A stretch of DNA of 64,000 nucleotides, from positions 1 to 64,000 of the IMG/VR virus record IMGVR_UViG_3300007513_002297; one strand, 5' to 3'. The notes below the pieces were generated by a model. That model made no database searches, was not told the DNA's origin, and worked only from the letters and a program-made list of their open reading frames with translations. Origin of the DNA: a virus. This document shows, piece by piece, positions 1-64,000 of this stretch. A program made the translations under genes and the position numbers. Numbering within the stretch: position 1 is the first letter of the stretch; each line of letters opens with the position of its first letter.

Positions 1-337
1 GAAAATAAAAAGTGCAAGCAGGTTAGATACGACCTTAACAGTTCAAAACAATAGTTGCTAATAACAACACACACTTCGAAGCAGTCGCTCTAGCGGCTTA
101 ATCGATGGGGGCTTCTCAAAGCCTTCCTACCCAATTTGAGATAGCAGGTAGATGCCTGCGAAACTAAAAAATCGGAATGGGTTTCCTGCTTTTAGCAGGT
201 GGGATGCAACATGACAGTAAGCATGGTAGGAAGTCTGTCTATCTTTGTAGTTTTGTGATAGTAAAACTAACAAGCTTGTGAATGACTTTTATGGGATTTT
301 ATTTTGGACGCGGGTTCGACTCCCGCCGCCTCCACCA
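1..337 (+). ncRNA. ssrA: tmRNA (ssrA), 5' end outside window
   Basis: Transfer-messenger RNA, which rescues stalled ribosomes and tags their products for proteolysis. The tag frame starts at a GCT resume codon (57-59), encodes ANNNTHFEAVALAA and stops at TAA 99-101. The 3' end has a T-arm (GGGTTCGACTCCC, near 312-324) and an encoded CCA at 335-337, as in a tRNA-like domain. Between them are GC hairpins typical of tmRNA pseudoknots, for example GCAGG/CCTGC near 144-160. The 5' acceptor strand lies before base 1, so the gene is partial. The tag ends in LAA, the ClpXP/ClpAP degron ending. Phage genes follow directly and no integrase is seen, so I read this as a phage-borne tmRNA rather than a chromosomal insertion site. 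Confidence 0.93.
57..101 (+). other. tmRNA tag-peptide reading frame
   Basis: Resume codon GCT followed by AAT AAC AAC ACA CAC TTC GAA GCA GTC GCT CTA GCG GCT and TAA, giving ANNNTHFEAVALAA. It is not a conventional CDS: translation enters at the resume codon without a start codon or RBS. The C-terminal ALAA matches the hydrophobic protease-recognition end of bacterial tags. Confidence 0.92.
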
Positions 338-370
338 TTTTAAAGGAAATAAAATTATAACGGAGAAACT

Positions 371-553
371 GTGGATTATATCCAGAAAAAGGGAAAGAGA
401 TTCGACAAGACAGAAAGAAGAAAAAAGATAGCAGATTTAAACTTTAAAGCCCAACTAGAAGATTTGTGGTATCTGCTCGAGAAGAAAATGAGATTAGGAA
501 ATGATTATTTATTTAAGATAAACAAGGAAGAAGATTTAGAAGATGAACATTAG
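371..553 (+). CDS. Small charged hypothetical protein (60 aa)
   Basis: Not recognised. GTG start at 371 with GGAG about five bases upstream (CGGAGAAACT-GTG). The product is highly charged, with a basic N-terminal third (KKGKRFDKTERRKK) and an acidic C-terminus (NKEEDLEDEH). No membrane segment or Cys motif is seen. It is the first gene after the tmRNA, and its last bases overlap the next small gene, so the two are probably cotranslated. Confidence 0.6.
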   Translation: MDYIQKKGKRFDKTERRKKIADLNFKAQLEDLWYLLEKKMRLGNDYLFKINKEEDLEDEH

Positions 554-689
554 AGTTTGTGACTTTTGTCACGCATGCGTATACAGTGACGAATGTGAAA
601 AGCGTGGTGATGATGTCGTTTGTCACATGTGTATAAATGAAGAAGAAATAGACAGTAGTGACAACGAAAAAATAGCTAATATTGAATAG
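543..689 (+). CDS. Small Cys-rich, zinc-ribbon-like protein (48 aa)
   Basis: ATG at 543 overlaps the end of the preceding gene by 11 bases in another frame. The product has six cysteines: a C6-x2-C9-x2-C12 cluster, C18, and a C27-x2-C30 pair, with an acidic tail. This spacing suggests a small metal-binding (zinc-ribbon-like) protein. No family was recognised. Evidence for coding is the tight overlap and the organised Cys pairs. There is no strong RBS, and translational coupling is likely. Confidence 0.55.
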   Translation: MNIRVCDFCHACVYSDECEKRGDDVVCHMCINEEEIDSSDNEKIANIE

Positions 690-761
690 GGCGCTTGGCG
701 CTATAGAACTCTATGTAATGTGTTGTTTGCAAAGAGTACATACTCGAGGGGAAAACAAACC

Positions 762-941
762 ATGTTCATAAAAAATTACATATTAAAATTAGTTGAATTA
801 AACATATGGATAGTAAAAAAAATAGACAATTTGCTATCATTGTTGTCGGATAAACTACGTACTCATGAGGTGGTAGTGGATGAAGTTCCTGAAAGATGTC
901 CGTGCTGTGGGTATACTCCCTGCGATTGCGACGATCATTAA
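762..941 (+). CDS. Small protein with C-terminal CxxC motif (59 aa)
   Basis: I chose ATG 762 because AGGGGA lies about ten bases upstream. An in-frame GTG at 720 would add 14 residues but has no RBS. The N-terminal two thirds form a hydrophobic or amphipathic helix (YILKLVELNIWIVKKIDNLL), and the C-terminus has CPCCGYTPCDC, a probable zinc-binding knuckle. The 3' end overlaps the following lipoprotein gene by 62 bases, which is long even for this compact genome. Function unknown. Confidence 0.55.
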   Translation: MFIKNYILKLVELNIWIVKKIDNLLSLLSDKLRTHEVVVDEVPERCPCCGYTPCDCDDH

Positions 942-1842
942 GGGAGCCAAAAGTGCTGCTTTTATACTTTTTACTTTATTTTTAGCCTGTACCACTGACT
1001 ACGGCGTCCATACTGAAATAGTAGAAGCGGTTGATGCATCTGATATGACAGTAGTGGTGGACTCTTTAGTTCAAGCGTCCACTCCTGCTAGTATAGATGT
1101 GTTGATTGTTTTAGACACTTCTGGTTCTATGAGTGACAACTATGAACAAGTGAGCAGAGGAGTAGAGATACTAAGAGGCGATATTGAACTCATTACTTTT
1201 GATTATCAAATCGCCTTCATCAATTCGTCACTTATAGAAACTTATTTTGCTGGGCCGTATGATATATATTCCTCTGCTATTGATTTTTTATTAGCGCCCT
1301 GGACGCTAGAAATGGATCGTTATGAAACAGGGTTTTATGCAGCATATGAATTTACAACAATGACAGAGGAAGGAGCCAGCTTCTTCAGACCAAATGCTGA
1401 TAAATTATTGATTTTTATTTCCGATGAAGATGAACAGTCAGCATTTACAGCAGATATTTTTCATTATTGGCTCAAAGATCAGTTTCAATATGTGCAACAT
1501 GATATTGTAGCAATTGTGAATACGGGCACTGGCGATTGTGAGAGTAGTTGGTCAGCTTATATAGGTGAGAAGTATATTGATTTAAGTGCTTATTATGGAA
1601 AAACAGCAACCGATCTTTGCAGCGATTGGGAGCTAGCCTTGGCTGATAGTACATTTTTAGTGGGACCTGTTAATTATGTTAATTTAAGCCAAGAGCCTGT
1701 CGAAGATACTATTGTGGTTTACCTCGATAAAATTATAACCGAAGAATGGTACTATTTATCGGAGACAAATACGGTTTATTTTGATTTTGAACCTCCGGAG
1801 GGATCATTGATTGAAGTGGGATACATCGTCTATAATAATTAA
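880..1842 (+). CDS. Lipoprotein with von Willebrand factor A domain
   Basis: A 320-aa exported lipoprotein. A hydrophobic stretch ends in the lipobox LFLAC, with lipidated Cys about residue 37. It is followed by a linker and a vWA domain whose MIDAS metal site DTSGSMS begins at D79. vWA domains bind protein or matrix ligands through a divalent metal. The N-region before the hydrophobic core is long (about 24 residues), so the true start may lie a little downstream, although no better in-frame ATG is seen. ATG 880 has a GAGGTGG sequence upstream. A phage-encoded lipoprotein would sit in the host envelope. A role in surface exclusion or envelope remodelling is inference only. Confidence 0.8.
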   Translation: MKFLKDVRAVGILPAIATIIKGAKSAAFILFTLFLACTTDYGVHTEIVEAVDASDMTVVVDSLVQASTPASIDVLIVLDTSGSMSDNYEQVSRGVEILRGDIELITFDYQIAFINSSLIETYFAGPYDIYSSAIDFLLAPWTLEMDRYETGFYAAYEFTTMTEEGASFFRPNADKLLIFISDEDEQSAFTADIFHYWLKDQFQYVQHDIVAIVNTGTGDCESSWSAYIGEKYIDLSAYYGKTATDLCSDWELALADSTFLVGPVNYVNLSQEPVEDTIVVYLDKIITEEWYYLSETNTVYFDFEPPEGSLIEVGYIVYNN

Positions 1843-2083
1843 CGTTTTATTGATGGGATTAGGCATGAGCTTGACCATCGTATTGTATTATATTGGAAAA
1901 TTTATTAAATTTGTAAAAGAAGACAATGCTCAGCGCCGCCTCTTGCGAGAAGCCGCTGAAAGAGAAAAATTGGAAGAAATAAATAAAGTAATTGAAAATA
2001 TGTTAGAATATAAAGCAGTAAACGAAAGATACAATCACCCAAATGTAATTAATTTTTCAGATTACCAGCGTAGAGATGATTAA
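1811..2083 (+). CDS. Single-pass membrane protein with charged helix (90 aa)
   Basis: TTG start at 1811 with a strong GGAGGGA about eight bases upstream, overlapping the lipoprotein gene by 32 bases. It has one hydrophobic segment (about residues 8-30, VLLMGLGMSLTIVLYYIG), then a long charged helix (KEDNAQRRLLREAAEREKLEE) likely to form a coiled coil. This layout resembles an inner-membrane spanin or a small phage membrane adaptor, but no outer-membrane spanin partner is clear. Family not recognised. Confidence 0.65.
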   Translation: MKWDTSSIIINVLLMGLGMSLTIVLYYIGKFIKFVKEDNAQRRLLREAAEREKLEEINKVIENMLEYKAVNERYNHPNVINFSDYQRRDD

Positions 2084-2094
2084 TCGAGGACAAT

Positions 2095-2334
2095 ATGGCT
2101 GATTGGTCAGCAATAAGTAAAATAATACTTTACATTTGCGCAACAGTGGTTATAATATTTACAACTCATTCGTGTGAGTTGCGTACTCAAATTATACAAG
2201 AGTGTGAACAGTCATGCTCTGGAATGGGCAATCGGATACTTTCTGTTACGAATCGCGAATGCATATGCACCGGTGCCACAGTTACTGAAAGCAAACAAAA
2301 CGATGAAATTTGGTTAATCCCTAGGAATGAATAA
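2095..2334 (+). CDS. Small Cys-rich membrane or exported protein (79 aa)
   Basis: ATG 2095 is preceded by GAGGA. An N-terminal hydrophobic segment (about residues 8-25, IILYICATVVIIFTTH) is followed by a short domain with five cysteines (C27, C37, C41, C56, C58), which suggests disulfide bonding outside the cytoplasm. It lies between a membrane protein and the phosphomannomutase, and its stop overlaps the next start (TAATG). Function unknown. The coding sequence contains a possible promoter for the downstream sugar genes. Confidence 0.6.
   Translation: MADWSAISKIILYICATVVIIFTTHSCELRTQIIQECEQSCSGMGNRILSVTNRECICTGATVTESKQNDEIWLIPRNE
2129..2156 (+). promoter_or_regulatory. Possible intragenic sigma-70 promoter
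   Basis: TTTACA (2129-2134), 16-base spacer, TATAAT (2151-2156); 11 of 12 consensus positions match. It lies inside the small membrane-protein gene, about 180 bases before the phosphomannomutase start, and could serve 2334-4254. AT-rich coding DNA makes chance matches possible. Confidence 0.35.
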
Positions 2335-3137
2335 TGACCCCACCTAACACGATAGTCTTGTTTGACGTTGACGGCACTCTAACCGAGGCGCGCCTACCGA
2401 TATCCATTTCCGTTATTATCGCATTGAGAGAGTTATGTCGCTATACTGAAATTGGCTTTGTGACAGGAAGTGGGATGGAATATATAAAAGAACAATTGTG
2501 GCCGGCATTAAATGACCCTATTATTCGCAACAATTGCCACTTGCTTCCGTGCAACGGAACTGAATATTGTATTCCTGTCGGAGAAGAAGGGCTTTCGTTT
2601 CAGACCATTCACAAAGCATCGATGATTGAAGAGATAGGAGAAAAAGACTTTTATAAATTAATGAGAATTCTGTGTCGTCTTCAAGGAGAGGTAGTAGAAG
2701 AAGGATATGGGTTGCCTATTACAGGCAACATGTTCCACAATCGCGCTTCAATGATAAACTGGTGCCCAATTGGCAGGAACGCGAAGCCTCCGGAGCGCGA
2801 ACAATTTAAAGCGCTCGATAAGCTTTATGGTATTCGCAAAAAGTATATTGAAACTTTAAAAGAGAATTGTAAAAAAGAAGGAATAGGTGTTAATATTAAA
2901 TTGGGAGGAGATACGTCTTTCGATATATATCCTCCGGGCTGGGACAAAACATATGCCTTAAAACATTTTAATAAACACGAATGGGATTTTTGGTTTGTAG
3001 GAGATCGCTGCAGCCCTACGGGAAATGATTATGAGATTTTTAACTTTCTTCATAGAAAGGGTCGCGCCTTTGAAACAAGCGGACCAGGAGAAACAGTTGA
3101 GATAATTGATTTTTATATTTTAAACGAGGTAATATAA
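2334..3137 (+). CDS. Phosphomannomutase, HAD superfamily (eukaryotic PMM type)
   Basis: A 267-aa HAD-fold enzyme predicted to interconvert mannose-6-phosphate and mannose-1-phosphate, the step before GDP-mannose. The N-terminal catalytic motif FDVDGTLT supplies D11 and D13. The PMM substrate segment reads NRASMINWCPIGRNA followed by ER, the equivalent of the conserved N-x-SP-IGR region. A late VGDRCSPTGNDYEI motif gives the magnesium-binding aspartates. Length matches eukaryotic PMM1/PMM2 (about 250-260 aa) rather than the 450-aa bacterial ManB/AlgC type. It is coupled to the gene before by TAATG. Its product could feed the GDP-mannose dehydratase at 29545, although no GDP-mannose pyrophosphorylase is seen in the window. 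Confidence 0.88.
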   Translation: MTPPNTIVLFDVDGTLTEARLPISISVIIALRELCRYTEIGFVTGSGMEYIKEQLWPALNDPIIRNNCHLLPCNGTEYCIPVGEEGLSFQTIHKASMIEEIGEKDFYKLMRILCRLQGEVVEEGYGLPITGNMFHNRASMINWCPIGRNAKPPEREQFKALDKLYGIRKKYIETLKENCKKEGIGVNIKLGGDTSFDIYPPGWDKTYALKHFNKHEWDFWFVGDRCSPTGNDYEIFNFLHRKGRAFETSGPGETVEIIDFYILNEVI

Positions 3138-3138
3138 T

Positions 3139-3636
3139 ATGACAATAGCTGATGGAATGTTTGATAAGGAAAAAGACAATGAGAATCCTACGGTAATGGT
3201 ATCTGGGGGATTTGATCCGGTGCATGCGGGACATATTCGTATGATCCGTGCCGCCGCAGAATATGGTGATGTGATTGTAGTTGCCAATTCTGATGAGTGG
3301 CTTTATAGAAAAAAGGGCTTTGTGTTTATGGAACTAGCTCGGCGCGTAGAAATTCTTAATGCCATTAAAGGAGTTATTTTGGTAGATTCCGTAGACGATT
3401 CAGATGACACTGTTTGTGAAGCTATTCGTCGCCTAAAGCCAACATATTTTGCTAATGGGGGCGACAGGGGGAGAACTAATACCCCAGAACAAGATATTTG
3501 CGAAGAATTAGGTGTAGAGCTTTTGTGGTCGATTGGTGGAGATGAAAAATTAGCCAGTTCGTCTGATTTGGTGAAAGATGCTCGCGAATTTACGATACCC
3601 CCTAAGCGTGCAAAATCTAAACATTCTGAGAAATAA
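3139..3636 (+). CDS. HxGH-type cytidylyl/adenylyltransferase (RfaE2/TagD-like)
   Basis: A 165-aa nucleotidyltransferase-fold protein. The nucleotide-binding motif GGFDPVHAGH (HxGH at residues 29-32) and a late SSSDLV segment fit the family that makes ADP-heptose or CDP-glycerol precursors. The extra stretch NGGDRGR resembles heptose-1-phosphate adenylyltransferases (HldE/RfaE C-terminal domain), but the substrate cannot be fixed by eye. It starts two bases after the phosphomannomutase stop, so it is probably cotranscribed and concerned with sugar activation. Confidence 0.75.
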   Translation: MTIADGMFDKEKDNENPTVMVSGGFDPVHAGHIRMIRAAAEYGDVIVVANSDEWLYRKKGFVFMELARRVEILNAIKGVILVDSVDDSDDTVCEAIRRLKPTYFANGGDRGRTNTPEQDICEELGVELLWSIGGDEKLASSSDLVKDAREFTIPPKRAKSKHSEK

Positions 3637-3663
3637 TTTAAATAAGTCCATAGTTATGTATAG

Positions 3664-4254
3664 ATGGTGGGAAAAACGTTAATTTTGTTAATAGGACTTT
3701 TGGCGGCATGCACACCAGAACTACAACAAGAAGAGATACCGGCTGACACTTCTCTCGATGAGGTTGAAGAACTTGTATTCGGCGTACAATCGGATGGAGT
3801 TTGTGCTCATGGCATGGGGGATGATATTTGCGATCTTATATTAAAGGATCAAAATGACGATGTGTGGCGTCTCCATGATTTGAAAGGAAATGTGATAGTG
3901 TTAGATTTTTCTGCAATGTGGTGCGGACCTTGCCAAAATGCTGCAGCTACCGTGCAACAAACTCAAGATGATTATGAACTCGAAGGGTTTAATTATGTCA
4001 CTGTTTTAATTGATGATCCTACTGCTGATGTAGTCGATCTTGATGATGTACAATCTTGGACAGACTCGTATGGCATTACGACTGCTACTGTTGTGCAGGG
4101 TGATCGTGATCTTATTAGTGCGGACACACATGAAGGTTACCCTATTGTGTCGTGGCCAACTTTTGTATTTATAGATCGAGATTTAAATATTTACTGGGGC
4201 ATTTACGGCTTCAATGAGGAATATATTCGAACCGTAGTTGAAGAGATGTTATAA
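3664..4254 (+). CDS. Thioredoxin-like (TlpA/redoxin) lipoprotein
   Basis: A 196-aa exported thiol-redox protein. The signal peptide MVGKTLILLIGLLAAC ends in a lipobox with Cys16. A thioredoxin-fold domain follows, with the active site WCGPC (Cys87 and Cys90) inside LDFSAMWCGPCQ and the conserved cis-Pro region VSWPTFVFID. Family members reduce or oxidise disulfides in the periplasm. The RBS is weak and the 3' end is followed directly by the promoter of the tRNA block. It is the second lipoprotein in this 4-kb region. Its partner is unknown; the Cys-rich protein at 2095 is a candidate by proximity. Confidence 0.82.
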   Translation: MVGKTLILLIGLLAACTPELQQEEIPADTSLDEVEELVFGVQSDGVCAHGMGDDICDLILKDQNDDVWRLHDLKGNVIVLDFSAMWCGPCQNAAATVQQTQDDYELEGFNYVTVLIDDPTADVVDLDDVQSWTDSYGITTATVVQGDRDLISADTHEGYPIVSWPTFVFIDRDLNIYWGIYGFNEEYIRTVVEEML

Positions 4255-4259
4255 AGCCC

Positions 4260-4287
4260 TTGACAATCATACAAAATATAATATAAT
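4260..4287 (+). promoter_or_regulatory. Consensus sigma-70 promoter for tRNA block
   Basis: TTGACA (4260-4265), 16-base spacer, TATAAT (4282-4287), all 12 positions matching. It lies in the gap after the thioredoxin lipoprotein and about 130 bases before tRNA-Asn, so initiation is expected near 4294. A second overlapping TATAAT begins at 4277 but is too close to the -35. Confidence 0.8.
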
Positions 4288-4294
4288 AAAAGAG

Positions 4295-4414
4295 ACAACA
4301 AGAGTCGATCCGCTATATCGTCGGAGTTTAAATTAACGATACGTGGCTGCCGAACGTCATGCCGGCAGGGGTTTCCGGTCATCCTAGGTTGCGCACAGAA
4401 AACCGGTCACTTTT
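4295..4414 (+). ncRNA. Structured leader between promoter and tRNA
   Basis: About 120 bases with no convincing ORF. Possible stems are TATCGT/ACGATA (near 4326-4351), CTGCCG/CGGCAG (near 4357-4378) and GGTTT/AAACC (near 4380-4404), and the segment CCGGTCA occurs twice. It is probably the 5' part of the tRNA precursor or a separate small RNA. No known RNA family was recognised, and I could not fold it as a second tRNA. Confidence 0.3.
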
Positions 4415-4487
4415 TGGGGTGTAGCATAAATGGCAGTGCATCTGGTTGTTACCCAGAAGGTTGGTGGTTCGACTCCACCCGCCCCAG
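4415..4487 (+). tRNA. tRNA-Asn (anticodon GTT)
   Basis: A 73-base cloverleaf: acceptor TGGGGTG paired with CGCCCCA, D-stem GCAT/GTGC, anticodon stem TCTGG/CCAGA with loop TTGTTAC (anticodon GTT), variable AGGTT, T-stem GGTGG/CCACC with loop TTCGACT, discriminator G. CCA is not encoded, in contrast to the tmRNA. It lies about 130 bases downstream of a consensus promoter. The asparagine anticodon fits the three Asn codons at the start of the tmRNA tag, but a link is only suggestive. Confidence 0.92.
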
Positions 4488-4513
4488 AATTATATCCTCA
4501 CAGTTGGGCGGTT

Positions 4514-4807
4514 ATGTATAAAGAAGGCGACATTGTATTAGTGCGCTCTCCAGCAGGTGCTGGCATACCTTCCGTGCATGTGAAACTCGTTAAGCGCTTA
4601 GAGAGAAAGCCACAAAAAGGTAGAAATTTTGATTGGCCAGGTTATGTGGGATGGGAAGCAATACTGACCAAACCAGAAGAAGCAGATATGTTAAGAAAAA
4701 AACATTCAATTCCTTTTAAATTCCCAAACGATATTGAAACATTTGTGGATGAAGCCGATATAATAAAAAAGGTAAATAAAAAACGCAAAAGGAGAAAGAA
4801 AAAATGA
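4514..4807 (+). CDS. Hypothetical protein with SH3-like N-terminus (97 aa)
   Basis: ATG 4514 is the first plausible start; a longer frame from 4430 would lie within the tRNA and is rejected. The N-terminal MYKEGDIVLVRSPAGAG looks like a short beta-barrel opening of the SH3/KOW kind, and the C-terminus ends in a lysine/arginine-rich tail (KKVNKKRKRRKKK), so nucleic-acid or ribosome binding is possible. No family recognised. The stop overlaps the following start as ATGA. Confidence 0.65.
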   Translation: MYKEGDIVLVRSPAGAGIPSVHVKLVKRLERKPQKGRNFDWPGYVGWEAILTKPEEADMLRKKHSIPFKFPNDIETFVDEADIIKKVNKKRKRRKKK

Positions 4808-4926
4808 ATTTAAGGTCGAGGATCGCTAAAATTTTACATATTGAAAGTCCAATGCTATTAATGATTTCATTAATTATTGCTATTGGTATTTGGGCATGGG
4901 TGAAAACTCATATGGGTATGGAATAA
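4804..4926 (+). CDS. Small membrane protein (40 aa)
   Basis: Starts in an ATGA overlap with the preceding gene, which supports coding by coupling. A short basic N-terminus (MNLRSRIAKILHI) precedes one transmembrane segment (about residues 17-33, MLLMISLIIAIGIWAWV) and a short tail. Inner-membrane location is predicted. Function unknown. Confidence 0.55.
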   Translation: MNLRSRIAKILHIESPMLLMISLIIAIGIWAWVKTHMGME

Positions 4927-4965
4927 AAAACTCACTATTTACTGATGAACCCTCGATGATAACGC

Positions 4966-6303
4966 ATGGCAACTAAAAAGAACTATTTATTAGATACAAG
5001 CGTTTGTTTAACAGACGCAGATTCAATATACAAGTTTGATAATCATGATATCTTTCTGCCTCTTAAAACTTTGGAAGAAATCGATAAGCATAAAAAGCGC
5101 CAAGATTCGGTTGGTGTGAATGCTCGTAAAGTTATTCGCCTTTTAGATGAACTTCGTGAGAAAAATAATTTACAAAAAGGCGTACGTTTAGGAAAAGGCA
5201 AAGGAATTTTAAGAGTCATGTCTTACGAATCTCTTAAAGATGTTATTTTTCCTGCCGATTTAGATATTCGCATTCCCGATCATACCATTATTGCAACAGG
5301 TAAAGCAGTACAATCTGAATTCCCAAACCGCAAAACTGTTGTTGTGAGTCGCGATATTAATATGCGAGTTATTTGTGACTCTATTGGAATCCTCTCAGAA
5401 GATTATATCTCAGAGAAAGCAGTTACATCATCTGAAGAACTTTATCAAGGGTTTAGCGAATTTTTAGTTGATGAACAATTAATTGATAGGTTTTATAGTG
5501 AGGAAGAAGTAATAATTCCGGAAGACGAAGCTCCAGGACCTTGGTATCCCAACCAGTATCTGTTGTTGATATCCAATAGTAATCCCAAAAAGAGCGCATT
5601 AGCATGCTTTGAGAGCTACGAGATGCCCCTTAAAAAAGTAATCCATAACCGCTTACCGGATTGGAAAATTAATTCAAGGAACAAGGAGCAGGCGTTTGCA
5701 ATTGATATGTTGTTGGATCCTAAAATTAAGATCGTAACAATGGTTGGTCGCGCCGGTTCTGGCAAAACGCTATGTGCGATTGCCGCAGGACTACAACAGA
5801 CCATTGGACTGAGAACTGAAAATAACCATTATAGTCGGTTGATAGTATCTCGCCCCGTCCAGCCTATGGGAAAAGATATTGGTTTTTTGCCTGGCACGAT
5901 GGAAGAAAAAATGCTTCCATGGCTAATGCCCATTCAAGATAATTTAAAATTTTTGATGGGGGATAAAACCAATTTGGAAATGTACCTACAACAAGGTAAA
6001 ATTGAAATTGAGGCACTTACGTACATTCGAGGACGTTCTATTTCGAATGCGTTTATAGTGATCGATGAAGCGCAAAATCTCACAAAGCATGAAATTAAAA
6101 CAATCATCACTCGCATTGGCGAGGGAAGCAAAATTGTTTTAACTGGTGATATCGAACAAATTGATAATGCATATGTCAATGAAACATCGAATGGTTTAGC
6201 GCATGCCGTAGAAAACTTTAAAGATTACCATATTTCAGGGCACGTTTCCTTTAAGAAAGGCGAAAGGTCCGATTTGGCCACATTAGCTTCCAAAGTGTTA
6301 TAA
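4966..6303 (+). CDS. phoH: PIN-PhoH fusion protein (PhoH2-type)
   Basis: A 445-aa two-domain protein. The N-terminus is a PIN RNase domain opening with LLDTSVCLTDADSIYKF and continuing with conserved acidic residues to about residue 150. The C-terminal half is a PhoH ATPase with Walker A GRAGSGKT (about 261-268) and Walker B VIDEAQN (about 365-371). PhoH2 proteins have been linked to RNA unwinding and cleavage, and PhoH genes are common in large phages. The start has only a weak RBS. A consensus promoter lies just after the stop, so this gene probably ends the tRNA-led transcription unit. Confidence 0.9.
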   Translation: MATKKNYLLDTSVCLTDADSIYKFDNHDIFLPLKTLEEIDKHKKRQDSVGVNARKVIRLLDELREKNNLQKGVRLGKGKGILRVMSYESLKDVIFPADLDIRIPDHTIIATGKAVQSEFPNRKTVVVSRDINMRVICDSIGILSEDYISEKAVTSSEELYQGFSEFLVDEQLIDRFYSEEEVIIPEDEAPGPWYPNQYLLLISNSNPKKSALACFESYEMPLKKVIHNRLPDWKINSRNKEQAFAIDMLLDPKIKIVTMVGRAGSGKTLCAIAAGLQQTIGLRTENNHYSRLIVSRPVQPMGKDIGFLPGTMEEKMLPWLMPIQDNLKFLMGDKTNLEMYLQQGKIEIEALTYIRGRSISNAFIVIDEAQNLTKHEIKTIITRIGEGSKIVLTGDIEQIDNAYVNETSNGLAHAVENFKDYHISGHVSFKKGERSDLATLASKVL

Positions 6304-6308
6304 ATAAT

Positions 6309-6337
6309 TTGACATTATTTGGCGAATGTGATATAAA
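6309..6337 (+). promoter_or_regulatory. Sigma-70 promoter with extended -10
   Basis: TTGACA (6309-6314), 17-base spacer, TATAAA (6332-6337), with TG at 6329-6330 giving an extended -10. It sits directly after the PhoH gene and about 20 bases before the next start. The -10 also reads TATAAATA, the T4 late-promoter box, so dual recognition is possible. Confidence 0.75.
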
Positions 6338-6356
6338 TATAACATGGAGAAACGAT

Positions 6357-6647
6357 ATGAGCAACACAACTGACGTACCAACAATTACAGAACAACAAGC
6401 GCATGAAAACCCAATGCTGGCAATGACGGTAGAGGGCGATTCAGAGCTTAAGGAATATCTAGTAGAATATGTTGGCTCAAAGTTAGACAACGAAGAAGTC
6501 ACAGTTAACATGATTGCCGAAGTGCTAGCCGCAGACTTTCCGGAATTTACATTTGCTTTTGCTGAAGAAAATTTCCTACGAGGCTACCAACAGGGACTAG
6601 ATGATGCTGAATTACTTACGAGAAAACCACAAACAGAAGACAAATAG
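6357..6647 (+). CDS. Acidic hypothetical protein (96 aa)
   Basis: ATG 6357 has GGAG seven bases upstream. A longer frame from TTG 6309 would start within the promoter -35 and is rejected. The protein is acidic and helical, with no membrane segment or cysteines; the segment NMIAEVLAADFPEFTFAFAE is its most ordered part. It is the first gene after an extended -10 promoter and overlaps the metallopeptidase frame. Family not recognised. Confidence 0.7.
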   Translation: MSNTTDVPTITEQQAHENPMLAMTVEGDSELKEYLVEYVGSKLDNEEVTVNMIAEVLAADFPEFTFAFAEENFLRGYQQGLDDAELLTRKPQTEDK

Positions 6648-7296
6648 TGTGCAGGATTTTTACACATCCACCGGAATTCAGGTGTATATTAAAGATCCGC
6701 TGGCTGCTAATATAAATGTAGAAGAGGTTATAGCGAAAGTAGAAGAACATGTTCCTAAACATCTCTTAGAAGAAGTGGAAATGATTGTTGTAGGATGGTT
6801 TAAAGAATTTGATGAAAGAAATTTAAACGCTTTTTATAGTGATGGTGCTTTATATATTTCTAATTTGCAAGATGACGACGCAGACATGTTTGATGACATT
6901 GTCCACGAAATTGCCCATTCGCTCGAAGAGCCTCACGGATATGAGATTTATGGAGATAAAAATTTAGAAAAAGAGTTTTTGTCTAAACGATTAGCCTTAA
7001 AAGATATTTTATGGGCCCATGGGTACAAGGCGCCCTCCTTATTTTTTATGAATTCTGAATATGATAAGGAATTTGACGAATTTCTACATGAAAAAATTGG
7101 ATACGATAAATTGGCATTATTAATGCAAGGGCTTTTTGTGAGTCCTTATGCTGCTACGTCGCTTAAAGAATATTTTGCAACCGGGTTCGCAGAATTTTAT
7201 TTGGACCCCAACCACAATTTCTTACAGCAAGTTAGCCCGGTGTTATATGGCAAACTTTTTGATCTACAAAAACAAAAAAAACTTGACAACAACTAA
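6601..7296 (+). CDS. Zinc metallopeptidase-like protein (HExxH)
   Basis: A protein of up to 231 aa with a gluzincin-type active site VHEIAHSLEE (His102, Glu103, His106 from ATG 6601) and a later GFAEFYLDP helix that could give the third ligand. The fold class resembles phage and toxin metallopeptidases of the anthrax-lethal-factor-like group, but the subfamily is uncertain. ATG 6601 overlaps the previous gene by 47 bases and lacks a good RBS. GTG 6649, just after the upstream stop, would remove 16 weakly structured residues and is a real alternative. No signal peptide, so it probably acts in the cytoplasm on a host or phage protein. Confidence 0.72.
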   Translation: MMLNYLRENHKQKTNSVQDFYTSTGIQVYIKDPLAANINVEEVIAKVEEHVPKHLLEEVEMIVVGWFKEFDERNLNAFYSDGALYISNLQDDDADMFDDIVHEIAHSLEEPHGYEIYGDKNLEKEFLSKRLALKDILWAHGYKAPSLFFMNSEYDKEFDEFLHEKIGYDKLALLMQGLFVSPYAATSLKEYFATGFAEFYLDPNHNFLQQVSPVLYGKLFDLQKQKKLDNN

Positions 7297-7311
7297 AAAT
7301 GTGGTTATAAT
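7283..7311 (+). promoter_or_regulatory. Perfect consensus sigma-70 promoter
   Basis: TTGACA (7283-7288), 17-base spacer, TATAAT (7306-7311): all 12 positions and optimal spacing. It overlaps the end of the metallopeptidase gene and precedes the nuclease and the glycosyltransferase run, so it probably drives the first block of the glycan island. Confidence 0.85.
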
Positions 7312-7334
7312 AAAAGGATAGTTTGGAGACTAAA

Positions 7335-8096
7335 TTGCCACATATATCATATTCGGAACTCAAAGATTGGGCGTTTTGTGCTTTTTACCACAAATTAACA
7401 CGAATTGACAAGCTCTCGGGATTCAAGGGAAACGCTTATACTGCTTTTGGAACAGCAATTCACAATGTTTGCGAGAAAAAGCTACTTCAAGAACAAATAA
7501 ATGAAGATTACTTTATTGAGCAGTTTGAGGAATGTATAAGTAAATTAGATGATGATGTAGAAATTGATAAAAAGCTTGTAGGGGAAATGCGCTTACAAGG
7601 TAAACAAATAATTCCTGAAATTGAAGATGCATTGGAAGATTATTTTGAAGAGTATGAGGTCTTGTCTGTCGAATTGCCTCTTTATGAAGTAATCGACGGA
7701 GACGAAGATTACATGTTTAAAGGTTACATCGATGCGATTGTAAAGACTCCAGACAACAAAGTACACATTTTTGATTGGAAGACTTGTTCTTGGGGGTGGG
7801 ACGCCCGCCGTCGAAGTGACAAAATGGTGACATATCAGCTTACCCTATATAAGCATTTTTTCGCGCAGAAGATGAACATTGATCCTAAAGATGTAGAAAC
7901 CCATTTCGCCCTTTTAAAGAGAACTGCGAAGAAAAACAGAGTTGAACTATTTAGAGTCACTAGCGGTCCTCGTAAAACAGCAAACGCATTAAATATGTTG
8001 CACAAGGCCCTATACAATATTAAAAATAGACGGTATATTAAAAACAGGCTGTCTTGCAATAATTGTAACTTTAGACACACTAAACATTGTCCATGA
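7335..8096 (+). CDS. Cas4/RecB-like PD-(D/E)XK nuclease with Fe-S cysteines
   Basis: About 253 aa. TTG 7335 is preferred because GGAG lies six bases upstream; TTG 7323 is the alternative. Nuclease motifs are Asp133 in GYIDAIV and D147-x-K149 in FDWKT. Four cysteines placed as in Cas4/AddB Fe-S nucleases are Cys15 (WAFCAF) and C241-x2-C244-x7-C252 at the C-terminus. These enzymes degrade or trim DNA ends with single-strand polarity. There is no Cas1 or Cas2 and no CRISPR repeat nearby, so a phage recombination or replication role is more likely than adaptation. Confidence 0.85.
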   Translation: MPHISYSELKDWAFCAFYHKLTRIDKLSGFKGNAYTAFGTAIHNVCEKKLLQEQINEDYFIEQFEECISKLDDDVEIDKKLVGEMRLQGKQIIPEIEDALEDYFEEYEVLSVELPLYEVIDGDEDYMFKGYIDAIVKTPDNKVHIFDWKTCSWGWDARRRSDKMVTYQLTLYKHFFAQKMNIDPKDVETHFALLKRTAKKNRVELFRVTSGPRKTANALNMLHKALYNIKNRRYIKNRLSCNNCNFRHTKHCP

Positions 8097-8103
8097 GGTA
8101 TTA

Positions 8104-9390
8104 ATGACAAAGAAAAAGATTTTGGTCTTATCAGACCACCCCCTTTCGCCGTCAGGCGTAGGGACACAAACAAAGTATATGATTGAGGCGCTCCTAAAGA
8201 CAGGGCGCTATCAGTTTATCTGCTTAGGTGGAGCAGTTAAGCATAACGACTACACTCCCCAAAAGGTAGAGCCATGGAAGGACGACTGGGTTATCTTTCC
8301 TATTGATGGTTATGGAAATCATGATATTGTGCGCTCGCTTTTGCAAAAAGAGCGTCCAGACGCATTATGGTTTATGACTGATCCTAGATTTTATGGATGG
8401 CTATGGGAAATCGAAAATGAAATTCGAGCTAATGTCCCAATGATTTATTATCATGTTTGGGATAACTTCCCGGCGCCCTATTTTAATAGCGCTTTTTATC
8501 GTTCAACGGATGAAGTGGTCTGTATCTCAAAAGTGACGCATGCGATTTTACAAGAAGTAGCGCCAGATGTTAGTTCTTGTTATCTTCCCCATGCGGTTAA
8601 TTCTAACATTTTTCACAAATTCAAGACTCCTGAAAAAACAGAACTTCTAGAACAACTTAGAACGCGAATAACGACTCAAAGCGGCACAAAATATAAAAAT
8701 CCAAAGAAAAAGATTTTCTTTTGGAATAATCGTAATGCACGCCGCAAACAAAGCGGGACCCTGGTATGGTGGTTTAAGGAATTCTTGGATGAAGTAGGGC
8801 ACGATAAGGCATGCCTATTAATGCACACCGATCCTGTAGATCAACATGGACAGGATCTTCCGCACATTATTGAGCACTTAGGCGCCGTTGATGGACAAAT
8901 TTTGATATCGAGTCAAAAAGTAACACCAGAAGAATTAGCTAATATGTATAATGTTGCTGATTACACCATTAACATTTCCGATGCAGAAGGCTTTGGACTC
9001 TCAACGCTTGAATCGCTATCTTGTGGAACTCCTATTATTGTTAATATGACAGGAGGACTACAAGAGCAAGTAACAGATGGAGAAAATTGGTTTGGATTCG
9101 GTATCGAGCCGACGTCAAAAGCCATTATAGGCTCTGTACAAGTGCCTTATATTTATGAAGATCGAATTTCACAAAAAGATTTTAACAAGACGCTCAAAGC
9201 GGCAATAAAGCTGGGTCCCAAGAGTTATAAGAAAATGTCTATTATGGGGCGCCAACATGTTAAAGACAATTATAATTTTGATAACTATGAAAAACAATGG
9301 GTGGAAACTATGGATAACATTATAGAAAAGCACGGATCTTGGAATAATAGAGAAGGCTATGAACGTTGGCACTTGCTGGAGGTGGCATGA
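8104..9390 (+). CDS. Glycosyltransferase, GT4-type (GT-B fold)
   Basis: A 428-aa protein predicted to transfer a sugar from a nucleotide donor. The N-terminal Rossmann half starts ILVLSDHPLSPSGVGTQT, with the Gly-rich loop typical of GT-B enzymes. The donor-binding half has SDAEGFGLSTLESLSCGTP, the E-x7-E signature of GT4. GAGGT precedes the ATG. It opens a run of glycosyltransferases with overlapping ends, and its stop overlaps the next start as ATGA. Acceptor and donor are unknown. Confidence 0.85.
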   Translation: MTKKKILVLSDHPLSPSGVGTQTKYMIEALLKTGRYQFICLGGAVKHNDYTPQKVEPWKDDWVIFPIDGYGNHDIVRSLLQKERPDALWFMTDPRFYGWLWEIENEIRANVPMIYYHVWDNFPAPYFNSAFYRSTDEVVCISKVTHAILQEVAPDVSSCYLPHAVNSNIFHKFKTPEKTELLEQLRTRITTQSGTKYKNPKKKIFFWNNRNARRKQSGTLVWWFKEFLDEVGHDKACLLMHTDPVDQHGQDLPHIIEHLGAVDGQILISSQKVTPEELANMYNVADYTINISDAEGFGLSTLESLSCGTPIIVNMTGGLQEQVTDGENWFGFGIEPTSKAIIGSVQVPYIYEDRISQKDFNKTLKAAIKLGPKSYKKMSIMGRQHVKDNYNFDNYEKQWVETMDNIIEKHGSWNNREGYERWHLLEVA

Positions 9391-10643
9391 GAAAAAAAGT
9401 CTTACTAAAGGGACCCCTTCTAACGCGTTCGGGGTATGGTGAGCAAACCCGTTTTGCTCTAAGGTCTCTAATGAGTCGACCCGATTTGTTTGAAATATAT
9501 ATTCAACCGCTGCAATGGGGACAGACGTCTTGGTTAGCCGATTTGGATGAAGAACGCGTCTGGATTGATCAAACTATCGAAAAGACTATAGGATACATCC
9601 AACAAAATGGCGCATTTGATATTGCAATACAAGTTACCATTCCGAACGAATGGCAAAAAATAGGGACTACCAACATTGGATATACAGCAGGAATCGAAAC
9701 AACACAAGTATCACCACAGTGGATAGAGATCGGTAACCAAATAGATAAAATTGTGGTGGTATCCAACCACGCAAAAGATGTATATCAGAAGACCGCCTAT
9801 GATGCCCACAATCAACAAACCAAAGAAGAGGTTGTGTTGCAATTGCAGACAGACATTACAGCAGTTAATTATCCAGTTAAGACCTATGAGTCACCCCAAT
9901 TGGAAGAATTGAACTTACATTATGATTTTAATTTTCTGACACTAGCTCAAATGGGCCCACGAAAAAATCTAATGAATACGATTAGATGGTTTATGGAAGA
10001 ATTTAAAGATGAAGAAGTGGGATTAGTAGTCAAGACTAACCGCGCTAAAAATTGTGTTCTCGATAGAGAATATGTTTTTAACGAAATACGCAAATTTACT
10101 ACAAGCATGGGGGATACCACATGTAAGGTATATCTTTTGCACGGAGATATGTCCGATGAAGAAATACATGCTTTATATGTACACCCCCAGTTAAAGAGTC
10201 TCGTTACTTTTACACACGGAGAAGGCTTTGGTCTTCCAATTTTTGAAGCAGCTTATAGCGGCATGCCTGTGGTGGCCACTGGATGGTCTGGGCAATTGGA
10301 TTTCTTAGTAGATGAAAACCGCAAGGAGCATTTTTATAATGTGTCGTTTGATATTGCTCCGATTCCTCAAGAGGTGGTGTGGGACGGCGTTATAACAAAG
10401 GAGTCGATGTGGGCTTATCCTCGCGAGCAGTCCGCAAAAGAGCAAATGCGCCAATGTTATAACGACATTGTTGAGAATGCTCCCGATACTCCTGCTACAA
10501 CAACTGACGAGTATCGTACGTGGCTGAACGAGAAGTTCTCTCCAGAAATCATGTATGCGCAGTTTGTAGATGCTATTATCAAGGAAGAAGAATTCGACGT
10601 AGAGTCGTGGTTGGATGGATTAGATATTCAGGAAATCGAGTGA
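9387..10643 (+). CDS. Glycosyltransferase, GT4-type (GT-B fold)
   Basis: A 418-aa protein starting at ATG 9387 in an ATGA overlap with the preceding gene and with GGAGG upstream; a TTG at 9366 in the same frame is rejected. The N-terminus (VLLKGPLLTRSGYGEQT) and the C-terminal donor site (THGEGFGLPIFEAAYSGMP) match GT4 enzymes. It is similar in architecture to its upstream neighbour, so the two may be ancient paralogues that add successive sugars. The stop overlaps the next GTG start. Confidence 0.85.
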   Translation: MRKKVLLKGPLLTRSGYGEQTRFALRSLMSRPDLFEIYIQPLQWGQTSWLADLDEERVWIDQTIEKTIGYIQQNGAFDIAIQVTIPNEWQKIGTTNIGYTAGIETTQVSPQWIEIGNQIDKIVVVSNHAKDVYQKTAYDAHNQQTKEEVVLQLQTDITAVNYPVKTYESPQLEELNLHYDFNFLTLAQMGPRKNLMNTIRWFMEEFKDEEVGLVVKTNRAKNCVLDREYVFNEIRKFTTSMGDTTCKVYLLHGDMSDEEIHALYVHPQLKSLVTFTHGEGFGLPIFEAAYSGMPVVATGWSGQLDFLVDENRKEHFYNVSFDIAPIPQEVVWDGVITKESMWAYPREQSAKEQMRQCYNDIVENAPDTPATTTDEYRTWLNEKFSPEIMYAQFVDAIIKEEEFDVESWLDGLDIQEIE

Positions 10644-11491
10644 AGTTTATTTTTGTGGCTGATTTCTTTGTCGAGCATATGCTCACCAAAGGGGTCATAG
10701 GGGGAGGAGAGCTTAATAATGAAGAGTGTATACGGTTATTAATTTCTCAAAAACATTCAGTAAGCAAAATGTTGTGCCACCAAATTACTCCTTCCTTTAT
10801 TAACGACAATAAAGATAGTAACTTTATTATCGCTAATTTTGTAAAGCTACACCCAGCTTGTATGGAGGCTCTCTCTCAAACAAACTATGTCATATACGAA
10901 CATGATCACAAATATCTTCAAGCGCGCAATCCAGCGCTTTATGAAAATTTTAAAGCCCCCAAAGAAGATATTGTAAATTTAGAATTTTATAAAAATGCGA
11001 GAGCGGTGTTATGTCAGTCACAATTTCATATGGGCATTGTTGAAAAAAACACCGGTTTAACAAATATAATCAATTTGGGTGGTAATTTGTGGCCCATTTC
11101 TTCTCTTAAGTTAGTTGAAGAAATTTCTAAAAAACAAAAGCATAAGAAATGCTCTATTTTGGATTCCCGAGAGCCTCATAAAAACACTCAAGAAGCAATT
11201 AAGTGGTGTTTGATAAATGATATGAAATTTGATTTAATTCGTAATCCGATTTATGCCGAATTTTTGTCTGCTTTGGGAACTAATGAAAAGTTTGTATTTC
11301 TTCCAAAAACTCCGGAGACGCTTTCGAGAGTGGCTGTAGAAGCGCGAATGATGAACATGTCATTGATTACCAACAATATGGTAGGCGCCTCCATGGAGCC
11401 ATGGTTTAAACTGAAAGGAAAAGAGCTTATAGAAGTTGTTTATAAAATGAGAGAAACTATTCCCGCCAAAGTGGTAGAGGCATTTAAATGA
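10640..11491 (+). CDS. Probable GT-B glycosyltransferase (283 aa)
   Basis: GTG 10640 forms a GTGA overlap with the previous stop; an upstream extension to 10520 lies inside the previous gene and is rejected. The protein begins MKFIFVADFFVEHMLTKGVIGGGE, with a Gly loop (KGVIGGGE) as in GT-B enzymes. The segment SILDSREPHKNTQEAIKW resembles the phosphate-binding region of GT4 enzymes, and LPKTPETLSRVAVEARMM takes the place of the E-x7-E loop. Divergent and shorter than its neighbours; assignment rests on these motifs and on context. Confidence 0.65.
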   Translation: MKFIFVADFFVEHMLTKGVIGGGELNNEECIRLLISQKHSVSKMLCHQITPSFINDNKDSNFIIANFVKLHPACMEALSQTNYVIYEHDHKYLQARNPALYENFKAPKEDIVNLEFYKNARAVLCQSQFHMGIVEKNTGLTNIINLGGNLWPISSLKLVEEISKKQKHKKCSILDSREPHKNTQEAIKWCLINDMKFDLIRNPIYAEFLSALGTNEKFVFLPKTPETLSRVAVEARMMNMSLITNNMVGASMEPWFKLKGKELIEVVYKMRETIPAKVVEAFK

Positions 11492-12216
11492 AAACACTAT
11501 TGCTATCTTATCCACGTAGTGGAAACTCTTGGTGTCGTTATATATTGGAATCTATAACAGGGCGCCCCACCACCGGCTTCCCTCTCTTGCACCCATGGAC
11601 AGGAAACGTTAACTCACATTATTTTGGTAATGACGAATTTGATGACGACGTTATTCTTAAGCTTCATGGAGACCCAACGGAATTGTACAGGGATCGTGCA
11701 GCGCTGCTTGGGGGTCGGACTTCCTTAATTGAAAAATACCTTAACAAAGAATATGCTTTAATACTTTTGATAAGAGATCCGGTAGAAGCCATAACTCGGC
11801 ATGAGGGACACAATCCAGGTTGCCCCATAAGATCACGCGTACGGGACCCGAATTATTATTATTTTAAAAATATTAAATTATTTGATTCTTATAATGGTTT
11901 GAAAATAGCTGTATATTATGAAGATTTAATTCAAAATCCGAAGGTGTTTATAAGAAAACTAGGAGCATTTATGGGCGTAGAAAATTATGATCAAAAGGTA
12001 GAAAGTTTTATGGACAATTTTGAACCTCATAGAGAAACATCAAGACAATTATATAGTGCCAACGTCCAGAAGACACAAACCAACGGAAAGCCCGACAGCA
12101 TTAAATTCCACAGTAGCAATTATTCTCAAAATTATTTAAAAGCACAATGGGAGAAAATAACCCAATATCAAGATCCGGACGTATTGAAATACATAGAAAG
12201 ATATAAAGTATCATGA
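11488..12216 (+). CDS. PAPS-dependent sulfotransferase-like protein
   Basis: A 242-aa protein with the 5'-phosphosulfate-binding loop YPRSGNSW (residues 8-15) at its N-terminus and a LLIRDPVEAITRHEGH segment corresponding to the 3'-phosphate-binding motif of cytosolic sulfotransferases. Such enzymes move sulfate from PAPS to a hydroxyl, often on a carbohydrate. Length is near the family minimum. It overlaps both neighbours by four bases (ATGA), so it is translated as part of the glycosyltransferase run. The most direct reading is sulfation of a glycan made by the island. No PAPS synthesis genes are seen, so PAPS would come from the host. Confidence 0.82.
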   Translation: MKTLLLSYPRSGNSWCRYILESITGRPTTGFPLLHPWTGNVNSHYFGNDEFDDDVILKLHGDPTELYRDRAALLGGRTSLIEKYLNKEYALILLIRDPVEAITRHEGHNPGCPIRSRVRDPNYYYFKNIKLFDSYNGLKIAVYYEDLIQNPKVFIRKLGAFMGVENYDQKVESFMDNFEPHRETSRQLYSANVQKTQTNGKPDSIKFHSSNYSQNYLKAQWEKITQYQDPDVLKYIERYKVS

Positions 12217-13115
12217 AAATACTTCTAACAGCGAACAAGACATACAGAGGAAATGCCGATACGGCGTATTGGTATGTTTATCTGCCTTTAAAACAATTGG
12301 GGCACGAAGTGTATTGGTATGATACGGTCGCTCCTGTAGAAAAAGATTATAGTAAAATAATAGAGAGATTTAAGCCAGATTTAATTTTTTGTTGTTTAAC
12401 TAATAATCGCACCATTACTCCTTTTGAGCCATGGCAAGAGATTATACAAGAAACAGAGTCCGGAAGGACTAAGACATTTAACTGGTTTTGTGACGATACA
12501 TGGAGGTTTGATACATTTTCTCATGGGGCGTGTCATTGCTTTAGTGTTTGCTCAACTCCCGATCCCACTTATATAGAAAAGTATAAAGCTGTTGGTTATG
12601 ATAATATATTAGTAGGCATGTGGCATGTCAACTCAGAATTTTATCCTAAAATAGAATTTGAAGAAAAAACAATTGACATGTCATTCATCGGTGCCCCCAC
12701 TCCAACTCGGAAATTAATATTTGAACAGGTAGATGTGCCAATTCAGAATATCTTTGGAGTTTCTATGGAAGAGTTGTTTTTAAAGCACTCGCAGAGTAAA
12801 ATAGGGGTAAATTTTAGCACTAACGATAATGATCCTTTTCAAAAGACAGAGATAAAACAAAGAATTTTTGAAATCACAGCCGGCGCCGGATTATTACTCA
12901 CCCAGCACCATAGCGGCATAGAACAACTTTTTGAAATTGACAAAGAAATTATCACATTCACAACTTTAGAAGAGCTTTCCGTGAAGGCTAAATTCTTGTT
13001 AAAGAATCCAAAGATAACTAAGCACATTGCTGCAGCCGGTTATAAAAGATTTATTGCAGAACATGATTCAAAAATTAGATTAAAAGGTCTTATAGAACAG
13101 ATAGGAGAACTATAA
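12213..13115 (+). CDS. CgeB-like glycosyltransferase (300 aa)
   Basis: A GT-B-like protein of the CgeB/group-1 type. It starts MKILLTANKTYRGNADTAYW, has a central CDDTWRFDTFSHGACHCFSV segment and a conserved SFIGAPTPTRK start of the C-terminal domain. The later KQRIFEITAGAGLLLTQ loop is the typical CgeB sequence for the nucleotide-sugar site (E-x-x-A-G-x-x-L-L-x-x). ATGA overlap with the sulfotransferase gene. Substrate unknown. Confidence 0.75.
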   Translation: MKILLTANKTYRGNADTAYWYVYLPLKQLGHEVYWYDTVAPVEKDYSKIIERFKPDLIFCCLTNNRTITPFEPWQEIIQETESGRTKTFNWFCDDTWRFDTFSHGACHCFSVCSTPDPTYIEKYKAVGYDNILVGMWHVNSEFYPKIEFEEKTIDMSFIGAPTPTRKLIFEQVDVPIQNIFGVSMEELFLKHSQSKIGVNFSTNDNDPFQKTEIKQRIFEITAGAGLLLTQHHSGIEQLFEIDKEIITFTTLEELSVKAKFLLKNPKITKHIAAAGYKRFIAEHDSKIRLKGLIEQIGEL

Positions 13116-13117
13116 TT

Positions 13118-14143
13118 ATGAAAATATTTGTCCCCGATTATTCATCACATGCCGGCAAGTGGATATATGCCGGCATTGCAAACGCCTGGAAACAACTCGG
13201 ACATCAACCCATTATAGATCCAGCTAAAGTGGACACAGACGGCAATTCGACCCACCACGCCCCGATGCCTGAGCACCCACTAGAGGAAGATTATATAATG
13301 ATGTTTACTGATCATAATGCTGAAAATTCGAATTCAATATTTAGAGAAAGGGTAGCCAACAGCTATAAGTCTTTTGTTTTTGTACAACCACATATGTATC
13401 CGGCCCCATGGGGCGCCCACACCAATTATCATTCGCTAGCGTCTGATAAGACAGTACAATTTCTCAACGAGAGCGATAACGTGTATTTGTGGACATTTGC
13501 TGATATCTTGACGCCAGGTTCTCTCATCGTTGACCCTCCTCGGGATCGCCGTGGCGTAATATATCAAAAATATGTACCAGATTGTTATGCGAAATGGAAA
13601 AAGGTTCACACTGTTCCCTTGGGTTTTGATTCGGTGGGATATTTGCCGATTGCTGATCCAACTTATGCTCAATATGATGTCTCCTTCGTAGGCGGCTGGG
13701 TAGATAACGGATTTAACGAAAAGCGAGCTATTATGCTAGAAATTTTTAAGGCATTTAAACATAGTGGTTTAAAGTGTGGCTTTTTCATTAATAAAAATAT
13801 TAGCCATGATCAAGAAAATAGACTTCTTTATAATAGTAAAGTATGCCTGAATATTCACGATAAATACCAGCGCGTTTTGGGGGGCGATACCAATGAAAGG
13901 ACTTATAAATCTTTAGGACTTGGTGGTGTTATGATATCAGACAAAGTTTCTCAATTGGAAAGGCTTTTTCCCAATGTAAAAACTTCGAACGATCCTGAAG
14001 AATTAGTGAGAATGGCTAAAGAATATGTTTCGCTGCCTTCTGAAGAGTTAAACGATTTAAAAGAAGAAAATCGACAAAACATTTTGGACAATCACTGTTA
14101 TACTCATAGAATGAGTCAGTTATTAAGCGCGGAAAACGATTAA
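13118..14143 (+). CDS. CgeB-like glycosyltransferase (341 aa)
   Basis: Probably a relative of the preceding gene. It begins MKIFVPDYSSHAGKWIYAGI. The C-terminal domain starts DVSFVGGWVDNGFNEKR and later has NERTYKSLGLGGVMISD, matching the R-x-[FY]-E/K-x-x-A/G-x-G pattern of CgeB-type enzymes. GGAGAAC lies about ten bases upstream of the ATG. The donor and acceptor cannot be deduced. Confidence 0.7.
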   Translation: MKIFVPDYSSHAGKWIYAGIANAWKQLGHQPIIDPAKVDTDGNSTHHAPMPEHPLEEDYIMMFTDHNAENSNSIFRERVANSYKSFVFVQPHMYPAPWGAHTNYHSLASDKTVQFLNESDNVYLWTFADILTPGSLIVDPPRDRRGVIYQKYVPDCYAKWKKVHTVPLGFDSVGYLPIADPTYAQYDVSFVGGWVDNGFNEKRAIMLEIFKAFKHSGLKCGFFINKNISHDQENRLLYNSKVCLNIHDKYQRVLGGDTNERTYKSLGLGGVMISDKVSQLERLFPNVKTSNDPEELVRMAKEYVSLPSEELNDLKEENRQNILDNHCYTHRMSQLLSAEND

Positions 14144-14158
14144 ACTCAAGAAGAAAAA

Positions 14159-14899
14159 ATGAATAATTTAAAAATGTCTGCTATTATACCTTGTTATAAT
14201 GCTGAAAAATGGATTGATGAATGTTTAAGGAGCGCTCTAATCCAAACATATGAAAATATGGAAGTTATTTTTGTTGATAACGAGAGCACGGACGATAGCT
14301 ATCAAATAGCAAAAAATGTACAGAAGGAATATCCCGAATTAAAAATATCATCCGCGCCAAACATATATCGATATTCTTGGACCGAACCAGTTGAAGAAGC
14401 CTTGACGATGGCAACGGGAGATTATTTTACAATAGTTGGCGCTGATGATTATCTAAAAGAATGTTATATTGAAAATGTAATGAAGATAGTTTCTACAAAC
14501 CCAGATAAAATCAAGTTATTGCAATCTCCGATTAAAGGCGTTAAAGGAGATAAAGAGCAATTTTTGGAAGAAATAAGGCATTCCTATAAAAATTTGGATG
14601 AATTTAAAAGACTATTGTTTGAAAAGTGTCCCGTAACAACCCCCACAATGGTTTATAAAAAAGAATTACACGATAAAGGAATTATTCGCTGGAATTCAAA
14701 AGAGTGTTTAGGCGCCGCCGATTATGATTTATATTTTAATATAGCGGATCACGGATTATTCATATATCCCTATCCAAATTGGATTGGATATTTCTACAGA
14801 TGGCATGAAGGACAAGCTACATGGGGAATGCACAAAGAAGCCACAAGCTATGATCAATTAATAAAAGAACGATGGTATAAAAGGTGGCTCAATGAATGA
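14159..14899 (+). CDS. Glycosyltransferase family 2 (GT-A fold)
   Basis: A 246-aa GT2 enzyme. The start KMSAIIPCYNAEKWIDECL is the classical nucleotide-sugar-binding beginning, followed by QTYENMEVIFVDNESTDDS. A GADD motif (near residue 97, FTIVGADDYL) serves as the metal-binding DxD. The inverting GT-A fold differs from the GT-B genes before it. It overlaps the TPP enzyme start by eight bases. Confidence 0.87.
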   Translation: MNNLKMSAIIPCYNAEKWIDECLRSALIQTYENMEVIFVDNESTDDSYQIAKNVQKEYPELKISSAPNIYRYSWTEPVEEALTMATGDYFTIVGADDYLKECYIENVMKIVSTNPDKIKLLQSPIKGVKGDKEQFLEEIRHSYKNLDEFKRLLFEKCPVTTPTMVYKKELHDKGIIRWNSKECLGAADYDLYFNIADHGLFIYPYPNWIGYFYRWHEGQATWGMHKEATSYDQLIKERWYKRWLNE

Positions 14900-16679
14900 A
14901 AAGATTAGAGTAGTTGATTATATAGCAAATAGGATTTCTGAGTTAGGAGTCGAACACATTTTTACATTAACCGGCGGCGGCGCGATGTTTTTAAATGATT
15001 GTGTTGCTAAGCATGATAAACTTAAAGCAGTTTGCAGCCATCACGAACAGGCGTCAGCCATGGCAGCCGTAGCATATGCTAAGTATACCAATAATTTTTC
15101 AGTTACGATGCCAACTACCGGATGTGGTAGCACGAATTGTATAACTGGACTTTTAGATGCGTGGCAAGATAACGTTCCATGTATTTTCATCTCTGGGCAA
15201 GTTAATAAAATGCAAACATGTTATAATTCAAAAGCTAAAATAAGACAATTTGGCGTTCAAGAAGCAAACATTGTAGAGCTTGTTAAACCAATTACAAAAT
15301 ATGCCGTGATGATTAATGAGCCTGAAGAAATAGGCTATCATTTTGATAAGGCGATATATCATGCTAGTGAAGGCAGAAAAGGTCCAGTATGGATTGACAT
15401 TCCATTAGATGTCCAGGGCGCCTTCATTGAGCCTTCTAAATTAAAGAGATTTGTGGTTGAAGAAAAAAAGGTTATTTGCGAATTAACACAATTTGAAATG
15501 CTTCTTGAAAGCTCTCAACGGCCTGTCATTTTGGCCGGAAATGGTGTGAGATTGGCTAATGGCGCAGAAGCATTACAAAAGTTTGCAGAAAAACATAATA
15601 TACCAGTTGTAACTACTTTTCTAGGTGTTGACTTAATGCCCTCCGAACATAATTTAAATATAGGACGCGTCGGCATCAAGGGTGGTCGAGCCGCAAACTT
15701 TGCAATGCAAAATTCTGATATGTTGTTATCGATAGGAACACGCTTAAGCGTCCCATCGACTGGCTATAAATATGAATATTTTGCTAGAGAAGCTAAAATT
15801 GTAGTTGTGGATATAGATCCAGAAGAACATAACAAAAATACGGTTAAAATTGATTTATTTTTAGAAATGGATGCTAAGGATTTTATGGACAAAACAGAAT
15901 TTGAACATAGAAGTAGCGATTGGTGGTCTGATACTTGTTTAAAGTGGAAGAATAAATGGCCAGTATTTTTACCAGAGCATGAAGACGATAGTAATGGAAT
16001 CAGTTTGTATTATTTCATGAAAAGGCTATCAGAATCGTTGGATTCGGAATCCGTTGTTGTGGGAGACGCTGGTTCCGCTTATTATGTTCCATCACAAGCG
16101 TTGCAAATTAAAGATCAACAAAGGCATATTACGTCCGGAGCACAAGCGGAAATGGGATTTACAATTCCTGCATGCATTGGAATTGCATTTGCTATGAAAG
16201 ATCCAAAAGTAGTAGGAATCACCGGAGACGGATCCTTTCAAACCAACATACAAGAATTACAAACGATTGTTCATTATGGTCTTCCAATTAAATTATTTAT
16301 TTGGAATAATGATGGTTATTTGTCAATAAGAACTACACAAAAGAAGTATTTTGAAGGAAGATTTATAGGGACAGATAAAAACGACGGAGTTTCATTTCCA
16401 GATACAGAAAAAATAGCAAATGCTTACGGTATAAAATATTTTTTATTTTCAAATAATGAAGAACTTGATGCCAATTTACGCAAAGCAATTGAATTTGATG
16501 GGCCAGCTATTTGTGAGGTAATGTGTAAAAAGTGGGATCAAGTACTCCCAACTTTAAGTGCGAAGAAATTAGATGATGGTAGGATGATTTCCAAACCATT
16601 AGAAGATATGTATCCTTTCTTGACACGAAAGGAATTTTATGATAATATGATAATAAATCCATTGGAGGAAAAAGAATAA
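14892..16679 (+). CDS. Acetolactate-synthase-like thiamine-diphosphate enzyme
   Basis: A 595-aa TPP enzyme with the three-domain layout of the AHAS family. The N-terminal PYR domain holds the catalytic glutamate in HHEQAS (Glu52). The central domain includes a segment beginning GRVGIKGGRAANFAMQ. The C-terminal PP domain has the TPP-magnesium motif GDGS starting at residue 445, ending in NN about 26 residues later. Relatives include acetolactate synthase and YerE, which adds a two-carbon unit to a 4-keto-3,6-dideoxy sugar. The island also has an E1 dehydrase and a 4,6-dehydratase, so a branched-sugar role is as likely as amino-acid synthesis; the sequence does not decide between them. Confidence 0.88.
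   Translation: MNEKIRVVDYIANRISELGVEHIFTLTGGGAMFLNDCVAKHDKLKAVCSHHEQASAMAAVAYAKYTNNFSVTMPTTGCGSTNCITGLLDAWQDNVPCIFISGQVNKMQTCYNSKAKIRQFGVQEANIVELVKPITKYAVMINEPEEIGYHFDKAIYHASEGRKGPVWIDIPLDVQGAFIEPSKLKRFVVEEKKVICELTQFEMLLESSQRPVILAGNGVRLANGAEALQKFAEKHNIPVVTTFLGVDLMPSEHNLNIGRVGIKGGRAANFAMQNSDMLLSIGTRLSVPSTGYKYEYFAREAKIVVVDIDPEEHNKNTVKIDLFLEMDAKDFMDKTEFEHRSSDWWSDTCLKWKNKWPVFLPEHEDDSNGISLYYFMKRLSESLDSESVVVGDAGSAYYVPSQALQIKDQQRHITSGAQAEMGFTIPACIGIAFAMKDPKVVGITGDGSFQTNIQELQTIVHYGLPIKLFIWNNDGYLSIRTTQKKYFEGRFIGTDKNDGVSFPDTEKIANAYGIKYFLFSNNEELDANLRKAIEFDGPAICEVMCKKWDQVLPTLSAKKLDDGRMISKPLEDMYPFLTRKEFYDNMIINPLEEKE
16620..16648 (+). promoter_or_regulatory. Possible promoter ahead of panB
   Basis: TTGACA (16620-16625) with a TAATAT box at 16643-16648 after 17 bases, or GATAAT at 16641-16646 after 15. 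It lies in the last codons of the TPP enzyme gene, about 30 bases before panB. The -10 is weak, so this is less certain than the other promoters. Confidence 0.35.
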
Positions 16680-16680
16680 C

Positions 16681-17613
16681 ATGAGTGCAAATGATATAAA
16701 CAAGGTCACAGTTTTGAGATTAAGGAGGCACAAGAGAGAAAAGATTAAGACAGTTTTAACTACTGCTTATGATTATCCACAAGCTAGAATAGCTGATGGT
16801 GCCGGTGTTGATTGTATTTTGGTTGGCGATTCTTTAGGAATGACAACTTTAGGTTATAAAACAACAATACCTGTAACAATGGACGACATGATAAGACATT
16901 CGGAGGCAGTAGCCAAAGGTGCAAAACATGCTTTTCTTATTGGAGATATGCCTTATATGTCATATCAGATTTCGAATGAAGACGCTATCGCGAATGCTGG
17001 GCGATTTGTAAGAGCCGGCATGGATTGTGTTAAAGTCGAAGGTGCGATGACAGAGCGGATTAAAGCAATTGCCGATAGTGGAATTATGGTCATGAGCCAT
17101 CTTGGCTTAACTCCCCACACTAGAGCAAAGTTGGGGGGATATCGCGTACAAGGAAAGACCGCAAAGCAAGCAGAAATTATACTCAAACAGGCAATTGATC
17201 TTCAAGAGGCTGGTTGTTCGTTTTTGTTATTAGAAGGCATGCCCCGAGAGTCTGCGCAGATTATTTCAGACGAGCTTTTAATTCCTGTTTATGGAATTGG
17301 CGCCGGCAATAAAGTAGACGGACAGTTGGTTATTTTCCATGATTTGATGGGGTTATTTTGGGAATTTAAGTCTAAGTTTGTTAAGCGATATTGTGAAGCC
17401 GGCCAAATTATGCAGGAGGCACTAAAGCAATATGCCGACGAAGTAAGAGCGGGACAATTTCCAGCACAAGAAAATTTTTATGCTATTAAAGAAGAAGAAT
17501 TAGAAAAGCTTTTGGGAGGAGGCAATTGGAAGCACGAGATCATTTATGAAAACGATCAAGGATTTCCAACCAACCATAGTGCCACTCCAAACACTATTAC
17601 GCGAAAAAAATAA
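16681..17613 (+). CDS. panB: 3-methyl-2-oxobutanoate hydroxymethyltransferase
   Basis: Ketopantoate hydroxymethyltransferase, a TIM barrel that adds a hydroxymethyl group from methylene-tetrahydrofolate to 2-ketoisovalerate, the first committed step of pantothenate synthesis. The family signatures are clear: TAYDYPQARIADGAGVD, ILVGDSLGMTTLGY, KVEGAMTERIKAI, MSHLGLTPH, YRVQGKT and PVYGIGAGNKVDGQ. At 310 aa it is slightly longer than typical enzymes (about 265-285), with an extra C-terminal tail. It starts one base after the TPP enzyme stop. In a glycan island it may serve a modified sugar or an acyl group rather than CoA supply. Confidence 0.92.
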   Translation: MSANDINKVTVLRLRRHKREKIKTVLTTAYDYPQARIADGAGVDCILVGDSLGMTTLGYKTTIPVTMDDMIRHSEAVAKGAKHAFLIGDMPYMSYQISNEDAIANAGRFVRAGMDCVKVEGAMTERIKAIADSGIMVMSHLGLTPHTRAKLGGYRVQGKTAKQAEIILKQAIDLQEAGCSFLLLEGMPRESAQIISDELLIPVYGIGAGNKVDGQLVIFHDLMGLFWEFKSKFVKRYCEAGQIMQEALKQYADEVRAGQFPAQENFYAIKEEELEKLLGGGNWKHEIIYENDQGFPTNHSATPNTITRKK

Positions 17614-17621
17614 TCACATTT

Positions 17622-18422
17622 ATGAATATTTTGATTACCGGTAGAAACGGCTTTATTGGCAAAGAACTAACAGAATTTTTTACCAAAACGGACCATACTG
17701 TATTTGCCACATGTAGGAAAACCCTAGATGTGTCAGATGAACGCCAAGTAGATGATTTTTTTAAGAAAAACAATATTGATGTAGTCTTGCATGCTGCGAT
17801 TAGAGGGGGCGGCCGCACAAATAATGATACCTATTGCGATTTGGTGAAAAACTTAAACATGTTTAAAAATTTATTAAAACACCATAAGCGTTATAAGCTG
17901 ATGATTTCGTTTGGTTCGGGGGCAGAAACAAACAACACAACCTACTATGGGGCAGCCAAAAATCTAATTGCGCAAGAAATAACAAAACATGATGGAAACA
18001 TTGTCAATTTGAGATTATTCGGCTGTTTCGGTCCACAAGAAAGAAGTAACAGGTTCATTAAAAATTCAATCAACAGTCTTCTGTTAAATAATCCAATTAT
18101 TATTCATCAAGATAAGTATATGGATTATTTTTATATCGATGATTTAAAAAAAGTTGTTCAACATTACATCGAAAACTACACAGATGCGTTACCCAAAGAG
18201 ATAGATTTGTGCTATTCCACTAAATTGAGGTTATTGGATATAGCTGAAGAAATAAAAACCTTGACATCACGTGAGGTGAATGTTATAATTGAAGATAAAA
18301 CACAAGGCTCTTCCTATATTGGAAGCTCGTTTAAGTTAGCCGATTTAAATCTCAAATTGGGGGGCTTAAATGAGGGGATTCAAAAAATGTTTAAAGTGTT
18401 AGAGGCAACACACAATGGATAA
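17622..18422 (+). CDS. NAD(P)-dependent sugar epimerase/reductase (extended SDR)
   Basis: A 266-aa SDR with the nucleotide-binding start MNILITGRNGFIGKEL, a substrate-side HAAIRGGG segment and the catalytic YYGAAK (Y-x3-K). It is short for the extended SDR class (usually about 300-340 aa) and resembles reductases such as RmlD or YerK-type enzymes. No clear RBS before the ATG. It overlaps the E1-dehydrase gene by eight bases and could reduce or epimerise a keto-sugar made by the neighbours. The exact substrate is unknown. Confidence 0.75.
   Translation: MNILITGRNGFIGKELTEFFTKTDHTVFATCRKTLDVSDERQVDDFFKKNNIDVVLHAAIRGGGRTNNDTYCDLVKNLNMFKNLLKHHKRYKLMISFGSGAETNNTTYYGAAKNLIAQEITKHDGNIVNLRLFGCFGPQERSNRFIKNSINSLLLNNPIIIHQDKYMDYFYIDDLKKVVQHYIENYTDALPKEIDLCYSTKLRLLDIAEEIKTLTSREVNVIIEDKTQGSSYIGSSFKLADLNLKLGGLNEGIQKMFKVLEATHNG
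18261..18289 (+). promoter_or_regulatory. Perfect sigma-70 promoter inside the SDR gene
   Basis: TTGACA (18261-18266), 17-base spacer, TATAAT (18284-18289), with TG at 18281-18282 giving an extended -10. All 12 consensus positions match, yet the site is within coding sequence (Leu-Thr ... Val-Ile-Ile). It is about 125 bases before the E1-dehydrase start and could give that block its own transcription. Confidence 0.65.
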
Positions 18423-19755
18423 GAAACAAGAAATTTTAAATTTAGTAAAGGAATATATTGAAGAAAAGAGGGCAAACGAAACCTGGGATGCCGGGAGCGA
18501 TTGGGTGTCCTATTCTGGACCAACGTTTGACTCTGCAGAATATGTTGCAGCAATAGAGTCGCTATTAAGCGAATGGCTTATTTATGGAAAGACCGGTAGA
18601 AACTTTGAAATGGAATTTCCTCAATTTTTAGGAAAAAAACGTGGAATCTTAACCAACTCTGGAAGTTCCGCTAATCTTCTTATGATTACTGCGGCCAAGT
18701 CTAAACGCTTCGCCAAACAACTGAACGACGGCGACAAAGTCATTACACCGGTAGTGTGTTTCCCTACCACAATCAACCCGATCATTCAGAATAATTTAAC
18801 ACCGATTTTCGTAGATGTAGAATTGCCAAGTTTAAACTTAGATTTGGATAAAGTAGAGGAGCTTTTGAAGGTAGATCCTTCTATTCGTGGGATTATGTTT
18901 GCGCATGTTTTGGGCAACCCTCCTGACATGGAGCGCTTAATGAAATTGATTAAGAAGTATGATTTAGTCTTTTTTGAAGACGCGTGTGATGCTTTGGGAT
19001 CGTTTTATGATGGCAAAAAATTAGGATCTTTTGGAGACATGTCGACCTGTTCCTTTTTTCCAGCGCATCATATGACCATCGGAGAGGGTGGTTTCGTTGC
19101 AACGGACAGTCAACTAACGCGCAGTATTTTAGCTAGTTTCCGAGATTGGGGAAGAGCCTGTTACTGTAATTCTCTCAAACCTGGAAACGTAACAGGCGGT
19201 ACTGCCTGCGGTATGAGGTTTAATAAGTGGCTTCCTGGAATGCCAGATGCGATCTACGATCACCGTTACGTCTTTGATGAGATTGGATACAACCTAAAAC
19301 CGCTCGACTTACAGGCTGCAATGGGCTTAGAACAGCTTAAAAAATTGCCGGAGTTGGATAGCGCTCGTAGAAAAAACTGGGAGCGTCTGCGAGCTATTTT
19401 CGAGCCGTATGAAGAATATTTTCATTTACCGGTCGCAACCCCCAAAGCCGATCCGTGTTGGTTTGCGTTTTTGTTGACGATTAAGAAAGATGCGCCTTTT
19501 ACGCGTTTTGATATTGTAGATCATCTCGAGTCAGCTAAGATTCAAACTCGATCTTATTTTTCCGGAAACATTTTGGCCCATCCGGGATATACCCACTTGG
19601 CTTACCCTTATGGCAATTTATATGAAACATTTCCCGTGGCACAATTGGTAACCACTCGTTCGTTTTTCTTAGGGACATATATTGGATTAACTGAGGAAAA
19701 ATTGAGCTATATCGAGAAGATGGTTAATGGTTTTTTCGAGGACCTTAAAGTATGA
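18415..19755 (+). CDS. rfbH: E1/RfbH-type NDP-6-deoxyhexulose 3-dehydrase
   Basis: A 446-aa DegT/DnrJ-fold protein that removes a C-3 hydroxyl from an NDP-4-keto-6-deoxy sugar. In place of the PLP-binding lysine of aminotransferases it has histidines, in FFPAHHMTIGEGG (His218-His219), the mark of PMP-dependent dehydrases. A [2Fe-2S] pattern is also seen: Cys191, then exactly 57 residues to Cys249, Cys251, then 13 residues to Cys265. Known E1 enzymes have C-x57-C-x-C-x7-C, so the last spacing is longer here. The iron-sulfur motif argues against the GDP-perosamine/colitose (ColD) branch. No dedicated reductase partner (E3) is visible in the window. Confidence 0.88.
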   Translation: MDKKQEILNLVKEYIEEKRANETWDAGSDWVSYSGPTFDSAEYVAAIESLLSEWLIYGKTGRNFEMEFPQFLGKKRGILTNSGSSANLLMITAAKSKRFAKQLNDGDKVITPVVCFPTTINPIIQNNLTPIFVDVELPSLNLDLDKVEELLKVDPSIRGIMFAHVLGNPPDMERLMKLIKKYDLVFFEDACDALGSFYDGKKLGSFGDMSTCSFFPAHHMTIGEGGFVATDSQLTRSILASFRDWGRACYCNSLKPGNVTGGTACGMRFNKWLPGMPDAIYDHRYVFDEIGYNLKPLDLQAAMGLEQLKKLPELDSARRKNWERLRAIFEPYEEYFHLPVATPKADPCWFAFLLTIKKDAPFTRFDIVDHLESAKIQTRSYFSGNILAHPGYTHLAYPYGNLYETFPVAQLVTTRSFFLGTYIGLTEEKLSYIEKMVNGFFEDLKV

Positions 19756-20702
19756 AAATAGTCTATATTACGGGTTGTTTGGGATTTATGGGCTCTTACG
19801 CGACCCGTCGAGCATTAGAGCGCGGTTGGATGGTGCGAGGGATTGATAAAATCACCTATGCTGCTAATGTGCAACTCTTAAATGAATTTAATCAATATCC
19901 TAATTTCATTTTTGAGAAAGAAGACATTAAGGATTTAAACCACTTGTATGATTGTGACTATGTCATCAACTATGCTGCAGAATCTCATGTGGGAAATAGT
20001 ATCGTTGACAGTCGCGACTTTATTGATAGTAATGTGATGGGGGTTAAAAATCTATTAGATTTGATTAGATTCAAACAAAGTAATTGTAATGATAAACCAA
20101 TATTGCTACACGTAAGCACAGATGAGGTTTATGGCGATATAGAAGACGGCGCCCATGTTGAAGCCGATTTACTTAAACCTAGTAATCCATATTCTGCCGC
20201 AAAAGCTGCAGCAGATATGTTGATTTTTGCGTGGGCTCGAACGTATGACCTTCGTTATAATATTTTACGTCCCACTAACAACTATGGCATAGGGCAATAT
20301 CCTGAAAAGCTTATTCCTTTATCTGTTAAAAATCTTATGCGAGGCAAGAAAATAAGGCTTCATAACAATGGCACTCCGGTTCGCAATTGGCTTCACGCTG
20401 ATGATACCGCCGCCGCCATCATGACAATTATAGATTCTGGTATAACAAATGAAATTTATAATATTGCCGGTGGCTACGAACAAACGAATGCCGAAACGGT
20501 ACGTAAAATTATTGAAGCATTCTACGATACCGATGAAAAATGGATGCAACACATTGACATGTCTTTTGCGCGAGAAGGTCAAGATGTTCGCTATGCTTTA
20601 AATGATAATAAGTTACGAGAATTAGGCTGGAAACCTGAACGAGTGTTTGACACAGAGTTGTCGTCTATTGTACACTATTATAAAGAGAAATTCATATGGT
20701 AG
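19752..20702 (+). CDS. rfbB: dTDP-glucose 4,6-dehydratase-like enzyme
   Basis: A 316-aa extended SDR. It has a GCLGFMGS cofactor loop, the dehydratase catalytic triplet in STDEVYGDIE (Thr-Asp-Glu), the active-site NPYSAAK, and RPTNNYGIGQYPEKLIP and RNWLHADD, all diagnostic of RmlB/RfbB. Product: an NDP-4-keto-6-deoxy sugar, which is the substrate type of the E1 dehydrase encoded just before it (4-base overlap). The motifs are those of the dTDP enzymes, whereas known E1 dehydrases work on CDP sugars, so nucleotide preference is open. The stop overlaps the next start. Confidence 0.85.
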   Translation: MKIVYITGCLGFMGSYATRRALERGWMVRGIDKITYAANVQLLNEFNQYPNFIFEKEDIKDLNHLYDCDYVINYAAESHVGNSIVDSRDFIDSNVMGVKNLLDLIRFKQSNCNDKPILLHVSTDEVYGDIEDGAHVEADLLKPSNPYSAAKAAADMLIFAWARTYDLRYNILRPTNNYGIGQYPEKLIPLSVKNLMRGKKIRLHNNGTPVRNWLHADDTAAAIMTIIDSGITNEIYNIAGGYEQTNAETVRKIIEAFYDTDEKWMQHIDMSFAREGQDVRYALNDNKLRELGWKPERVFDTELSSIVHYYKEKFIW

Positions 20703-21559
20703 ACAATAGAGAAGTAATGAGAAAATTTATAGAAGAAAACTATAATGCGACATTTTTGCCTAATGCGCACCTTGTTGGTGCCGAAGAACAACAAATGTTT
20801 AAAGACGATTTGTTAAAGGGATTAGATAAGCTTTATGGCTTAAAAGACAGTCGCATCGGAGAGCCTGCGCTAGTGATGGGATTGGGCCCAAGCCTTTTAG
20901 AAGTAGATAAAGAAAAATACAAAGATGCGATTAAAATCACATGCAACGATTTTCACAAAGTTCCCAATCTATACACAGACTTTAAACCAGATTTTTGGTG
21001 CGCAGCCAATTCTTATGACGCATTAAAAGAAGCTTTCGGGTACTGTATAGACAACGACATCAAAGCCTTTGTCACGATTCCGATTCGAACAGAGTTTTCA
21101 CAGTTGCTAAAAATATCCAGAGAAAAAAACAAAATGGATCTTGTGTACCCTTGGATGTGGGAGCAACGCGTGTTTCAAGGGCTGTTGGCACAAAAATATA
21201 GCATTAAAGAAATGTATTCTCGCTGTAACACGATTACAAATCACATGATTGCTTTTGCACTATGGCTGGGTTGTAATCCCATAAATGTTACAGGGTTCGA
21301 TTTATCTTATAGACAAGCATTAAATAAAACAGGTATGACTCATGCTGGGTTTACTGAAGAAAGAATGCAAAACGACACATTATCTGGAAAGCGAGAGTTA
21401 CCTTCCTTTGATATTCCTTCCGAACGAAGGCAAGTTATAGGCGACTTGCGATATTTGTGCGCCGTAGGAAAAAAGTATAATGTAAAGATTAATAATTTAT
21501 CATGGAAGGCGAATCGGTTGCCTTATAACTTGTCATACTCTTTAGACGAAAAGGAATAA
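20696..21559 (+). CDS. DUF115/GT42-like protein, candidate sialyltransferase
   Basis: A 287-aa protein with a Rossmann-like opening ALVMGLGPSL, a CNDFHKVPNL segment, and NTITNHMIAFALWLGCNPIN followed by VTGFDLSY. These segments resemble the DUF115/MAF group and the GT42 sialyltransferases, where an equivalent ALGYKEIYLSGIDFY-type stretch binds CMP-sialic acid. It directly precedes NeuB and NeuA homologues, so transfer of a nonulosonate is a reasonable guess. It overlaps the 4,6-dehydratase by seven bases. The family assignment is by eye and tentative. Confidence 0.6.
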   Translation: MVDNREVMRKFIEENYNATFLPNAHLVGAEEQQMFKDDLLKGLDKLYGLKDSRIGEPALVMGLGPSLLEVDKEKYKDAIKITCNDFHKVPNLYTDFKPDFWCAANSYDALKEAFGYCIDNDIKAFVTIPIRTEFSQLLKISREKNKMDLVYPWMWEQRVFQGLLAQKYSIKEMYSRCNTITNHMIAFALWLGCNPINVTGFDLSYRQALNKTGMTHAGFTEERMQNDTLSGKRELPSFDIPSERRQVIGDLRYLCAVGKKYNVKINNLSWKANRLPYNLSYSLDEKE

Positions 21560-21600
21560 TAACATGTCACTACGCCCTTCAGAACAAATAGAGAAAATAC

Positions 21601-21630
21601 TTGACATAGAATAAAAAAATGAGTTATAAT
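21601..21630 (+). promoter_or_regulatory. Sigma-70 promoter for the neuB block
   Basis: TTGACA (21601-21606), 18-base spacer, TATAAT (21625-21630), in a 163-base gap between the DUF115-like gene and neuB. Transcription would start near 21637, leaving a leader of about 85 bases. A 16-codon ORF (21564-21614) spans the -35 and is probably not meaningful. Confidence 0.75.
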
Positions 21631-21722
21631 ACTAAAATATACAAACATTAATCTGTCAGTCGAAAAAGTAAAGGCTTTAAAAAACACCATAGATTTTTTA
21701 ACAAGATTTAAAGGAGAACAAA

Positions 21723-22559
21723 TTGTCTAGAATATATATTATAGCTGAAATCGGCATCAACCATAACGGTAATGTTGATTTAGCTGAAGAACTTATAAGG
21801 ATATCTGCAGCGGCCGGAGCCGACGCAGTTAAATTTCAAAAAAGAACTCTTGACTTGGTCTACACTCAAGCAGAGCTTGAAAAATATCGTGAATCCCCAT
21901 GGGGCACCACAAATCGCCAACAAAAAGAAGGTTTAGAACTTGACATAGCAGATTACAGGAAACTTGAGGATTGTGCAAGCTTTCTTGGTATGGATTTTAT
22001 TGTTTCGTGTTGGGACCTAAACAGTCTGGCAGAAGTAGAAAAGAGCTTAAATACGAGTCATCATAAAGTTGCTTCTGCTTTGTCCACAGACAGAAAATTT
22101 TTACAAGCGCTTAACGAAACTGGTAAACCTATCATTCTTTCTACGGGAATGTGCACATCTGAGCAAATAGCAGCTTCTATTAATATATTAGACAATATAG
22201 ACTATGTGTTGGCATGCACGAGTACTTATCCAACAAAGCCTGAAGAAATCAATTTAAGGCACATTTCTACTTTAAAGAGAGAAAACCCGAATTTGAAGAT
22301 AGGATTCTCTAACCATTATAGCGGACACGATGCATGTGTAGGGGCTGTAGCCTGCGGCGCCGAATGTGTGGAATTTCACATAACAAAAGATAGGACGATG
22401 TACGGTTCCGATCAAGCCGCTTCGATTGAAAAACCAAAAGAATTAATTAGTGCCATCCGCACCATGGAAAAGATGCTCGGCAACGGCATAAAGAAGGTAT
22501 ACCCCTCTGAAGTCCCAGTAATGGAGAAATTAAGAAAGGTTGATGATGTTGCGCAATAA
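21723..22559 (+). CDS. neuB: NeuB-family nonulosonic acid synthase lacking SAF domain
   Basis: A 278-aa TIM-barrel enzyme predicted to condense phosphoenolpyruvate with an N-acetyl-mannosamine-like sugar to give a nonulosonic (sialic-like) acid. Motifs: AEIGINHNGNVDLAEELI, GADAVKFQKRTLD, KVASAL, ILSTGMCTSEQI, LACTSTYPT, GFSNHYSGHDACVGAVACG and FHITKDRTMYGSDQAAS. TTG start 21723 with AAGGAG upstream. Standard NeuB enzymes are about 340-350 aa and end in an antifreeze-like SAF domain; here the protein stops after the barrel, so substrate closure across the dimer may differ. Confidence 0.88.
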   Translation: MSRIYIIAEIGINHNGNVDLAEELIRISAAAGADAVKFQKRTLDLVYTQAELEKYRESPWGTTNRQQKEGLELDIADYRKLEDCASFLGMDFIVSCWDLNSLAEVEKSLNTSHHKVASALSTDRKFLQALNETGKPIILSTGMCTSEQIAASINILDNIDYVLACTSTYPTKPEEINLRHISTLKRENPNLKIGFSNHYSGHDACVGAVACGAECVEFHITKDRTMYGSDQAASIEKPKELISAIRTMEKMLGNGIKKVYPSEVPVMEKLRKVDDVAQ

Positions 22560-22632
22560 AACTCTCAAAAGTAAAACTGTTTTAATAAGCGCCACCTCTC
22601 GAAGACTCGGAAAAGCTTTTTATAATGAATAA
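22546..22632 (+). pseudogene. Possible remnant of an SDR N-terminus
   Basis: A short frame starting in the end of neuB and stopping eight bases into neuA. Its peptide LKSKTVLISATSRRLGKAF resembles the first strand and glycine loop of short-chain dehydrogenases (K-x-V-L-I-T-G-A-S-x-x-L-G), with the TG pair replaced by SA. It may be the stump of an SDR gene lost when neuB and neuA were joined, or a chance frame. At 28 codons the evidence is thin. Confidence 0.3.
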
Positions 22633-23308
22633 AAAAAAGATAGTTTGCCTAATTCCTGCCCGTGGAGGTAGCAAGGGTGTTCCAAAAAAGAATATAATTG
22701 ATTTTGGGGGCAAACCTTTAGTAGCCCATAGCATCGAACACGCAGTTGGATCCAAACATATTGATTTTGTGTATTTATCTTCGGATAGTGAAGAAATTTT
22801 AGAGATTGGCAAAACATATGGCGCAATACCGCTAATAAGATCACCAGAACTATCACACGACTACGCCACACTGGAAGCGCTGGTCAAAAACTTTTTAACA
22901 ATTACAAAAAACGTTGATATAATAGTGATGCTACAACCAACATCGCCCTTGCGTACTAGCCAAGATATAGACAATGCCATTGATGCGTTTTTTGAACAAG
23001 ACGTTGATTCTTTGTTTTCTGCCGTTGAGTTGGAAGATTTCTTTATCTGGAAGAGGGACACAAACGGGAGCCTCCAAAGTGTCAATTATGATTTTGAAAA
23101 CAGGCAACGAAGACAAGATATCAGTGGACAGGTTGTAGAAAATGGATCGATTTATATATTTAAACCCTCGGTTGTAATAGAAAACAATAATAGGCTTGGC
23201 GGAAAAATTGGTGTTTCTATTATGGATCCATGGAAAATACATGAAGTAGATTCATATGATGATTTAGAAATGTGTAGATTTGTTTATAACCAAAAGGTAT
23301 TAAAGTGA
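22625..23308 (+). CDS. neuA: NeuA-like CMP-nonulosonate cytidylyltransferase
   Basis: A 227-aa nucleotidyltransferase. The start IVCLIPARGGSKGVPKKNI is the CTP-binding signature of CMP-sialic acid synthetases (A-R-x-G-S-K-x-x-x-x-K-N), and MLQPTSPLRTSQDIDNAI and ENGSIYIF are also typical. It would activate the acid made by the NeuB homologue as a CMP sugar. ATG 22625 lies 65 bases after the neuB stop. The stop overlaps the next GTG. Confidence 0.88.
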   Translation: MNKKKIVCLIPARGGSKGVPKKNIIDFGGKPLVAHSIEHAVGSKHIDFVYLSSDSEEILEIGKTYGAIPLIRSPELSHDYATLEALVKNFLTITKNVDIIVMLQPTSPLRTSQDIDNAIDAFFEQDVDSLFSAVELEDFFIWKRDTNGSLQSVNYDFENRQRRQDISGQVVENGSIYIFKPSVVIENNNRLGGKIGVSIMDPWKIHEVDSYDDLEMCRFVYNQKVLK

Positions 23309-24276
23309 GCGATAGATTAGTATATTTTAATGGTAATTTTGTACCAGAGTCTGAAGCAAAAATTTCAATTTATGATTCTGCATTAATGTTTGGAGATATG
23401 GTATTTGAAATGACACGTTCTTTTAATAAAGAGCAATTCAAACTCCGCGAACACTTAGAGAGACTATATGTTGGTATAAAGTATTTGCAAATTCCACTTG
23501 AAATGACAATAGATGAGATGGAAGAAGCTGTTTATAAGACCATAGAGGCGAACGAACCATTTTTCAGAGAAGATGATGAACATCGCATTATGATTGATAT
23601 TACGCGAGGTTTATTGGGACTCTATGATAAGCGTGTTGAAAGTGTTGAATCTGGCGTCAATGTTATAATTGCAGATTTTCCACTACGTTGGACAGTTGCA
23701 TCGATGGGACATTTATTTGATAAGGGAATTAATGCAGTTATTCCCTCTCAAAGAGCAATCCCTGCACGTTTGCTTGAACCAAAAATAAAAAACAGAAGCA
23801 GAATACATTATCTAATGGCAAATATCGAAGTATCTCAGTTCGCCGGAAGTGATAACTGGGCACTTTTGTTGGATGAGGACGGCTTTGTTGCGGAAGGTAC
23901 GGGAGATAATTTTTTCATTGTCAAAGATGGCGCAATTATCACCCCCGAGGGTAGAAATATTTTAAGAGGCATAAGTAGAGAATATATTTTTGAACTTGCA
24001 AAACAACATAATTTATGTTGCGTTGAAAAAAATATAGAACCATATGATGTCTATACGGCAGATGAAGCGTTTATGACAGGTACGCCGTTTTGCCTATTGC
24101 CTGTTACTAAGTTAAATGGGCGTGATATTGGTGATGGAAAGCCAGGAAAAATAACAACATTTTTACTGGATAAATGGAGTGAAAACGTTGGTGTGAATAT
24201 TGTCTCCCAGATTAAATCATATGCCGACGAGGTTAAGATGGAATCACCGTCACCCTATGAGTTTAAGAGGAAGTAG
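23305..24276 (+). CDS. Class IV PLP aminotransferase (IlvE/Dat-like)
   Basis: A 323-aa fold-type IV aminotransferase. It starts with VYFNGNFVPESEAKISIYD and ALMFGDMVFEMTRSF, typical of the family. The predicted PLP lysine is in EPKIKNRSRIHYLMAN, the cofactor glutamate region is VAEGTGDNFF (canonical EG-[ST]-x-N), and TGTPFCLLPV forms the C-terminal pocket. Members include branched-chain and D-amino-acid aminotransferases and 4-amino-4-deoxychorismate lyase, so specificity is unresolved. GTG 23305 in a GTGA overlap with neuA. It may work on a keto acid related to the TPP and PanB enzymes, or aminate a sugar-derived ketone. Confidence 0.82.
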   Translation: MSDRLVYFNGNFVPESEAKISIYDSALMFGDMVFEMTRSFNKEQFKLREHLERLYVGIKYLQIPLEMTIDEMEEAVYKTIEANEPFFREDDEHRIMIDITRGLLGLYDKRVESVESGVNVIIADFPLRWTVASMGHLFDKGINAVIPSQRAIPARLLEPKIKNRSRIHYLMANIEVSQFAGSDNWALLLDEDGFVAEGTGDNFFIVKDGAIITPEGRNILRGISREYIFELAKQHNLCCVEKNIEPYDVYTADEAFMTGTPFCLLPVTKLNGRDIGDGKPGKITTFLLDKWSENVGVNIVSQIKSYADEVKMESPSPYEFKRK

Positions 24277-25049
24277 TGGAACTTGGAATAATACAAGGTA
24301 GATTGTCGATGCCGGTCCACAATCATATGCAAGAGTTTCCACCTAATTGGAAAAAGGAATTTGAACTTCTTGATAGATGCGGGTTAAGCCATATTGAATG
24401 GTTGATTACGAAAGGTACCGCAAAGTCCAATCCAGCATTTGACGAAACTGTATCCCTTCAAGATTTGCCTATTAGTTCATATTGTGCAGATACGCTAGTA
24501 GACATAGGAGTGACCGATGAAGATTATCTCAAGGAACACTTGCAACCAATTTGTGAATCTGCGGTTCGCAACAAAATAAGCACAATTACGATTCCACTTT
24601 TGGAAGACAGTAGCGTGGAAGACCCAGAACTTAGACAAAAATTTAAAAATTTAATTGCACAATACGTAACAAAATATCCTAATTTAAAGTTTTCTTTTGA
24701 ATGTGAATTGACAATTGAGGGATTACAGAATATAATAGAATTATCTGAAAATTTTTATGTTACCTATGATACGGGTAATATTACATCATATGGCTTAGAC
24801 CATGTTGACTACATTAACGCCTTCCATGAAAGAATAAATAACGTACATTTAAAAGATAGAACCTATGATGCAAAAACAGTTTATCCCACCACAGGAGATA
24901 CTGATTTTAAATTAATTTTTAAGACGTTATCTGATGTTGGGTATGATGGGTTTTACACATTACAAACCGCTAGAGGTAAAACAGGAATAGAGGCAGTTAC
25001 AGTAATGCAACATACAAACATTTTAAGAGGACTACACAATGCAAAATAA
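24276..25049 (+). CDS. Sugar-phosphate isomerase/epimerase-like TIM barrel
   Basis: A 257-aa member of the xylose isomerase-like/AP endonuclease 2 superfamily. It begins MELGIIQGRLSMP and has metal-ligand segments FSFECELTIEG, YVTYDTGNI and NNVHLKDR, near the positions where this fold binds divalent metals. GTG 24276 shares one base with the previous stop and has GAGGAAG upstream. Similar genes are found in nonulosonic-acid and glycan clusters, but the reaction is unknown. Confidence 0.75.
   Translation: MELGIIQGRLSMPVHNHMQEFPPNWKKEFELLDRCGLSHIEWLITKGTAKSNPAFDETVSLQDLPISSYCADTLVDIGVTDEDYLKEHLQPICESAVRNKISTITIPLLEDSSVEDPELRQKFKNLIAQYVTKYPNLKFSFECELTIEGLQNIIELSENFYVTYDTGNITSYGLDHVDYINAFHERINNVHLKDRTYDAKTVYPTTGDTDFKLIFKTLSDVGYDGFYTLQTARGKTGIEAVTVMQHTNILRGLHNAK
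24708..24736 (+). promoter_or_regulatory. Perfect sigma-70 promoter inside the TIM-barrel gene
   Basis: TTGACA (24708-24713), 17-base spacer, TATAAT (24731-24736): full consensus at ideal spacing. It is within coding sequence (Leu-Thr ... Asn-Ile-Ile), about 300 bases before the SDR at 25039, and could drive 25039-30543 separately from the neuB block. Confidence 0.6.
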
Positions 25050-25857
25050 TATTTTCGATCTCACTGGAAAAATTGCCGTCATTACCGGTGCTGGAGGTCT
25101 ACTTGGACCAAAGCATGCTGAAGCAATTCTTGATTTTGGAGGTCGTGTAATTTTGACCGATCATCATCTTGATAGAGTCCAGCAGGCGGCCGCCAAGTTA
25201 AACGAGAGGTATGGGGAAGGTTCAGCCACAGCCTATCACATGGATGTGACGGATCCAAAGTCTGTGGCTGGTGTGGTCGATCTATGCGATAGAATCGATA
25301 TTCTAATCAACAATGCTGCTAAGGATCCAAAGGTCAAAAAAGAGGCAGGGCTAACACCCGATAGCAGATTTGAGACAATGACGTCTGAATATTGGTTTGA
25401 GGGAGTCGACGCCGCGATGAATGGTACTTTTTTCTGTTCTCAAGCCGTTTCTAATAAAATGCTTGAACATGACGGCGGTGTCATATTAAACATCTCCTCG
25501 GACCTTGGCGTTATTGCTCCCGACCAGCGTCTGTACAGAAAAGAGGATATTGAAGAAGATAGACAGAATGTAAAGCCGATAACTTATTCTGCTGCAAAAT
25601 GGGCCATTATCGGAATGACAAAATACCTTTCTGTTTATTTTGCACAGAAGGGCATTAGAGTCAATTGCTTGAGTCCAACTGGCGTCTATAACAATCATCC
25701 TGAAGCTTTTGTCAAAAAGCTTTCCAATATTATTCCAATGGGAAGAATGGCAGACATAGACGAGTACAAGGGCGCCATAGTATTTTTGTGTTCAGATGCT
25801 AGTTCATATATGACTGGTGAGAATATGGTTATAGATGGTGGCAAAACAGTATGGTAG
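25039..25857 (+). CDS. Short-chain dehydrogenase/reductase (PtmA-like)
   Basis: A 272-aa classical SDR. The cofactor loop is TGAGGLLG, NNAA follows, then the catalytic NISSD, the Y-x3-K in TYSAAK, and the C-terminal GENMVIDGG that is typical of the family. Similar oxidoreductases (PtmA type) occur in flagellin-glycosylation and legionaminic-acid loci, often with NeuB/NeuA homologues as here. Overlaps the neighbours by 11 and 7 bases. Substrate is probably a sugar or a nonulosonate precursor. Confidence 0.8.
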   Translation: MQNNIFDLTGKIAVITGAGGLLGPKHAEAILDFGGRVILTDHHLDRVQQAAAKLNERYGEGSATAYHMDVTDPKSVAGVVDLCDRIDILINNAAKDPKVKKEAGLTPDSRFETMTSEYWFEGVDAAMNGTFFCSQAVSNKMLEHDGGVILNISSDLGVIAPDQRLYRKEDIEEDRQNVKPITYSAAKWAIIGMTKYLSVYFAQKGIRVNCLSPTGVYNNHPEAFVKKLSNIIPMGRMADIDEYKGAIVFLCSDASSYMTGENMVIDGGKTVW

Positions 25858-26219
25858 AGGACAAGGTCAAATTACCCATGAAGGTTGTCCCAAAGGGTTG
25901 GGGTCATGAACTATGGATTGTAAATAAGGAAGAGTATTGCGGCAAGCTTCTTTTTATAAAAGAAGGAAAGCGGTGTTCTTGGCACCGTCATGTTACAAAA
26001 GATGAAGTTTTTTACCTACAATCTGGAAAGCTTCTGGTGAAATATTCGGAAGAAGACGATTTAGAGAATGCTCATGAGTTGACCCTGGTTCCTGGTGATA
26101 ATTTCTATGTATATCCCGGATTGAGACATCAGATGTACGCATTCGAAGATTCAGAGCTTTTTGAGTTTTCCACGCAGCACTTTGATAGTGACAGCTATAG
26201 GATAATAAAGGGTGATTAA
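25851..26219 (+). CDS. Cupin-domain protein (mannose-6-phosphate isomerase-like)
   Basis: A 122-aa single cupin barrel with the metal-binding motif HRHVTKDEVFYLQSGKLLVKY and second motif PGDNFYVYPGLRHQM. It resembles the C-terminal domain of ManC/type II phosphomannose isomerases and small sugar-binding cupins. It could isomerise or bind a phosphosugar, but the activity cannot be assigned. ATG 25851 overlaps the SDR stop. Confidence 0.78.
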   Translation: MVEDKVKLPMKVVPKGWGHELWIVNKEEYCGKLLFIKEGKRCSWHRHVTKDEVFYLQSGKLLVKYSEEDDLENAHELTLVPGDNFYVYPGLRHQMYAFEDSELFEFSTQHFDSDSYRIIKGD

Positions 26220-26221
26220 TA

Positions 26222-27067
26222 ATGAGTTGTCCCCTTTGTCATAGTGAGAACACTCCGCAAACAGAGGGTCTTGTAAGGGATTTACCAGAAATTCCAGTGC
26301 TCAAATGTAGCGATTGTAGCCTTGTCTTTCTTGGTAGCTTTGATCATATTCATGATGAGTTCTATGAAGGGTCAGAAATGAGAGTAGGTGAAGATATCGA
26401 TATATGGATATCAGAGACCAAAGGTGATGATGAAAGACGGTTCCGGTACCTATATGACTCCTTAAGAGGCGCAGATGTGCTTGATTTTGGCGCAGGTAAT
26501 GGTGGGTTCTTAAGGTTGGCAAAACAAGAAGCTAGCTCAGTTGCAACCGTAGAATTAGATAAGGAACTTTCTCCTCTATTTGAGCGTGATGATATTCCCT
26601 ATTATCGTTTTTTGAAAGATATTCCCGCGAATAAACAGTTTGATTTAATAACAGCTTTTCATGTCATTGAGCACTTAAAAGACCCTGTAGGTTTTTTAAG
26701 AGAAGTTTCTTCATTATTACGCTCTAGTGGTAGTCTTTATCTTGAGTTCCCTAATGCAAATGATGCTCTTGTGTCACTTTACGGCTCAAAGGCCTTTTCT
26801 AAATTCACCTATTGGAGTTGTCACCTTATGTTGTTTAACCATGAAACGATTAAAATCGCCATTAAAGAAGCTGGACTGCAATGTAGAAATATAAGACAGG
26901 TGCAACGCTATCCACTTTCTAATCATCTATATTGGTTGGCAAAAGGTCTACCAGGAGGACACAACGTATGGTCATTTCTAGACAATCAATTACTTAATAC
27001 AGAATATGAGAGAATGCTGGCTAATACAAAAGCTTGTGACACATTGTTGGTGGAGGTTTCACTATGA
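26222..27067 (+). CDS. Class I SAM methyltransferase with zinc finger
   Basis: A 281-aa methyltransferase. An N-terminal zinc finger (CPLCHS ... CSDC, residues 3-6 and 29-32) precedes the SAM site VLDFGAGNGGFL, followed by FHVIEHLKDP and the product-side segment LYLEFPNANDA. This pairing of finger and Methyltransf_23-type core is common in glycan clusters, where the enzyme methylates sugars. The stop overlaps the next start as ATGA. Confidence 0.82.
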   Translation: MSCPLCHSENTPQTEGLVRDLPEIPVLKCSDCSLVFLGSFDHIHDEFYEGSEMRVGEDIDIWISETKGDDERRFRYLYDSLRGADVLDFGAGNGGFLRLAKQEASSVATVELDKELSPLFERDDIPYYRFLKDIPANKQFDLITAFHVIEHLKDPVGFLREVSSLLRSSGSLYLEFPNANDALVSLYGSKAFSKFTYWSCHLMLFNHETIKIAIKEAGLQCRNIRQVQRYPLSNHLYWLAKGLPGGHNVWSFLDNQLLNTEYERMLANTKACDTLLVEVSL

Positions 27068-27375
27068 TTTATTACGTTGACATAGATGAAACGATTTGTA
27101 GCTATCCAGAAGAACGGGCTTATGAAAAAGCAGTTCCGATTGTTGAAAATATCAGCAGGATCAATGCGCTATACGAAGAGGGTAATACGGTTGTATATTG
27201 GACGGCCCGAGGTGCTACTACCGGGATTGACTGGGCGGATATTACCCAAAAACAATTATCCCAATGGGGAGCAAAACATCACGAACTAAAAATGAATAAG
27301 CCACATTACGACTTGTTTATATGTGATAAAGCTATAAATTCATATGAGTATTTTAAAGGAGAGGCTAACAAATAA
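27064..27375 (+). CDS. Small HAD-type phosphatase (capsule-cluster type)
   Basis: A 103-aa protein starting MIYYVDIDETICSY, with the HAD nucleophile D6-x-D8-E, then a conserved YWTARG segment and a C-terminal HYDLFICDKAINSYEYF. Such short HAD proteins occur often in capsule and LPS loci and may remove a phosphate from a sugar-phosphate precursor. It overlaps both neighbours. Confidence 0.72.
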   Translation: MIYYVDIDETICSYPEERAYEKAVPIVENISRINALYEEGNTVVYWTARGATTGIDWADITQKQLSQWGAKHHELKMNKPHYDLFICDKAINSYEYFKGEANK

Positions 27376-28655
27376 TGAAAGTATATAAAGACATTAACCA
27401 CTGCAGAGTATGTGGTTCTCCAGATCTAACAGAAGTGATAAGCGTTAAAGAGCAATATTTGTCTCCTAGGTTTGTTACGACAAATGAAAACAATTCTTTG
27501 GCAAACATCCGAGTGCCACAAACTCTTGTGGTGTGTGACCGAAGCAATAGACCCGACGCGTGTGGTTTGTTGCAACTTAGAGAGACCGTCGAGCCGGATT
27601 ATTTATATCGTGAATATTTTTATCGTTCTGGTGTGAGCGACACAATGCGTAAGGATTTAAAAAATGTCGTAGATACAGTTTTAAGCAAAGTCGCTCTCGA
27701 AGACGATAATGTGGTAGTTGATATTGGCGCCAATGATTGTACAATGATTAGTTATTTTCCTTCTAACTTAGTTCGCATTGGCGTGGAGCCGGCACAAAAT
27801 ATCGATTGGACAAATGTAGACTCCGACATTAAGATTGTAAATGATTATTTTTCCCAAAATTCATTAAGCGAAACATTACAAGGAAAAAAAGTCAAAATCT
27901 TTACTTCGTGTGCGATGTTTTATGATTTAGATGATCCAAATAGTTTTGTTGCTGATATTAAGTCGCTTCTTCATGAGAATGGAGTTTGGTGCATTCAATT
28001 AAGTTATTTACCCCTAATGCTAAAGAATATAAATTTTTATGATATTTGTAACGAACATCTAGAATATTATTCTTTGCATACATTAAATTATTTAATGAAG
28101 CAAAATGGATTAGAAATCTTTGATGCTGTTGAGAACGATGTTAATGGCGGAAGCGTACGCGTGATGATCACTCACCTTGAACGTAAAGTTGAAAAAACTG
28201 ATAGTTTTGATTCATTGATTGAGGAAGAGAAGCAGATGAACCTCTTTGATAAGCAAACGTATATTAATTTTCATGAAGAGATTTTAAAATTAAAAGATAA
28301 AATTAAAAACACAATTGGCGTAGAGATTAAAAACGGCAACACGGTGCTGGGATTAGGTGCTTCCACCAAAGGAAATATGCTTTTACAGTTGTTTGGGATT
28401 GGTAAAGAAACCATTCCATATATCAGTGAGCGCAATCCTGACAAAGTAGGGCTCAAAACCTTAGGAACTGACATTGAATTGATTTCGGAAGAAAAAGCAA
28501 GACAACTTAGCCCTAGTTATATGCTTGTTTTGCCCTGGTATTTTAAAGATGAAATTGTAATCAGAGAGCAAGAATATATTCAAAACGGAGGAAAATTGCT
28601 TTTCCCGATGCCATACCCTCATATTGTTCATAAAGATGGAGAAACAAAGTTATGA
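27375..28655 (+). CDS. Sugar C-methyltransferase (NDP-hexose type)
   Basis: A 426-aa protein in the three-part layout of sugar C-methyltransferases. The N-terminal zinc-binding domain has CRVCGSPDL and a second Cys pair (C and C in VVCDRSNRPDACG). The SAM-binding core follows with VVDIGANDCTMISYF. The C-terminal domain has GASTKGNMLLQLFG. The catalytic segment DICNEHLEYYS agrees with the EHxxYY motif of TylC3/TcaB9-type enzymes, which methylate C-3 of a 4-keto sugar. With the E1 dehydrase, 4,6-dehydratase and TPP enzyme this supports a branched deoxy-sugar product. Confidence 0.87.
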   Translation: MKVYKDINHCRVCGSPDLTEVISVKEQYLSPRFVTTNENNSLANIRVPQTLVVCDRSNRPDACGLLQLRETVEPDYLYREYFYRSGVSDTMRKDLKNVVDTVLSKVALEDDNVVVDIGANDCTMISYFPSNLVRIGVEPAQNIDWTNVDSDIKIVNDYFSQNSLSETLQGKKVKIFTSCAMFYDLDDPNSFVADIKSLLHENGVWCIQLSYLPLMLKNINFYDICNEHLEYYSLHTLNYLMKQNGLEIFDAVENDVNGGSVRVMITHLERKVEKTDSFDSLIEEEKQMNLFDKQTYINFHEEILKLKDKIKNTIGVEIKNGNTVLGLGASTKGNMLLQLFGIGKETIPYISERNPDKVGLKTLGTDIELISEEKARQLSPSYMLVLPWYFKDEIVIREQEYIQNGGKLLFPMPYPHIVHKDGETKL

Positions 28656-29548
28656 AAGTCGTTGTGACGGGCGGAACTGGCTTCGTTGGACAAAGGCTCA
28701 AAAAGATAAGACCAGATTGGATATATCTTTCATCGAAAGATTATGATTTAGTTTCCACTGAAGATTGTAAAAGAATGTATTGTGAATTACAACCCGATGC
28801 GGTTTTGCATATGGCAGGAAAGGTCGGCGGCATTGGCGCTAATGATGCACATCCGGCAGAATTTTATTATTTAAATACAATGATCAATACGAATGTTATT
28901 CATCAAGGCTACTTGCATGGAGTTAAAAGAATTTTAGCGACTTTAAGCACGTGTACATTCCCAGATGTGGTAGAGAATTATCCTTTGACCGAGAGTGATA
29001 TTTTATCTGGGCCACCAGCCAAGACTAACCTTTCTTATGGCTACGCTAAGCGTTCTTTGTATGTTCAAATAAATTCATATAGAAAACAATATGGAGTAAA
29101 TTATTCCACCTTTTGTCCTTCTAATCTCTACGGACCCGGTGACAATTTTGATTCATTAAGTTCACACTTTGTGGCAGCTTTGATATCTAAAATTGCTAAA
29201 GCAAAAGATGGAGACACAATAGAACTGTGGGGTACCGGCACACCTTTACGCCAACAACTATATGTTGATGATTTGTGTGAGATAATTCCGATGCTTTTGG
29301 AAAAGCACAATGGCGACGAACCATTGATTGTTGCCCCGAATGAAAACTTAAGCATTGATGAGATGACAGAGATATTAATATCCCAAGTACACAAAAATAT
29401 TGAAATTGTTTATAATAATAAATTGGATGGACAATTTCGAAAAGACGGGAGCAATAAGCGTCTGAAAGAAGTAATAGGAGACTATCATTTTACCACTTTC
29501 CAAGAGGGCGTTTTAAAAACATATGACAACTATAGAGAGAACCGATGA
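28652..29548 (+). CDS. fcl: GDP-L-fucose synthase-like epimerase-reductase
   Basis: A 298-aa extended SDR. The cofactor loop is [11 protein letters not shown], followed by [19 protein letters not shown], the STCTFP segment and the Y-x3-K in YGYAKR, all strongly indicating GDP-L-fucose synthase (WcaG/Fcl). It would turn GDP-4-keto-6-deoxymannose into GDP-L-fucose or a related sugar. It overlaps the gmd gene by four bases, which fits the usual gmd-fcl pairing, although the order here is fcl then gmd. Confidence 0.88.
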
Positions 29549-30543
29549 CTGAAAAAAAGAAAACAGCACTTATAACCGGCATCACCGGTCAAGATGGCTC
29601 TTATTTAGCCGATTTTTTGTTACAAAAGGGTTATCACGTTGTAGGTATTAAGCGCCGCACGTCGCTGTTGTCAACTGATCGAATTGATCACATTTTTGAT
29701 GATCTGGAAAGCGTAATAAATTTTGACATGGCTTATGGCAATGTGATTGATGCAGGCAATATCTATAGATTATTACAAGAAACTCAGCCAGATGAAATTT
29801 ATAATTTAGCTGCGCAATCACACGTAAGGGTTTCGTTTGAAACTCCCGAAGAGACTGCAAAAATTGTTGCCATGGGAACCCTTCGGCTTTTAGAAGCTGT
29901 AAGAAACGTCTGCCCAAGTGCGAAATTTTATCAAGCTTCGTCATCTGAAATGTTTGGTGACAATCCTGAAAACCCTCAAAACGAAGATACGAGATTGCTG
30001 CCTGCAAGTCCGTATGCGTGTTCAAAAGTTTTTGCTCACCATCTTTGCAGAAATTATAGAGAAAGCTACAATTTGCATGCATCTAGTGGTATTTTATTTA
30101 ATCATGAATCTCCTCGAAGAGGTGAAACATTTGTGACTAGAAAGATTACTTTAGCGGCCGCCCGAATTAAAGCGGGGATCCAAGATAAACTTTATTTGGG
30201 AAACCTTGACGCTAAGCGCGACTGGGGCTTTGCCGGCGATTTCGTGGAAGCCATGTGGTTGATGTTGCAACAAGAGGAGCCGGATGATTATGTTATAGCC
30301 ACCGGCGAAACTCATACAGTTCGTGAATTTCTTGAGGAAGTTTTCGAAATTGCAGGATTAGACATCGAGAAGCACGTCGAAATTGATTCGAGACTATTTA
30401 GACCACATGAAGTTCCCTTACTTTTGGGAGATCCTACGAAAGCGAAAAAGAAACTCGGATGGGAACCCAAAGTCAAATTTAAACAATTAGCAAAAATGAT
30501 GTACGAAGAAGATCTTAAAGTGGCTTATCGCACACACATATAA
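29545..30543 (+). CDS. gmd: GDP-mannose 4,6-dehydratase
   Basis: A 332-aa extended SDR converting GDP-mannose to GDP-4-keto-6-deoxymannose. Signatures are [34 protein letters not shown], the catalytic SSSEMFGD, the PYACSK Y-x3-[18 protein letters not shown] and [15 protein letters not shown]. It is about 40 residues shorter than many bacterial Gmd enzymes. It ends the glycan island. GDP-mannose must come from the PMM product plus a pyrophosphorylase that is not in this window. Confidence 0.92.
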
Positions 30544-30555
30544 AGGAGAAATAGA

Positions 30556-30744
30556 ATGAACTTGAAAAAATTTGTTAAAAGCTGGTTTTCAGAACCAGAA
30601 CCAACGCCAGTAGTTGTTGAACCTGAAGTTGATCTTGCTGACTTAAAACTATCTGAACTTAGGGCAGTGGCAAAAGAGCGCGGAATGAAAGGTTATACAA
30701 AATATAAAAAAGCTGAATTATTACAATTACTTAAAGGAGAATAA
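30556..30744 (+). CDS. Small SAP/Rho_N-like protein (62 aa)
   Basis: A 62-aa protein after a good AAAGGAG. The N-terminal half is low-complexity (EPEPTPVVVEPEVD), followed by LADLKLSELRAVAKERGMKG and YTKYKKAELLQLLKGE, the helix-extended-helix of SAP/Rho_N domains that bind nucleic acid. It lies in a run of small genes between the glycan island and the sigma factor. Its role is unknown; binding DNA near the late-gene switch is a guess. Confidence 0.75.
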   Translation: MNLKKFVKSWFSEPEPTPVVVEPEVDLADLKLSELRAVAKERGMKGYTKYKKAELLQLLKGE

Positions 30745-30745
30745 A

Positions 30746-30970
30746 ATGAGCAATAAAATAGAAAATATGAAGTTATCTACTCAAGCTATGGGAGCCATTA
30801 TGATGGCCCTCCAGGAGTCTTTGATGAATCAAATGGACATTGTGCCAATTTTACAGAATTTTGATTTAACAATGACGCAAGACGGGCTTATAGTGAACAA
30901 TCCCCCCACAGTGCGAGTTTCTGACAGTTCAGAGATTACTGAACAAGATTTAGCCAAAATGGTAAAATAA
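30746..30970 (+). CDS. Hypothetical protein (74 aa)
   Basis: No family recognised. AAAGGAG precedes the ATG and the stop overlaps the following start by one base (TAATG). The N-terminal half is Met-rich and helical (TQAMGAIMMALQESLMNQ), and the C-terminal part looks like short beta-strands ending in a Lys. No signal peptide or membrane segment. The tight operon spacing on both sides supports expression with its neighbours. Confidence 0.65.
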   Translation: MSNKIENMKLSTQAMGAIMMALQESLMNQMDIVPILQNFDLTMTQDGLIVNNPPTVRVSDSSEITEQDLAKMVK

Positions 30971-31233
30971 TGCCTCGCTATCGTTATGTGTGCACAGAAT
31001 GCTCCACGGAGCATATAATTTTTCATTTATATGAAGAAGAGCCTTTAACGAATTGCAGCACTTTAGAATGTGAAGGGCGCTTGGTACGAAGTGTTACCAA
31101 GCCCGTGGTACCCCATGTGCTTCCTGTTGAAACAACAAGTGGGAAACTAACGGAAGAATTTATAGAAGAGAGCAAGGAAGCCTTAAGGCAGCAGAAACAA
31201 GAAGCCAAAGAGAGTACCTATGAGCCGTCTTGA
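30970..31233 (+). CDS. FmdB-type zinc-ribbon protein (87 aa)
   Basis: The N-terminus MPRYRYVCTECSTEHIIFHL with C8-x2-C11, and a second pair in NCSTLECEGRLVR, form a zinc ribbon of the FmdB/regulatory-protein type. The remaining half is a charged helix. Such small zinc ribbons occur widely in phages, with uncertain roles. Overlaps the next gene by 14 bases. Confidence 0.72.
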   Translation: MPRYRYVCTECSTEHIIFHLYEEEPLTNCSTLECEGRLVRSVTKPVVPHVLPVETTSGKLTEEFIEESKEALRQQKQEAKESTYEPS

Positions 31234-31585
31234 TATAATATTATCATCTATTTTGTTTTTGTCAATTTGTTTTAATGTAGGCATTTTTATATATGCGCGC
31301 GCTTCAATCTCACGATTGCTGTTTGTGTCTGAAGAATTGGGTGATCTACAAAATATGATTGATGCCTTCGCAAAACATCTACAATCAGTATATGAGTTAG
31401 AATTGTTTTATGGAGATGTCACATTAGAACATCTTTTGAATCATGCTGTTTCTTTTAATGAGCAGCTAGAAACCTTTGAACATATTTATTCATTGACTGA
31501 AGAAGAGGTGCCCAACGAACAATTAATTGAGGACGAAGAATTTGACAGCAATGAAAAAGATACGCCGCCGCAGAGCGAAGACTAA
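31220..31585 (+). CDS. Single-pass membrane protein with acidic tail (121 aa)
   Basis: An N-terminal transmembrane helix (about residues 5-25, DIILSSILFLSICFNVGIF) is followed by a helical region and a very acidic C-terminus (EEEVPNEQLIEDEEFDSNE). Topology puts the tail in either compartment. No family recognised. It overlaps both the zinc-ribbon gene and the sigma-factor gene, so these are probably one operon. Confidence 0.65.
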   Translation: MSRLDIILSSILFLSICFNVGIFIYARASISRLLFVSEELGDLQNMIDAFAKHLQSVYELELFYGDVTLEHLLNHAVSFNEQLETFEHIYSLTEEEVPNEQLIEDEEFDSNEKDTPPQSED

Positions 31586-32249
31586 GAATCATTATTTTAC
31601 TCAAGTCCATGAGGATGCAATAGTAAAATATGCCAACACGCTTGATGTAAAAATTAGAACACAGTTGTATGTAGATTATATTCAGCCGGCTTTTAATGAA
31701 ATGGTTGATAAGATAGTTTTTACTTATAAATTTACTAATCTTCCCAATTGTGATTATTTGCGGGATGAATGTAAGATCTGGCTTGTAACTATTCTAGACA
31801 AATATGATCCAAACAAAGGCTCTAAAGCCTTTTCTTATTTTTCGGTTATTACCAAAAATTGGTTTATTCACAAAGTAAAACAACAACAAAAAAAGAACAA
31901 ACGTGAAGTTGATTTAGATCATCTTCCCAAACGATATGAAGAAGAGTACCTCTCAACTAATGAATCGTACGTTACGACACGAGAAGAAGATGAGTTTTGG
32001 AGGTCGTTTTATGAGGAATTGAAATCTTGGGATGCATCCCAGATGAAAGAAAACGATTTAAAGGTCTATAAAGCCATTATTATTCTTTTTGAATCTAAGG
32101 ATGATATCGAAATTTTTAACAAAAAAGCTATTTATTTATATCTCCGCGAAATTACAGATTTGAATACCAAGCAAATTGTTAATTCTTTGAAGAAATTTCG
32201 CAAAAGATATTATAATTTCAAACAAAATTGGGAAAATGGCTTATTATGA
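31551..32249 (+). CDS. Late-transcription sigma factor, T4 gp55-like
   Basis: About 232 aa from ATG 31551 (TTG 31527 would add eight residues; neither has a strong RBS). The middle carries conserved segments of T4 gp55-type sigma factors: DECKIWLVTILDKYDPNKGS, then AFSYFSVITKNWFIHKVKQQ, matching the region 2-like core that contacts RNA polymerase and the -10 box. The N-terminus is basic (MKKIRRRRAKTKNH). In T4 this protein directs late transcription at TATAAATA boxes. Here it heads the virion module, which suggests the same regulatory logic. The stop overlaps the next ATG. Confidence 0.82.
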   Translation: MKKIRRRRAKTKNHYFTQVHEDAIVKYANTLDVKIRTQLYVDYIQPAFNEMVDKIVFTYKFTNLPNCDYLRDECKIWLVTILDKYDPNKGSKAFSYFSVITKNWFIHKVKQQQKKNKREVDLDHLPKRYEEEYLSTNESYVTTREEDEFWRSFYEELKSWDASQMKENDLKVYKAIIILFESKDDIEIFNKKAIYLYLREITDLNTKQIVNSLKKFRKRYYNFKQNWENGLL

Positions 32250-32548
32250 GCGTAAAAGACTTAGACACTCTCATTAACGAAGCACTGGACAACATTCGTA
32301 ATGATAGAAAAGTGGCCCGCGAATTTCTTAATGAAATCGCCAACCAAATTGCTGCGGATGCGGAACAGAACAAATACTTGAGCCCCGTTGCTGCAAAACA
32401 CATTGAAACAATGCAACGATCCAATGAACAATTGGTAAAGCTTATTGCAATCCGACGAAAAGACACTACCCAATCAGTGGAATTGACTACAGAAGACAAG
32501 GACAGTCTTTTTGATTTAATTCAAGGAGGAGTAGAAGATGCCCAGTGA
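32246..32548 (+). CDS. Hypothetical helical protein (100 aa)
   Basis: ATG 32246 sits in an ATGA overlap with the sigma-factor stop, so six upstream codons in the same frame are excluded. The product is largely helical and charged (VKDLDTLINEALDNIRNDRK; later NKYLSPVAAKHIETMQRSNE), without membrane segments or Cys. Overlap with the hub gene (11 bases) puts it at the start of the virion operon. Not recognised; a small baseplate or chaperone component is possible. Confidence 0.65.
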   Translation: MSVKDLDTLINEALDNIRNDRKVAREFLNEIANQIAADAEQNKYLSPVAAKHIETMQRSNEQLVKLIAIRRKDTTQSVELTTEDKDSLFDLIQGGVEDAQ

Positions 32549-33692
32549 TGCTGATGGACCTATTCCTGCGTCTGCTTTAACGGTTCCTCGCCAAGCTGCT
32601 GACTATTTGCTTAAAAAAGACAGTAGCTATAACGCCTTAGGGTCTCAAATGATATTTCAAGCACGCGTCATCGCAGTGCAGAAGACAATCGGCTCACTTG
32701 AGTCAAGGGCATTTGGCATGGTCGGGTCCAACAGCGCCGAGGGCGCCACCATTGCGTCAGTTAGAATTATAGATCCTCGTATGAGCCATGCCCGATTTTT
32801 AGCACCTGCGTGCCGTATTTCTGTTGCTCAAGGGGATCTAGCAAGTGTACGCCAACAACAAGCGCTTCTATTACAAATGGTGGTTCCAAAGAGTCAGACA
32901 CAATTTCAGCAAGTGGCACCCGGCACCATTGTAGAAGTTTTATTAAAGCCGGGAGATAATGGTGCACCATATAATTTGAAAATAGGAACGTTCATAAAGA
33001 TCGTGTCCCAGCCGCCTTCAGGGGGTCTACAAGATGAAGTTTGCGCTCCGATGTCCGACCTCTTTGATGATGCCCCCCTCGCCGCAACGCCCGGCTCGGC
33101 CGGATCCCAACACTCTCGTTCTCGTCCTGCCGCCGATCAAACCCCTGAAGCAATTGGTTCTCTAACAATAGAAAACAAGTTGAACGAATCTGTCGGTCGC
33201 AAGGATGAACCTTTATCTCCAACTGGCATAACTATACACTATACTGCCGGCGGATCTTCGGCTAGCGCCATCTCGACATTAAACCAGAAAGGTTATTCTT
33301 ATCATTTTATCATTTCGAGAGACGGCACAATTGAACAATTGGAGAGAACAGATGTGCAATCTATTCACGATCCAAAAACAAATGCTACTCATATTGGGAT
33401 TTCTTTTGTAAATTTAGGAAACCAGCCAGAGTTCGCTGGAGAATATGGAAGTCCCGCGCTGAATAAATGGATTAGCGGAGACACAACAACTGGCACAGAA
33501 GACAAGTGGGATCCTTACCCCCTTACGCAGACTCTCGCTGGCAGAAAATTGGTGAAAGAATTAAAAAAGATGTATCCCGATATAACTGATTTGGTGGGAC
33601 ACTCCGAAGTAAGTACGTCAGGTAAGCAGGATCCTGGTCCCGCTTTTCCCTTAAGCAAGTATAAGGGCTATGTCGGGTCATCTGTAGCGTAA
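32538..33692 (+). CDS. Baseplate hub-like protein with amidase (Ami_2/PGRP) domain
   Basis: A 384-aa protein with two parts. The N-terminal about 170 residues form a beta-rich (OB-fold-like) domain as in baseplate hub proteins. The C-terminal domain is an N-acetylmuramoyl-L-alanine amidase of the Ami_2/PGRP type: zinc ligand His234 in TIHYTAGG, YSYHFIISRDGTIEQL, ISFVNLG, and GHSEVSTSGKQDPGPAFP with His355 and Asp365. It would cut peptidoglycan during DNA entry, like T4 gp5 but with an amidase in place of a lysozyme. A Ser/Pro-rich linker (about residues 180-205) joins the parts. Confidence 0.83.
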   Translation: MPSDADGPIPASALTVPRQAADYLLKKDSSYNALGSQMIFQARVIAVQKTIGSLESRAFGMVGSNSAEGATIASVRIIDPRMSHARFLAPACRISVAQGDLASVRQQQALLLQMVVPKSQTQFQQVAPGTIVEVLLKPGDNGAPYNLKIGTFIKIVSQPPSGGLQDEVCAPMSDLFDDAPLAATPGSAGSQHSRSRPAADQTPEAIGSLTIENKLNESVGRKDEPLSPTGITIHYTAGGSSASAISTLNQKGYSYHFIISRDGTIEQLERTDVQSIHDPKTNATHIGISFVNLGNQPEFAGEYGSPALNKWISGDTTTGTEDKWDPYPLTQTLAGRKLVKELKKMYPDITDLVGHSEVSTSGKQDPGPAFPLSKYKGYVGSSVA

Positions 33693-33725
33693 TTTGAAAC
33701 AAAGAAGCGTAAAAGGAAAAAACCA

Positions 33726-34655
33726 ATGGCAAAAATTAAATTTGCAGACTTAAATCCAGCCCTCGCGGGTGTGCGCGTCCAAGATCTTATTGATCAAGGG
33801 ATGACCGTAAATGGTGTGCCGGAAGGCGCCGGGCTTATGAATACTGAGGCTTCTACTGAGAGTTATGGATATAATGTGCCACCCGGCGCCATGCCGATTG
33901 CACACGCTGGTGCTTATATAACGCTGGGTGCTGTTCCACCCGAAGGTTTGGCCTCTGGATATTCAGCCCAAGGCGCCGCCAGCCCCACAATAGATTTAGT
34001 AGTGGGAAGAAATGCTAGCTCATTCGGAGGAAAAGGTCTCTCAGATGGTTACATTGTAGATAACAATTTTGGAACTGATGCGGCACGTATTTATATTAGT
34101 CGTTTGACTGATGTGGATAAATATTTTAGTCTTGCCAAGCGCGAAGGATCTGAACATAAAAACTCTCAACGATCTGCTGTCGCAGTTAAAGCTGATAATG
34201 TGCGACTGATAGGGAGAGAAGGGGTTAAAATTGTTACCGGCAAAATGCAAGGGGGAAACTTTGGACCGCATGGAGAAACGAACTCTCTAGGCGGCAGAAT
34301 TGAAAGTCCTGCGCCCAAAATTGAACTGATTGCCGGCAACAACTATGACAACGTTCAAGGGCTGGCGCTTGGAGAAACAACACGCGATTCATTGCGAGAG
34401 CTTCATGATATTTTACAAGACCTGTGGAGCGCTGTTTATAATTTTATCATGCTTCAAACGGCATGGGACGCGGTTATAGGGGTGAGTCCGTTCCCGTGGT
34501 ATCCTGCCGGCGCTGCTCCCAAATCAATGGGCAACATGTCAATGGTTATGAGTTCACTCTATTCTACGAAGATTAATTTGATGTTATGGGATTTCAACAG
34601 CTTAAACCCCGCCGGCAACCAATATATTGTTAGCAGAAATGTGAGATCGAATTAA
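33726..34655 (+). CDS. Virion protein with beta-helix-like segment
   Basis: A 309-aa protein, probably in the baseplate or spike. Residues about 150-175 read SAVAVKADNVRLIGREGVKI, a repeat-style beta segment like those of spike and beta-helix proteins, followed by VTGKMQGGNFGPHG. The N-terminus is rich in Gly, Ala and Pro. AAAAGG lies upstream of the ATG. Family not certain; the call is from position after the hub/amidase and from the repeat-like core. Confidence 0.6.
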   Translation: MAKIKFADLNPALAGVRVQDLIDQGMTVNGVPEGAGLMNTEASTESYGYNVPPGAMPIAHAGAYITLGAVPPEGLASGYSAQGAASPTIDLVVGRNASSFGGKGLSDGYIVDNNFGTDAARIYISRLTDVDKYFSLAKREGSEHKNSQRSAVAVKADNVRLIGREGVKIVTGKMQGGNFGPHGETNSLGGRIESPAPKIELIAGNNYDNVQGLALGETTRDSLRELHDILQDLWSAVYNFIMLQTAWDAVIGVSPFPWYPAGAAPKSMGNMSMVMSSLYSTKINLMLWDFNSLNPAGNQYIVSRNVRSN

Positions 34656-34674
34656 TTATATAACAAGGTAACTC

Positions 34675-37600
34675 ATGTCAGAATCTAAATTCCTACCTTT
34701 TCAGGATGCAAATGGCGACGGATTAATCGACGTTTGTGATGAAATCGTTGCGCCAGAGGTGGTGGCATGCCCTGAGTGTACTCCTAATCCAGCAGCATTG
34801 GTGCCGGATTGGTTGACTCGAGATATTTACGAGCCATTTTTAAATGAAAAGCTGTGCAAATACCAAGTTACTGTCACGACGTCTGAGACTACAACTCGCT
34901 CGCCTGAAGATGGAGACGAAGCTGCCGCTAAATTAGCTTTAGACGAGCTATATGAAGAATCTGCCGAGACTGCCATTCTGGCATTATTAACGGTTTATAA
35001 TAAAGATCAATCGTCTACTTCCGTTAGCGCGATTAAAGAAGTAATTGAATACACTCAATTTTCTTTGGATGTGCGCCCTAAATCAAGACTTAAGCTGTTA
35101 TACAGTGTTCCTAAAGAAAATCTTGATGCTTTGGATGATGCTGAAGAAGAGGAAGAAGAAGATGACGCTGAAGCTGGTGATATAATTGTCACCTTCCCTG
35201 CGAACGAATTGGGTCCCATGATGATGAGGATCCGTAAAACTCTTCGACTTTATAATCGCTACCTTAAAACTTATCGAGCGGTAGATAACAGCAACTTATT
35301 GTTTTTAGAAGATAACTCGGTATTTCCTTTAGAAATTTATGGAGATTGGGGCGGAGGCATGGCTAAGACAGAAGTGATGTCGAAAGTGTTGCCACAATTA
35401 GATGGCTTTCTAAACAATTATGGATATAATATTGGTAATGTGGGAGGTTTAGGCAATGCCGGCAGCGGAATATGGCACGGCGGCGACCGCCTAACAGAAA
35501 TTACATTTACATTTGATAGTGATTATATCATTAAAAAATTAAAGTTTTTTACTGAAGGTTGCGGCGAAAAGCCCACAATTTATACGGAAGATTCGGGCAA
35601 AATTAAAAAATTAAAGGCAGAATCGGCTTGGAAAGATCGAACTGCAATGGGATATTTGATATCTTTGAGAGAAATGGATGCAGAAATTCAAGGAAGAGTG
35701 GCACCCAACTGGATAGAATTCTTGAAGAAATACACTTATCCCGAAATTTACGAGACAGATACAGTTGCTTATGATTCTTCTCCTGCAAGTTGTATAGGAG
35801 AAGCTTTATTTAATGAAGGGAAACAACTTGGCCAAGATATTCTGGATGAAGTTTTTAGCTTGGGAGATGCATTAGCTTATAAGTTTAAAGATCAGATATG
35901 TAAAAAATCATTAGGCGAAGCTATGGAGGAACAAGCGTCACTGGGCGTGATTTATGATCCGAATGCTCAAGAAGACGTCAACTGGTACACCATGGCACAA
36001 ATGCAAGCATTTCAAACACTTGAAGCTGATGAACAGGTGTTTATGACGTTTTGTGCCAGAGTCTTGGGAATGGGCTCTGGCTTGGGTGACGGTGACGCTG
36101 TAGCAATGTTGGACGCGTTGTGGAGTGAAGGGTTTGACGACTTTAAGCTTTGTGGTCTAATGAGCTTCCTCACAGAAGCAATTAATTGTTTAATGGGAGG
36201 TTTAACTCTAGAAGAGGCACTCACCCCCATTGTAGAAAGCGCACTCGCTGGCATGCAGATTAATAACTTTGGGGATTTGTTTATAGGTCTGCCGCCCGAG
36301 AAGCAAATCGAACTAGACGAATTGGTTAAAAAGAACCTAGAAAGTGGCAATATCTTTAAAGATGACAGTAGCTTACAGGCATTTTCTGATTCTCTAGCTC
36401 CATCCGGCGGCGAAGGCGGAGATGCTGTCGGAGAAATGGACAACGCGTGGCAAATTGTTAAACCATGGGAAGACGATAACTTGTCTGAGAGCGAGCGCTG
36501 GATGGATTCAACTGGGATGACGAGCGCAGAGTTGCAAGATCCCACCAAAGAAACTCGAACTTTAGCACAACAATTTGACGTTGGTTCTGAGGAAAACAGA
36601 AATCAGCTTAGCTCAAGTATTGTAATGCAGGCATATGTTAAAGCCCTCTTAGAGGTTTATCAAGACAATCTTTTAGAATTAGTAGATGAGATTAATAAAT
36701 TTCCTGGCGCCCAGATGATAGCCAATCTTCTTGCTTTTATAGATTGCCCACGCCCAGCGTTCTTTAATCCAAGTGTTATGGACTTCATTAAAGACATTGA
36801 ACTGCCGTTCTGTCGAGAAATGAGTGATATTAATTTCCCCAGACTTGTTAATCCTTTCGGCTGGTTTCCAAAATGGGTTGATATTGTGCAAGCGATTCAA
36901 GTAGCGTTTATGGCTGCGCTCCAGCAATTAGTCATTACTATCATAATGAAGCTCATTGTCAAGGTGTGCGAGCTAATCGGAAATGCGCTTTGTAAAGCGT
37001 TAGAGATGGCAGGCGACCTGTTAGAAGCTCTCGCGACTCCTGGGGATTGCACTCAATTTTCTGACATGGTGAGAGAGGCGCTGTGTGGCGAAAATGCCAC
37101 AGATGATGCCGTCAACGATACAATGGTCGACATGATAGGAACTTTGGGCGTTGGGGCAGCCGCTTGGGCAGATCACGATCAAACGTTGGCATTCGCAGAA
37201 GATATCGGATGCTCGGTGACACGCAAAGAACTAGCCGATGCGATGTTGGGCGAAATGTCTAATGACATGGCCGCCGCACTCGTAAGCCTTGTAGAAAATG
37301 AATATCCAGACTTTCAAGAAGCTCTTCCTCACGAAGAAGCAGTTAAAAGCATGATGAAGGGTTGTGGCAATTTGCTTCCGGCAGACTTTAAAGATGGTCT
37401 CCGCGACTTTGTCAACCAGCTTCCAGAAAACGATGTGATGCCGGCACATCCTTCGCTGTGCGCCACTCCCGAACAATTAGAAGATTTTTGTGCATTGAGG
37501 GCAGAATTGCTATCTGACCGGGCGTCTCCTGAGCAAATTGCGGAAATGTGCGACAACTTGCGAGAGACAGCGAAAGAAGATCTTGGAGATCTTTGGCGCG

Positions 37601-40600
37601 CCGCCAATGACTTTGAGGGCTATATTGAAGATAATATGCCACCAATTATATCTGATCCCGGTTGCGATAACGGACTTATACCTTTTGAGCCAGATGAAGC
37701 AATTGCCACAGTAACAGCAGCATTGGGCAATCAAATGGAGCAGTTGAAAGTGGATTACGGAACCGATATGATTGGGAACGGACCCGGAGAGAAAAATTGG
37801 GGACTCGTTAATATGATTTTGTCCGACACCTTGGGGCAACCTCTTACTGTTCATAATCGCAAAGCTTCCAATAAGAACAAAGTAATGGACTTTTATACAG
37901 GCTTAACTGGAAGTAGCGGCGCCGTATCTTTGGACACGATTCTGGGCTATACCGCCTTTTTATCGCCAATGGCTGCGCTTATGAGTTTGATGTACGGCGA
38001 TCCAGAGCCAGAGAAGCAACGTGGAGCTTTCCCTACCAGCGTTGCCAAGTGGCTCCAAGACGATATCATGGACAAAGCAGGATATATGTATGATAGTGGG
38101 TCTTGGGACGAACGTCGCTTTGGAACATATATATCGTCGGACACTGCGGATGTGATCACCGCTAGTATTAATAACGAATGGCAAGCTGATGAAGAATGGA
38201 ATATGTCAATGGACGACCTTGGGTTTACTGGAATCTTCGGAAGAGATTTAGATCTCTTATCTATTCCCGACTTAGGTTATAATATAGAACTCGAATCACA
38301 GTTTGATCCAGACAATGATAAAGCCTCGGGCGTCAAATTTATAGAAAAAGGACGCAAAGCGTTACCTGACTTGGCCATCACTTTTAAAGATAATGCAAAA
38401 GGTCTTGCTAGTGTGCCGGTAGGAGAGTATCCGACTGGCTCTAAGGAGCCTGAGGCATCGTCCACTTGGTCTTACGGCTATGCTGTTGAAGCTTTTTTGG
38501 GCGATATGATCGAAGACGACGAGGGCAACATAGTAAATCGTCCGGACGACAACATCCGAATTAAAATCACAGACCTCTATAATACAGCTGCGAAACTGGA
38601 CGATGCTGCCAACGATATGGTGAGTCTAGAGGTAAATGAAGACGGCTCACCGGGTGACAACTTCGGAGAATCAATATGGACAAATCTAATAAAAGAAGAC
38701 AAAGTCATCCCGAATCTCAAATATGAATTTCTATCTGTGGATGATACTTTGCTTGATGTGGTGATGTCGCCTAAGCTTAAAACGATTAATACTTCGCCTG
38801 TTGACTCGACAGGAAAAGGCGATGCTTTTAATTTGTTGGATATGTATCCCAACTTTTTGCAAACATTCCAAGCTCAAAGCGCATATACTCCTCAAACTGT
38901 CTTGCTTAAAGAAATGATAAATCGCACCAATGGCACGTCGTTGTCAGACACCGCAGCCGAAACTTTTATAAACGACTCCATTCAAACCATGTCACGATTG
39001 ATATTCCAAGAAATTGGCAACAATTCCGGAAGCTGGGATTATGGCGCTCAATATGATATGTTGAGTGAGGCGGATGTGGAGTATGGCATTTACGATCTAG
39101 AAATGGGAACAGATGAAAACTATCCCGGTTGGGTACCTTATGCGGATTATGAAGTCGATGATGGCGAGGGAGGAACTCGCGAGTTGAGAAATCGCGACAT
39201 GAAACTTGGAATAAGTTTTGATCAATACAAAAACGAATATGTTAATGAAACTCCAGACGAAACTCGAGTTTTCTATTTAGATCCTATGACGTTTGGTGGA
39301 AACTATATGAATCCTCCCATTTATATCAAACCACTCGCAAGCGAAGGCTGGCTGGGAATGGTAGATGTATTGTTCCCAGAACTAAGTCCATGTAAGCCTC
39401 AAACTTCTGATTTGGTCGACTTTGGTAATATCCAAGAGATAATTGACGAGATTTATCCTTACATTCCAGAAGATGAGCGTCTAAAATCCGATCCGGATTG
39501 CATCATCGAGCGCCCCTACAATCGAATTTTAATGCGATCTGCAAAAGCTGGATTAGTGGGTCTTATTACAGCAGCATGTCGCATCTATGCCAGCACTCAC
39601 ATGATCAAAGCGCTGCCGGCTTTCACCACATTTAGTCCTCGATTCCCCGATACTTATAGCTCTGCTTTCGCATCTTATATCGTAGAAAACATGGAAACTT
39701 CTTTTAAAGATGCCGGCGGAGGCCCCGAATGGGTGAATGCCGTGTTTAGCGATACTGAGTTTTGGTATGCATTCTTAGAACAATCTGTGCAACTATATGC
39801 AGCTATGGTTGATGAAGGCACCGTTGAAGCTCCTCCCACGGTGCTAGAGGCACTTTTCCGCATTAATGATATGCAAGAAGAGTATGAATATCCAGACAAA
39901 GAAGACCTTAAAGCTGCTAAAGATACACGAGAAGCCAGTCGCCTTCAGACGCTGAAAAGCTATCGTCAAGATATAAATCTAGAAGCTATTCGCGAAACTG
40001 AAGAAGATGCTAAATTGGTGTTGAAAGAGTGGGTTTTAGAGCAGCTTAAGTATATGTCCGAAAAATTTATGGCAAATATGGAAAGATTTAACATGGCGCC
40101 TGTTGTCAACAACATCGATTATTATATAATGGACAACTTGTGCGGAATAGATGGAGGGCTTTATGTGGATTCTGCAGTTAAGCCCGACGGCACTGTGGCT
40201 GCAAGTTATGTTGATCTTCCCACTATTCCCATTGAAGAAGATACTGCTGAAGAATATCATGATGCCGAAGCTGTTGCTTATTATACGGCCGGCGGCGAGT
40301 TGGTAGTTGGCGAAGACTTAGATGAAGAAGGTTTGGGCGTTGGAGAAGAATATATCGGATATTATCACGTAGTGATTGACGAAAACGGTAACCCTAGCTG
40401 GATGGCAGGAGAATACCACTCAGATGAAGAAATGCACGATGTGCTGCATCCCTTAGTTAATCAAATCATAGTTGAGATTGGAGACATCCCCGAATTAGAT
40501 GTCGGCTCTTATGGGTCCGAGAATCAACTGTTTACCCTTGAAAAGTATATTTCTATTGATGGGGTACGCTACGCCCCCACGGCGGCTACAACCATAGTTA

Positions 40601-41475
40601 AAGGTTACAGCGATCTTAGTGTGAATTTGTCTGAAGTTTATCCTGGTACCATGAAGACAGTAAGGGACGATAACGGACGAGAAGTAGGAATAGAAGGCGT
40701 CCTAGGTGTCCGCTATGGTGTCCAATTTTCAGCCTTTATAGACGGCACTCCTTATGAAATCACAGCAGTGGAAGTTGATGCGCTAGATTTGCCACTTTCT
40801 AAGTTTTCTAATTTAAATGCTGACAGTAAGTTGTTGTTATGTTTACTTAATCTCTTAAAAGAAGATGAAAAGTTCAAACTTGTGACGCGTTATATCGTGC
40901 CTTTTAACAAGCTTACTTCTATAGCTGCAATTTATACCGATATGGGCTTGTTGCCTTCTATCGGGGAAGTCACCGTTGCAAAGGGCGGCACTTATGAATC
41001 TGTTTTCCCGTGGACCGAAGCTGCTGGAAATTATATGGAGGGCGTCAACAAGCCAGGATTGGCGGCTACAGTAACTCTTGGCGAGGTCACCGTAGATGAG
41101 GAAACAGAGAGCGTAGTTGAGAATGTAAGTTTGGATGCCGCTAGCGCAGAGGTTGTTGGAGCTTGGTCTTCCAAGAAGGATAGGAACGTTGTGTCTTTAT
41201 TTTGGTTAGAATTTGACGCATGGGATCAAGTTCTTTTGAGGAACTCTTCCGGTAGAATTAAAAAGCTGTTTAGATCCTATTATAATTCGCGAGATTTTAA
41301 CCCAGACGATATTGGTAAAGGCATTAGAGGCGGACCTGGACAATTATTCTTTAACAAGATGCGGGGCTTATTAAAGCCGGCCCCTGGAAAACGTTTATTG
41401 CCGAGGTGGAGAAGGCGCCGACTAAGATCAAATCCATTTAATGCGAATGGAGAACTTTGTGAAAAAGAAAGTTGA
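34675..41475 (+). CDS. Giant virion structural protein (2266 aa), probable baseplate
   Basis: A 6.8-kb ORF without an obvious known domain over most of its length. The N-terminus has DANGDGLIDVCDE, an EF-hand/dockerin-like calcium loop, and CPECTP. The middle contains long helical stretches with clustered Cys (for example KVCELIGNALCKALEMAGDL), and the C-terminus is very basic (KRLLPRWRRRRLRSNPFN). It lies between the spike-like gene and the gp25-like gene and is read as one intact frame. Tail tube initiator, wedge or tape-measure roles are all possible; I favour the baseplate from context. Confidence 0.7.
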   Translation: MSESKFLPFQDANGDGLIDVCDEIVAPEVVACPECTPNPAALVPDWLTRDIYEPFLNEKLCKYQVTVTTSETTTRSPEDGDEAAAKLALDELYEESAETAILALLTVYNKDQSSTSVSAIKEVIEYTQFSLDVRPKSRLKLLYSVPKENLDALDDAEEEEEEDDAEAGDIIVTFPANELGPMMMRIRKTLRLYNRYLKTYRAVDNSNLLFLEDNSVFPLEIYGDWGGGMAKTEVMSKVLPQLDGFLNNYGYNIGNVGGLGNAGSGIWHGGDRLTEITFTFDSDYIIKKLKFFTEGCGEKPTIYTEDSGKIKKLKAESAWKDRTAMGYLISLREMDAEIQGRVAPNWIEFLKKYTYPEIYETDTVAYDSSPASCIGEALFNEGKQLGQDILDEVFSLGDALAYKFKDQICKKSLGEAMEEQASLGVIYDPNAQEDVNWYTMAQMQAFQTLEADEQVFMTFCARVLGMGSGLGDGDAVAMLDALWSEGFDDFKLCGLMSFLTEAINCLMGGLTLEEALTPIVESALAGMQINNFGDLFIGLPPEKQIELDELVKKNLESGNIFKDDSSLQAFSDSLAPSGGEGGDAVGEMDNAWQIVKPWEDDNLSESERWMDSTGMTSAELQDPTKETRTLAQQFDVGSEENRNQLSSSIVMQAYVKALLEVYQDNLLELVDEINKFPGAQMIANLLAFIDCPRPAFFNPSVMDFIKDIELPFCREMSDINFPRLVNPFGWFPKWVDIVQAIQVAFMAALQQLVITIIMKLIVKVCELIGNALCKALEMAGDLLEALATPGDCTQFSDMVREALCGENATDDAVNDTMVDMIGTLGVGAAAWADHDQTLAFAEDIGCSVTRKELADAMLGEMSNDMAAALVSLVENEYPDFQEALPHEEAVKSMMKGCGNLLPADFKDGLRDFVNQLPENDVMPAHPSLCATPEQLEDFCALRAELLSDRASPEQIAEMCDNLRETAKEDLGDLWRAANDFEGYIEDNMPPIISDPGCDNGLIPFEPDEAIATVTAALGNQMEQLKVDYGTDMIGNGPGEKNWGLVNMILSDTLGQPLTVHNRKASNKNKVMDFYTGLTGSSGAVSLDTILGYTAFLSPMAALMSLMYGDPEPEKQRGAFPTSVAKWLQDDIMDKAGYMYDSGSWDERRFGTYISSDTADVITASINNEWQADEEWNMSMDDLGFTGIFGRDLDLLSIPDLGYNIELESQFDPDNDKASGVKFIEKGRKALPDLAITFKDNAKGLASVPVGEYPTGSKEPEASSTWSYGYAVEAFLGDMIEDDEGNIVNRPDDNIRIKITDLYNTAAKLDDAANDMVSLEVNEDGSPGDNFGESIWTNLIKEDKVIPNLKYEFLSVDDTLLDVVMSPKLKTINTSPVDSTGKGDAFNLLDMYPNFLQTFQAQSAYTPQTVLLKEMINRTNGTSLSDTAAETFINDSIQTMSRLIFQEIGNNSGSWDYGAQYDMLSEADVEYGIYDLEMGTDENYPGWVPYADYEVDDGEGGTRELRNRDMKLGISFDQYKNEYVNETPDETRVFYLDPMTFGGNYMNPPIYIKPLASEGWLGMVDVLFPELSPCKPQTSDLVDFGNIQEIIDEIYPYIPEDERLKSDPDCIIERPYNRILMRSAKAGLVGLITAACRIYASTHMIKALPAFTTFSPRFPDTYSSAFASYIVENMETSFKDAGGGPEWVNAVFSDTEFWYAFLEQSVQLYAAMVDEGTVEAPPTVLEALFRINDMQEEYEYPDKEDLKAAKDTREASRLQTLKSYRQDINLEAIRETEEDAKLVLKEWVLEQLKYMSEKFMANMERFNMAPVVNNIDYYIMDNLCGIDGGLYVDSAVKPDGTVAASYVDLPTIPIEEDTAEEYHDAEAVAYYTAGGELVVGEDLDEEGLGVGEEYIGYYHVVIDENGNPSWMAGEYHSDEEMHDVLHPLVNQIIVEIGDIPELDVGSYGSENQLFTLEKYISIDGVRYAPTAATTIVKGYSDLSVNLSEVYPGTMKTVRDDNGREVGIEGVLGVRYGVQFSAFIDGTPYEITAVEVDALDLPLSKFSNLNADSKLLLCLLNLLKEDEKFKLVTRYIVPFNKLTSIAAIYTDMGLLPSIGEVTVAKGGTYESVFPWTEAAGNYMEGVNKPGLAATVTLGEVTVDEETESVVENVSLDAASAEVVGAWSSKKDRNVVSLFWLEFDAWDQVLLRNSSGRIKKLFRSYYNSRDFNPDDIGKGIRGGPGQLFFNKMRGLLKPAPGKRLLPRWRRRRLRSNPFNANGELCEKES

Positions 41476-41504
41476 GTATAATTATAACAACGAGGTGAAG
41501 TAAA

Positions 41505-41873
41505 GTGGCAGGATTAGCTCCCAAATTACCACTGACGTATGATTCCGTCAATGGGTTTAGTTTAATAACAGGCTTTCGCGGGCTAGCTAAACAGAATTTT
41601 AAAATGCTGATTTTAACAATTCCAGGGGAGAGAGTAATGGATCCAAACTTTGGCGTAGGCATAACTCAGTTTCTATTTAATAATTTTCAAGCCGACACTT
41701 ATATGCAAATAGATAGCAAAATCCGAGAACAGACCCGAACTTATATGCCTTTTATTGAAATTGTCGATATATCTTTTGATTCTACGGGTCAAGACAAGAA
41801 TTTGTTAGCACTCTCTATCAAATATGCTATTCCAAGAATTGGCGCGAGAGATTTGTTGGAATTCACTATTTAA
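41505..41873 (+). CDS. Baseplate wedge protein, gp25-like
   Basis: A 122-aa protein with GTG start and GAGGTGAAG upstream. The conserved DPNFGVGITQFLFNNF element is the marker of the GPW/gp25 baseplate family. It forms part of the wedge next to the tail tube in T4-like phages. It follows the 2266-aa structural gene and precedes the gp6-like wedge gene, the usual order. Confidence 0.88.
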   Translation: MAGLAPKLPLTYDSVNGFSLITGFRGLAKQNFKMLILTIPGERVMDPNFGVGITQFLFNNFQADTYMQIDSKIREQTRTYMPFIEIVDISFDSTGQDKNLLALSIKYAIPRIGARDLLEFTI

Positions 41874-41888
41874 AATTGAGGATTTTTT

Positions 41889-43688
41889 ATGGCAGATGAA
41901 CAAAAAAAGATAATTCCCATTGACTACACTCATCGCGAATTTGACAGCATTCGAGATGACCTAGTTGAGATTGCTGAAAGGCTTTATCCTGACACGTTTC
42001 AAGACTTCAGTGAGGCGTCTTTCGGCGCAATGATGGTTGATGCTGTAGCCTATGTGGGCGATCAGCTTTCCTTTTATTTAGATTATAACATTAACGAAGC
42101 GTTTCTAGACACAGCGTTTCAATATAACAATGTAGTCCGCCACGGACGCATTATGGGCTATAAATATACCGGCCGCCCATCGACTTATGGCAAAGTGGCA
42201 TTATTTATTAAAATTCCTGCTTCTTCAACGGGCTTAGGTCCGGACACTGCATATATCCCTATTATTAAGCGCGGCTCACGATTTACCTCAAACACGGGTT
42301 TAAACTTTGTACTGCTGGAAAATATAGACTTTGCGGCTCCCAAGAATACCACTGTTGTGGCTACGACGGATTCTTCAACTGGCGCCCCCACTCATTTCGC
42401 CATTAAGGCATACGGCAACGTGGTTTCAGGACACTTTGGGCGAGAATTAGTGAGCGTAGGAGGATACGAGAGATTTAAAAGAGTTACTCTTAAGGCAGGA
42501 AATATTTCAGAGATTATTTCTGTGATGGACGGCGAAGGTCATGAGTATTTCGAAGTAGACTATCTAGCGCAGGATATGGTCTTTAAAGAGGTATCTAATA
42601 ACAATTTTAAAAACGATAACGTTCCTTCTATCTTAAAGCCTTATTTGGTCTCGCGTAAGTTTGTGGTAGAAAAAAGCCGAGATCGCACATCTCTTCAGTT
42701 TGGAAGCGGAGATGCCGCCGCCTCCAATGTTGTGGCAGATCCTCAAAAAGTGGCATTAGATATTTTTGGAAAAGATTATGTAACAGACACTACGTTTGAT
42801 CCCACCAAGCTTTCAAAGAATCGCAGTTATGGAATTGTTCCCACTAATACTTCTTTATCGGTAATATATCGAGTGACTAATCCTCTTGATTCTAACTTGG
42901 GAGTTGGAAATTTAAATAAAGTTTCCTCGGTTAAATTAGAGTTTGCCAACAAAGATGCATTACTGACGGCTACCACGAACGATATCAATGCTTCAGTTGA
43001 AGTAAATAACGAAGAGCCAATTGTAGGCAGCGTAAGCAATCCCTCAACTAACGAACTTAAAAGAAGAATTTATGATACCTTTCCCAGTCAAAATCGTGCA
43101 GTAACGCAGGCTGATTATGAGAATATTGCTTACAGAATGCCTGCAAAATTCGGCTCTATCAAACGTTGTTCGGTACAGCGCGATCCCGATTCAATGAAAA
43201 GAAACTTAAACATGTATGTGTTATCAGAAGATGAATTTGGAAAATATGTAGCCTCTAATGGTACCATTAAAAATAATTTAAAAACTTGGTTGAATCATTA
43301 TAGAATGATTAATGACACTGTAGACATATTGGATGCTTATATTATTAATTTTGGAATTGACTTTGTTGTGACGCCAAGCATTGGCGTTGACAAATATGAC
43401 TTGTTGGCATCCTGCATTGCTCAACTAAAAAAGAAATTTGGAGGAGCCAAATATTACATCGGTGAACATTTAATGGTGACAGAGATTTATAGCGAATTAA
43501 ACAAAGTAAAAGGAATTTTGGATGTGGTTAAAGTTACCGTCACCAATAAAAATGGAGGCGTATACTCGCAGACTGAATTCGATATTAATTCAAATTATTC
43601 ACCAGAAGGGACTTATATTATAGCTCCTAAAAATTGTATATTTGAGCTTAAGTATCCAGATACTGATATTAAAGGAAAAATTAGGTAA
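41889..43688 (+). CDS. Baseplate wedge protein, gp6/J-like
   Basis: A 599-aa protein. The start is PIDYTHREFDSIRDDLVEIA and the early segment is MMVDAVAYVGDQLSFYLDYN, characteristic of T4 gp6 and phage P2 J-like wedge proteins. QNRAVTQADYENIAYRMP, later in the protein, is also a gp6-family landmark. It would form the inner ring of the baseplate. It overlaps the DNRLRE-like gene by one base (TAATG). Confidence 0.87.
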   Translation: MADEQKKIIPIDYTHREFDSIRDDLVEIAERLYPDTFQDFSEASFGAMMVDAVAYVGDQLSFYLDYNINEAFLDTAFQYNNVVRHGRIMGYKYTGRPSTYGKVALFIKIPASSTGLGPDTAYIPIIKRGSRFTSNTGLNFVLLENIDFAAPKNTTVVATTDSSTGAPTHFAIKAYGNVVSGHFGRELVSVGGYERFKRVTLKAGNISEIISVMDGEGHEYFEVDYLAQDMVFKEVSNNNFKNDNVPSILKPYLVSRKFVVEKSRDRTSLQFGSGDAAASNVVADPQKVALDIFGKDYVTDTTFDPTKLSKNRSYGIVPTNTSLSVIYRVTNPLDSNLGVGNLNKVSSVKLEFANKDALLTATTNDINASVEVNNEEPIVGSVSNPSTNELKRRIYDTFPSQNRAVTQADYENIAYRMPAKFGSIKRCSVQRDPDSMKRNLNMYVLSEDEFGKYVASNGTIKNNLKTWLNHYRMINDTVDILDAYIINFGIDFVVTPSIGVDKYDLLASCIAQLKKKFGGAKYYIGEHLMVTEIYSELNKVKGILDVVKVTVTNKNGGVYSQTEFDINSNYSPEGTYIIAPKNCIFELKYPDTDIKGKIR

Positions 43689-45292
43689 TGGCTATAAAAC
43701 GCTATACAGCTTCGGCCGACACCACAATTGTTAATGCTTTTCAGCCGAACATGCAAACGCGCGGCACGGGCGCCAATATGGGATATGCAGATGTTTTAGA
43801 AACTTTTTCTGTATATGGGCGACAAGCTACAGGATCCCAAGAGCTTTCTCGGATTCTCATTCAATTCCCGATTAGTACTATTTCGGCTGATAGAACAGCC
43901 GGCACTATTCCTGCAAGTGGGAGTGTGACATTCTATTTGCGTATGTACAATGCGCCTCACTCTAAAACAGTGCCAGAAGATTTTACGTTATCGATTCTGC
44001 CTGTGGGTCAATCTTGGCAAGAAGGCGTCGGATTGGATTTAGAAACTTACAAGGATTTGACCAGAGGCAACACTGGTGCCAACTGGATGAGTGCGTCAAA
44101 TACTGCACCGTGGACCGGTAGCAATTATACTAGTAATGATTGTGTCGGAGGTTCTTATCTCACAGGTTCTGGAGATCCCAATTTTAAAGTTGCATATGAA
44201 GGCGGCTTGTCTGATATAAAGCTCGACATCACACCGTTGGTTGAGCATTGGATGGCTGGCACTATTTCGAATTATGGTGTAGGTGTGCACTTGTCTTCTA
44301 GTTATGAGGCTAGCGCATCCGTGGGCGCCAATACGGCTTCAGCACCAGTACTGCCGGTTACAGGTGGCGCCACCAAATCTTATTTTACGAAGCGATTTTT
44401 CGCTCGTGGGACTCAATATTTTTTCAAGAAACCTGCGATTGAGGCTCGATGGGATTCGATAGTTAGAGATGATCGAGGCGATTTCTGTTACAGTAGCTCG
44501 CTAGCTCCTCCCAGCGACAACATGAACACGCTTTATTTTTACAACTATATTCGCGGCGAACTTAGAAACATTCCCGATTTGGGGAGCGATAATCGTGTTT
44601 ACGTTAGCATGTTTTCCGGAAACGCTGCCAATACGGCTCCATCGGCATCGGCGCTATTGTTGGCAGCCGACAATGAAGGTTATGTGCGCTCAGCGGCTCC
44701 AACAATTGTAACTGGCGGGCTGGTGTCCACTGGAATCTATAGTGCCTCATTTGCGCTGACAGCGGCATCCACCCCTGTGACCACTCTTTATGATGTGTGG
44801 TTTACTGGGAGCAATGCGACAGTGGCTACTTCGTCCGCTACTCAATACTTCACGGGAACTGTGGCTCCACAAGTTGTTAAGCCTACCCAAACCGTTGCTA
44901 AGCCAGTTTATTATTTAAATATTACCAATTTAAAAGATAAATATCGTTCTAATGAAACTGCTCGATTTAACTTATATATTAGAAATAAATTTTGGAGCCC
45001 CAACATTTACACGGTAGCTACCACCACACCAGAAAGCACCACCATCCACAGTGCTTCTTATAGGGTTTATAGAGTGATGGATGCTTATGAAGCGGTCCCA
45101 TATCACACTGGTTCAGACTTGGCCACGGGTCTTTCTTATGATGTGTCTGGAAATTATTTTGATTTTGATATGAATTTATTAGAGCCTGGATATGCATATG
45201 CATTTAAATTTGCTTTTTATGATCCTGCATTAAGTTCATGGACGGAGCAACCAGAAGTCTTCAAGTTCAGAGTAGAGAGTTATGAGTATTAA
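43688..45292 (+). CDS. DNRLRE-like beta-sandwich structural protein
   Basis: A 534-aa protein with an N-terminal DNRLRE-like domain: YTASADTTIVNAF, then SRILIQFPIST with conserved Gly-rich turns, and WMAGTISNYGVGVHLSSS near residue 200. This is a putative carbohydrate-binding or scaffold domain found in surface and phage proteins. The rest is rich in Ser, Thr, Ala and aromatic residues, typical of beta structure. It lies between wedge genes and the 3728-aa protein, so a baseplate-tip or receptor role is possible. Confidence 0.65.
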   Translation: MAIKRYTASADTTIVNAFQPNMQTRGTGANMGYADVLETFSVYGRQATGSQELSRILIQFPISTISADRTAGTIPASGSVTFYLRMYNAPHSKTVPEDFTLSILPVGQSWQEGVGLDLETYKDLTRGNTGANWMSASNTAPWTGSNYTSNDCVGGSYLTGSGDPNFKVAYEGGLSDIKLDITPLVEHWMAGTISNYGVGVHLSSSYEASASVGANTASAPVLPVTGGATKSYFTKRFFARGTQYFFKKPAIEARWDSIVRDDRGDFCYSSSLAPPSDNMNTLYFYNYIRGELRNIPDLGSDNRVYVSMFSGNAANTAPSASALLLAADNEGYVRSAAPTIVTGGLVSTGIYSASFALTAASTPVTTLYDVWFTGSNATVATSSATQYFTGTVAPQVVKPTQTVAKPVYYLNITNLKDKYRSNETARFNLYIRNKFWSPNIYTVATTTPESTTIHSASYRVYRVMDAYEAVPYHTGSDLATGLSYDVSGNYFDFDMNLLEPGYAYAFKFAFYDPALSSWTEQPEVFKFRVESYEY

Positions 45293-48200
45293 AAAACTTT
45301 TTGATTCAACCAATAAAAGCAGAAATTATTTATCCGATACCGATCAAAAAGATGCTTTTGAGAGTGTAGAGTCGGCAAGAAATGCCCGCGCAATTAAAAC
45401 CACTCAAGACACTTTCATCCCACAGGTAAATTATGAAAAGCCTGTAAATTTTGCTAAATACGGCTCGGCATATCTTTATTATAAATCTGCAATTGAAAGA
45501 ATTCACGATTATTACCCATATGATGGGTCAGATGCAGAGATAAACGAATTCTATAATGGTTGTCTTCCTATAGAACAATACCTTTTCGATAGTAAGTATC
45601 CGCGCACAACGGGGTACATTACGATGAGCGCTGGAGGGTGGGGATCTCGAACTAATGTGTTGGCTGCTAGCGGCGGCTATGGTTCATCAAGTGCTTCCGA
45701 GTATATTACTTTTTATGGCGGACCCAACACCATCACCCACACAAAGCTTCAGGATGTTTTTCCAAACCCATATGACGACAAATATCAATATTCCAACATA
45801 TACGATACAGACATTTATACTACTGAAGGGCTTCCGACCACTTACGGTTCAGGCTCTCGCGAATCAAACCTTAAAAGCGATTTTGATAAAGGCGTAACTG
45901 TAGAGTTTTGGTTTAAAACTGGCTCGACTAATCCTGTGGCCACATATGCCAACAAAACTCAAAAAGAAGTAATTTTTGATTTATGGAACAACGAGCTTAG
46001 CTCAAGTGCAGATTATGGACGTATTACTATTGGGATTAATTCCTATACGGCGTCTTCACCATTTTATGTAACAGTGCAATCGGGGACTGCCGCTAGCTAT
46101 AACGTTTCAGGGTGTTTTGAGCAAGCCATCGGTACGGGCTCGTGGACAGGTTCTTTCACAGATGATACTTATTGTTTGTCATCATGGAAGCATTATGCCT
46201 TTTCAATGTTCAACTCTGGTAGTGATTTTCTTATTAAACTGCACGTAGATGGCGAATTAAAGGATACTTACACCTCTTCATCAATGACATTGGGAGCCCT
46301 CAACTCTAAAAACATGATGGGTCGTATTGGCGGACTCTTGACTGCTCCTTCGGGAACTATAGGATCCACCGGTTCTGGAAGCACTGCTGCCACAGTTAAT
46401 GCCTTGTATGCTGGTGCCGGCAAACTAGAGGGAGCACTCGACGAATTTAGATTTTGGAAAGTACGCCGAAACTCTAATGAAATTGCGCGATACTGGAAAT
46501 CGCAAGTAAGAGGTGGCACAAACACAGATATTTCTAATACGACCTTAGGGGTCTATTATAAATTTAACGAGGGTATAACGACCGATACGACTACGGATAG
46601 CATCGTTTTAGACTACTCAGGTCGCGTAAGTAACGGCGCGTGGACCGGATACGTAGCTAGTTCGCGTAATACAGGATCTGCGCTGGTTTCTTCTAGCGCG
46701 AGAACCGAAGAATATTTAGATCCCATTGTATATTCGACTCATCCTAGTGTTACTAGTTTAAAAACTGATTTGCTCAATAAGGGCGAAAAATACGATTTTA
46801 CTAATAACTCTGCATTTGTAAATATGATGCCGTCTTGGGTACTGGAAGACGATGAAGGTTTAACAAGTGATTTGAGAAAAATGTCTCACATTGTGGCCAC
46901 ATATTTAGACAAGTTAAGGCTTCAAATTGAAGCGGTACCGAGTTTTAAAGGAAGTATATACACCACAGCTTCAAGCGCTCCTCTTCCATTTGCTCAACAC
47001 CTACCTCAATCTTTAGGGCTTTATACTCCCGATCTTTTTATTGATGCCACGGTAATGGAAAAGTTTTTAAATCGCGATCAAGATACTTTCTTTGAAGGGG
47101 ATTTAACAGAAACAAAAAACCTCATCTATCTCAATTTGTACAATAACCTTGCTAGTATCTATAAAGCTAAGGGCACGGAAAAGGCTATTAAAAATGTTTT
47201 TAGATGTTTTAATATGGACGATAAACTTCTTCGTTTAAAAACATATGCAAACAATCAAGTTTATGATTTACAAGATAACCTTAAACAATATATTTATGAA
47301 GATACTGCTATCAATCATAATCTCGCTGCTAATATACAAGGTGTCGTATATCAGCGCAAAGAAGCTGGAGATGCCAACTCTTTAGGATATATTTCGGGTA
47401 CCTATGGTCGTACTGTGGAAGGCGGCTCGGCAGCAGTTCGCGAAGGAAATTATGGATTCACAGCTGAAGCCAGTATTGTCTTTCCTACTTTTGATATGCG
47501 CAGCGAGAATGCCCTAGTTAATCGCGAATTTTTAACTTCCTCTCTCTTTGGAATGCACACTATCATAACCAGTTCTAATACTTCAAAGTTGGGAACTGAC
47601 ACACGGTTTCCTTCGGGCTCTCAAGACTACGCAAACTTCCAAGTCTTGGCAATTCGCGATGAAAAGAATTCTAAAAATGTTAGATTTCAACTATCAGCAT
47701 CTAATGATCCGTTTGCTGGGCAATTTACTGAACTCACAAGTAGTACTTTCTTTAATGTTTATGATAACGAAGAGTGGCACTTTTCTGTCAGAATGAAGCC
47801 GACCAATTATACTCTTACAAATATGGTTGATGGCTCAGGTGTTTATAGTTATATATTAGAGTTTAGAGGCGTTAATGCTGTTTTGGATACCATTCAAAAT
47901 AGCTTTGTAGTGACCGCTTCTATTGGCAAGGATGCCGGTCAGAATTTTCTTCAATCGGCAAAAAGGTTATATGCCGGCGCACGCAGAACAAACATCACTG
48001 GCGCCACACTGAATCCTAGTGATGTTTTGTTTGGAAGCATGAAATATTATGCCAAATATATAGAAGATGGCACCCTGGATCAACACCTCTATAATGAAAG
48101 AAATGTTGGAGTTTCAGCTTCTTATCAGAACCTTTCCGCGTTAGATAGTAGCCTTACAGATGCAGATGTGCTTAATAGTAACACCTTAGCACTTAATTGG

Positions 48201-51200
48201 ACTTTTGATAATATCACCTCTTCTAATGCTGCCGGCAATTTTGGATATGTACAAGATGTAAGTTCTGGCTCCTCGGGCCGCCGCAATGATCACTGGATTG
48301 GCGGCATTGCTGGATGGCAACACACTGGCTTTGGTTATGGATTTGCTACCAGTTCTGCTGATATAGTTAGTAAAGATCTTTATAACGCTTTGAAGTTTAC
48401 CGATCCCGAAGAAGCAATATCTTCAACCATGGTACAGGTTTTAACAAATGACGATATCGTATATGGAGTCACAGAGCCTCCACCAACCTTTTTTCACTCT
48501 ATAGAAAAGAGCATGTATAATGCCATTTCTGAAGAAATGTTATTATTCTTTGCTGGCGCTATTGATTTTCATAATATTATCGGAGAGCCTGTTAATCGTT
48601 ATCGCGAGAGATATAAGGTATTAGAAAAGCTAAGACAAACGTTTTTCCGAAGAGTTACTACTGTTTCGACTGTTGAGAAGTTTATTGATTATTATAAATG
48701 GTTTGATGATGCCATGGCTCTTATCGTTGGGCAGTTGTTGCCCGCATCGGCAGAGCTTGTAGAAGATGTCGCAGAAGTGGTCGAAAGCCACGTTTTAGAG
48801 CGCAACAAATACAAGACTCCGTTTCCTACTATAGAGTTTGTAGAGCCAGAGCCGGAGCCGGCTTCTATGCTTGGTGTCTCTTTCTTGAAGACAAGGTTTG
48901 AACTTATAAGTTCTCCCACACCCTCCTCGCCTCGTGCCACCAACATTAGAGAAGAATTTTGGAAAGTCCGCGCCCTACGCGATTCGCAGGATCTTTCGAG
49001 TAGTGTCGCGCGCGTAAATGTAGATAGACAAATTATAGCAAATCAAGCCAACGTCACAAGCGACACTAGTGCTAGTAATTTTAGGACTCGAGATGGAACC
49101 AAATATCAAAGGACGAACTTTTTTCAACGACATCGCTCTCTTCCATATCAAATTACAGCCGACCTAATAGACACCAAATTATCATCCGAGGACCCTCTTG
49201 AGGATCAATACGTTTCTTACGAATATCAAGGTGGAACAAACTTTTCAGAGCCTCGCCCAAAATTGGATTATTTTTATCACGCAACGCGCCCTGCAGGCGC
49301 CATTAACCGAACGCATGGCGCCTATGTTCCTGTAAATGTATTGCTAGCACCAATGGCTGAATTGGTGCCGTGGACTGAGATTGAACTTAATCCCGCTAAT
49401 AGGATCTCCGGAAGCAAAGAAAAAAGACATTTTAAGCTTTGGTATGGTCCCGATTGGGATGGCGGCTATGGCCCCAATAATGTAAAAAATAGTATTGGAT
49501 TTCCTTTTAATATTATGAGTTCAAGCGTGAGCGGAGGCTATAATAAACAGATTGTAGAAAATTTGGGAACATCCATGGAGTTGACCAATTTACACCATGA
49601 CGTATATGGACCCGAAATGGAAAGACCAATGCAGGGACCGTTTACAGAGGCTGTAGTAGGAGGGCACCAGTCTCGACATGTGGCACTCAATGATGGCACA
49701 GATGCTTGGTATAATCGACCTGAAGCTTGGAAGATTCTTTTGGGCACATGCGACACAATTAAAGGTGTCGCCGGCGCAATTGGGGTTGTCGGCGCCGATT
49801 ATCCATGGCCAGAATCCAATGGTGAGGGCATAAACCCTTATCCACTGACGGGCGCCCAAAAAGCTGTATATTATCGAGGATTTACAGCCAAGAGTCCAGT
49901 TAACATCCGCAACATACACCTCACAGGAAGCGCATTAGGAAACTATAGTCAAAATTATGAAGTTGTATGCACGTTTGGAGGGTATGTCAATCCACGCCAA
50001 TTCGTGGAAAATCCTCCCACTCTTCCCACAGAGCTTACCCAAACGCCTTCTGGTACACAGGCGCGCTCTTTCTTGGGGATTCGTAGGACCGATAACTCTC
50101 ATTTTGATTTTGTGCCCGACTATTCTGTCGGATATTTGACAGCTTCTACTGGTAAGTCGGTTATACTCAACCATTTTGCTGCACCAGGCAGCATAGAGAC
50201 CATGGGCGTTGGATATAAAGATGTGCGAGCCTCTGAGTTTTCTGCCTACATTCCTTGCACTTATAGAAATTGGTCTGTCCGGCGCCCCTTCCAAAATATG
50301 TCCTCTAGTGTGGTTTCGGAAGCAACAGGATCCGGGACGCCTGGAATTAGAGTTTCAGATGTCAATGGTTTAGATCTCGGGTGGGATTACAATACGATGG
50401 CGCACTCTGCGCAATTTGGACGAAGCAGCATTATATATCCGCCAGACGCCCAGAGAACTGCCTATGATTTAGCTATTAATTTTATGGGTTACAGCGAGAC
50501 TGAGATTTACCGTTCGTCGCAGTATTTGCAGGGTTGGTGGAGATTCAGAACGCTCGAGCCAGGAGGCGCTGGCTGGGGAGTTGATAGTAGCGACAAAGGA
50601 CGCACAGGAACATTTCCTACGGCTGCGGACAAGCCCACATATTCCGGGTCTCTCGGACCTTCGAAATACGTTCAAACATCTAGTGCTGGATGGGACGGCG
50701 GCGCCGAACGCATGAACATTGGAACAGCAGCCACTTGGGATGCACTCATAGGCGATGCTGCCGGCAGTACCAAGCAGATGACATTCGCGGCTTGGGTCTA
50801 TAAAACTGGCGACGGCGGCGGCACCTATGGTCGCATAATTGATTTTGGCTCCGGCGATGTGCGATTCTATACGAATAATGTGGAGTCTATCTATTTTGAC
50901 GTTACTGCTTGGACTGGAGCAAATGCTCAATGGCATGTAGGTCAAGCCTTTTCATTAAACACTTGGACCCATATTGCAGTAACGTACGATGCCGGCAGTA
51001 CCGCCAACGAACCTGTCATATATGTCAACGGTGTGGCTCAGACAGTTACAGAGGACACGGCTCCACTCGGCACTTATGGCGGCATTGACACCGATGCATG
51101 TTTTGTTGCGAATAATTTCGATGCAAATCGAGGATTCGAAGGTCAGTTGTGCGATATGGGGGTTTGGAATTCGATCTTAACAGCAGAGGATGTGAAGGCT

Positions 51201-54200
51201 ATCTATAACCAGAGCAAACTACCGAGTAAAGTAGGACCCGGAGCCATCAATGTTCAGCGCCCCAGCATGTACAAGGTTAATCGTAATCCACGCATGCGCC
51301 TGAAGCCGATAGGTTATACACACACAGATGGAGTGGAGACGATCACCTATATGACGGCGTCTTCTTATGATAATTTCTATGTTCAACATCAAATTCCGAG
51401 AGCAGACAGACAATATGCATGGGTAACAGCCAGTATAGTGGATGCTGGAGACTTTAGATACCATGGCATGGCACAAGTTGGTGGACCGCTTGCCGGCTAC
51501 TACTCTAGTTCGGCCGAAGGATACACTGCTTATTTCAACTTTATGAGCGCTAGCAGTGTTTTAGGAAAGATCGGCGGTGGCGCCGACATGCCTATTTACC
51601 AACCGGCAAACCGTTTGAATATTTACGTCATAGATCCAGTTAACCTTTCTACTAATACCCTCGGACTTCTCCCTGCTCAATCAGTCACTAGTTCTTATAA
51701 CACGTTATTGTTGGACGAGTACAACAGCACGCCTTATGCTTTAAATTTGAGCGCCGATTATCTTAACTTGTTGTTAACCCAGAGGCGAAGTACTTTTGAG
51801 GATCGACACATTCCATTTATGTCTCCTGTTAAGAATCACATACTTCAAAAACACGCACAGCAGTCTCAAATAACTCTTGATGATGGGCGAGATAATTTAC
51901 AAATTTATCCGTTTAAAGTTGCATCTATGAGAGGAAGACCGGTGTACATTAACATGAGTGCGAACGATCTTGATGCCACCTATTGCTTTACATGGAACAA
52001 TGAACTGCTTTATTGCAGTGATCAGACTCTAAATCAAAAATTAGATGTGAGAGGGGATAAAACAACTATTTTTGATAAAACAATTGAAGTGGCAGATGCA
52101 TCAAATGTTTTTGATATTAATTGGATCTTATATTCCGAAATGATGTTCCCCTCGCGAGTAAAGGAATTCACATCAGCATCCGCCGAACGCCCTAATTATG
52201 ATAATAAGTTTTGGAGAACGAGCGCTACAGATAGGCTTTCGCTTGGGTCGTTTCCAGACCGAACCCCCCAGCCTCGGTGGTATAATTTGAACGGTCCAGA
52301 TTGGAACTCAACGCCGTCTTATTCTTATTCTTATATTGGACAATCTTCACTTCAAGGCTGGTGGCGACTGAACCAGAGTGTAGCCGACGGCGGCGATTTT
52401 GTAGATAGTTCTACCCACAGTAGAAACGGCACCAGTTCCGCCGGCGGAACACCAGCGCAATCTACAACTCTTTATCCATCAAAATATATTCAAACTGCTA
52501 GCTGTACTTTTGATGCTAGCGATGATGCAATCAATATTGGCACTGCAGCCTTATGGGACGACATTATTGGCAATGATACCGCCGCCGGCTCTACAGAATT
52601 AATGACATTTTCAGCATGGATTTATAAAACTGGCGACGGCGGCAGCAGTCTCGGTCGTATATTCGATTTTGGTCTTGGCGACCTTGCGATATATACTACT
52701 GCTACGGAAAAGATTTATTTCAATGTGAAATGGACGGATACGGGGGGAGCAGGCACCAACGGCATCGCGTATTGGACCACACCTGATAATCCTTTTACTC
52801 TTGAGACTTGGACCCACATAGCTATTACTTACGATGCTACCAGCACATCTAATAATCCTATAATTTATGTTAACGGAGAGGTGGTGGCACTAACAGAAGA
52901 TGAAGCCCCTGTCGGAGATTATTACGGATTTGTTTCTCAAGATTGTTTTATAGGAAATCGTGCCGGCGTCGACCGAGCTTTCGAAGGTCAAATAGCAGAT
53001 GTTGCCATATGGAACTCGGTGTTATCTTCCGTGGAGATTAAAGCTCTCTATAACGCAAAAACAGGCGTTTACCCCAGAGGTACTAATTCATTTGGTATAC
53101 CCGTCTCACAAAGCTCATGGCCACTAGATGCGCCTATTGACTTTTTAACGCGAACTGCGGTGCCCTATATAACACCGATAGACTATTCTTTGGTTTATTC
53201 AAATAGTGCCGGCGAATTACAAAATACATATGTACAAATAGTAAGTGGAAATACTCCCCGTGGATTTGCGGCCGCTCCTGCCCTTGCTGTTGGCGGTTTA
53301 TTGGCTCGAAAACATACCATAGCCACTGCGCGTAGTGTGGTTTCGCCCTCTTCTGGCAAACAGATTTCAGCAACCGGGACCATGGATTATAAAGCGCCTG
53401 GTCCTTCGGGCGCCTATAACCAAAGGTTGGCACATCAACTATATGCCGGCGAATCTGAATGGCAAGCCGGCACTCAAGCAGGAATTATCGTTAAAAGCGG
53501 TAATGGACCGGATGCTGTTTCGATCTTTGAATCCCATTCTTCGGCTCCATTCTATTATAATTCTTATGCTGATTTTATAGATGAAATAAGAACAGTGGCA
53601 AAAGATTATGCCATTGTGCCAGAATTTAGAATTAGCGAACACGTTGATGAGTATCTTAAATACGGAATTTCAGCCAATAATAAATTTGATTGGGCTGAAA
53701 TTCCGGGAGCTTATACTGATAGTGGACACCCCGTCGATAGTTCTCAGCCCGGATTCTATAAAGATTACTCAAATTCAGAGTTTGCACATCACTTCTTGAC
53801 ATTAAAGAATAAAACTCTCACAGAACCAGTAGAAATTATGTTGGAAGTGAATGCTGCAATTCGGTATAATCCTTATAAAGGATTTTATCCACAACAACGC
53901 ACATTGGATTTAATAACTCAGTTTTCAAAATCATTTGGCACAAGCCTTATGTCGACTAACCTGGCGGGCACCCCTGTCCAACAGCGAAACGGCTGTCTTC
54001 GACCCTTAGCACAAGCATTGTTTGCGCCTGGAGTGTTGTATAACACTATTAAATCTGGGCTGGCTGTAGACTATCCTGTTGTGATAGATGAAACTAAGGT
54101 TAGTCGCCACAATGCTTATGGATATACAACAGCATCCAACGGCAGCGCTAACGTCGGAAGTACAGGATTAGCTAGTACTGATATTTGGATGATTACTTCC

Positions 54201-56468
54201 ACCGGCTCTTTAATTCCTCCGCTGCCTAATGCGGTTGCTGTAGAAGGGTACGACGGGGGACAATTTTGGGATTATAGAGTTTCGTTTGATGACCTTCTGA
54301 ATCCGTCTAATTTGCGTGATCTGGCTTTTTTCGACGTCGAACCTCACCCTTCTTGTTCTTTATCCGGCATTACAGCATCTATCATGGCAGAGCCCGCCGA
54401 TGAATCTTATGCCCTCATGGCATCAAATTTTGCTGCAGCTATTCCTGAATTCTTTTTAAAGGAAACAGAGTTCACCAAACTTGAGTCTGAGCCAGTCTCG
54501 GATGGGTTGCGATTTGAGACTGGTTCTGTATACGGCGCCCGTCTAAAATTGCGTTGTTCCAAGGAGGGCACGCGCACATATGGATTCGAATCTGGCTCTT
54601 CTGGCAATTCGGTTGCATATGGACGGCTTGGAGCGAGAGTTTTTGACACAGATAGAAGTATCTTTTTAGATTCAGTATACCCTCTTCCGCAAGATCCTAG
54701 GCAAAATCCAGCATTCCAATCAACGTTCACCATGGAAAGTCGCCCTTCATCGTTCGGACCACCTGTCTCTGGTCGTCCAACTGCGAGTGTTATCGAAATG
54801 ACCGCATCTAATACTCGCCCAGCAGACAGCATGAACGGCTTTAATTGGTCTTATACTCCTCCCTATTATGATGGAGAAGCTTGGGTTGATTTTATATTTA
54901 CTCCTACAACTTCGACCACCACAAAAGCGCCCGTGACTTATGACCTGGAGAAGATATTATCTGAAATTGAGTATAAATATTGGCGCTGCGATCCGGGAAT
55001 TTCCGCTTCGACTGTTCTTTCTTCTTCCACCAACATGGTAGGCACCGTGTTACTCCCCACTTTTAGTGGAAACTGTGGACCTATTTCATGGCGCGCCGCT
55101 CATCAAGCATATCCTACAGCCCCTATTGGTAGTTCTGAAACTCCTTTGATTTACGATGGGGCAAACATTAATGACAACGCCATGCAACTTAGTGCTAGTC
55201 TTAATATATTTGGGATTGAAAAGGTGCTTAGTTCTACCAAAGATAAGTTTGGAAATCAAATTTCTACACAAAATCAAACTGCTGGTTCAAAATGGGTTAT
55301 TCAGCCCAAGATGGAAACCCCAATGCTTAACTTTAGTCATACAGGCTCTATGCCGGTATCGGCATCGACACCTCTTTATGGGTCTGCCTCTGTTTCTACA
55401 GGCATGTGGCGCCAATTTGGCATAATTGATCCCGACCCCAATAAAGGTATCTTTATGGAAATTGGACCGATTCCTCCGCAATGGCTTAAAAATCATTACG
55501 AAGTTATAACATATCCCACAATGTACAATGGCAGGCAGCCGGCAATTAAAGGCCAAAACGCTTATAGAAACATTAAACCTTTAACAAATGTAATTAAATT
55601 TAAACCACGAAAAAGAAAAGCACGCCTAGGCGAATTAGCAGAAACTAAAACTATTAAAGAAGCAATAGTTATAGTACCTTACAAGATAGATTCGTCCGCA
55701 CAAGCGCCGGCAATAGGTGGTCAAAACTCACAAAGTAATGCCCAAGCTTCAAAGCGATTTTTTGGCATAAGCCGCGATAGAATTAGGGCTACCTCTACTG
55801 AAGAGATAGGAAGTGCCACAGGAGATTCTTTAGATGCTGCCGGCATGTCTATTAGAGAATTGGTTAAGAAAATGGAGTGTTATGTGTTGCCACCTTGGGC
55901 TGATTTTCTTAGTAACAAATCTATCGATCCTTTTGTGATGTACATGTTGGAGTTTGAATATGAGTTCGATAAAGATGATTTAAGCTACATATATCAAGGA
56001 CTTGCGCCCCGCAATTCAAAAAACATGACACTTACTTCACGATCTACAGCCCATGAACTCAACCCCACAGAGCTAATGAGTGCCGAAGATGTTCTCGATC
56101 CACATCTTAGGTGGATGGTATTCAAAGTTAAGCAGAGATCTATGGTAGAATATGAAGATATTATGGTGCCACAAGTTGGAGAATCTAGTACTGCACGCGA
56201 TGTATTTGACTTTACCACAACCGATGAAGGTTATAAAATTGGCTATAATTGGCCATATGATTATATATCTTTCGTTGAATCGATCAAATTCGATGTTAAG
56301 GTGCTTTATAAAGAAACTGACGAACAAAAAGCAAAGAAACGGCGCGATAAAACAGAAGAAACTTCTGACGCACCCGCCGGCGATCTTTTTGCACTTGATA
56401 TTGAGTCGGAAGGTGCCGAAGAAGGGCGACCAACCCTTGGCGGCAGAGTCGTGGGACCAAGGAAATAA
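45282..56468 (+). CDS. Giant LamG-containing structural protein (3728 aa)
   Basis: An 11.2-kb intact ORF, the largest in the window. Three concanavalin-like (LamG) modules are visible: about residues 200-410 (VTVEFWFKTGS, DEFRFWKVRR), 1749-1980 (MTFAAWVYKTGDGG, WTHIAVTYDAGS) and 2357-2594 (MTFSAWIYKTGDGG, WTHIAITYDATS). Such modules bind glycans or proteins. The rest is Ser/Thr/Asn-rich and probably beta-structured. A DPHLRWMVFKVKQ segment near the end and a Lys/Arg-rich, acid-ended tail close it. Likely a baseplate or tail-tip receptor-binding scaffold. It overlaps the preceding gene by 11 bases. Confidence 0.75.
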   Translation: MSIKKLFDSTNKSRNYLSDTDQKDAFESVESARNARAIKTTQDTFIPQVNYEKPVNFAKYGSAYLYYKSAIERIHDYYPYDGSDAEINEFYNGCLPIEQYLFDSKYPRTTGYITMSAGGWGSRTNVLAASGGYGSSSASEYITFYGGPNTITHTKLQDVFPNPYDDKYQYSNIYDTDIYTTEGLPTTYGSGSRESNLKSDFDKGVTVEFWFKTGSTNPVATYANKTQKEVIFDLWNNELSSSADYGRITIGINSYTASSPFYVTVQSGTAASYNVSGCFEQAIGTGSWTGSFTDDTYCLSSWKHYAFSMFNSGSDFLIKLHVDGELKDTYTSSSMTLGALNSKNMMGRIGGLLTAPSGTIGSTGSGSTAATVNALYAGAGKLEGALDEFRFWKVRRNSNEIARYWKSQVRGGTNTDISNTTLGVYYKFNEGITTDTTTDSIVLDYSGRVSNGAWTGYVASSRNTGSALVSSSARTEEYLDPIVYSTHPSVTSLKTDLLNKGEKYDFTNNSAFVNMMPSWVLEDDEGLTSDLRKMSHIVATYLDKLRLQIEAVPSFKGSIYTTASSAPLPFAQHLPQSLGLYTPDLFIDATVMEKFLNRDQDTFFEGDLTETKNLIYLNLYNNLASIYKAKGTEKAIKNVFRCFNMDDKLLRLKTYANNQVYDLQDNLKQYIYEDTAINHNLAANIQGVVYQRKEAGDANSLGYISGTYGRTVEGGSAAVREGNYGFTAEASIVFPTFDMRSENALVNREFLTSSLFGMHTIITSSNTSKLGTDTRFPSGSQDYANFQVLAIRDEKNSKNVRFQLSASNDPFAGQFTELTSSTFFNVYDNEEWHFSVRMKPTNYTLTNMVDGSGVYSYILEFRGVNAVLDTIQNSFVVTASIGKDAGQNFLQSAKRLYAGARRTNITGATLNPSDVLFGSMKYYAKYIEDGTLDQHLYNERNVGVSASYQNLSALDSSLTDADVLNSNTLALNWTFDNITSSNAAGNFGYVQDVSSGSSGRRNDHWIGGIAGWQHTGFGYGFATSSADIVSKDLYNALKFTDPEEAISSTMVQVLTNDDIVYGVTEPPPTFFHSIEKSMYNAISEEMLLFFAGAIDFHNIIGEPVNRYRERYKVLEKLRQTFFRRVTTVSTVEKFIDYYKWFDDAMALIVGQLLPASAELVEDVAEVVESHVLERNKYKTPFPTIEFVEPEPEPASMLGVSFLKTRFELISSPTPSSPRATNIREEFWKVRALRDSQDLSSSVARVNVDRQIIANQANVTSDTSASNFRTRDGTKYQRTNFFQRHRSLPYQITADLIDTKLSSEDPLEDQYVSYEYQGGTNFSEPRPKLDYFYHATRPAGAINRTHGAYVPVNVLLAPMAELVPWTEIELNPANRISGSKEKRHFKLWYGPDWDGGYGPNNVKNSIGFPFNIMSSSVSGGYNKQIVENLGTSMELTNLHHDVYGPEMERPMQGPFTEAVVGGHQSRHVALNDGTDAWYNRPEAWKILLGTCDTIKGVAGAIGVVGADYPWPESNGEGINPYPLTGAQKAVYYRGFTAKSPVNIRNIHLTGSALGNYSQNYEVVCTFGGYVNPRQFVENPPTLPTELTQTPSGTQARSFLGIRRTDNSHFDFVPDYSVGYLTASTGKSVILNHFAAPGSIETMGVGYKDVRASEFSAYIPCTYRNWSVRRPFQNMSSSVVSEATGSGTPGIRVSDVNGLDLGWDYNTMAHSAQFGRSSIIYPPDAQRTAYDLAINFMGYSETEIYRSSQYLQGWWRFRTLEPGGAGWGVDSSDKGRTGTFPTAADKPTYSGSLGPSKYVQTSSAGWDGGAERMNIGTAATWDALIGDAAGSTKQMTFAAWVYKTGDGGGTYGRIIDFGSGDVRFYTNNVESIYFDVTAWTGANAQWHVGQAFSLNTWTHIAVTYDAGSTANEPVIYVNGVAQTVTEDTAPLGTYGGIDTDACFVANNFDANRGFEGQLCDMGVWNSILTAEDVKAIYNQSKLPSKVGPGAINVQRPSMYKVNRNPRMRLKPIGYTHTDGVETITYMTASSYDNFYVQHQIPRADRQYAWVTASIVDAGDFRYHGMAQVGGPLAGYYSSSAEGYTAYFNFMSASSVLGKIGGGADMPIYQPANRLNIYVIDPVNLSTNTLGLLPAQSVTSSYNTLLLDEYNSTPYALNLSADYLNLLLTQRRSTFEDRHIPFMSPVKNHILQKHAQQSQITLDDGRDNLQIYPFKVASMRGRPVYINMSANDLDATYCFTWNNELLYCSDQTLNQKLDVRGDKTTIFDKTIEVADASNVFDINWILYSEMMFPSRVKEFTSASAERPNYDNKFWRTSATDRLSLGSFPDRTPQPRWYNLNGPDWNSTPSYSYSYIGQSSLQGWWRLNQSVADGGDFVDSSTHSRNGTSSAGGTPAQSTTLYPSKYIQTASCTFDASDDAINIGTAALWDDIIGNDTAAGSTELMTFSAWIYKTGDGGSSLGRIFDFGLGDLAIYTTATEKIYFNVKWTDTGGAGTNGIAYWTTPDNPFTLETWTHIAITYDATSTSNNPIIYVNGEVVALTEDEAPVGDYYGFVSQDCFIGNRAGVDRAFEGQIADVAIWNSVLSSVEIKALYNAKTGVYPRGTNSFGIPVSQSSWPLDAPIDFLTRTAVPYITPIDYSLVYSNSAGELQNTYVQIVSGNTPRGFAAAPALAVGGLLARKHTIATARSVVSPSSGKQISATGTMDYKAPGPSGAYNQRLAHQLYAGESEWQAGTQAGIIVKSGNGPDAVSIFESHSSAPFYYNSYADFIDEIRTVAKDYAIVPEFRISEHVDEYLKYGISANNKFDWAEIPGAYTDSGHPVDSSQPGFYKDYSNSEFAHHFLTLKNKTLTEPVEIMLEVNAAIRYNPYKGFYPQQRTLDLITQFSKSFGTSLMSTNLAGTPVQQRNGCLRPLAQALFAPGVLYNTIKSGLAVDYPVVIDETKVSRHNAYGYTTASNGSANVGSTGLASTDIWMITSTGSLIPPLPNAVAVEGYDGGQFWDYRVSFDDLLNPSNLRDLAFFDVEPHPSCSLSGITASIMAEPADESYALMASNFAAAIPEFFLKETEFTKLESEPVSDGLRFETGSVYGARLKLRCSKEGTRTYGFESGSSGNSVAYGRLGARVFDTDRSIFLDSVYPLPQDPRQNPAFQSTFTMESRPSSFGPPVSGRPTASVIEMTASNTRPADSMNGFNWSYTPPYYDGEAWVDFIFTPTTSTTTKAPVTYDLEKILSEIEYKYWRCDPGISASTVLSSSTNMVGTVLLPTFSGNCGPISWRAAHQAYPTAPIGSSETPLIYDGANINDNAMQLSASLNIFGIEKVLSSTKDKFGNQISTQNQTAGSKWVIQPKMETPMLNFSHTGSMPVSASTPLYGSASVSTGMWRQFGIIDPDPNKGIFMEIGPIPPQWLKNHYEVITYPTMYNGRQPAIKGQNAYRNIKPLTNVIKFKPRKRKARLGELAETKTIKEAIVIVPYKIDSSAQAPAIGGQNSQSNAQASKRFFGISRDRIRATSTEEIGSATGDSLDAAGMSIRELVKKMECYVLPPWADFLSNKSIDPFVMYMLEFEYEFDKDDLSYIYQGLAPRNSKNMTLTSRSTAHELNPTELMSAEDVLDPHLRWMVFKVKQRSMVEYEDIMVPQVGESSTARDVFDFTTTDEGYKIGYNWPYDYISFVESIKFDVKVLYKETDEQKAKKRRDKTEETSDAPAGDLFALDIESEGAEEGRPTLGGRVVGPRK
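50526..51221 (+). repeat. LamG module, copy A of an internal pair
   Basis: Second LamG module of the 3728-aa protein, duplicated at 52350-53065. Both start LQGWWR, share the core AW-x-YKTGDGG, then WTHIA-x-TYDA, and end in L-W-N-S-x-L and KA-x-YN. An exact 21-base match lies near 50799 and 52623. The copies differ elsewhere, so the duplication is old or under diversifying change. Confidence 0.7.
52350..53065 (+). repeat. LamG module, copy B of an internal pair
   Basis: Third LamG module of the 3728-aa protein, clearly related to the copy at 50526-51221. It is slightly longer, with an insertion around residues 2475-2490 (KWTDTGGAGTNGIAYW). Spacing between copies is about 1.1 kb of unrelated sequence. 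Confidence 0.7.
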
Positions 56469-56471
56469 ACC

Positions 56472-57878
56472 ATGGCAAAATTTATTAACAAAAAAGAACA
56501 AGTATATGACCTTAAGTTAACCTCTTATGGTCATCACTTGCTGTCTATTGGAGAATTCAGTCCATCTTATTATGCCTTCTATGATGATAATGTGATTTAT
56601 GATATAAGGTATGCGTATGAGGGACTCGAGGCGCATGCCACATATACACAGGTGGATGTAAATCCGCCGGCCATGGACGGCAAGACATTAGTATTGGAAG
56701 ACGCGTCTGGTGTTACCCACACTGCCACATTTTCAAATGCTGTAGGCACCACAACATCGACAACGATTTATTTTCAGGAGTGGGACTTTGATCTTGCAAG
56801 AATAGCCAGAGAAGTAAGAAAATCAATCAATTTGGCAAACACAGAAGGATTAATAGGAATCTCTGCTAGCGACTATCTGGGCGCCGCCCAACATATCCTT
56901 TTGGCAATGGATACACCCGGGACAACTGGCAATGGAAAAACAATAGGAGGAACACTCTTCAGCGCCGCCGCTGGAAACGCTACGGTCACTCCTTTCTTGG
57001 GAGGGCAATATCCCGAAAACCAAAACAACGTAGACAATCGAATCAAAAATGAAACTGCTTATTTGGAAAGTTTAGTGTTGTTCGAAGATATTGATGATGC
57101 TGTAGCGGGTAATTCAGGAGAATCTATAGATCCTTTAAGTGCAGAACTTACATGGGTGCAGCGCCTTCCTCGTAAAGATATTTTTAAAATGAATGCGGCT
57201 ATTGGTGATGCTTATTTAGATGGCAAAACTAATGCAGCCCCAGCATGGAAGATAGTGGCACTTCAAAGCAGAATTAGCTCTTCTGCGCGAAAAGATGTTC
57301 GCAACGAAATAGAGGTTCCACAGCTTAATGTTGTTGCAAATTATCGTACTAAGATTGTAGAATCAGAATTTGAGTTTAATCCATCTACAGTGCGTGAAAT
57401 AAACGATCAGACACTTACTTTTATAGATGATAAAAGAATTGTATTGGAAGCTGATGATCCGGTGTTTTATATTGAAGAGATTAATACAGAACTTTTAATG
57501 GAGAATTTTGAAATAGAAGTGTTTGGATATGTGACTTCTGGTTCTAATGTGTCGGGGCCGGCTACTGGCTCCCAACAAGATACCTTGGAGCGGAAGTATT
57601 TTCGAAAAGATATACCTCAAATTGTAGATGGATTTTTGGTATCCAATGTTAAAGAAACCATGGCAGTCGAAGAGATAACTACTGGAAGCGTGGAATACTA
57701 TTTTGATGTTTTAACTGATCAAAACATTGAACAAGAATTGGCATGCCGAGGAGCCGAATCTTTTAATAAGGGATCTTATTACATTGATTTAGACTTTGAT
57801 TGCGATAAACAAAAAGATGAAGATATATTTTATGATATTTATGGATCAGTAACGGAGCCCGAGATATGTCAGGATTAG
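56472..57878 (+). CDS. Virion structural protein (468 aa)
   Basis: No family recognised. It starts MAKFINKKEQVYDLKLTSYG and has SIGEFSPSYYAFYDDNVIYD, a short sequence type common at the start of tail and baseplate proteins in large phages. The next 150 residues are Gly/Ala/Thr-rich; the C-terminus is acidic (FDCDKQKDEDIF). It begins three bases after the 3728-aa gene and overlaps the next gene by 13. Probably another tail-end component. Confidence 0.65.
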   Translation: MAKFINKKEQVYDLKLTSYGHHLLSIGEFSPSYYAFYDDNVIYDIRYAYEGLEAHATYTQVDVNPPAMDGKTLVLEDASGVTHTATFSNAVGTTTSTTIYFQEWDFDLARIAREVRKSINLANTEGLIGISASDYLGAAQHILLAMDTPGTTGNGKTIGGTLFSAAAGNATVTPFLGGQYPENQNNVDNRIKNETAYLESLVLFEDIDDAVAGNSGESIDPLSAELTWVQRLPRKDIFKMNAAIGDAYLDGKTNAAPAWKIVALQSRISSSARKDVRNEIEVPQLNVVANYRTKIVESEFEFNPSTVREINDQTLTFIDDKRIVLEADDPVFYIEEINTELLMENFEIEVFGYVTSGSNVSGPATGSQQDTLERKYFRKDIPQIVDGFLVSNVKETMAVEEITTGSVEYYFDVLTDQNIEQELACRGAESFNKGSYYIDLDFDCDKQKDEDIFYDIYGSVTEPEICQD

Positions 57879-60800
57879 TTTTAAAAGGAAACACAGTCAG
57901 CACAACAGGCGAATATTTGCCTGCGCCCTATATTGACCGAATATATGTTGAAGATGACGGGTATAGAATAGAAGTTTCCATCTTTATGCCCGATGGCAAC
58001 AATAGTATTGCTCTGGGTTCGGAAGTGATAACAGACGATGCCCTCGCATCCGTAAGTTTAAATAATTTATATTATTATGTGGTAGTGTTTGCGAACTATT
58101 CCAATTCCAAATCTCCTATAGAGTTGATTCTTGATGGCTCGGAAACTTTTTTGAGTTATTGGAAGACTGCAGTAGATACCGTGTACGCCCCCAGTATGTC
58201 GTTTAGCGTTGATGTGAGCGACGGACCTGAAACCGTAGAGGTAGACACAGAGTCGATATCGTATGGAGATACTCCCGTAGAGTATCAAATTTTTCCCGTT
58301 AAAGGAACTCCGGTAGTTTATTATGATGATGAAGGTAGAGAATTCTGGAAATATACTACAAAGAATGGCGCCCTGGCGACTAACGAAGACGGCTTTTGGT
58401 CCGAGACTACCTCTTTTAGTGTGTTTGCGTTTAGTAGCCCTATAGAGTGGGCAGAGGGAGAACCTATAGAAACAGACATGGAGGGCACCCATGACCTTCT
58501 ACATGATGCTCAAATAAGCGATATTGCTTATGAAAAAGTGTTTGAAGACTCTCTGATTGCTAGTAAATTTCAAACCGAATACATGGACGCTGACGGCGCA
58601 ATTTACGATCAAGTCCCTCTTCAGGCGCTCGATTCGTTTTATTACAAAATCACCACAATGACTCATGGAGATATTGTAGATTATTTTCAAGAATTAGCGG
58701 ACGAATTCGAAGCAGAATATGATCTGGACACTTATCCTAAACTCCAAAACATGTTAGATAACTTGGCACTAGTGCTTTCCACTTACGGAGAAAAAGCCGA
58801 ATTAGTGCCTCAATTAAATGCCCTTCGCCAAGTGACTCCGGATAAAACTCCAACTTTACCAATTGGAAAATTATATAACAGATTTAGAAAACGAATTGCG
58901 ACGGTCAACAAAGCCATTAAAGATGGCGAAAAGTTGCGTCGTGTGGTGGTTTATAATGGAAAAATTGTAGACTTGAGAAGCCCAGGCATATCAGCGGAAT
59001 CCATGGCCAGTTATGAGGATTTGGCGCCCGAAGAGGTGATATATACCGATTGGGCTGCGAAAGCTACCCTTCTTACAGATCCGTCTGGCGAAGATGCAGA
59101 CTGGGAAAGAACAGTGGTAGCTGGCGCCTTTTTGTTTGATTATGAAAAAGCTTTACGTCGCAATTCTGTAATTTCTAAGGTTTTAGATGTAGACGTATTG
59201 GAGGATGCCCTCATCAGTTGCAAAGAAGACGAAGACGACCCCACCGACTGCATTGCTGCGACTCCCCATATTCCTTATAAATATTTTCGTATAACAGAAG
59301 CTAGCCTGAAGCGCGGCTGGTATTCGGGAGGAGCAAGCTTCTCCAACCAGGTTTCGGTCACACGCGAATGGGAGAATTCTTGTAAAATCACCTCTCATCT
59401 TGATACTAGCGATGAAATTGATTATCCCCTTACCAACAAAATAGAAATATACACTGGTAATCCGACTTATAGACCTTTAATTGTTCCAGATCCTGAAGGG
59501 GCGTCGGTTGCTAAGCCATGGGCGGAGTCTCTCGAATGTACTGATTATGGACCGACAATTGTCAGCCCTGACGGAAAGCCTTCTTATTTGACCGCACGAG
59601 GCTTTTATGATGCTGCAGCAGATCCCATCCTCAGTAACTCTTATCGTCTTCTACTCTTTGAGTCAATGGACTATATGGGAGAGTATGCACAAGATCCGGG
59701 CGAGGGTTTTAATGCTTCTTATGGATACTACAGCAGCAACATGACCAATCTTGAGTACTCGGTATATGTTGCGTCGGTTACAATTGAAGACACGACAGGC
59801 GCCCTACTGTATACGTTTTATGCAGCCATTGAAGCTTATCTCGAAACGTTGAAGGATTATTATGATCTTTGTGTGCAAGAGTGTGCATTTAATAACGATA
59901 CAGAGGGTTTTAATTTATTCTTTTCTCAAGGAATGATAGCCGAATATGAAGACAATATAGAAAATGCCCCATGGATAGCTGCGGCAGTGGCTTATGTATA
60001 TTATTTAGATTTAATAACGGGTCTATATGAAGGCGATGAGACGAAGATGGCAACACAAAGCGTAGAAATAGTCAACCAGATTAATCCAGTTAATGGAACC
60101 CTGGCAGCTATTGAAACCTTTATAGAGGCTTTTGAGAAGTTTGTCTATGATAATTTTAAAACCGGTACAGTCGCCGCCGCCATGGCACTCGCAGAAGAGG
60201 ATATCCCAATAGAGCTAACCTATGAAGTAGATTTGAATATTCCCACGGCTACGTACGATACTCTGCTTGATACTGAATGTCTAGATGAAGCTCTAGGTCT
60301 CTGCGACGATGATTCGGATTGTACAGCACCTACACCAATTTGCGACGAAGATCGCAAATGTGTCGCAGCCACACCCAACAAAGAGTGGACTAAGGTGGCA
60401 TGGATGAAAATGGATGTCGGCAAGTGGGCTGGCAACGACGAAATAGAACAGATCCAATATTCCATGCGGTCAGGGTGGCTCGTTAACGAGGACACTGCTA
60501 CAGCCTGGGCAGAAGCCGGCGACCTGTTCTGGGCCGACATCTATGATCGCGTAGCCAACGGCGCCTTCGAGAAGGGGGAAACTTATAGTAGTTGCGATAT
60601 AATCGCCGACGGTACAACCTCGACCGCCGTCTGCGACATGGACACTTGGCTTCCAGGTGGGATGACAGATCCCGAAGATGGCCCGCAGTATTATTATAGT
60701 CTGATGACCGCAGCCGCCAGCGAACACGAGTATGGATCAGATGCTGCCTTTTATGTCGGCGGCGAATATGATGTTCGTTTAGAATATAAGATGGTTAATT

Positions 60801-60949
60801 CTAATCAGACTGATGGTGTGGCATATGTCTATTTGTGGGCATATATAGACCCAGACAATTGGGAAGGCGAATTGGATTTGGATAATCTGTACGGATATGA
60901 CCACGTCGCCATCTGGGTTACCCCTTGGTTACTATCACTAACGTCGTAG
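57866..60949 (+). CDS. Structural protein with Cys-rich C-terminal insert (1027 aa)
   Basis: Not recognised as a known family. The N-terminal 800 residues are beta- and helix-mixed and acidic. Near residue 810 lies a compact Cys motif, CLDEALGLCDDDSDC followed by APTPICDEDRKCV, a pattern like the Cys-rich modules of Myxococcota and related surface proteins. A Trp/Tyr-rich beta region follows. It overlaps the preceding gene by 13 bases and ends just before the Lys-rich repeat protein. A tail fibre or adhesin role is possible. Confidence 0.65.
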   Translation: MSGLVLKGNTVSTTGEYLPAPYIDRIYVEDDGYRIEVSIFMPDGNNSIALGSEVITDDALASVSLNNLYYYVVVFANYSNSKSPIELILDGSETFLSYWKTAVDTVYAPSMSFSVDVSDGPETVEVDTESISYGDTPVEYQIFPVKGTPVVYYDDEGREFWKYTTKNGALATNEDGFWSETTSFSVFAFSSPIEWAEGEPIETDMEGTHDLLHDAQISDIAYEKVFEDSLIASKFQTEYMDADGAIYDQVPLQALDSFYYKITTMTHGDIVDYFQELADEFEAEYDLDTYPKLQNMLDNLALVLSTYGEKAELVPQLNALRQVTPDKTPTLPIGKLYNRFRKRIATVNKAIKDGEKLRRVVVYNGKIVDLRSPGISAESMASYEDLAPEEVIYTDWAAKATLLTDPSGEDADWERTVVAGAFLFDYEKALRRNSVISKVLDVDVLEDALISCKEDEDDPTDCIAATPHIPYKYFRITEASLKRGWYSGGASFSNQVSVTREWENSCKITSHLDTSDEIDYPLTNKIEIYTGNPTYRPLIVPDPEGASVAKPWAESLECTDYGPTIVSPDGKPSYLTARGFYDAAADPILSNSYRLLLFESMDYMGEYAQDPGEGFNASYGYYSSNMTNLEYSVYVASVTIEDTTGALLYTFYAAIEAYLETLKDYYDLCVQECAFNNDTEGFNLFFSQGMIAEYEDNIENAPWIAAAVAYVYYLDLITGLYEGDETKMATQSVEIVNQINPVNGTLAAIETFIEAFEKFVYDNFKTGTVAAAMALAEEDIPIELTYEVDLNIPTATYDTLLDTECLDEALGLCDDDSDCTAPTPICDEDRKCVAATPNKEWTKVAWMKMDVGKWAGNDEIEQIQYSMRSGWLVNEDTATAWAEAGDLFWADIYDRVANGAFEKGETYSSCDIIADGTTSTAVCDMDTWLPGGMTDPEDGPQYYYSLMTAAASEHEYGSDAAFYVGGEYDVRLEYKMVNSNQTDGVAYVYLWAYIDPDNWEGELDLDNLYGYDHVAIWVTPWLLSLTS

Positions 60950-60978
60950 CTACAACTTTATAATAAGGAGAACATAAA

Positions 60979-61962
60979 ATGGCATACATGAAAAGCACTA
61001 AAACGAAAAGCAAAAATGCAAGCAAAACTTTAAGCAAAACCTTAAACAGAGGTGGCTCTGGAAAACAACAAACTACACCACAGCGCACCAGTCGCACCAA
61101 AACGAAGAGCAAAAATGCAAGCAAAACCTTAAACAGAGGTGGCTCTGGAAAACAACAAACTACACCACAGCGCACCAGTCGCACCAAAACGAAGAGCGCA
61201 AATGCTAGCAAAAATTTAACTAGAGGCGGATCCGGAAAGCAAACAACTTCCACACAAAGAGGGGGAAAGTCTAGCAAATCCTCGCTAACTATAAGCAAGA
61301 ACGCCCAAACACTTCGCACTTCAACATTAAAAGCAAGAGCAGACCGATCAGCAAAATCTAAATCTAATAATAAGGCACTCATAGCTGGACAATCAGTAAA
61401 CTTGACAACAGAGCCAAACAAAGCTGCAATTCTAAAGGGAACAGAAAAATTCATGAGAACTCAGCCCACCAATAATTATGCGCCTAAAACTGCTACAACA
61501 GCACAAGTCGCCACTCAATTTTTGCATTTGATTGGGGTGTGCACCGACTCTTCTAAGGGTGCCGCATATTCGCTATTAGACGATCAGTCCGACAAGCTTA
61601 AATGTAACGAAACTTCCGCTGAAAATCCTAATATATTGGATGAATCGACGGCCAAAAACCAAAAGAAAGAATATCCCACCGGTGAAGATAAATTTCCCTC
61701 CCAAGATGATCCTTTTTATGAAGAAGATGAAGCCCAGCCTCTTGCTTCTGCTTTACAAGAACTAGATGCACAAACCGCAGAACAAGAAGCTCAAAAAACA
61801 ATTTCTTTCGCTGCAGCCTTGGCTACTGCCAATGCAGGAATCGAAAAGGAAGAAACTACGCCTACGAGTAATTCGGATACTTATCAAGTAGATCAAGTAG
61901 AAGGTTTGTCGGATACGACGGGCGGCAGTTCTTCCAACGTAGCTACGTGGGGGATGATGTAA
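60979..61962 (+). CDS. Protein with Lys/Ser-rich tandem repeats (327 aa)
   Basis: The first 95 residues carry three copies of a basic repeat with the core SKNASKTLNRGGSGKQ and a TTPQRTSRT-like tail. The middle stays Lys/Ser-rich and the C-terminal third becomes acidic and Gln/Ala-rich (FPSQDDPFYEEDEAQP). AAGGAG is found upstream. It may bind nucleic acid or an acidic partner, or act as a flexible linker between virion parts. No family recognised; the reverse frame that mirrors it is not a gene. Confidence 0.65.
   Translation: MAYMKSTKTKSKNASKTLSKTLNRGGSGKQQTTPQRTSRTKTKSKNASKTLNRGGSGKQQTTPQRTSRTKTKSANASKNLTRGGSGKQTTSTQRGGKSSKSSLTISKNAQTLRTSTLKARADRSAKSKSNNKALIAGQSVNLTTEPNKAAILKGTEKFMRTQPTNNYAPKTATTAQVATQFLHLIGVCTDSSKGAAYSLLDDQSDKLKCNETSAENPNILDESTAKNQKKEYPTGEDKFPSQDDPFYEEDEAQPLASALQELDAQTAEQEAQKTISFAAALATANAGIEKEETTPTSNSDTYQVDQVEGLSDTTGGSSSNVATWGMM
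61000..61260 (+). repeat. Tandem repeats of about 87 bases (three copies)
   Basis: Copy 1 is 61000-61098 (99 bases, containing an extra four codons), copy 2 is 61099-61185 (87 bases), and copy 3 is 61186-61260 (diverged and shorter). Copies 1 and 2 are almost identical, which points to a recent duplication or copy-number change. Confidence 0.85.
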
Positions 61963-62011
61963 GAATGATAAAAATATTCACCAAAAGAATAATTAGGAAA
62001 GGAGATAAGTA

Positions 62012-62863
62012 ATGCCATACGCCTCCACCTTCGCCAACAATCCTGACGGATATTATGCCACCCGAAAATGGTATTTTTATATAATCACTTCAGCTACGGA
62101 AGTAGACGACCACAATGTTGTTGATGGCGAGTTATCGTTCGAACCAAAGCTATTTCAATATGATTACTCGCAGATGACTGATTATTCTTATAATGAATCA
62201 GTAACATATGATACATATTTTAGTTGGGTATTCCTGGGTGGTTATAATTACCTCGGTCACGATTACCGTGTGGTGCCTGGATATATTATTGAAAAGAAAT
62301 ATGAAGAAGATCCCGATAATAGATTGTACGCTAGTGATGAAATTATGCAAAGCGGCGAATTAGCAGTTCTTTATAATTCGGAAGCAATCATACCCTACGT
62401 GTTTAGTGATACCGTCGAGTACTCGCCCAATTATGGTGAATATTCAGCAGGATCCGCTGGTATAGTTTATACTGCTACTGTGGCTAGTTATAACGCAAAC
62501 GAAGAAGAATCATTAGAAGCTTTGTTTTCCACGGACATCGGGACAGAAGACACCGAGGACGACGAGGATGAAAGTATGTCGCTCGCAGAGGCGGCTATGG
62601 CGCGCGCCATAGCCGACCTCGCATCGGACGCGTCCACTTTTGACACAGCACTTGCCTATATGGTTTCTAAGGGATATGACGCAGTGATGGACATCACAGT
62701 TGCAGCAGTCGGTAATCTCTCTAATCCTGTATTTAATTTTCAGAAAACAAAGTCGCCGCCCCTCAAACAACAACAGTTGTCTTTGTTTGCAAATGAGGAT
62801 ACCACCACAACTAATATTTCGATAGAAGCGACTTCTACATCAGTTTATGAGGAAGGAGAATAA
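62012..62863 (+). CDS. Acidic structural protein (283 aa)
   Basis: AAAGGAG precedes ATG 62012. It starts MPYASTFANNPDGYYATRKW and is rich in Tyr, Asp and Glu. The centre has an acidic run (TEDTEDDEDESMSLAEAAMA) before an Ala-rich helix, and the C-terminus ends in Thr/Ser-rich sequence. No known family. It stands two bases before the last gene and is very likely coexpressed. Confidence 0.65.
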   Translation: MPYASTFANNPDGYYATRKWYFYIITSATEVDDHNVVDGELSFEPKLFQYDYSQMTDYSYNESVTYDTYFSWVFLGGYNYLGHDYRVVPGYIIEKKYEEDPDNRLYASDEIMQSGELAVLYNSEAIIPYVFSDTVEYSPNYGEYSAGSAGIVYTATVASYNANEEESLEALFSTDIGTEDTEDDEDESMSLAEAAMARAIADLASDASTFDTALAYMVSKGYDAVMDITVAAVGNLSNPVFNFQKTKSPPLKQQQLSLFANEDTTTTNISIEATSTSVYEEGE

Positions 62864-62865
62864 AG

Positions 62866-64000
62866 ATGGCAGAATATGATCATATTCAAGCACAGATAAT
62901 CGATTCAGATTTATTTTCGGGTTCTGTTGATTCTTTCCGCACAGCATTCGGCGGCTATTATACCACTGTAGATGTGGAAGCTACCGATGAAAATGATGCC
63001 GGTACAGCATTAGAATTTGTGGATCCGATCTCCGACTCCGAGTATTGGCACCCAGACTTCGACGGGCACGGAGGCCTCGAACCTTATGAACTTAAAGCCG
63101 TTTTAGACCTTGATTTGATAGAGACAATTGATGAAGAAGTTTTAGTTGCTAATAGAAAAATGCCCATGAGAGTTTATAGCGATTCTGATTTAATAGTAAG
63201 TGATATTTTTTGGAAAACGTTGTGGATAGGAGGAGAATTTGACGAAGTATCTTATTCTCCCATTTTTAATGAAACAATTCACAGCTATTATACTGCCGAT
63301 TATGACCTTCCATATCCTCAGATTGAAGCGAATGCCTTTTCTTCGGAAGATATTGCGAATGTTATAGAAATTTCGTATGATTATAGTGCTTATTTGCCTC
63401 AATATCAAAATTATATCTCTAAACTTGATTCGGAATTGCTAATTCCTAGCTATTATTTAATGTATAATGTTGTTGCCAATGAGCATGATTTAAGTGACGC
63501 TGATGGTGCTCAACTACTCTATAGTGATAATTTGATAAACTATATAACTGCTGAAGGATCCTATCCGGATATTCTCAACTTTTTTGATTTTAACGAATCC
63601 ACTATTCCAGATGGTTTTGAACTAAGTGATTATGATGATAAGGCGGCAATGTTAGAAGCAGCCGGCATAGGCACAGATTTTGTTACACGCAACAGCTATC
63701 TTGCCACAGATTTTTTAACAGCTTCTTATATACAAACTCCCCTTTCAGCCTCTACTGTCGAGTGGGCAAAAGATAGAATGCAAAATTTGCTTTTTGATAA
63801 AGATGCAGTTGGCGATCTTTTTGCGGGAGGCACTGAGTTTAGCACGAATGCTGCAATGTTGCCTTATAAGATTAAAATAAATTTTAACGAATATGAGGGA
63901 AGCTCCGGAGAGTTTAGCAGCGATTCTTCAACAACGATTTTTGCAGACTCAATTAGGGAGAACAACTTTTCTTCTAAGTTTATAAAAACTCTTTATCAAG
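62866..64000 (+). CDS. Structural protein, 3' end outside window
   Basis: Open from ATG 62866 (with GGAAGGAG upstream) through base 64000, giving at least 378 codons. It starts MAEYDHIQAQIIDSDLFSGS and is rich in Tyr, Asp and Ser, with no cysteines seen. The composition resembles its upstream neighbour, so the two may be related tail proteins. The true end and family cannot be determined here. Confidence 0.7.
   Translation, partial: MAEYDHIQAQIIDSDLFSGSVDSFRTAFGGYYTTVDVEATDENDAGTALEFVDPISDSEYWHPDFDGHGGLEPYELKAVLDLDLIETIDEEVLVANRKMPMRVYSDSDLIVSDIFWKTLWIGGEFDEVSYSPIFNETIHSYYTADYDLPYPQIEANAFSSEDIANVIEISYDYSAYLPQYQNYISKLDSELLIPSYYLMYNVVANEHDLSDADGAQLLYSDNLINYITAEGSYPDILNFFDFNESTIPDGFELSDYDDKAAMLEAAGIGTDFVTRNSYLATDFLTASYIQTPLSASTVEWAKDRMQNLLFDKDAVGDLFAGGTEFSTNAAMLPYKIKINFNEYEGSSGEFSSDSSTTIFADSIRENNFSSKFIKTLYQ

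Follow-up and report, generated by a model that had tools for sequence, protein, structure and literature searches.

The giant protein encoded at positions 45282-56468 (plus strand) of the analysed DNA is best read, with a probability of about 0.6, as a baseplate scaffold with exchangeable lectin cassettes at recurring loops, the exchange of which would retune adsorption of the virus. The analysed DNA, designated here as the window, is a stretch of 64,000 nucleotides belonging to a 71,271-base IMG/VR virus record; the protein of 3728 aa is encoded in a single open reading frame (ORF), as the earlier note on this DNA had claimed, and its residues are numbered W1-3728. Among 72 distinct full-length proteins the scaffold is conserved, whole domains are inserted into it at recurring sites, one LamG domain can be nested inside another, and the phylogeny of the inserted domains disagrees with the sites which they occupy.

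According to the proposed mechanism the giant protein would be the conserved baseplate scaffold of an uncultivated virus lineage of contractile-tail type, with a backbone that contains an N-terminal LamG, universally present, and a further, hidden LamG-like domain. Whole extra domains, either LamG lectins (about 265-340 aa) or a type measuring about 130 aa, would be accommodated by surface loops at a few recurring positions, and modules 2 and 3 of the window protein would be two such LamG cassettes. Recombination is supposed to gain, lose, and replace cassettes while the scaffold keeps its frame, allowing the cassettes to travel between sites and lineages. Most likely they would add low-affinity, high-avidity baseplate contacts with host-surface glycans, and therefore a change of cassette would retune adsorption.

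Gene neighbourhood and homologues of the giant protein

The gene order in the window, all on the plus strand, is a gp25-like baseplate wedge gene (41505-41873; phrog_261, E 6.8e-17; PF04965, E 7.4e-13), a gp6-type baseplate wedge gene (41889-43688; phrog_6, E 6.3e-18), a 534-aa gene of the same cluster (43688-45292), for which no Pfam or PHROG family was matched, and then the giant protein. The gp25 family PF04965 was above cut-off in 35 of the 36 long records. Because of this order after the gp25/gp6 wedge genes, and with a weak gpI motif in addition, the giant protein is probably located in the baseplate. The motif, YKAKGTEKAIKNVFRCF, belongs to segment W625-660 (47154-47261, plus strand; position mapped from relatives), which resembles P2 gpI (Tail_P2_I). 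At E 0.01 the corresponding family PF09684 was found in 7/36 records, all in the giant frame and one above cut-off, the window record having no match at this threshold; among 54 homologues it was weak in three (best E 0.12). The hhalign comparison with P2 and 186 gpI gave a probability of 1.8 and E 0.028 with the same KGT..AI motif, and E values of 0.14-0.89 were obtained with the remaining six proteins; homology of the giant protein to P2 gpI is at most weakly suggested.

A 2266-aa ORF (34675-41475), which has a long counterpart in relatives and matched no PHROG family, lies immediately before the baseplate genes. Elsewhere in the window there are a phosphomannomutase-like gene (2334-3137), a tRNA-Asn (4414-4488), a PhoH-like gene (4966-6303), and an 87-base tandem repeat of 2.6 copies (61021-61242) inside ORF 60979-61962, whose first part contains many K, R, S, and T residues. 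Beyond the window, ORFs resembling RuvC, Hsp20, and primase were recognised by eye (L017).

All homologues come from uncultivated metagenome contigs. Scanning of uncultivated virus contigs with the whole protein returned four loci, and scans with each half of the backbone yielded 240 and 213 confirmed relatives; the best 80 of each were used and gave 102 full-length homologues, with 72 distinct full-length proteins of 2947-4034 aa including that of the window. In 50,697 phage records residues 1-3000 had no match at E 1e-5, module 2 had one partial match in a human faecal phage (30% covered, 35% identity), the small cassette described below had none, and the N-part of a distant relative had one weak match (LR756508, 7% covered). 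One locus was obtained from GTDB genomes, in a candidate division WOR-3 MAG (30%). The PDB sequence search gave nothing for pieces A3 and A5, and a match of piece A2 at E 0.47 was not believed.

The conserved C-terminal backbone, W2600-3728 (53079-56465, plus strand), is 49-71% identical to L005, L006, and L016. L006 lacks modules 2 and 3 and is otherwise collinear in its backbone; L005 possesses module 2 with a second LamG directly after it (tandem, W1719/W2008) and lacks module 3; and G001 lacks module 3, its module 2 site being unreadable because a run of 10 N (an assembly gap) falls there. In the distant viruses L227, L232, and L233 LamG domains stand in separate genes of the same cluster and the shorter N-part of the giant protein forms a gene of its own; separate shorter genes in place of the giant protein in these three and in L187 suggest fusion or splitting. 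L238 and L239 contain LamG ORFs without backbone homology.

LamG domains and the sites that receive them

Three LamG modules had been reported in the protein by the earlier note, and all three are real. Module 2 (W1719-1985, 267 aa; 50436-51236) and module 3 (W2319-2599, 281 aa; 52236-53078) match Laminin_G_3 with 67.9 bits (50754-51197) and 68.2 bits (52593-53042), above the Pfam cut-off of 27.6, while the N-terminal LamG (W106-414; 45597-46523; all three on the plus strand) reaches 15.4 bits (46059-46325) and stays under it; the score of the entire giant protein is 124.9 bits. A LamG HMM, built and iterated on the very same protein set, found the N-terminal domain in 72/72 proteins as a universal part of the backbone, and in the distant relatives L227, L232, and L233 its counterparts exceed the Pfam cut-off. 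By fold comparison a fourth, LamG/pentraxin-like domain was recognised in the backbone at about W673-1038 (47298-48395, plus strand; AF2 model and VIA), where the Pfam scan is blind. Third-position G+C of module 2 is 0.461 against a mean of 0.363 (sd 0.045) for windows of the gene, and in module 3 it is not raised (0.381).

The AF2 model of module 2 (pLDDT 86.8, pTM 0.84) and its VIA comparison indicate a lectin-type jelly roll, that is, a ConA-like beta-sandwich. VIA ranks domain 4 of the GH43 arabinanase AbnA first (Z 19.4, rmsd 2.8, 192 aligned, 15% identity), the structure of which was determined with a sugar present, and toxin binding domains, pentraxins, and CBM40 are also among the top matches. 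The many clostridial neurotoxin binding domains in this set (9-16% identity) share the jelly roll only, and a toxin reading was rejected, no sign of toxicity being present. In the model of W415-1200 (pLDDT 70.1, pTM 0.59) the domain W673-1038 is matched with PAPP-A (VIA Z 16.0, rmsd 3.7, 218 aligned), and its Foldseek matches include ulvan and alginate lyases. These lyases, together with the Pfam description of Laminin_G_3 as 'Concanavalin A-like lectin/glucanases superfamily', could indicate that the modules are present or former enzymes of the ConA-like superfamily which cut surface polysaccharide, and not lectins; however, module 2 finds its best fold matches in binding domains, none of them catalytic, which makes an enzymatic role very unlikely. 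Judging from the fold, the cassettes would bind sugar. Protein contacts and structural roles are known for LamG folds as well.

Of the 72 proteins, 33 carry extra LamG domains, amounting to 39 inserts with 41 cassettes, and the other 39 proteins carry none. Many relatives lack modules 2 and 3, which have the form of clean insertions: the module 2 site W1719 has 6/72 holders and is empty in 66/72, and the module 3 site W2319 is filled in the window virus only (1/72), module 3 being known from one assembly. Two further docking sites are empty in the window (both on the plus strand), namely W2008-2018 (51303-51335), which holds LamG in 19/72 proteins, and W330-336 (46269-46289), which holds it in 5/72. 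The cassette at the latter site is nested inside the N-terminal LamG and flanked by its two halves (at W334 in L028, L053, L164, L170, and L171). The remaining sites are W1470-1526 with six holders, W693 with two, and W1585 and W2734 with one each. As an independent check, a module-profile scan with boundaries set by BLAST gave 39 loci, several of them on contigs already counted; 34 were in the giant protein, with boundaries at W1716-1718 (18), W328-402 (13), W693-697 (2), and W2738 (1), and 5 were in other ORFs. The site W2319 was filled in none of these 34 loci. The possibility raised in the earlier note that modules are identical in all relatives does not hold, as their number, position, and sequence vary strongly, and the same variability fits receptor tuning; the interpretation given in the note is in this respect supported in part.

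The giant protein also receives cassettes of a second type, about 130 aa long, in L067, L068, L156, L172, and others, with at most 7 HMM matches per protein, and no convincing Pfam or PHROG family was found for this type. L067 and L156 share this small cassette at 86% while their backbones are 38% alike, and in L156 an array of small cassettes splits the N-terminal LamG. The small-cassette HMM also matches 605-701-aa ORFs of the cluster, which by position and length are taken as counterparts of the 534-aa gene.

Tolerance of many domains and sites, including the 130-aa type of no known family, and the 39/72 proteins with no extra LamG would also suit a reading of the cassettes as decorations of the virion surface, comparable to many Ig-like domains, that are near-neutral or stabilising and hardly influence host choice. 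This is unlikely, though deserving of consideration, since a single fold class, known for sugar binding, accounts for most of the large inserts, these stand at recurring sites in frame, and comparable CBM insertions do bind host cells, as stated in the available part of PMC6669499.

Cassette history and the 21-base match

The cassette tree comprises 54 domains, among them row s254 of L156, which is the N-terminal LamG split by the small-cassette array. It disagrees with site, since L145_s1514 is sister to L032_s2008 (support 100/99) and the AU test rejects site 2008 as a single clade (p 1.6e-5). The same test did not reject a single clade in the case of site 1719 (p 0.079) or in that of site 334 (p 0.26). 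The group to which the window's cassettes belong contains all seven W1719 cassettes and no W2008 cassettes. There is thus a partial link between the type of a cassette and its site.

Among 853 cassette pairs the cassettes are more alike than the backbones in 15, with 62.5% against 48.8% in L145/L032 and 62.9% against 50.4% in window/L033, and it is in only a few pairs that frequent recent cassette transfer is demonstrated. In L187 the backbone pieces have 20-28% identity and the cassette 43%. Since cassettes are less alike than backbones in 838/853 pairs, most cassettes are old or fast-evolving.

On the backbone tree the occupancy of site 1719 requires 6 changes for 6 holders, that of site 334 requires 5 changes for 5 holders, and that of site 2008 requires 13 changes for 19 holders; any-cassette occupancy requires 16 changes. 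L070 and L038 differ in occupancy although their DNA is 94% identical along the 970 bases preceding the insert, L034 and L104 are another close pair with different occupancy, and in both pairs the insert replaces 15-17 bases. The giant protein as a DGR target was considered and is unlikely because no reverse transcriptase (RVT_1) was found in 36 records, several of them perhaps incomplete. A wider proposal makes the giant protein a dedicated cassette scaffold with several docking loops, one of them lying within its own lectin domain; lectin and 130-aa domains from a common pool would move among these loops across a whole marine-type virus lineage, where adhesion would change by domain transplantation and not by point mutation or tail-fibre swapping; it is put forward tentatively, its chances being judged somewhat below even.

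Modules 2 and 3 had also been described in the earlier note as an internal duplication bearing an exact 21-base match. The match itself is real: copy 1 (50799-50819, inside module 2), encoding YKTGDGG, and copy 2 (52623-52643, inside module 3; both on the plus strand) share codon phase, and the length exceeds the longest repeat, 15, obtained when the gene was simulated 100 times with a first-order Markov model. The repeat search with a minimum length of 20 revealed no module-scale repeat and did not list the 21-base match. Within 239 loci the tract occurs only in L001 and L002, both cut from the window, and it sits in a conserved portion of the module family. When the aligned proteins and the codon usage are taken into account, at least 21 identical bases in succession have p 0.0024 (5000 simulations), which goes beyond protein conservation; therefore a short gene-conversion patch that homogenised the tract between the modules is possible.

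The duplication as a recent event is not supported, because the synonymous codons of the two modules agree at chance level. With M and W excluded and the expectation taken from the codon usage of the gene, the same codon is used at 52 of 121 identical residues (43% against 39% expected, z 0.85), and at 45 of 114 without the seven tract codons. In the tree the modules are not sisters and have their neighbours in other viruses: the L033 module, which occupies the same site, is paired with module 2 (97/92), and the L164 module, from another site, with module 3 (95/80). An origin of modules 2 and 3 by tandem-like duplication within this gene has in its favour that they are the most similar same-protein pair (49-52%, with 129/250 aligned residues or 52% identical, against 15-20% in the remaining seven pairs), that the exact tract has the low p value given above, and that the AU test did not reject modules 2 and 3 as a single clade (p 0.111), which leaves room for an old duplication. 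Nevertheless such an origin is improbable in view of the chance-level codons, the closer relation of both modules to those of other viruses, and the presence in those viruses of cassettes from this group at other sites.

Function and comparison with known systems

Glycosyltransferases and a sulfotransferase-like gene belong to a long run of glycan genes in the window (8104-30543), which also includes NeuB (21792-22493) and, at 19767, 28739, and 29569, genes of the GDP-mannose-dehydratase/epimerase type. The suggestion of self-glycan binding, in which the modules would hold sugars put on the virion by the virus's own glycan genes, draws on the presence of NeuB and GDP-mannose-dehydratase-type genes in this record and on the occurrence of GDP_Man_Dehyd in 31/36 records, the N-terminal LamG being universal as well. 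However, these genes are about equally common without extra modules. GDP_Man_Dehyd was above cut-off in 16/20 records with extra LamG and in 14/15 without it (Fisher p 0.36), and NeuB, which is present in 14/36 long records, was found in 6/20 and 7/15, respectively (Fisher p 0.48); the comparison covers long records of unequal completeness, some of them near-copies (L132 and L032), and the 36th record, G001, has both glycan genes and stands outside it due to the assembly gap at the site. The absence of association therefore makes the glycan genes a lineage trait not tied to the extra modules, and self-glycan binding is given hardly any credence, while for the window virus itself both this binding and the internal duplication could still be true.

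In the preferred reading, that of exchangeable lectin cassettes on a baseplate scaffold, the extra LamG cassettes probably set what the virus sticks to, and by parallel with the CBMs inserted in proteins of lactococcal phages they may tune adsorption. If cassettes bind host sugars, the adhesion repertoire of uncultivated viruses could be read from sequence alone and the recurring sites would mark permissive loops of a contractile-tail baseplate. The pattern also opens a test of whether cassette change accompanies host change. In a literature search of open-licence full texts no paper was found on LamG cassettes at recurring baseplate sites, and the 72 homologues present a putative core baseplate protein that hosts exchangeable lectin domains with frame and backbone kept.

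The window shares its gene order with P2 (gp25/W, gp6/J, gpI) and T4 (gp6 to gp7), differing by one 534-aa gene between the gp6-type gene and the giant protein, and in size the giant protein (3728 aa) differs from P2 gpI (176 aa) and T4 gp7 (1032 aa). Lectin domains of the same family, Laminin G3, are described in jumbo phages on tail fibres and virion parts, whereas insertion sites, cassette exchange, or a scaffold do not appear in the available part of that account (PMC7824862). The mosaicism of phage receptor-binding and tail proteins, as presented in the accessible portion of PMC10684548, is similar in its domain shuffling, which includes baseplate proteins, but concerns domain combinations across protein classes, in contrast to the fixed scaffold with recurring sites in 72 homologues.

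The closest parallel is offered by the evolved Dit, MTP, and neck proteins of lactococcal 936 phages, Lactobacillus phage J-1, and Oenococcus phage OE33PA, at least as far as the consulted sections of PMC6669499 and PMC8540738 describe them; in the former source the CBMs inserted in these proteins bind host cells. Evolved Dit, like the giant protein, is an adhesion-device protein with internal beta-sandwich sugar-binding inserts varying among relatives, and in the giant protein likewise an extra domain is inserted in a structural protein of the putative adhesion device and is missing in relatives. No Dit family is present among the Pfam and PHROG matches of the giant protein, and in Foldseek the hidden backbone domain matched CBM2 of the J-1 evolved Dit (5ly8) at E 2.5e-4 with poor superposition (rmsd 13.5). 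The differences are that evolved Dit, MTP, and neck proteins belong to siphophages, while the giant protein follows gp25/gp6 wedge genes, and that here the inserts are LamG cassettes with many alternative sites in one protein and LamG-in-LamG nesting. By this analogy the best reading is that the giant protein would work in the manner of CBM insertion in evolved Dit.
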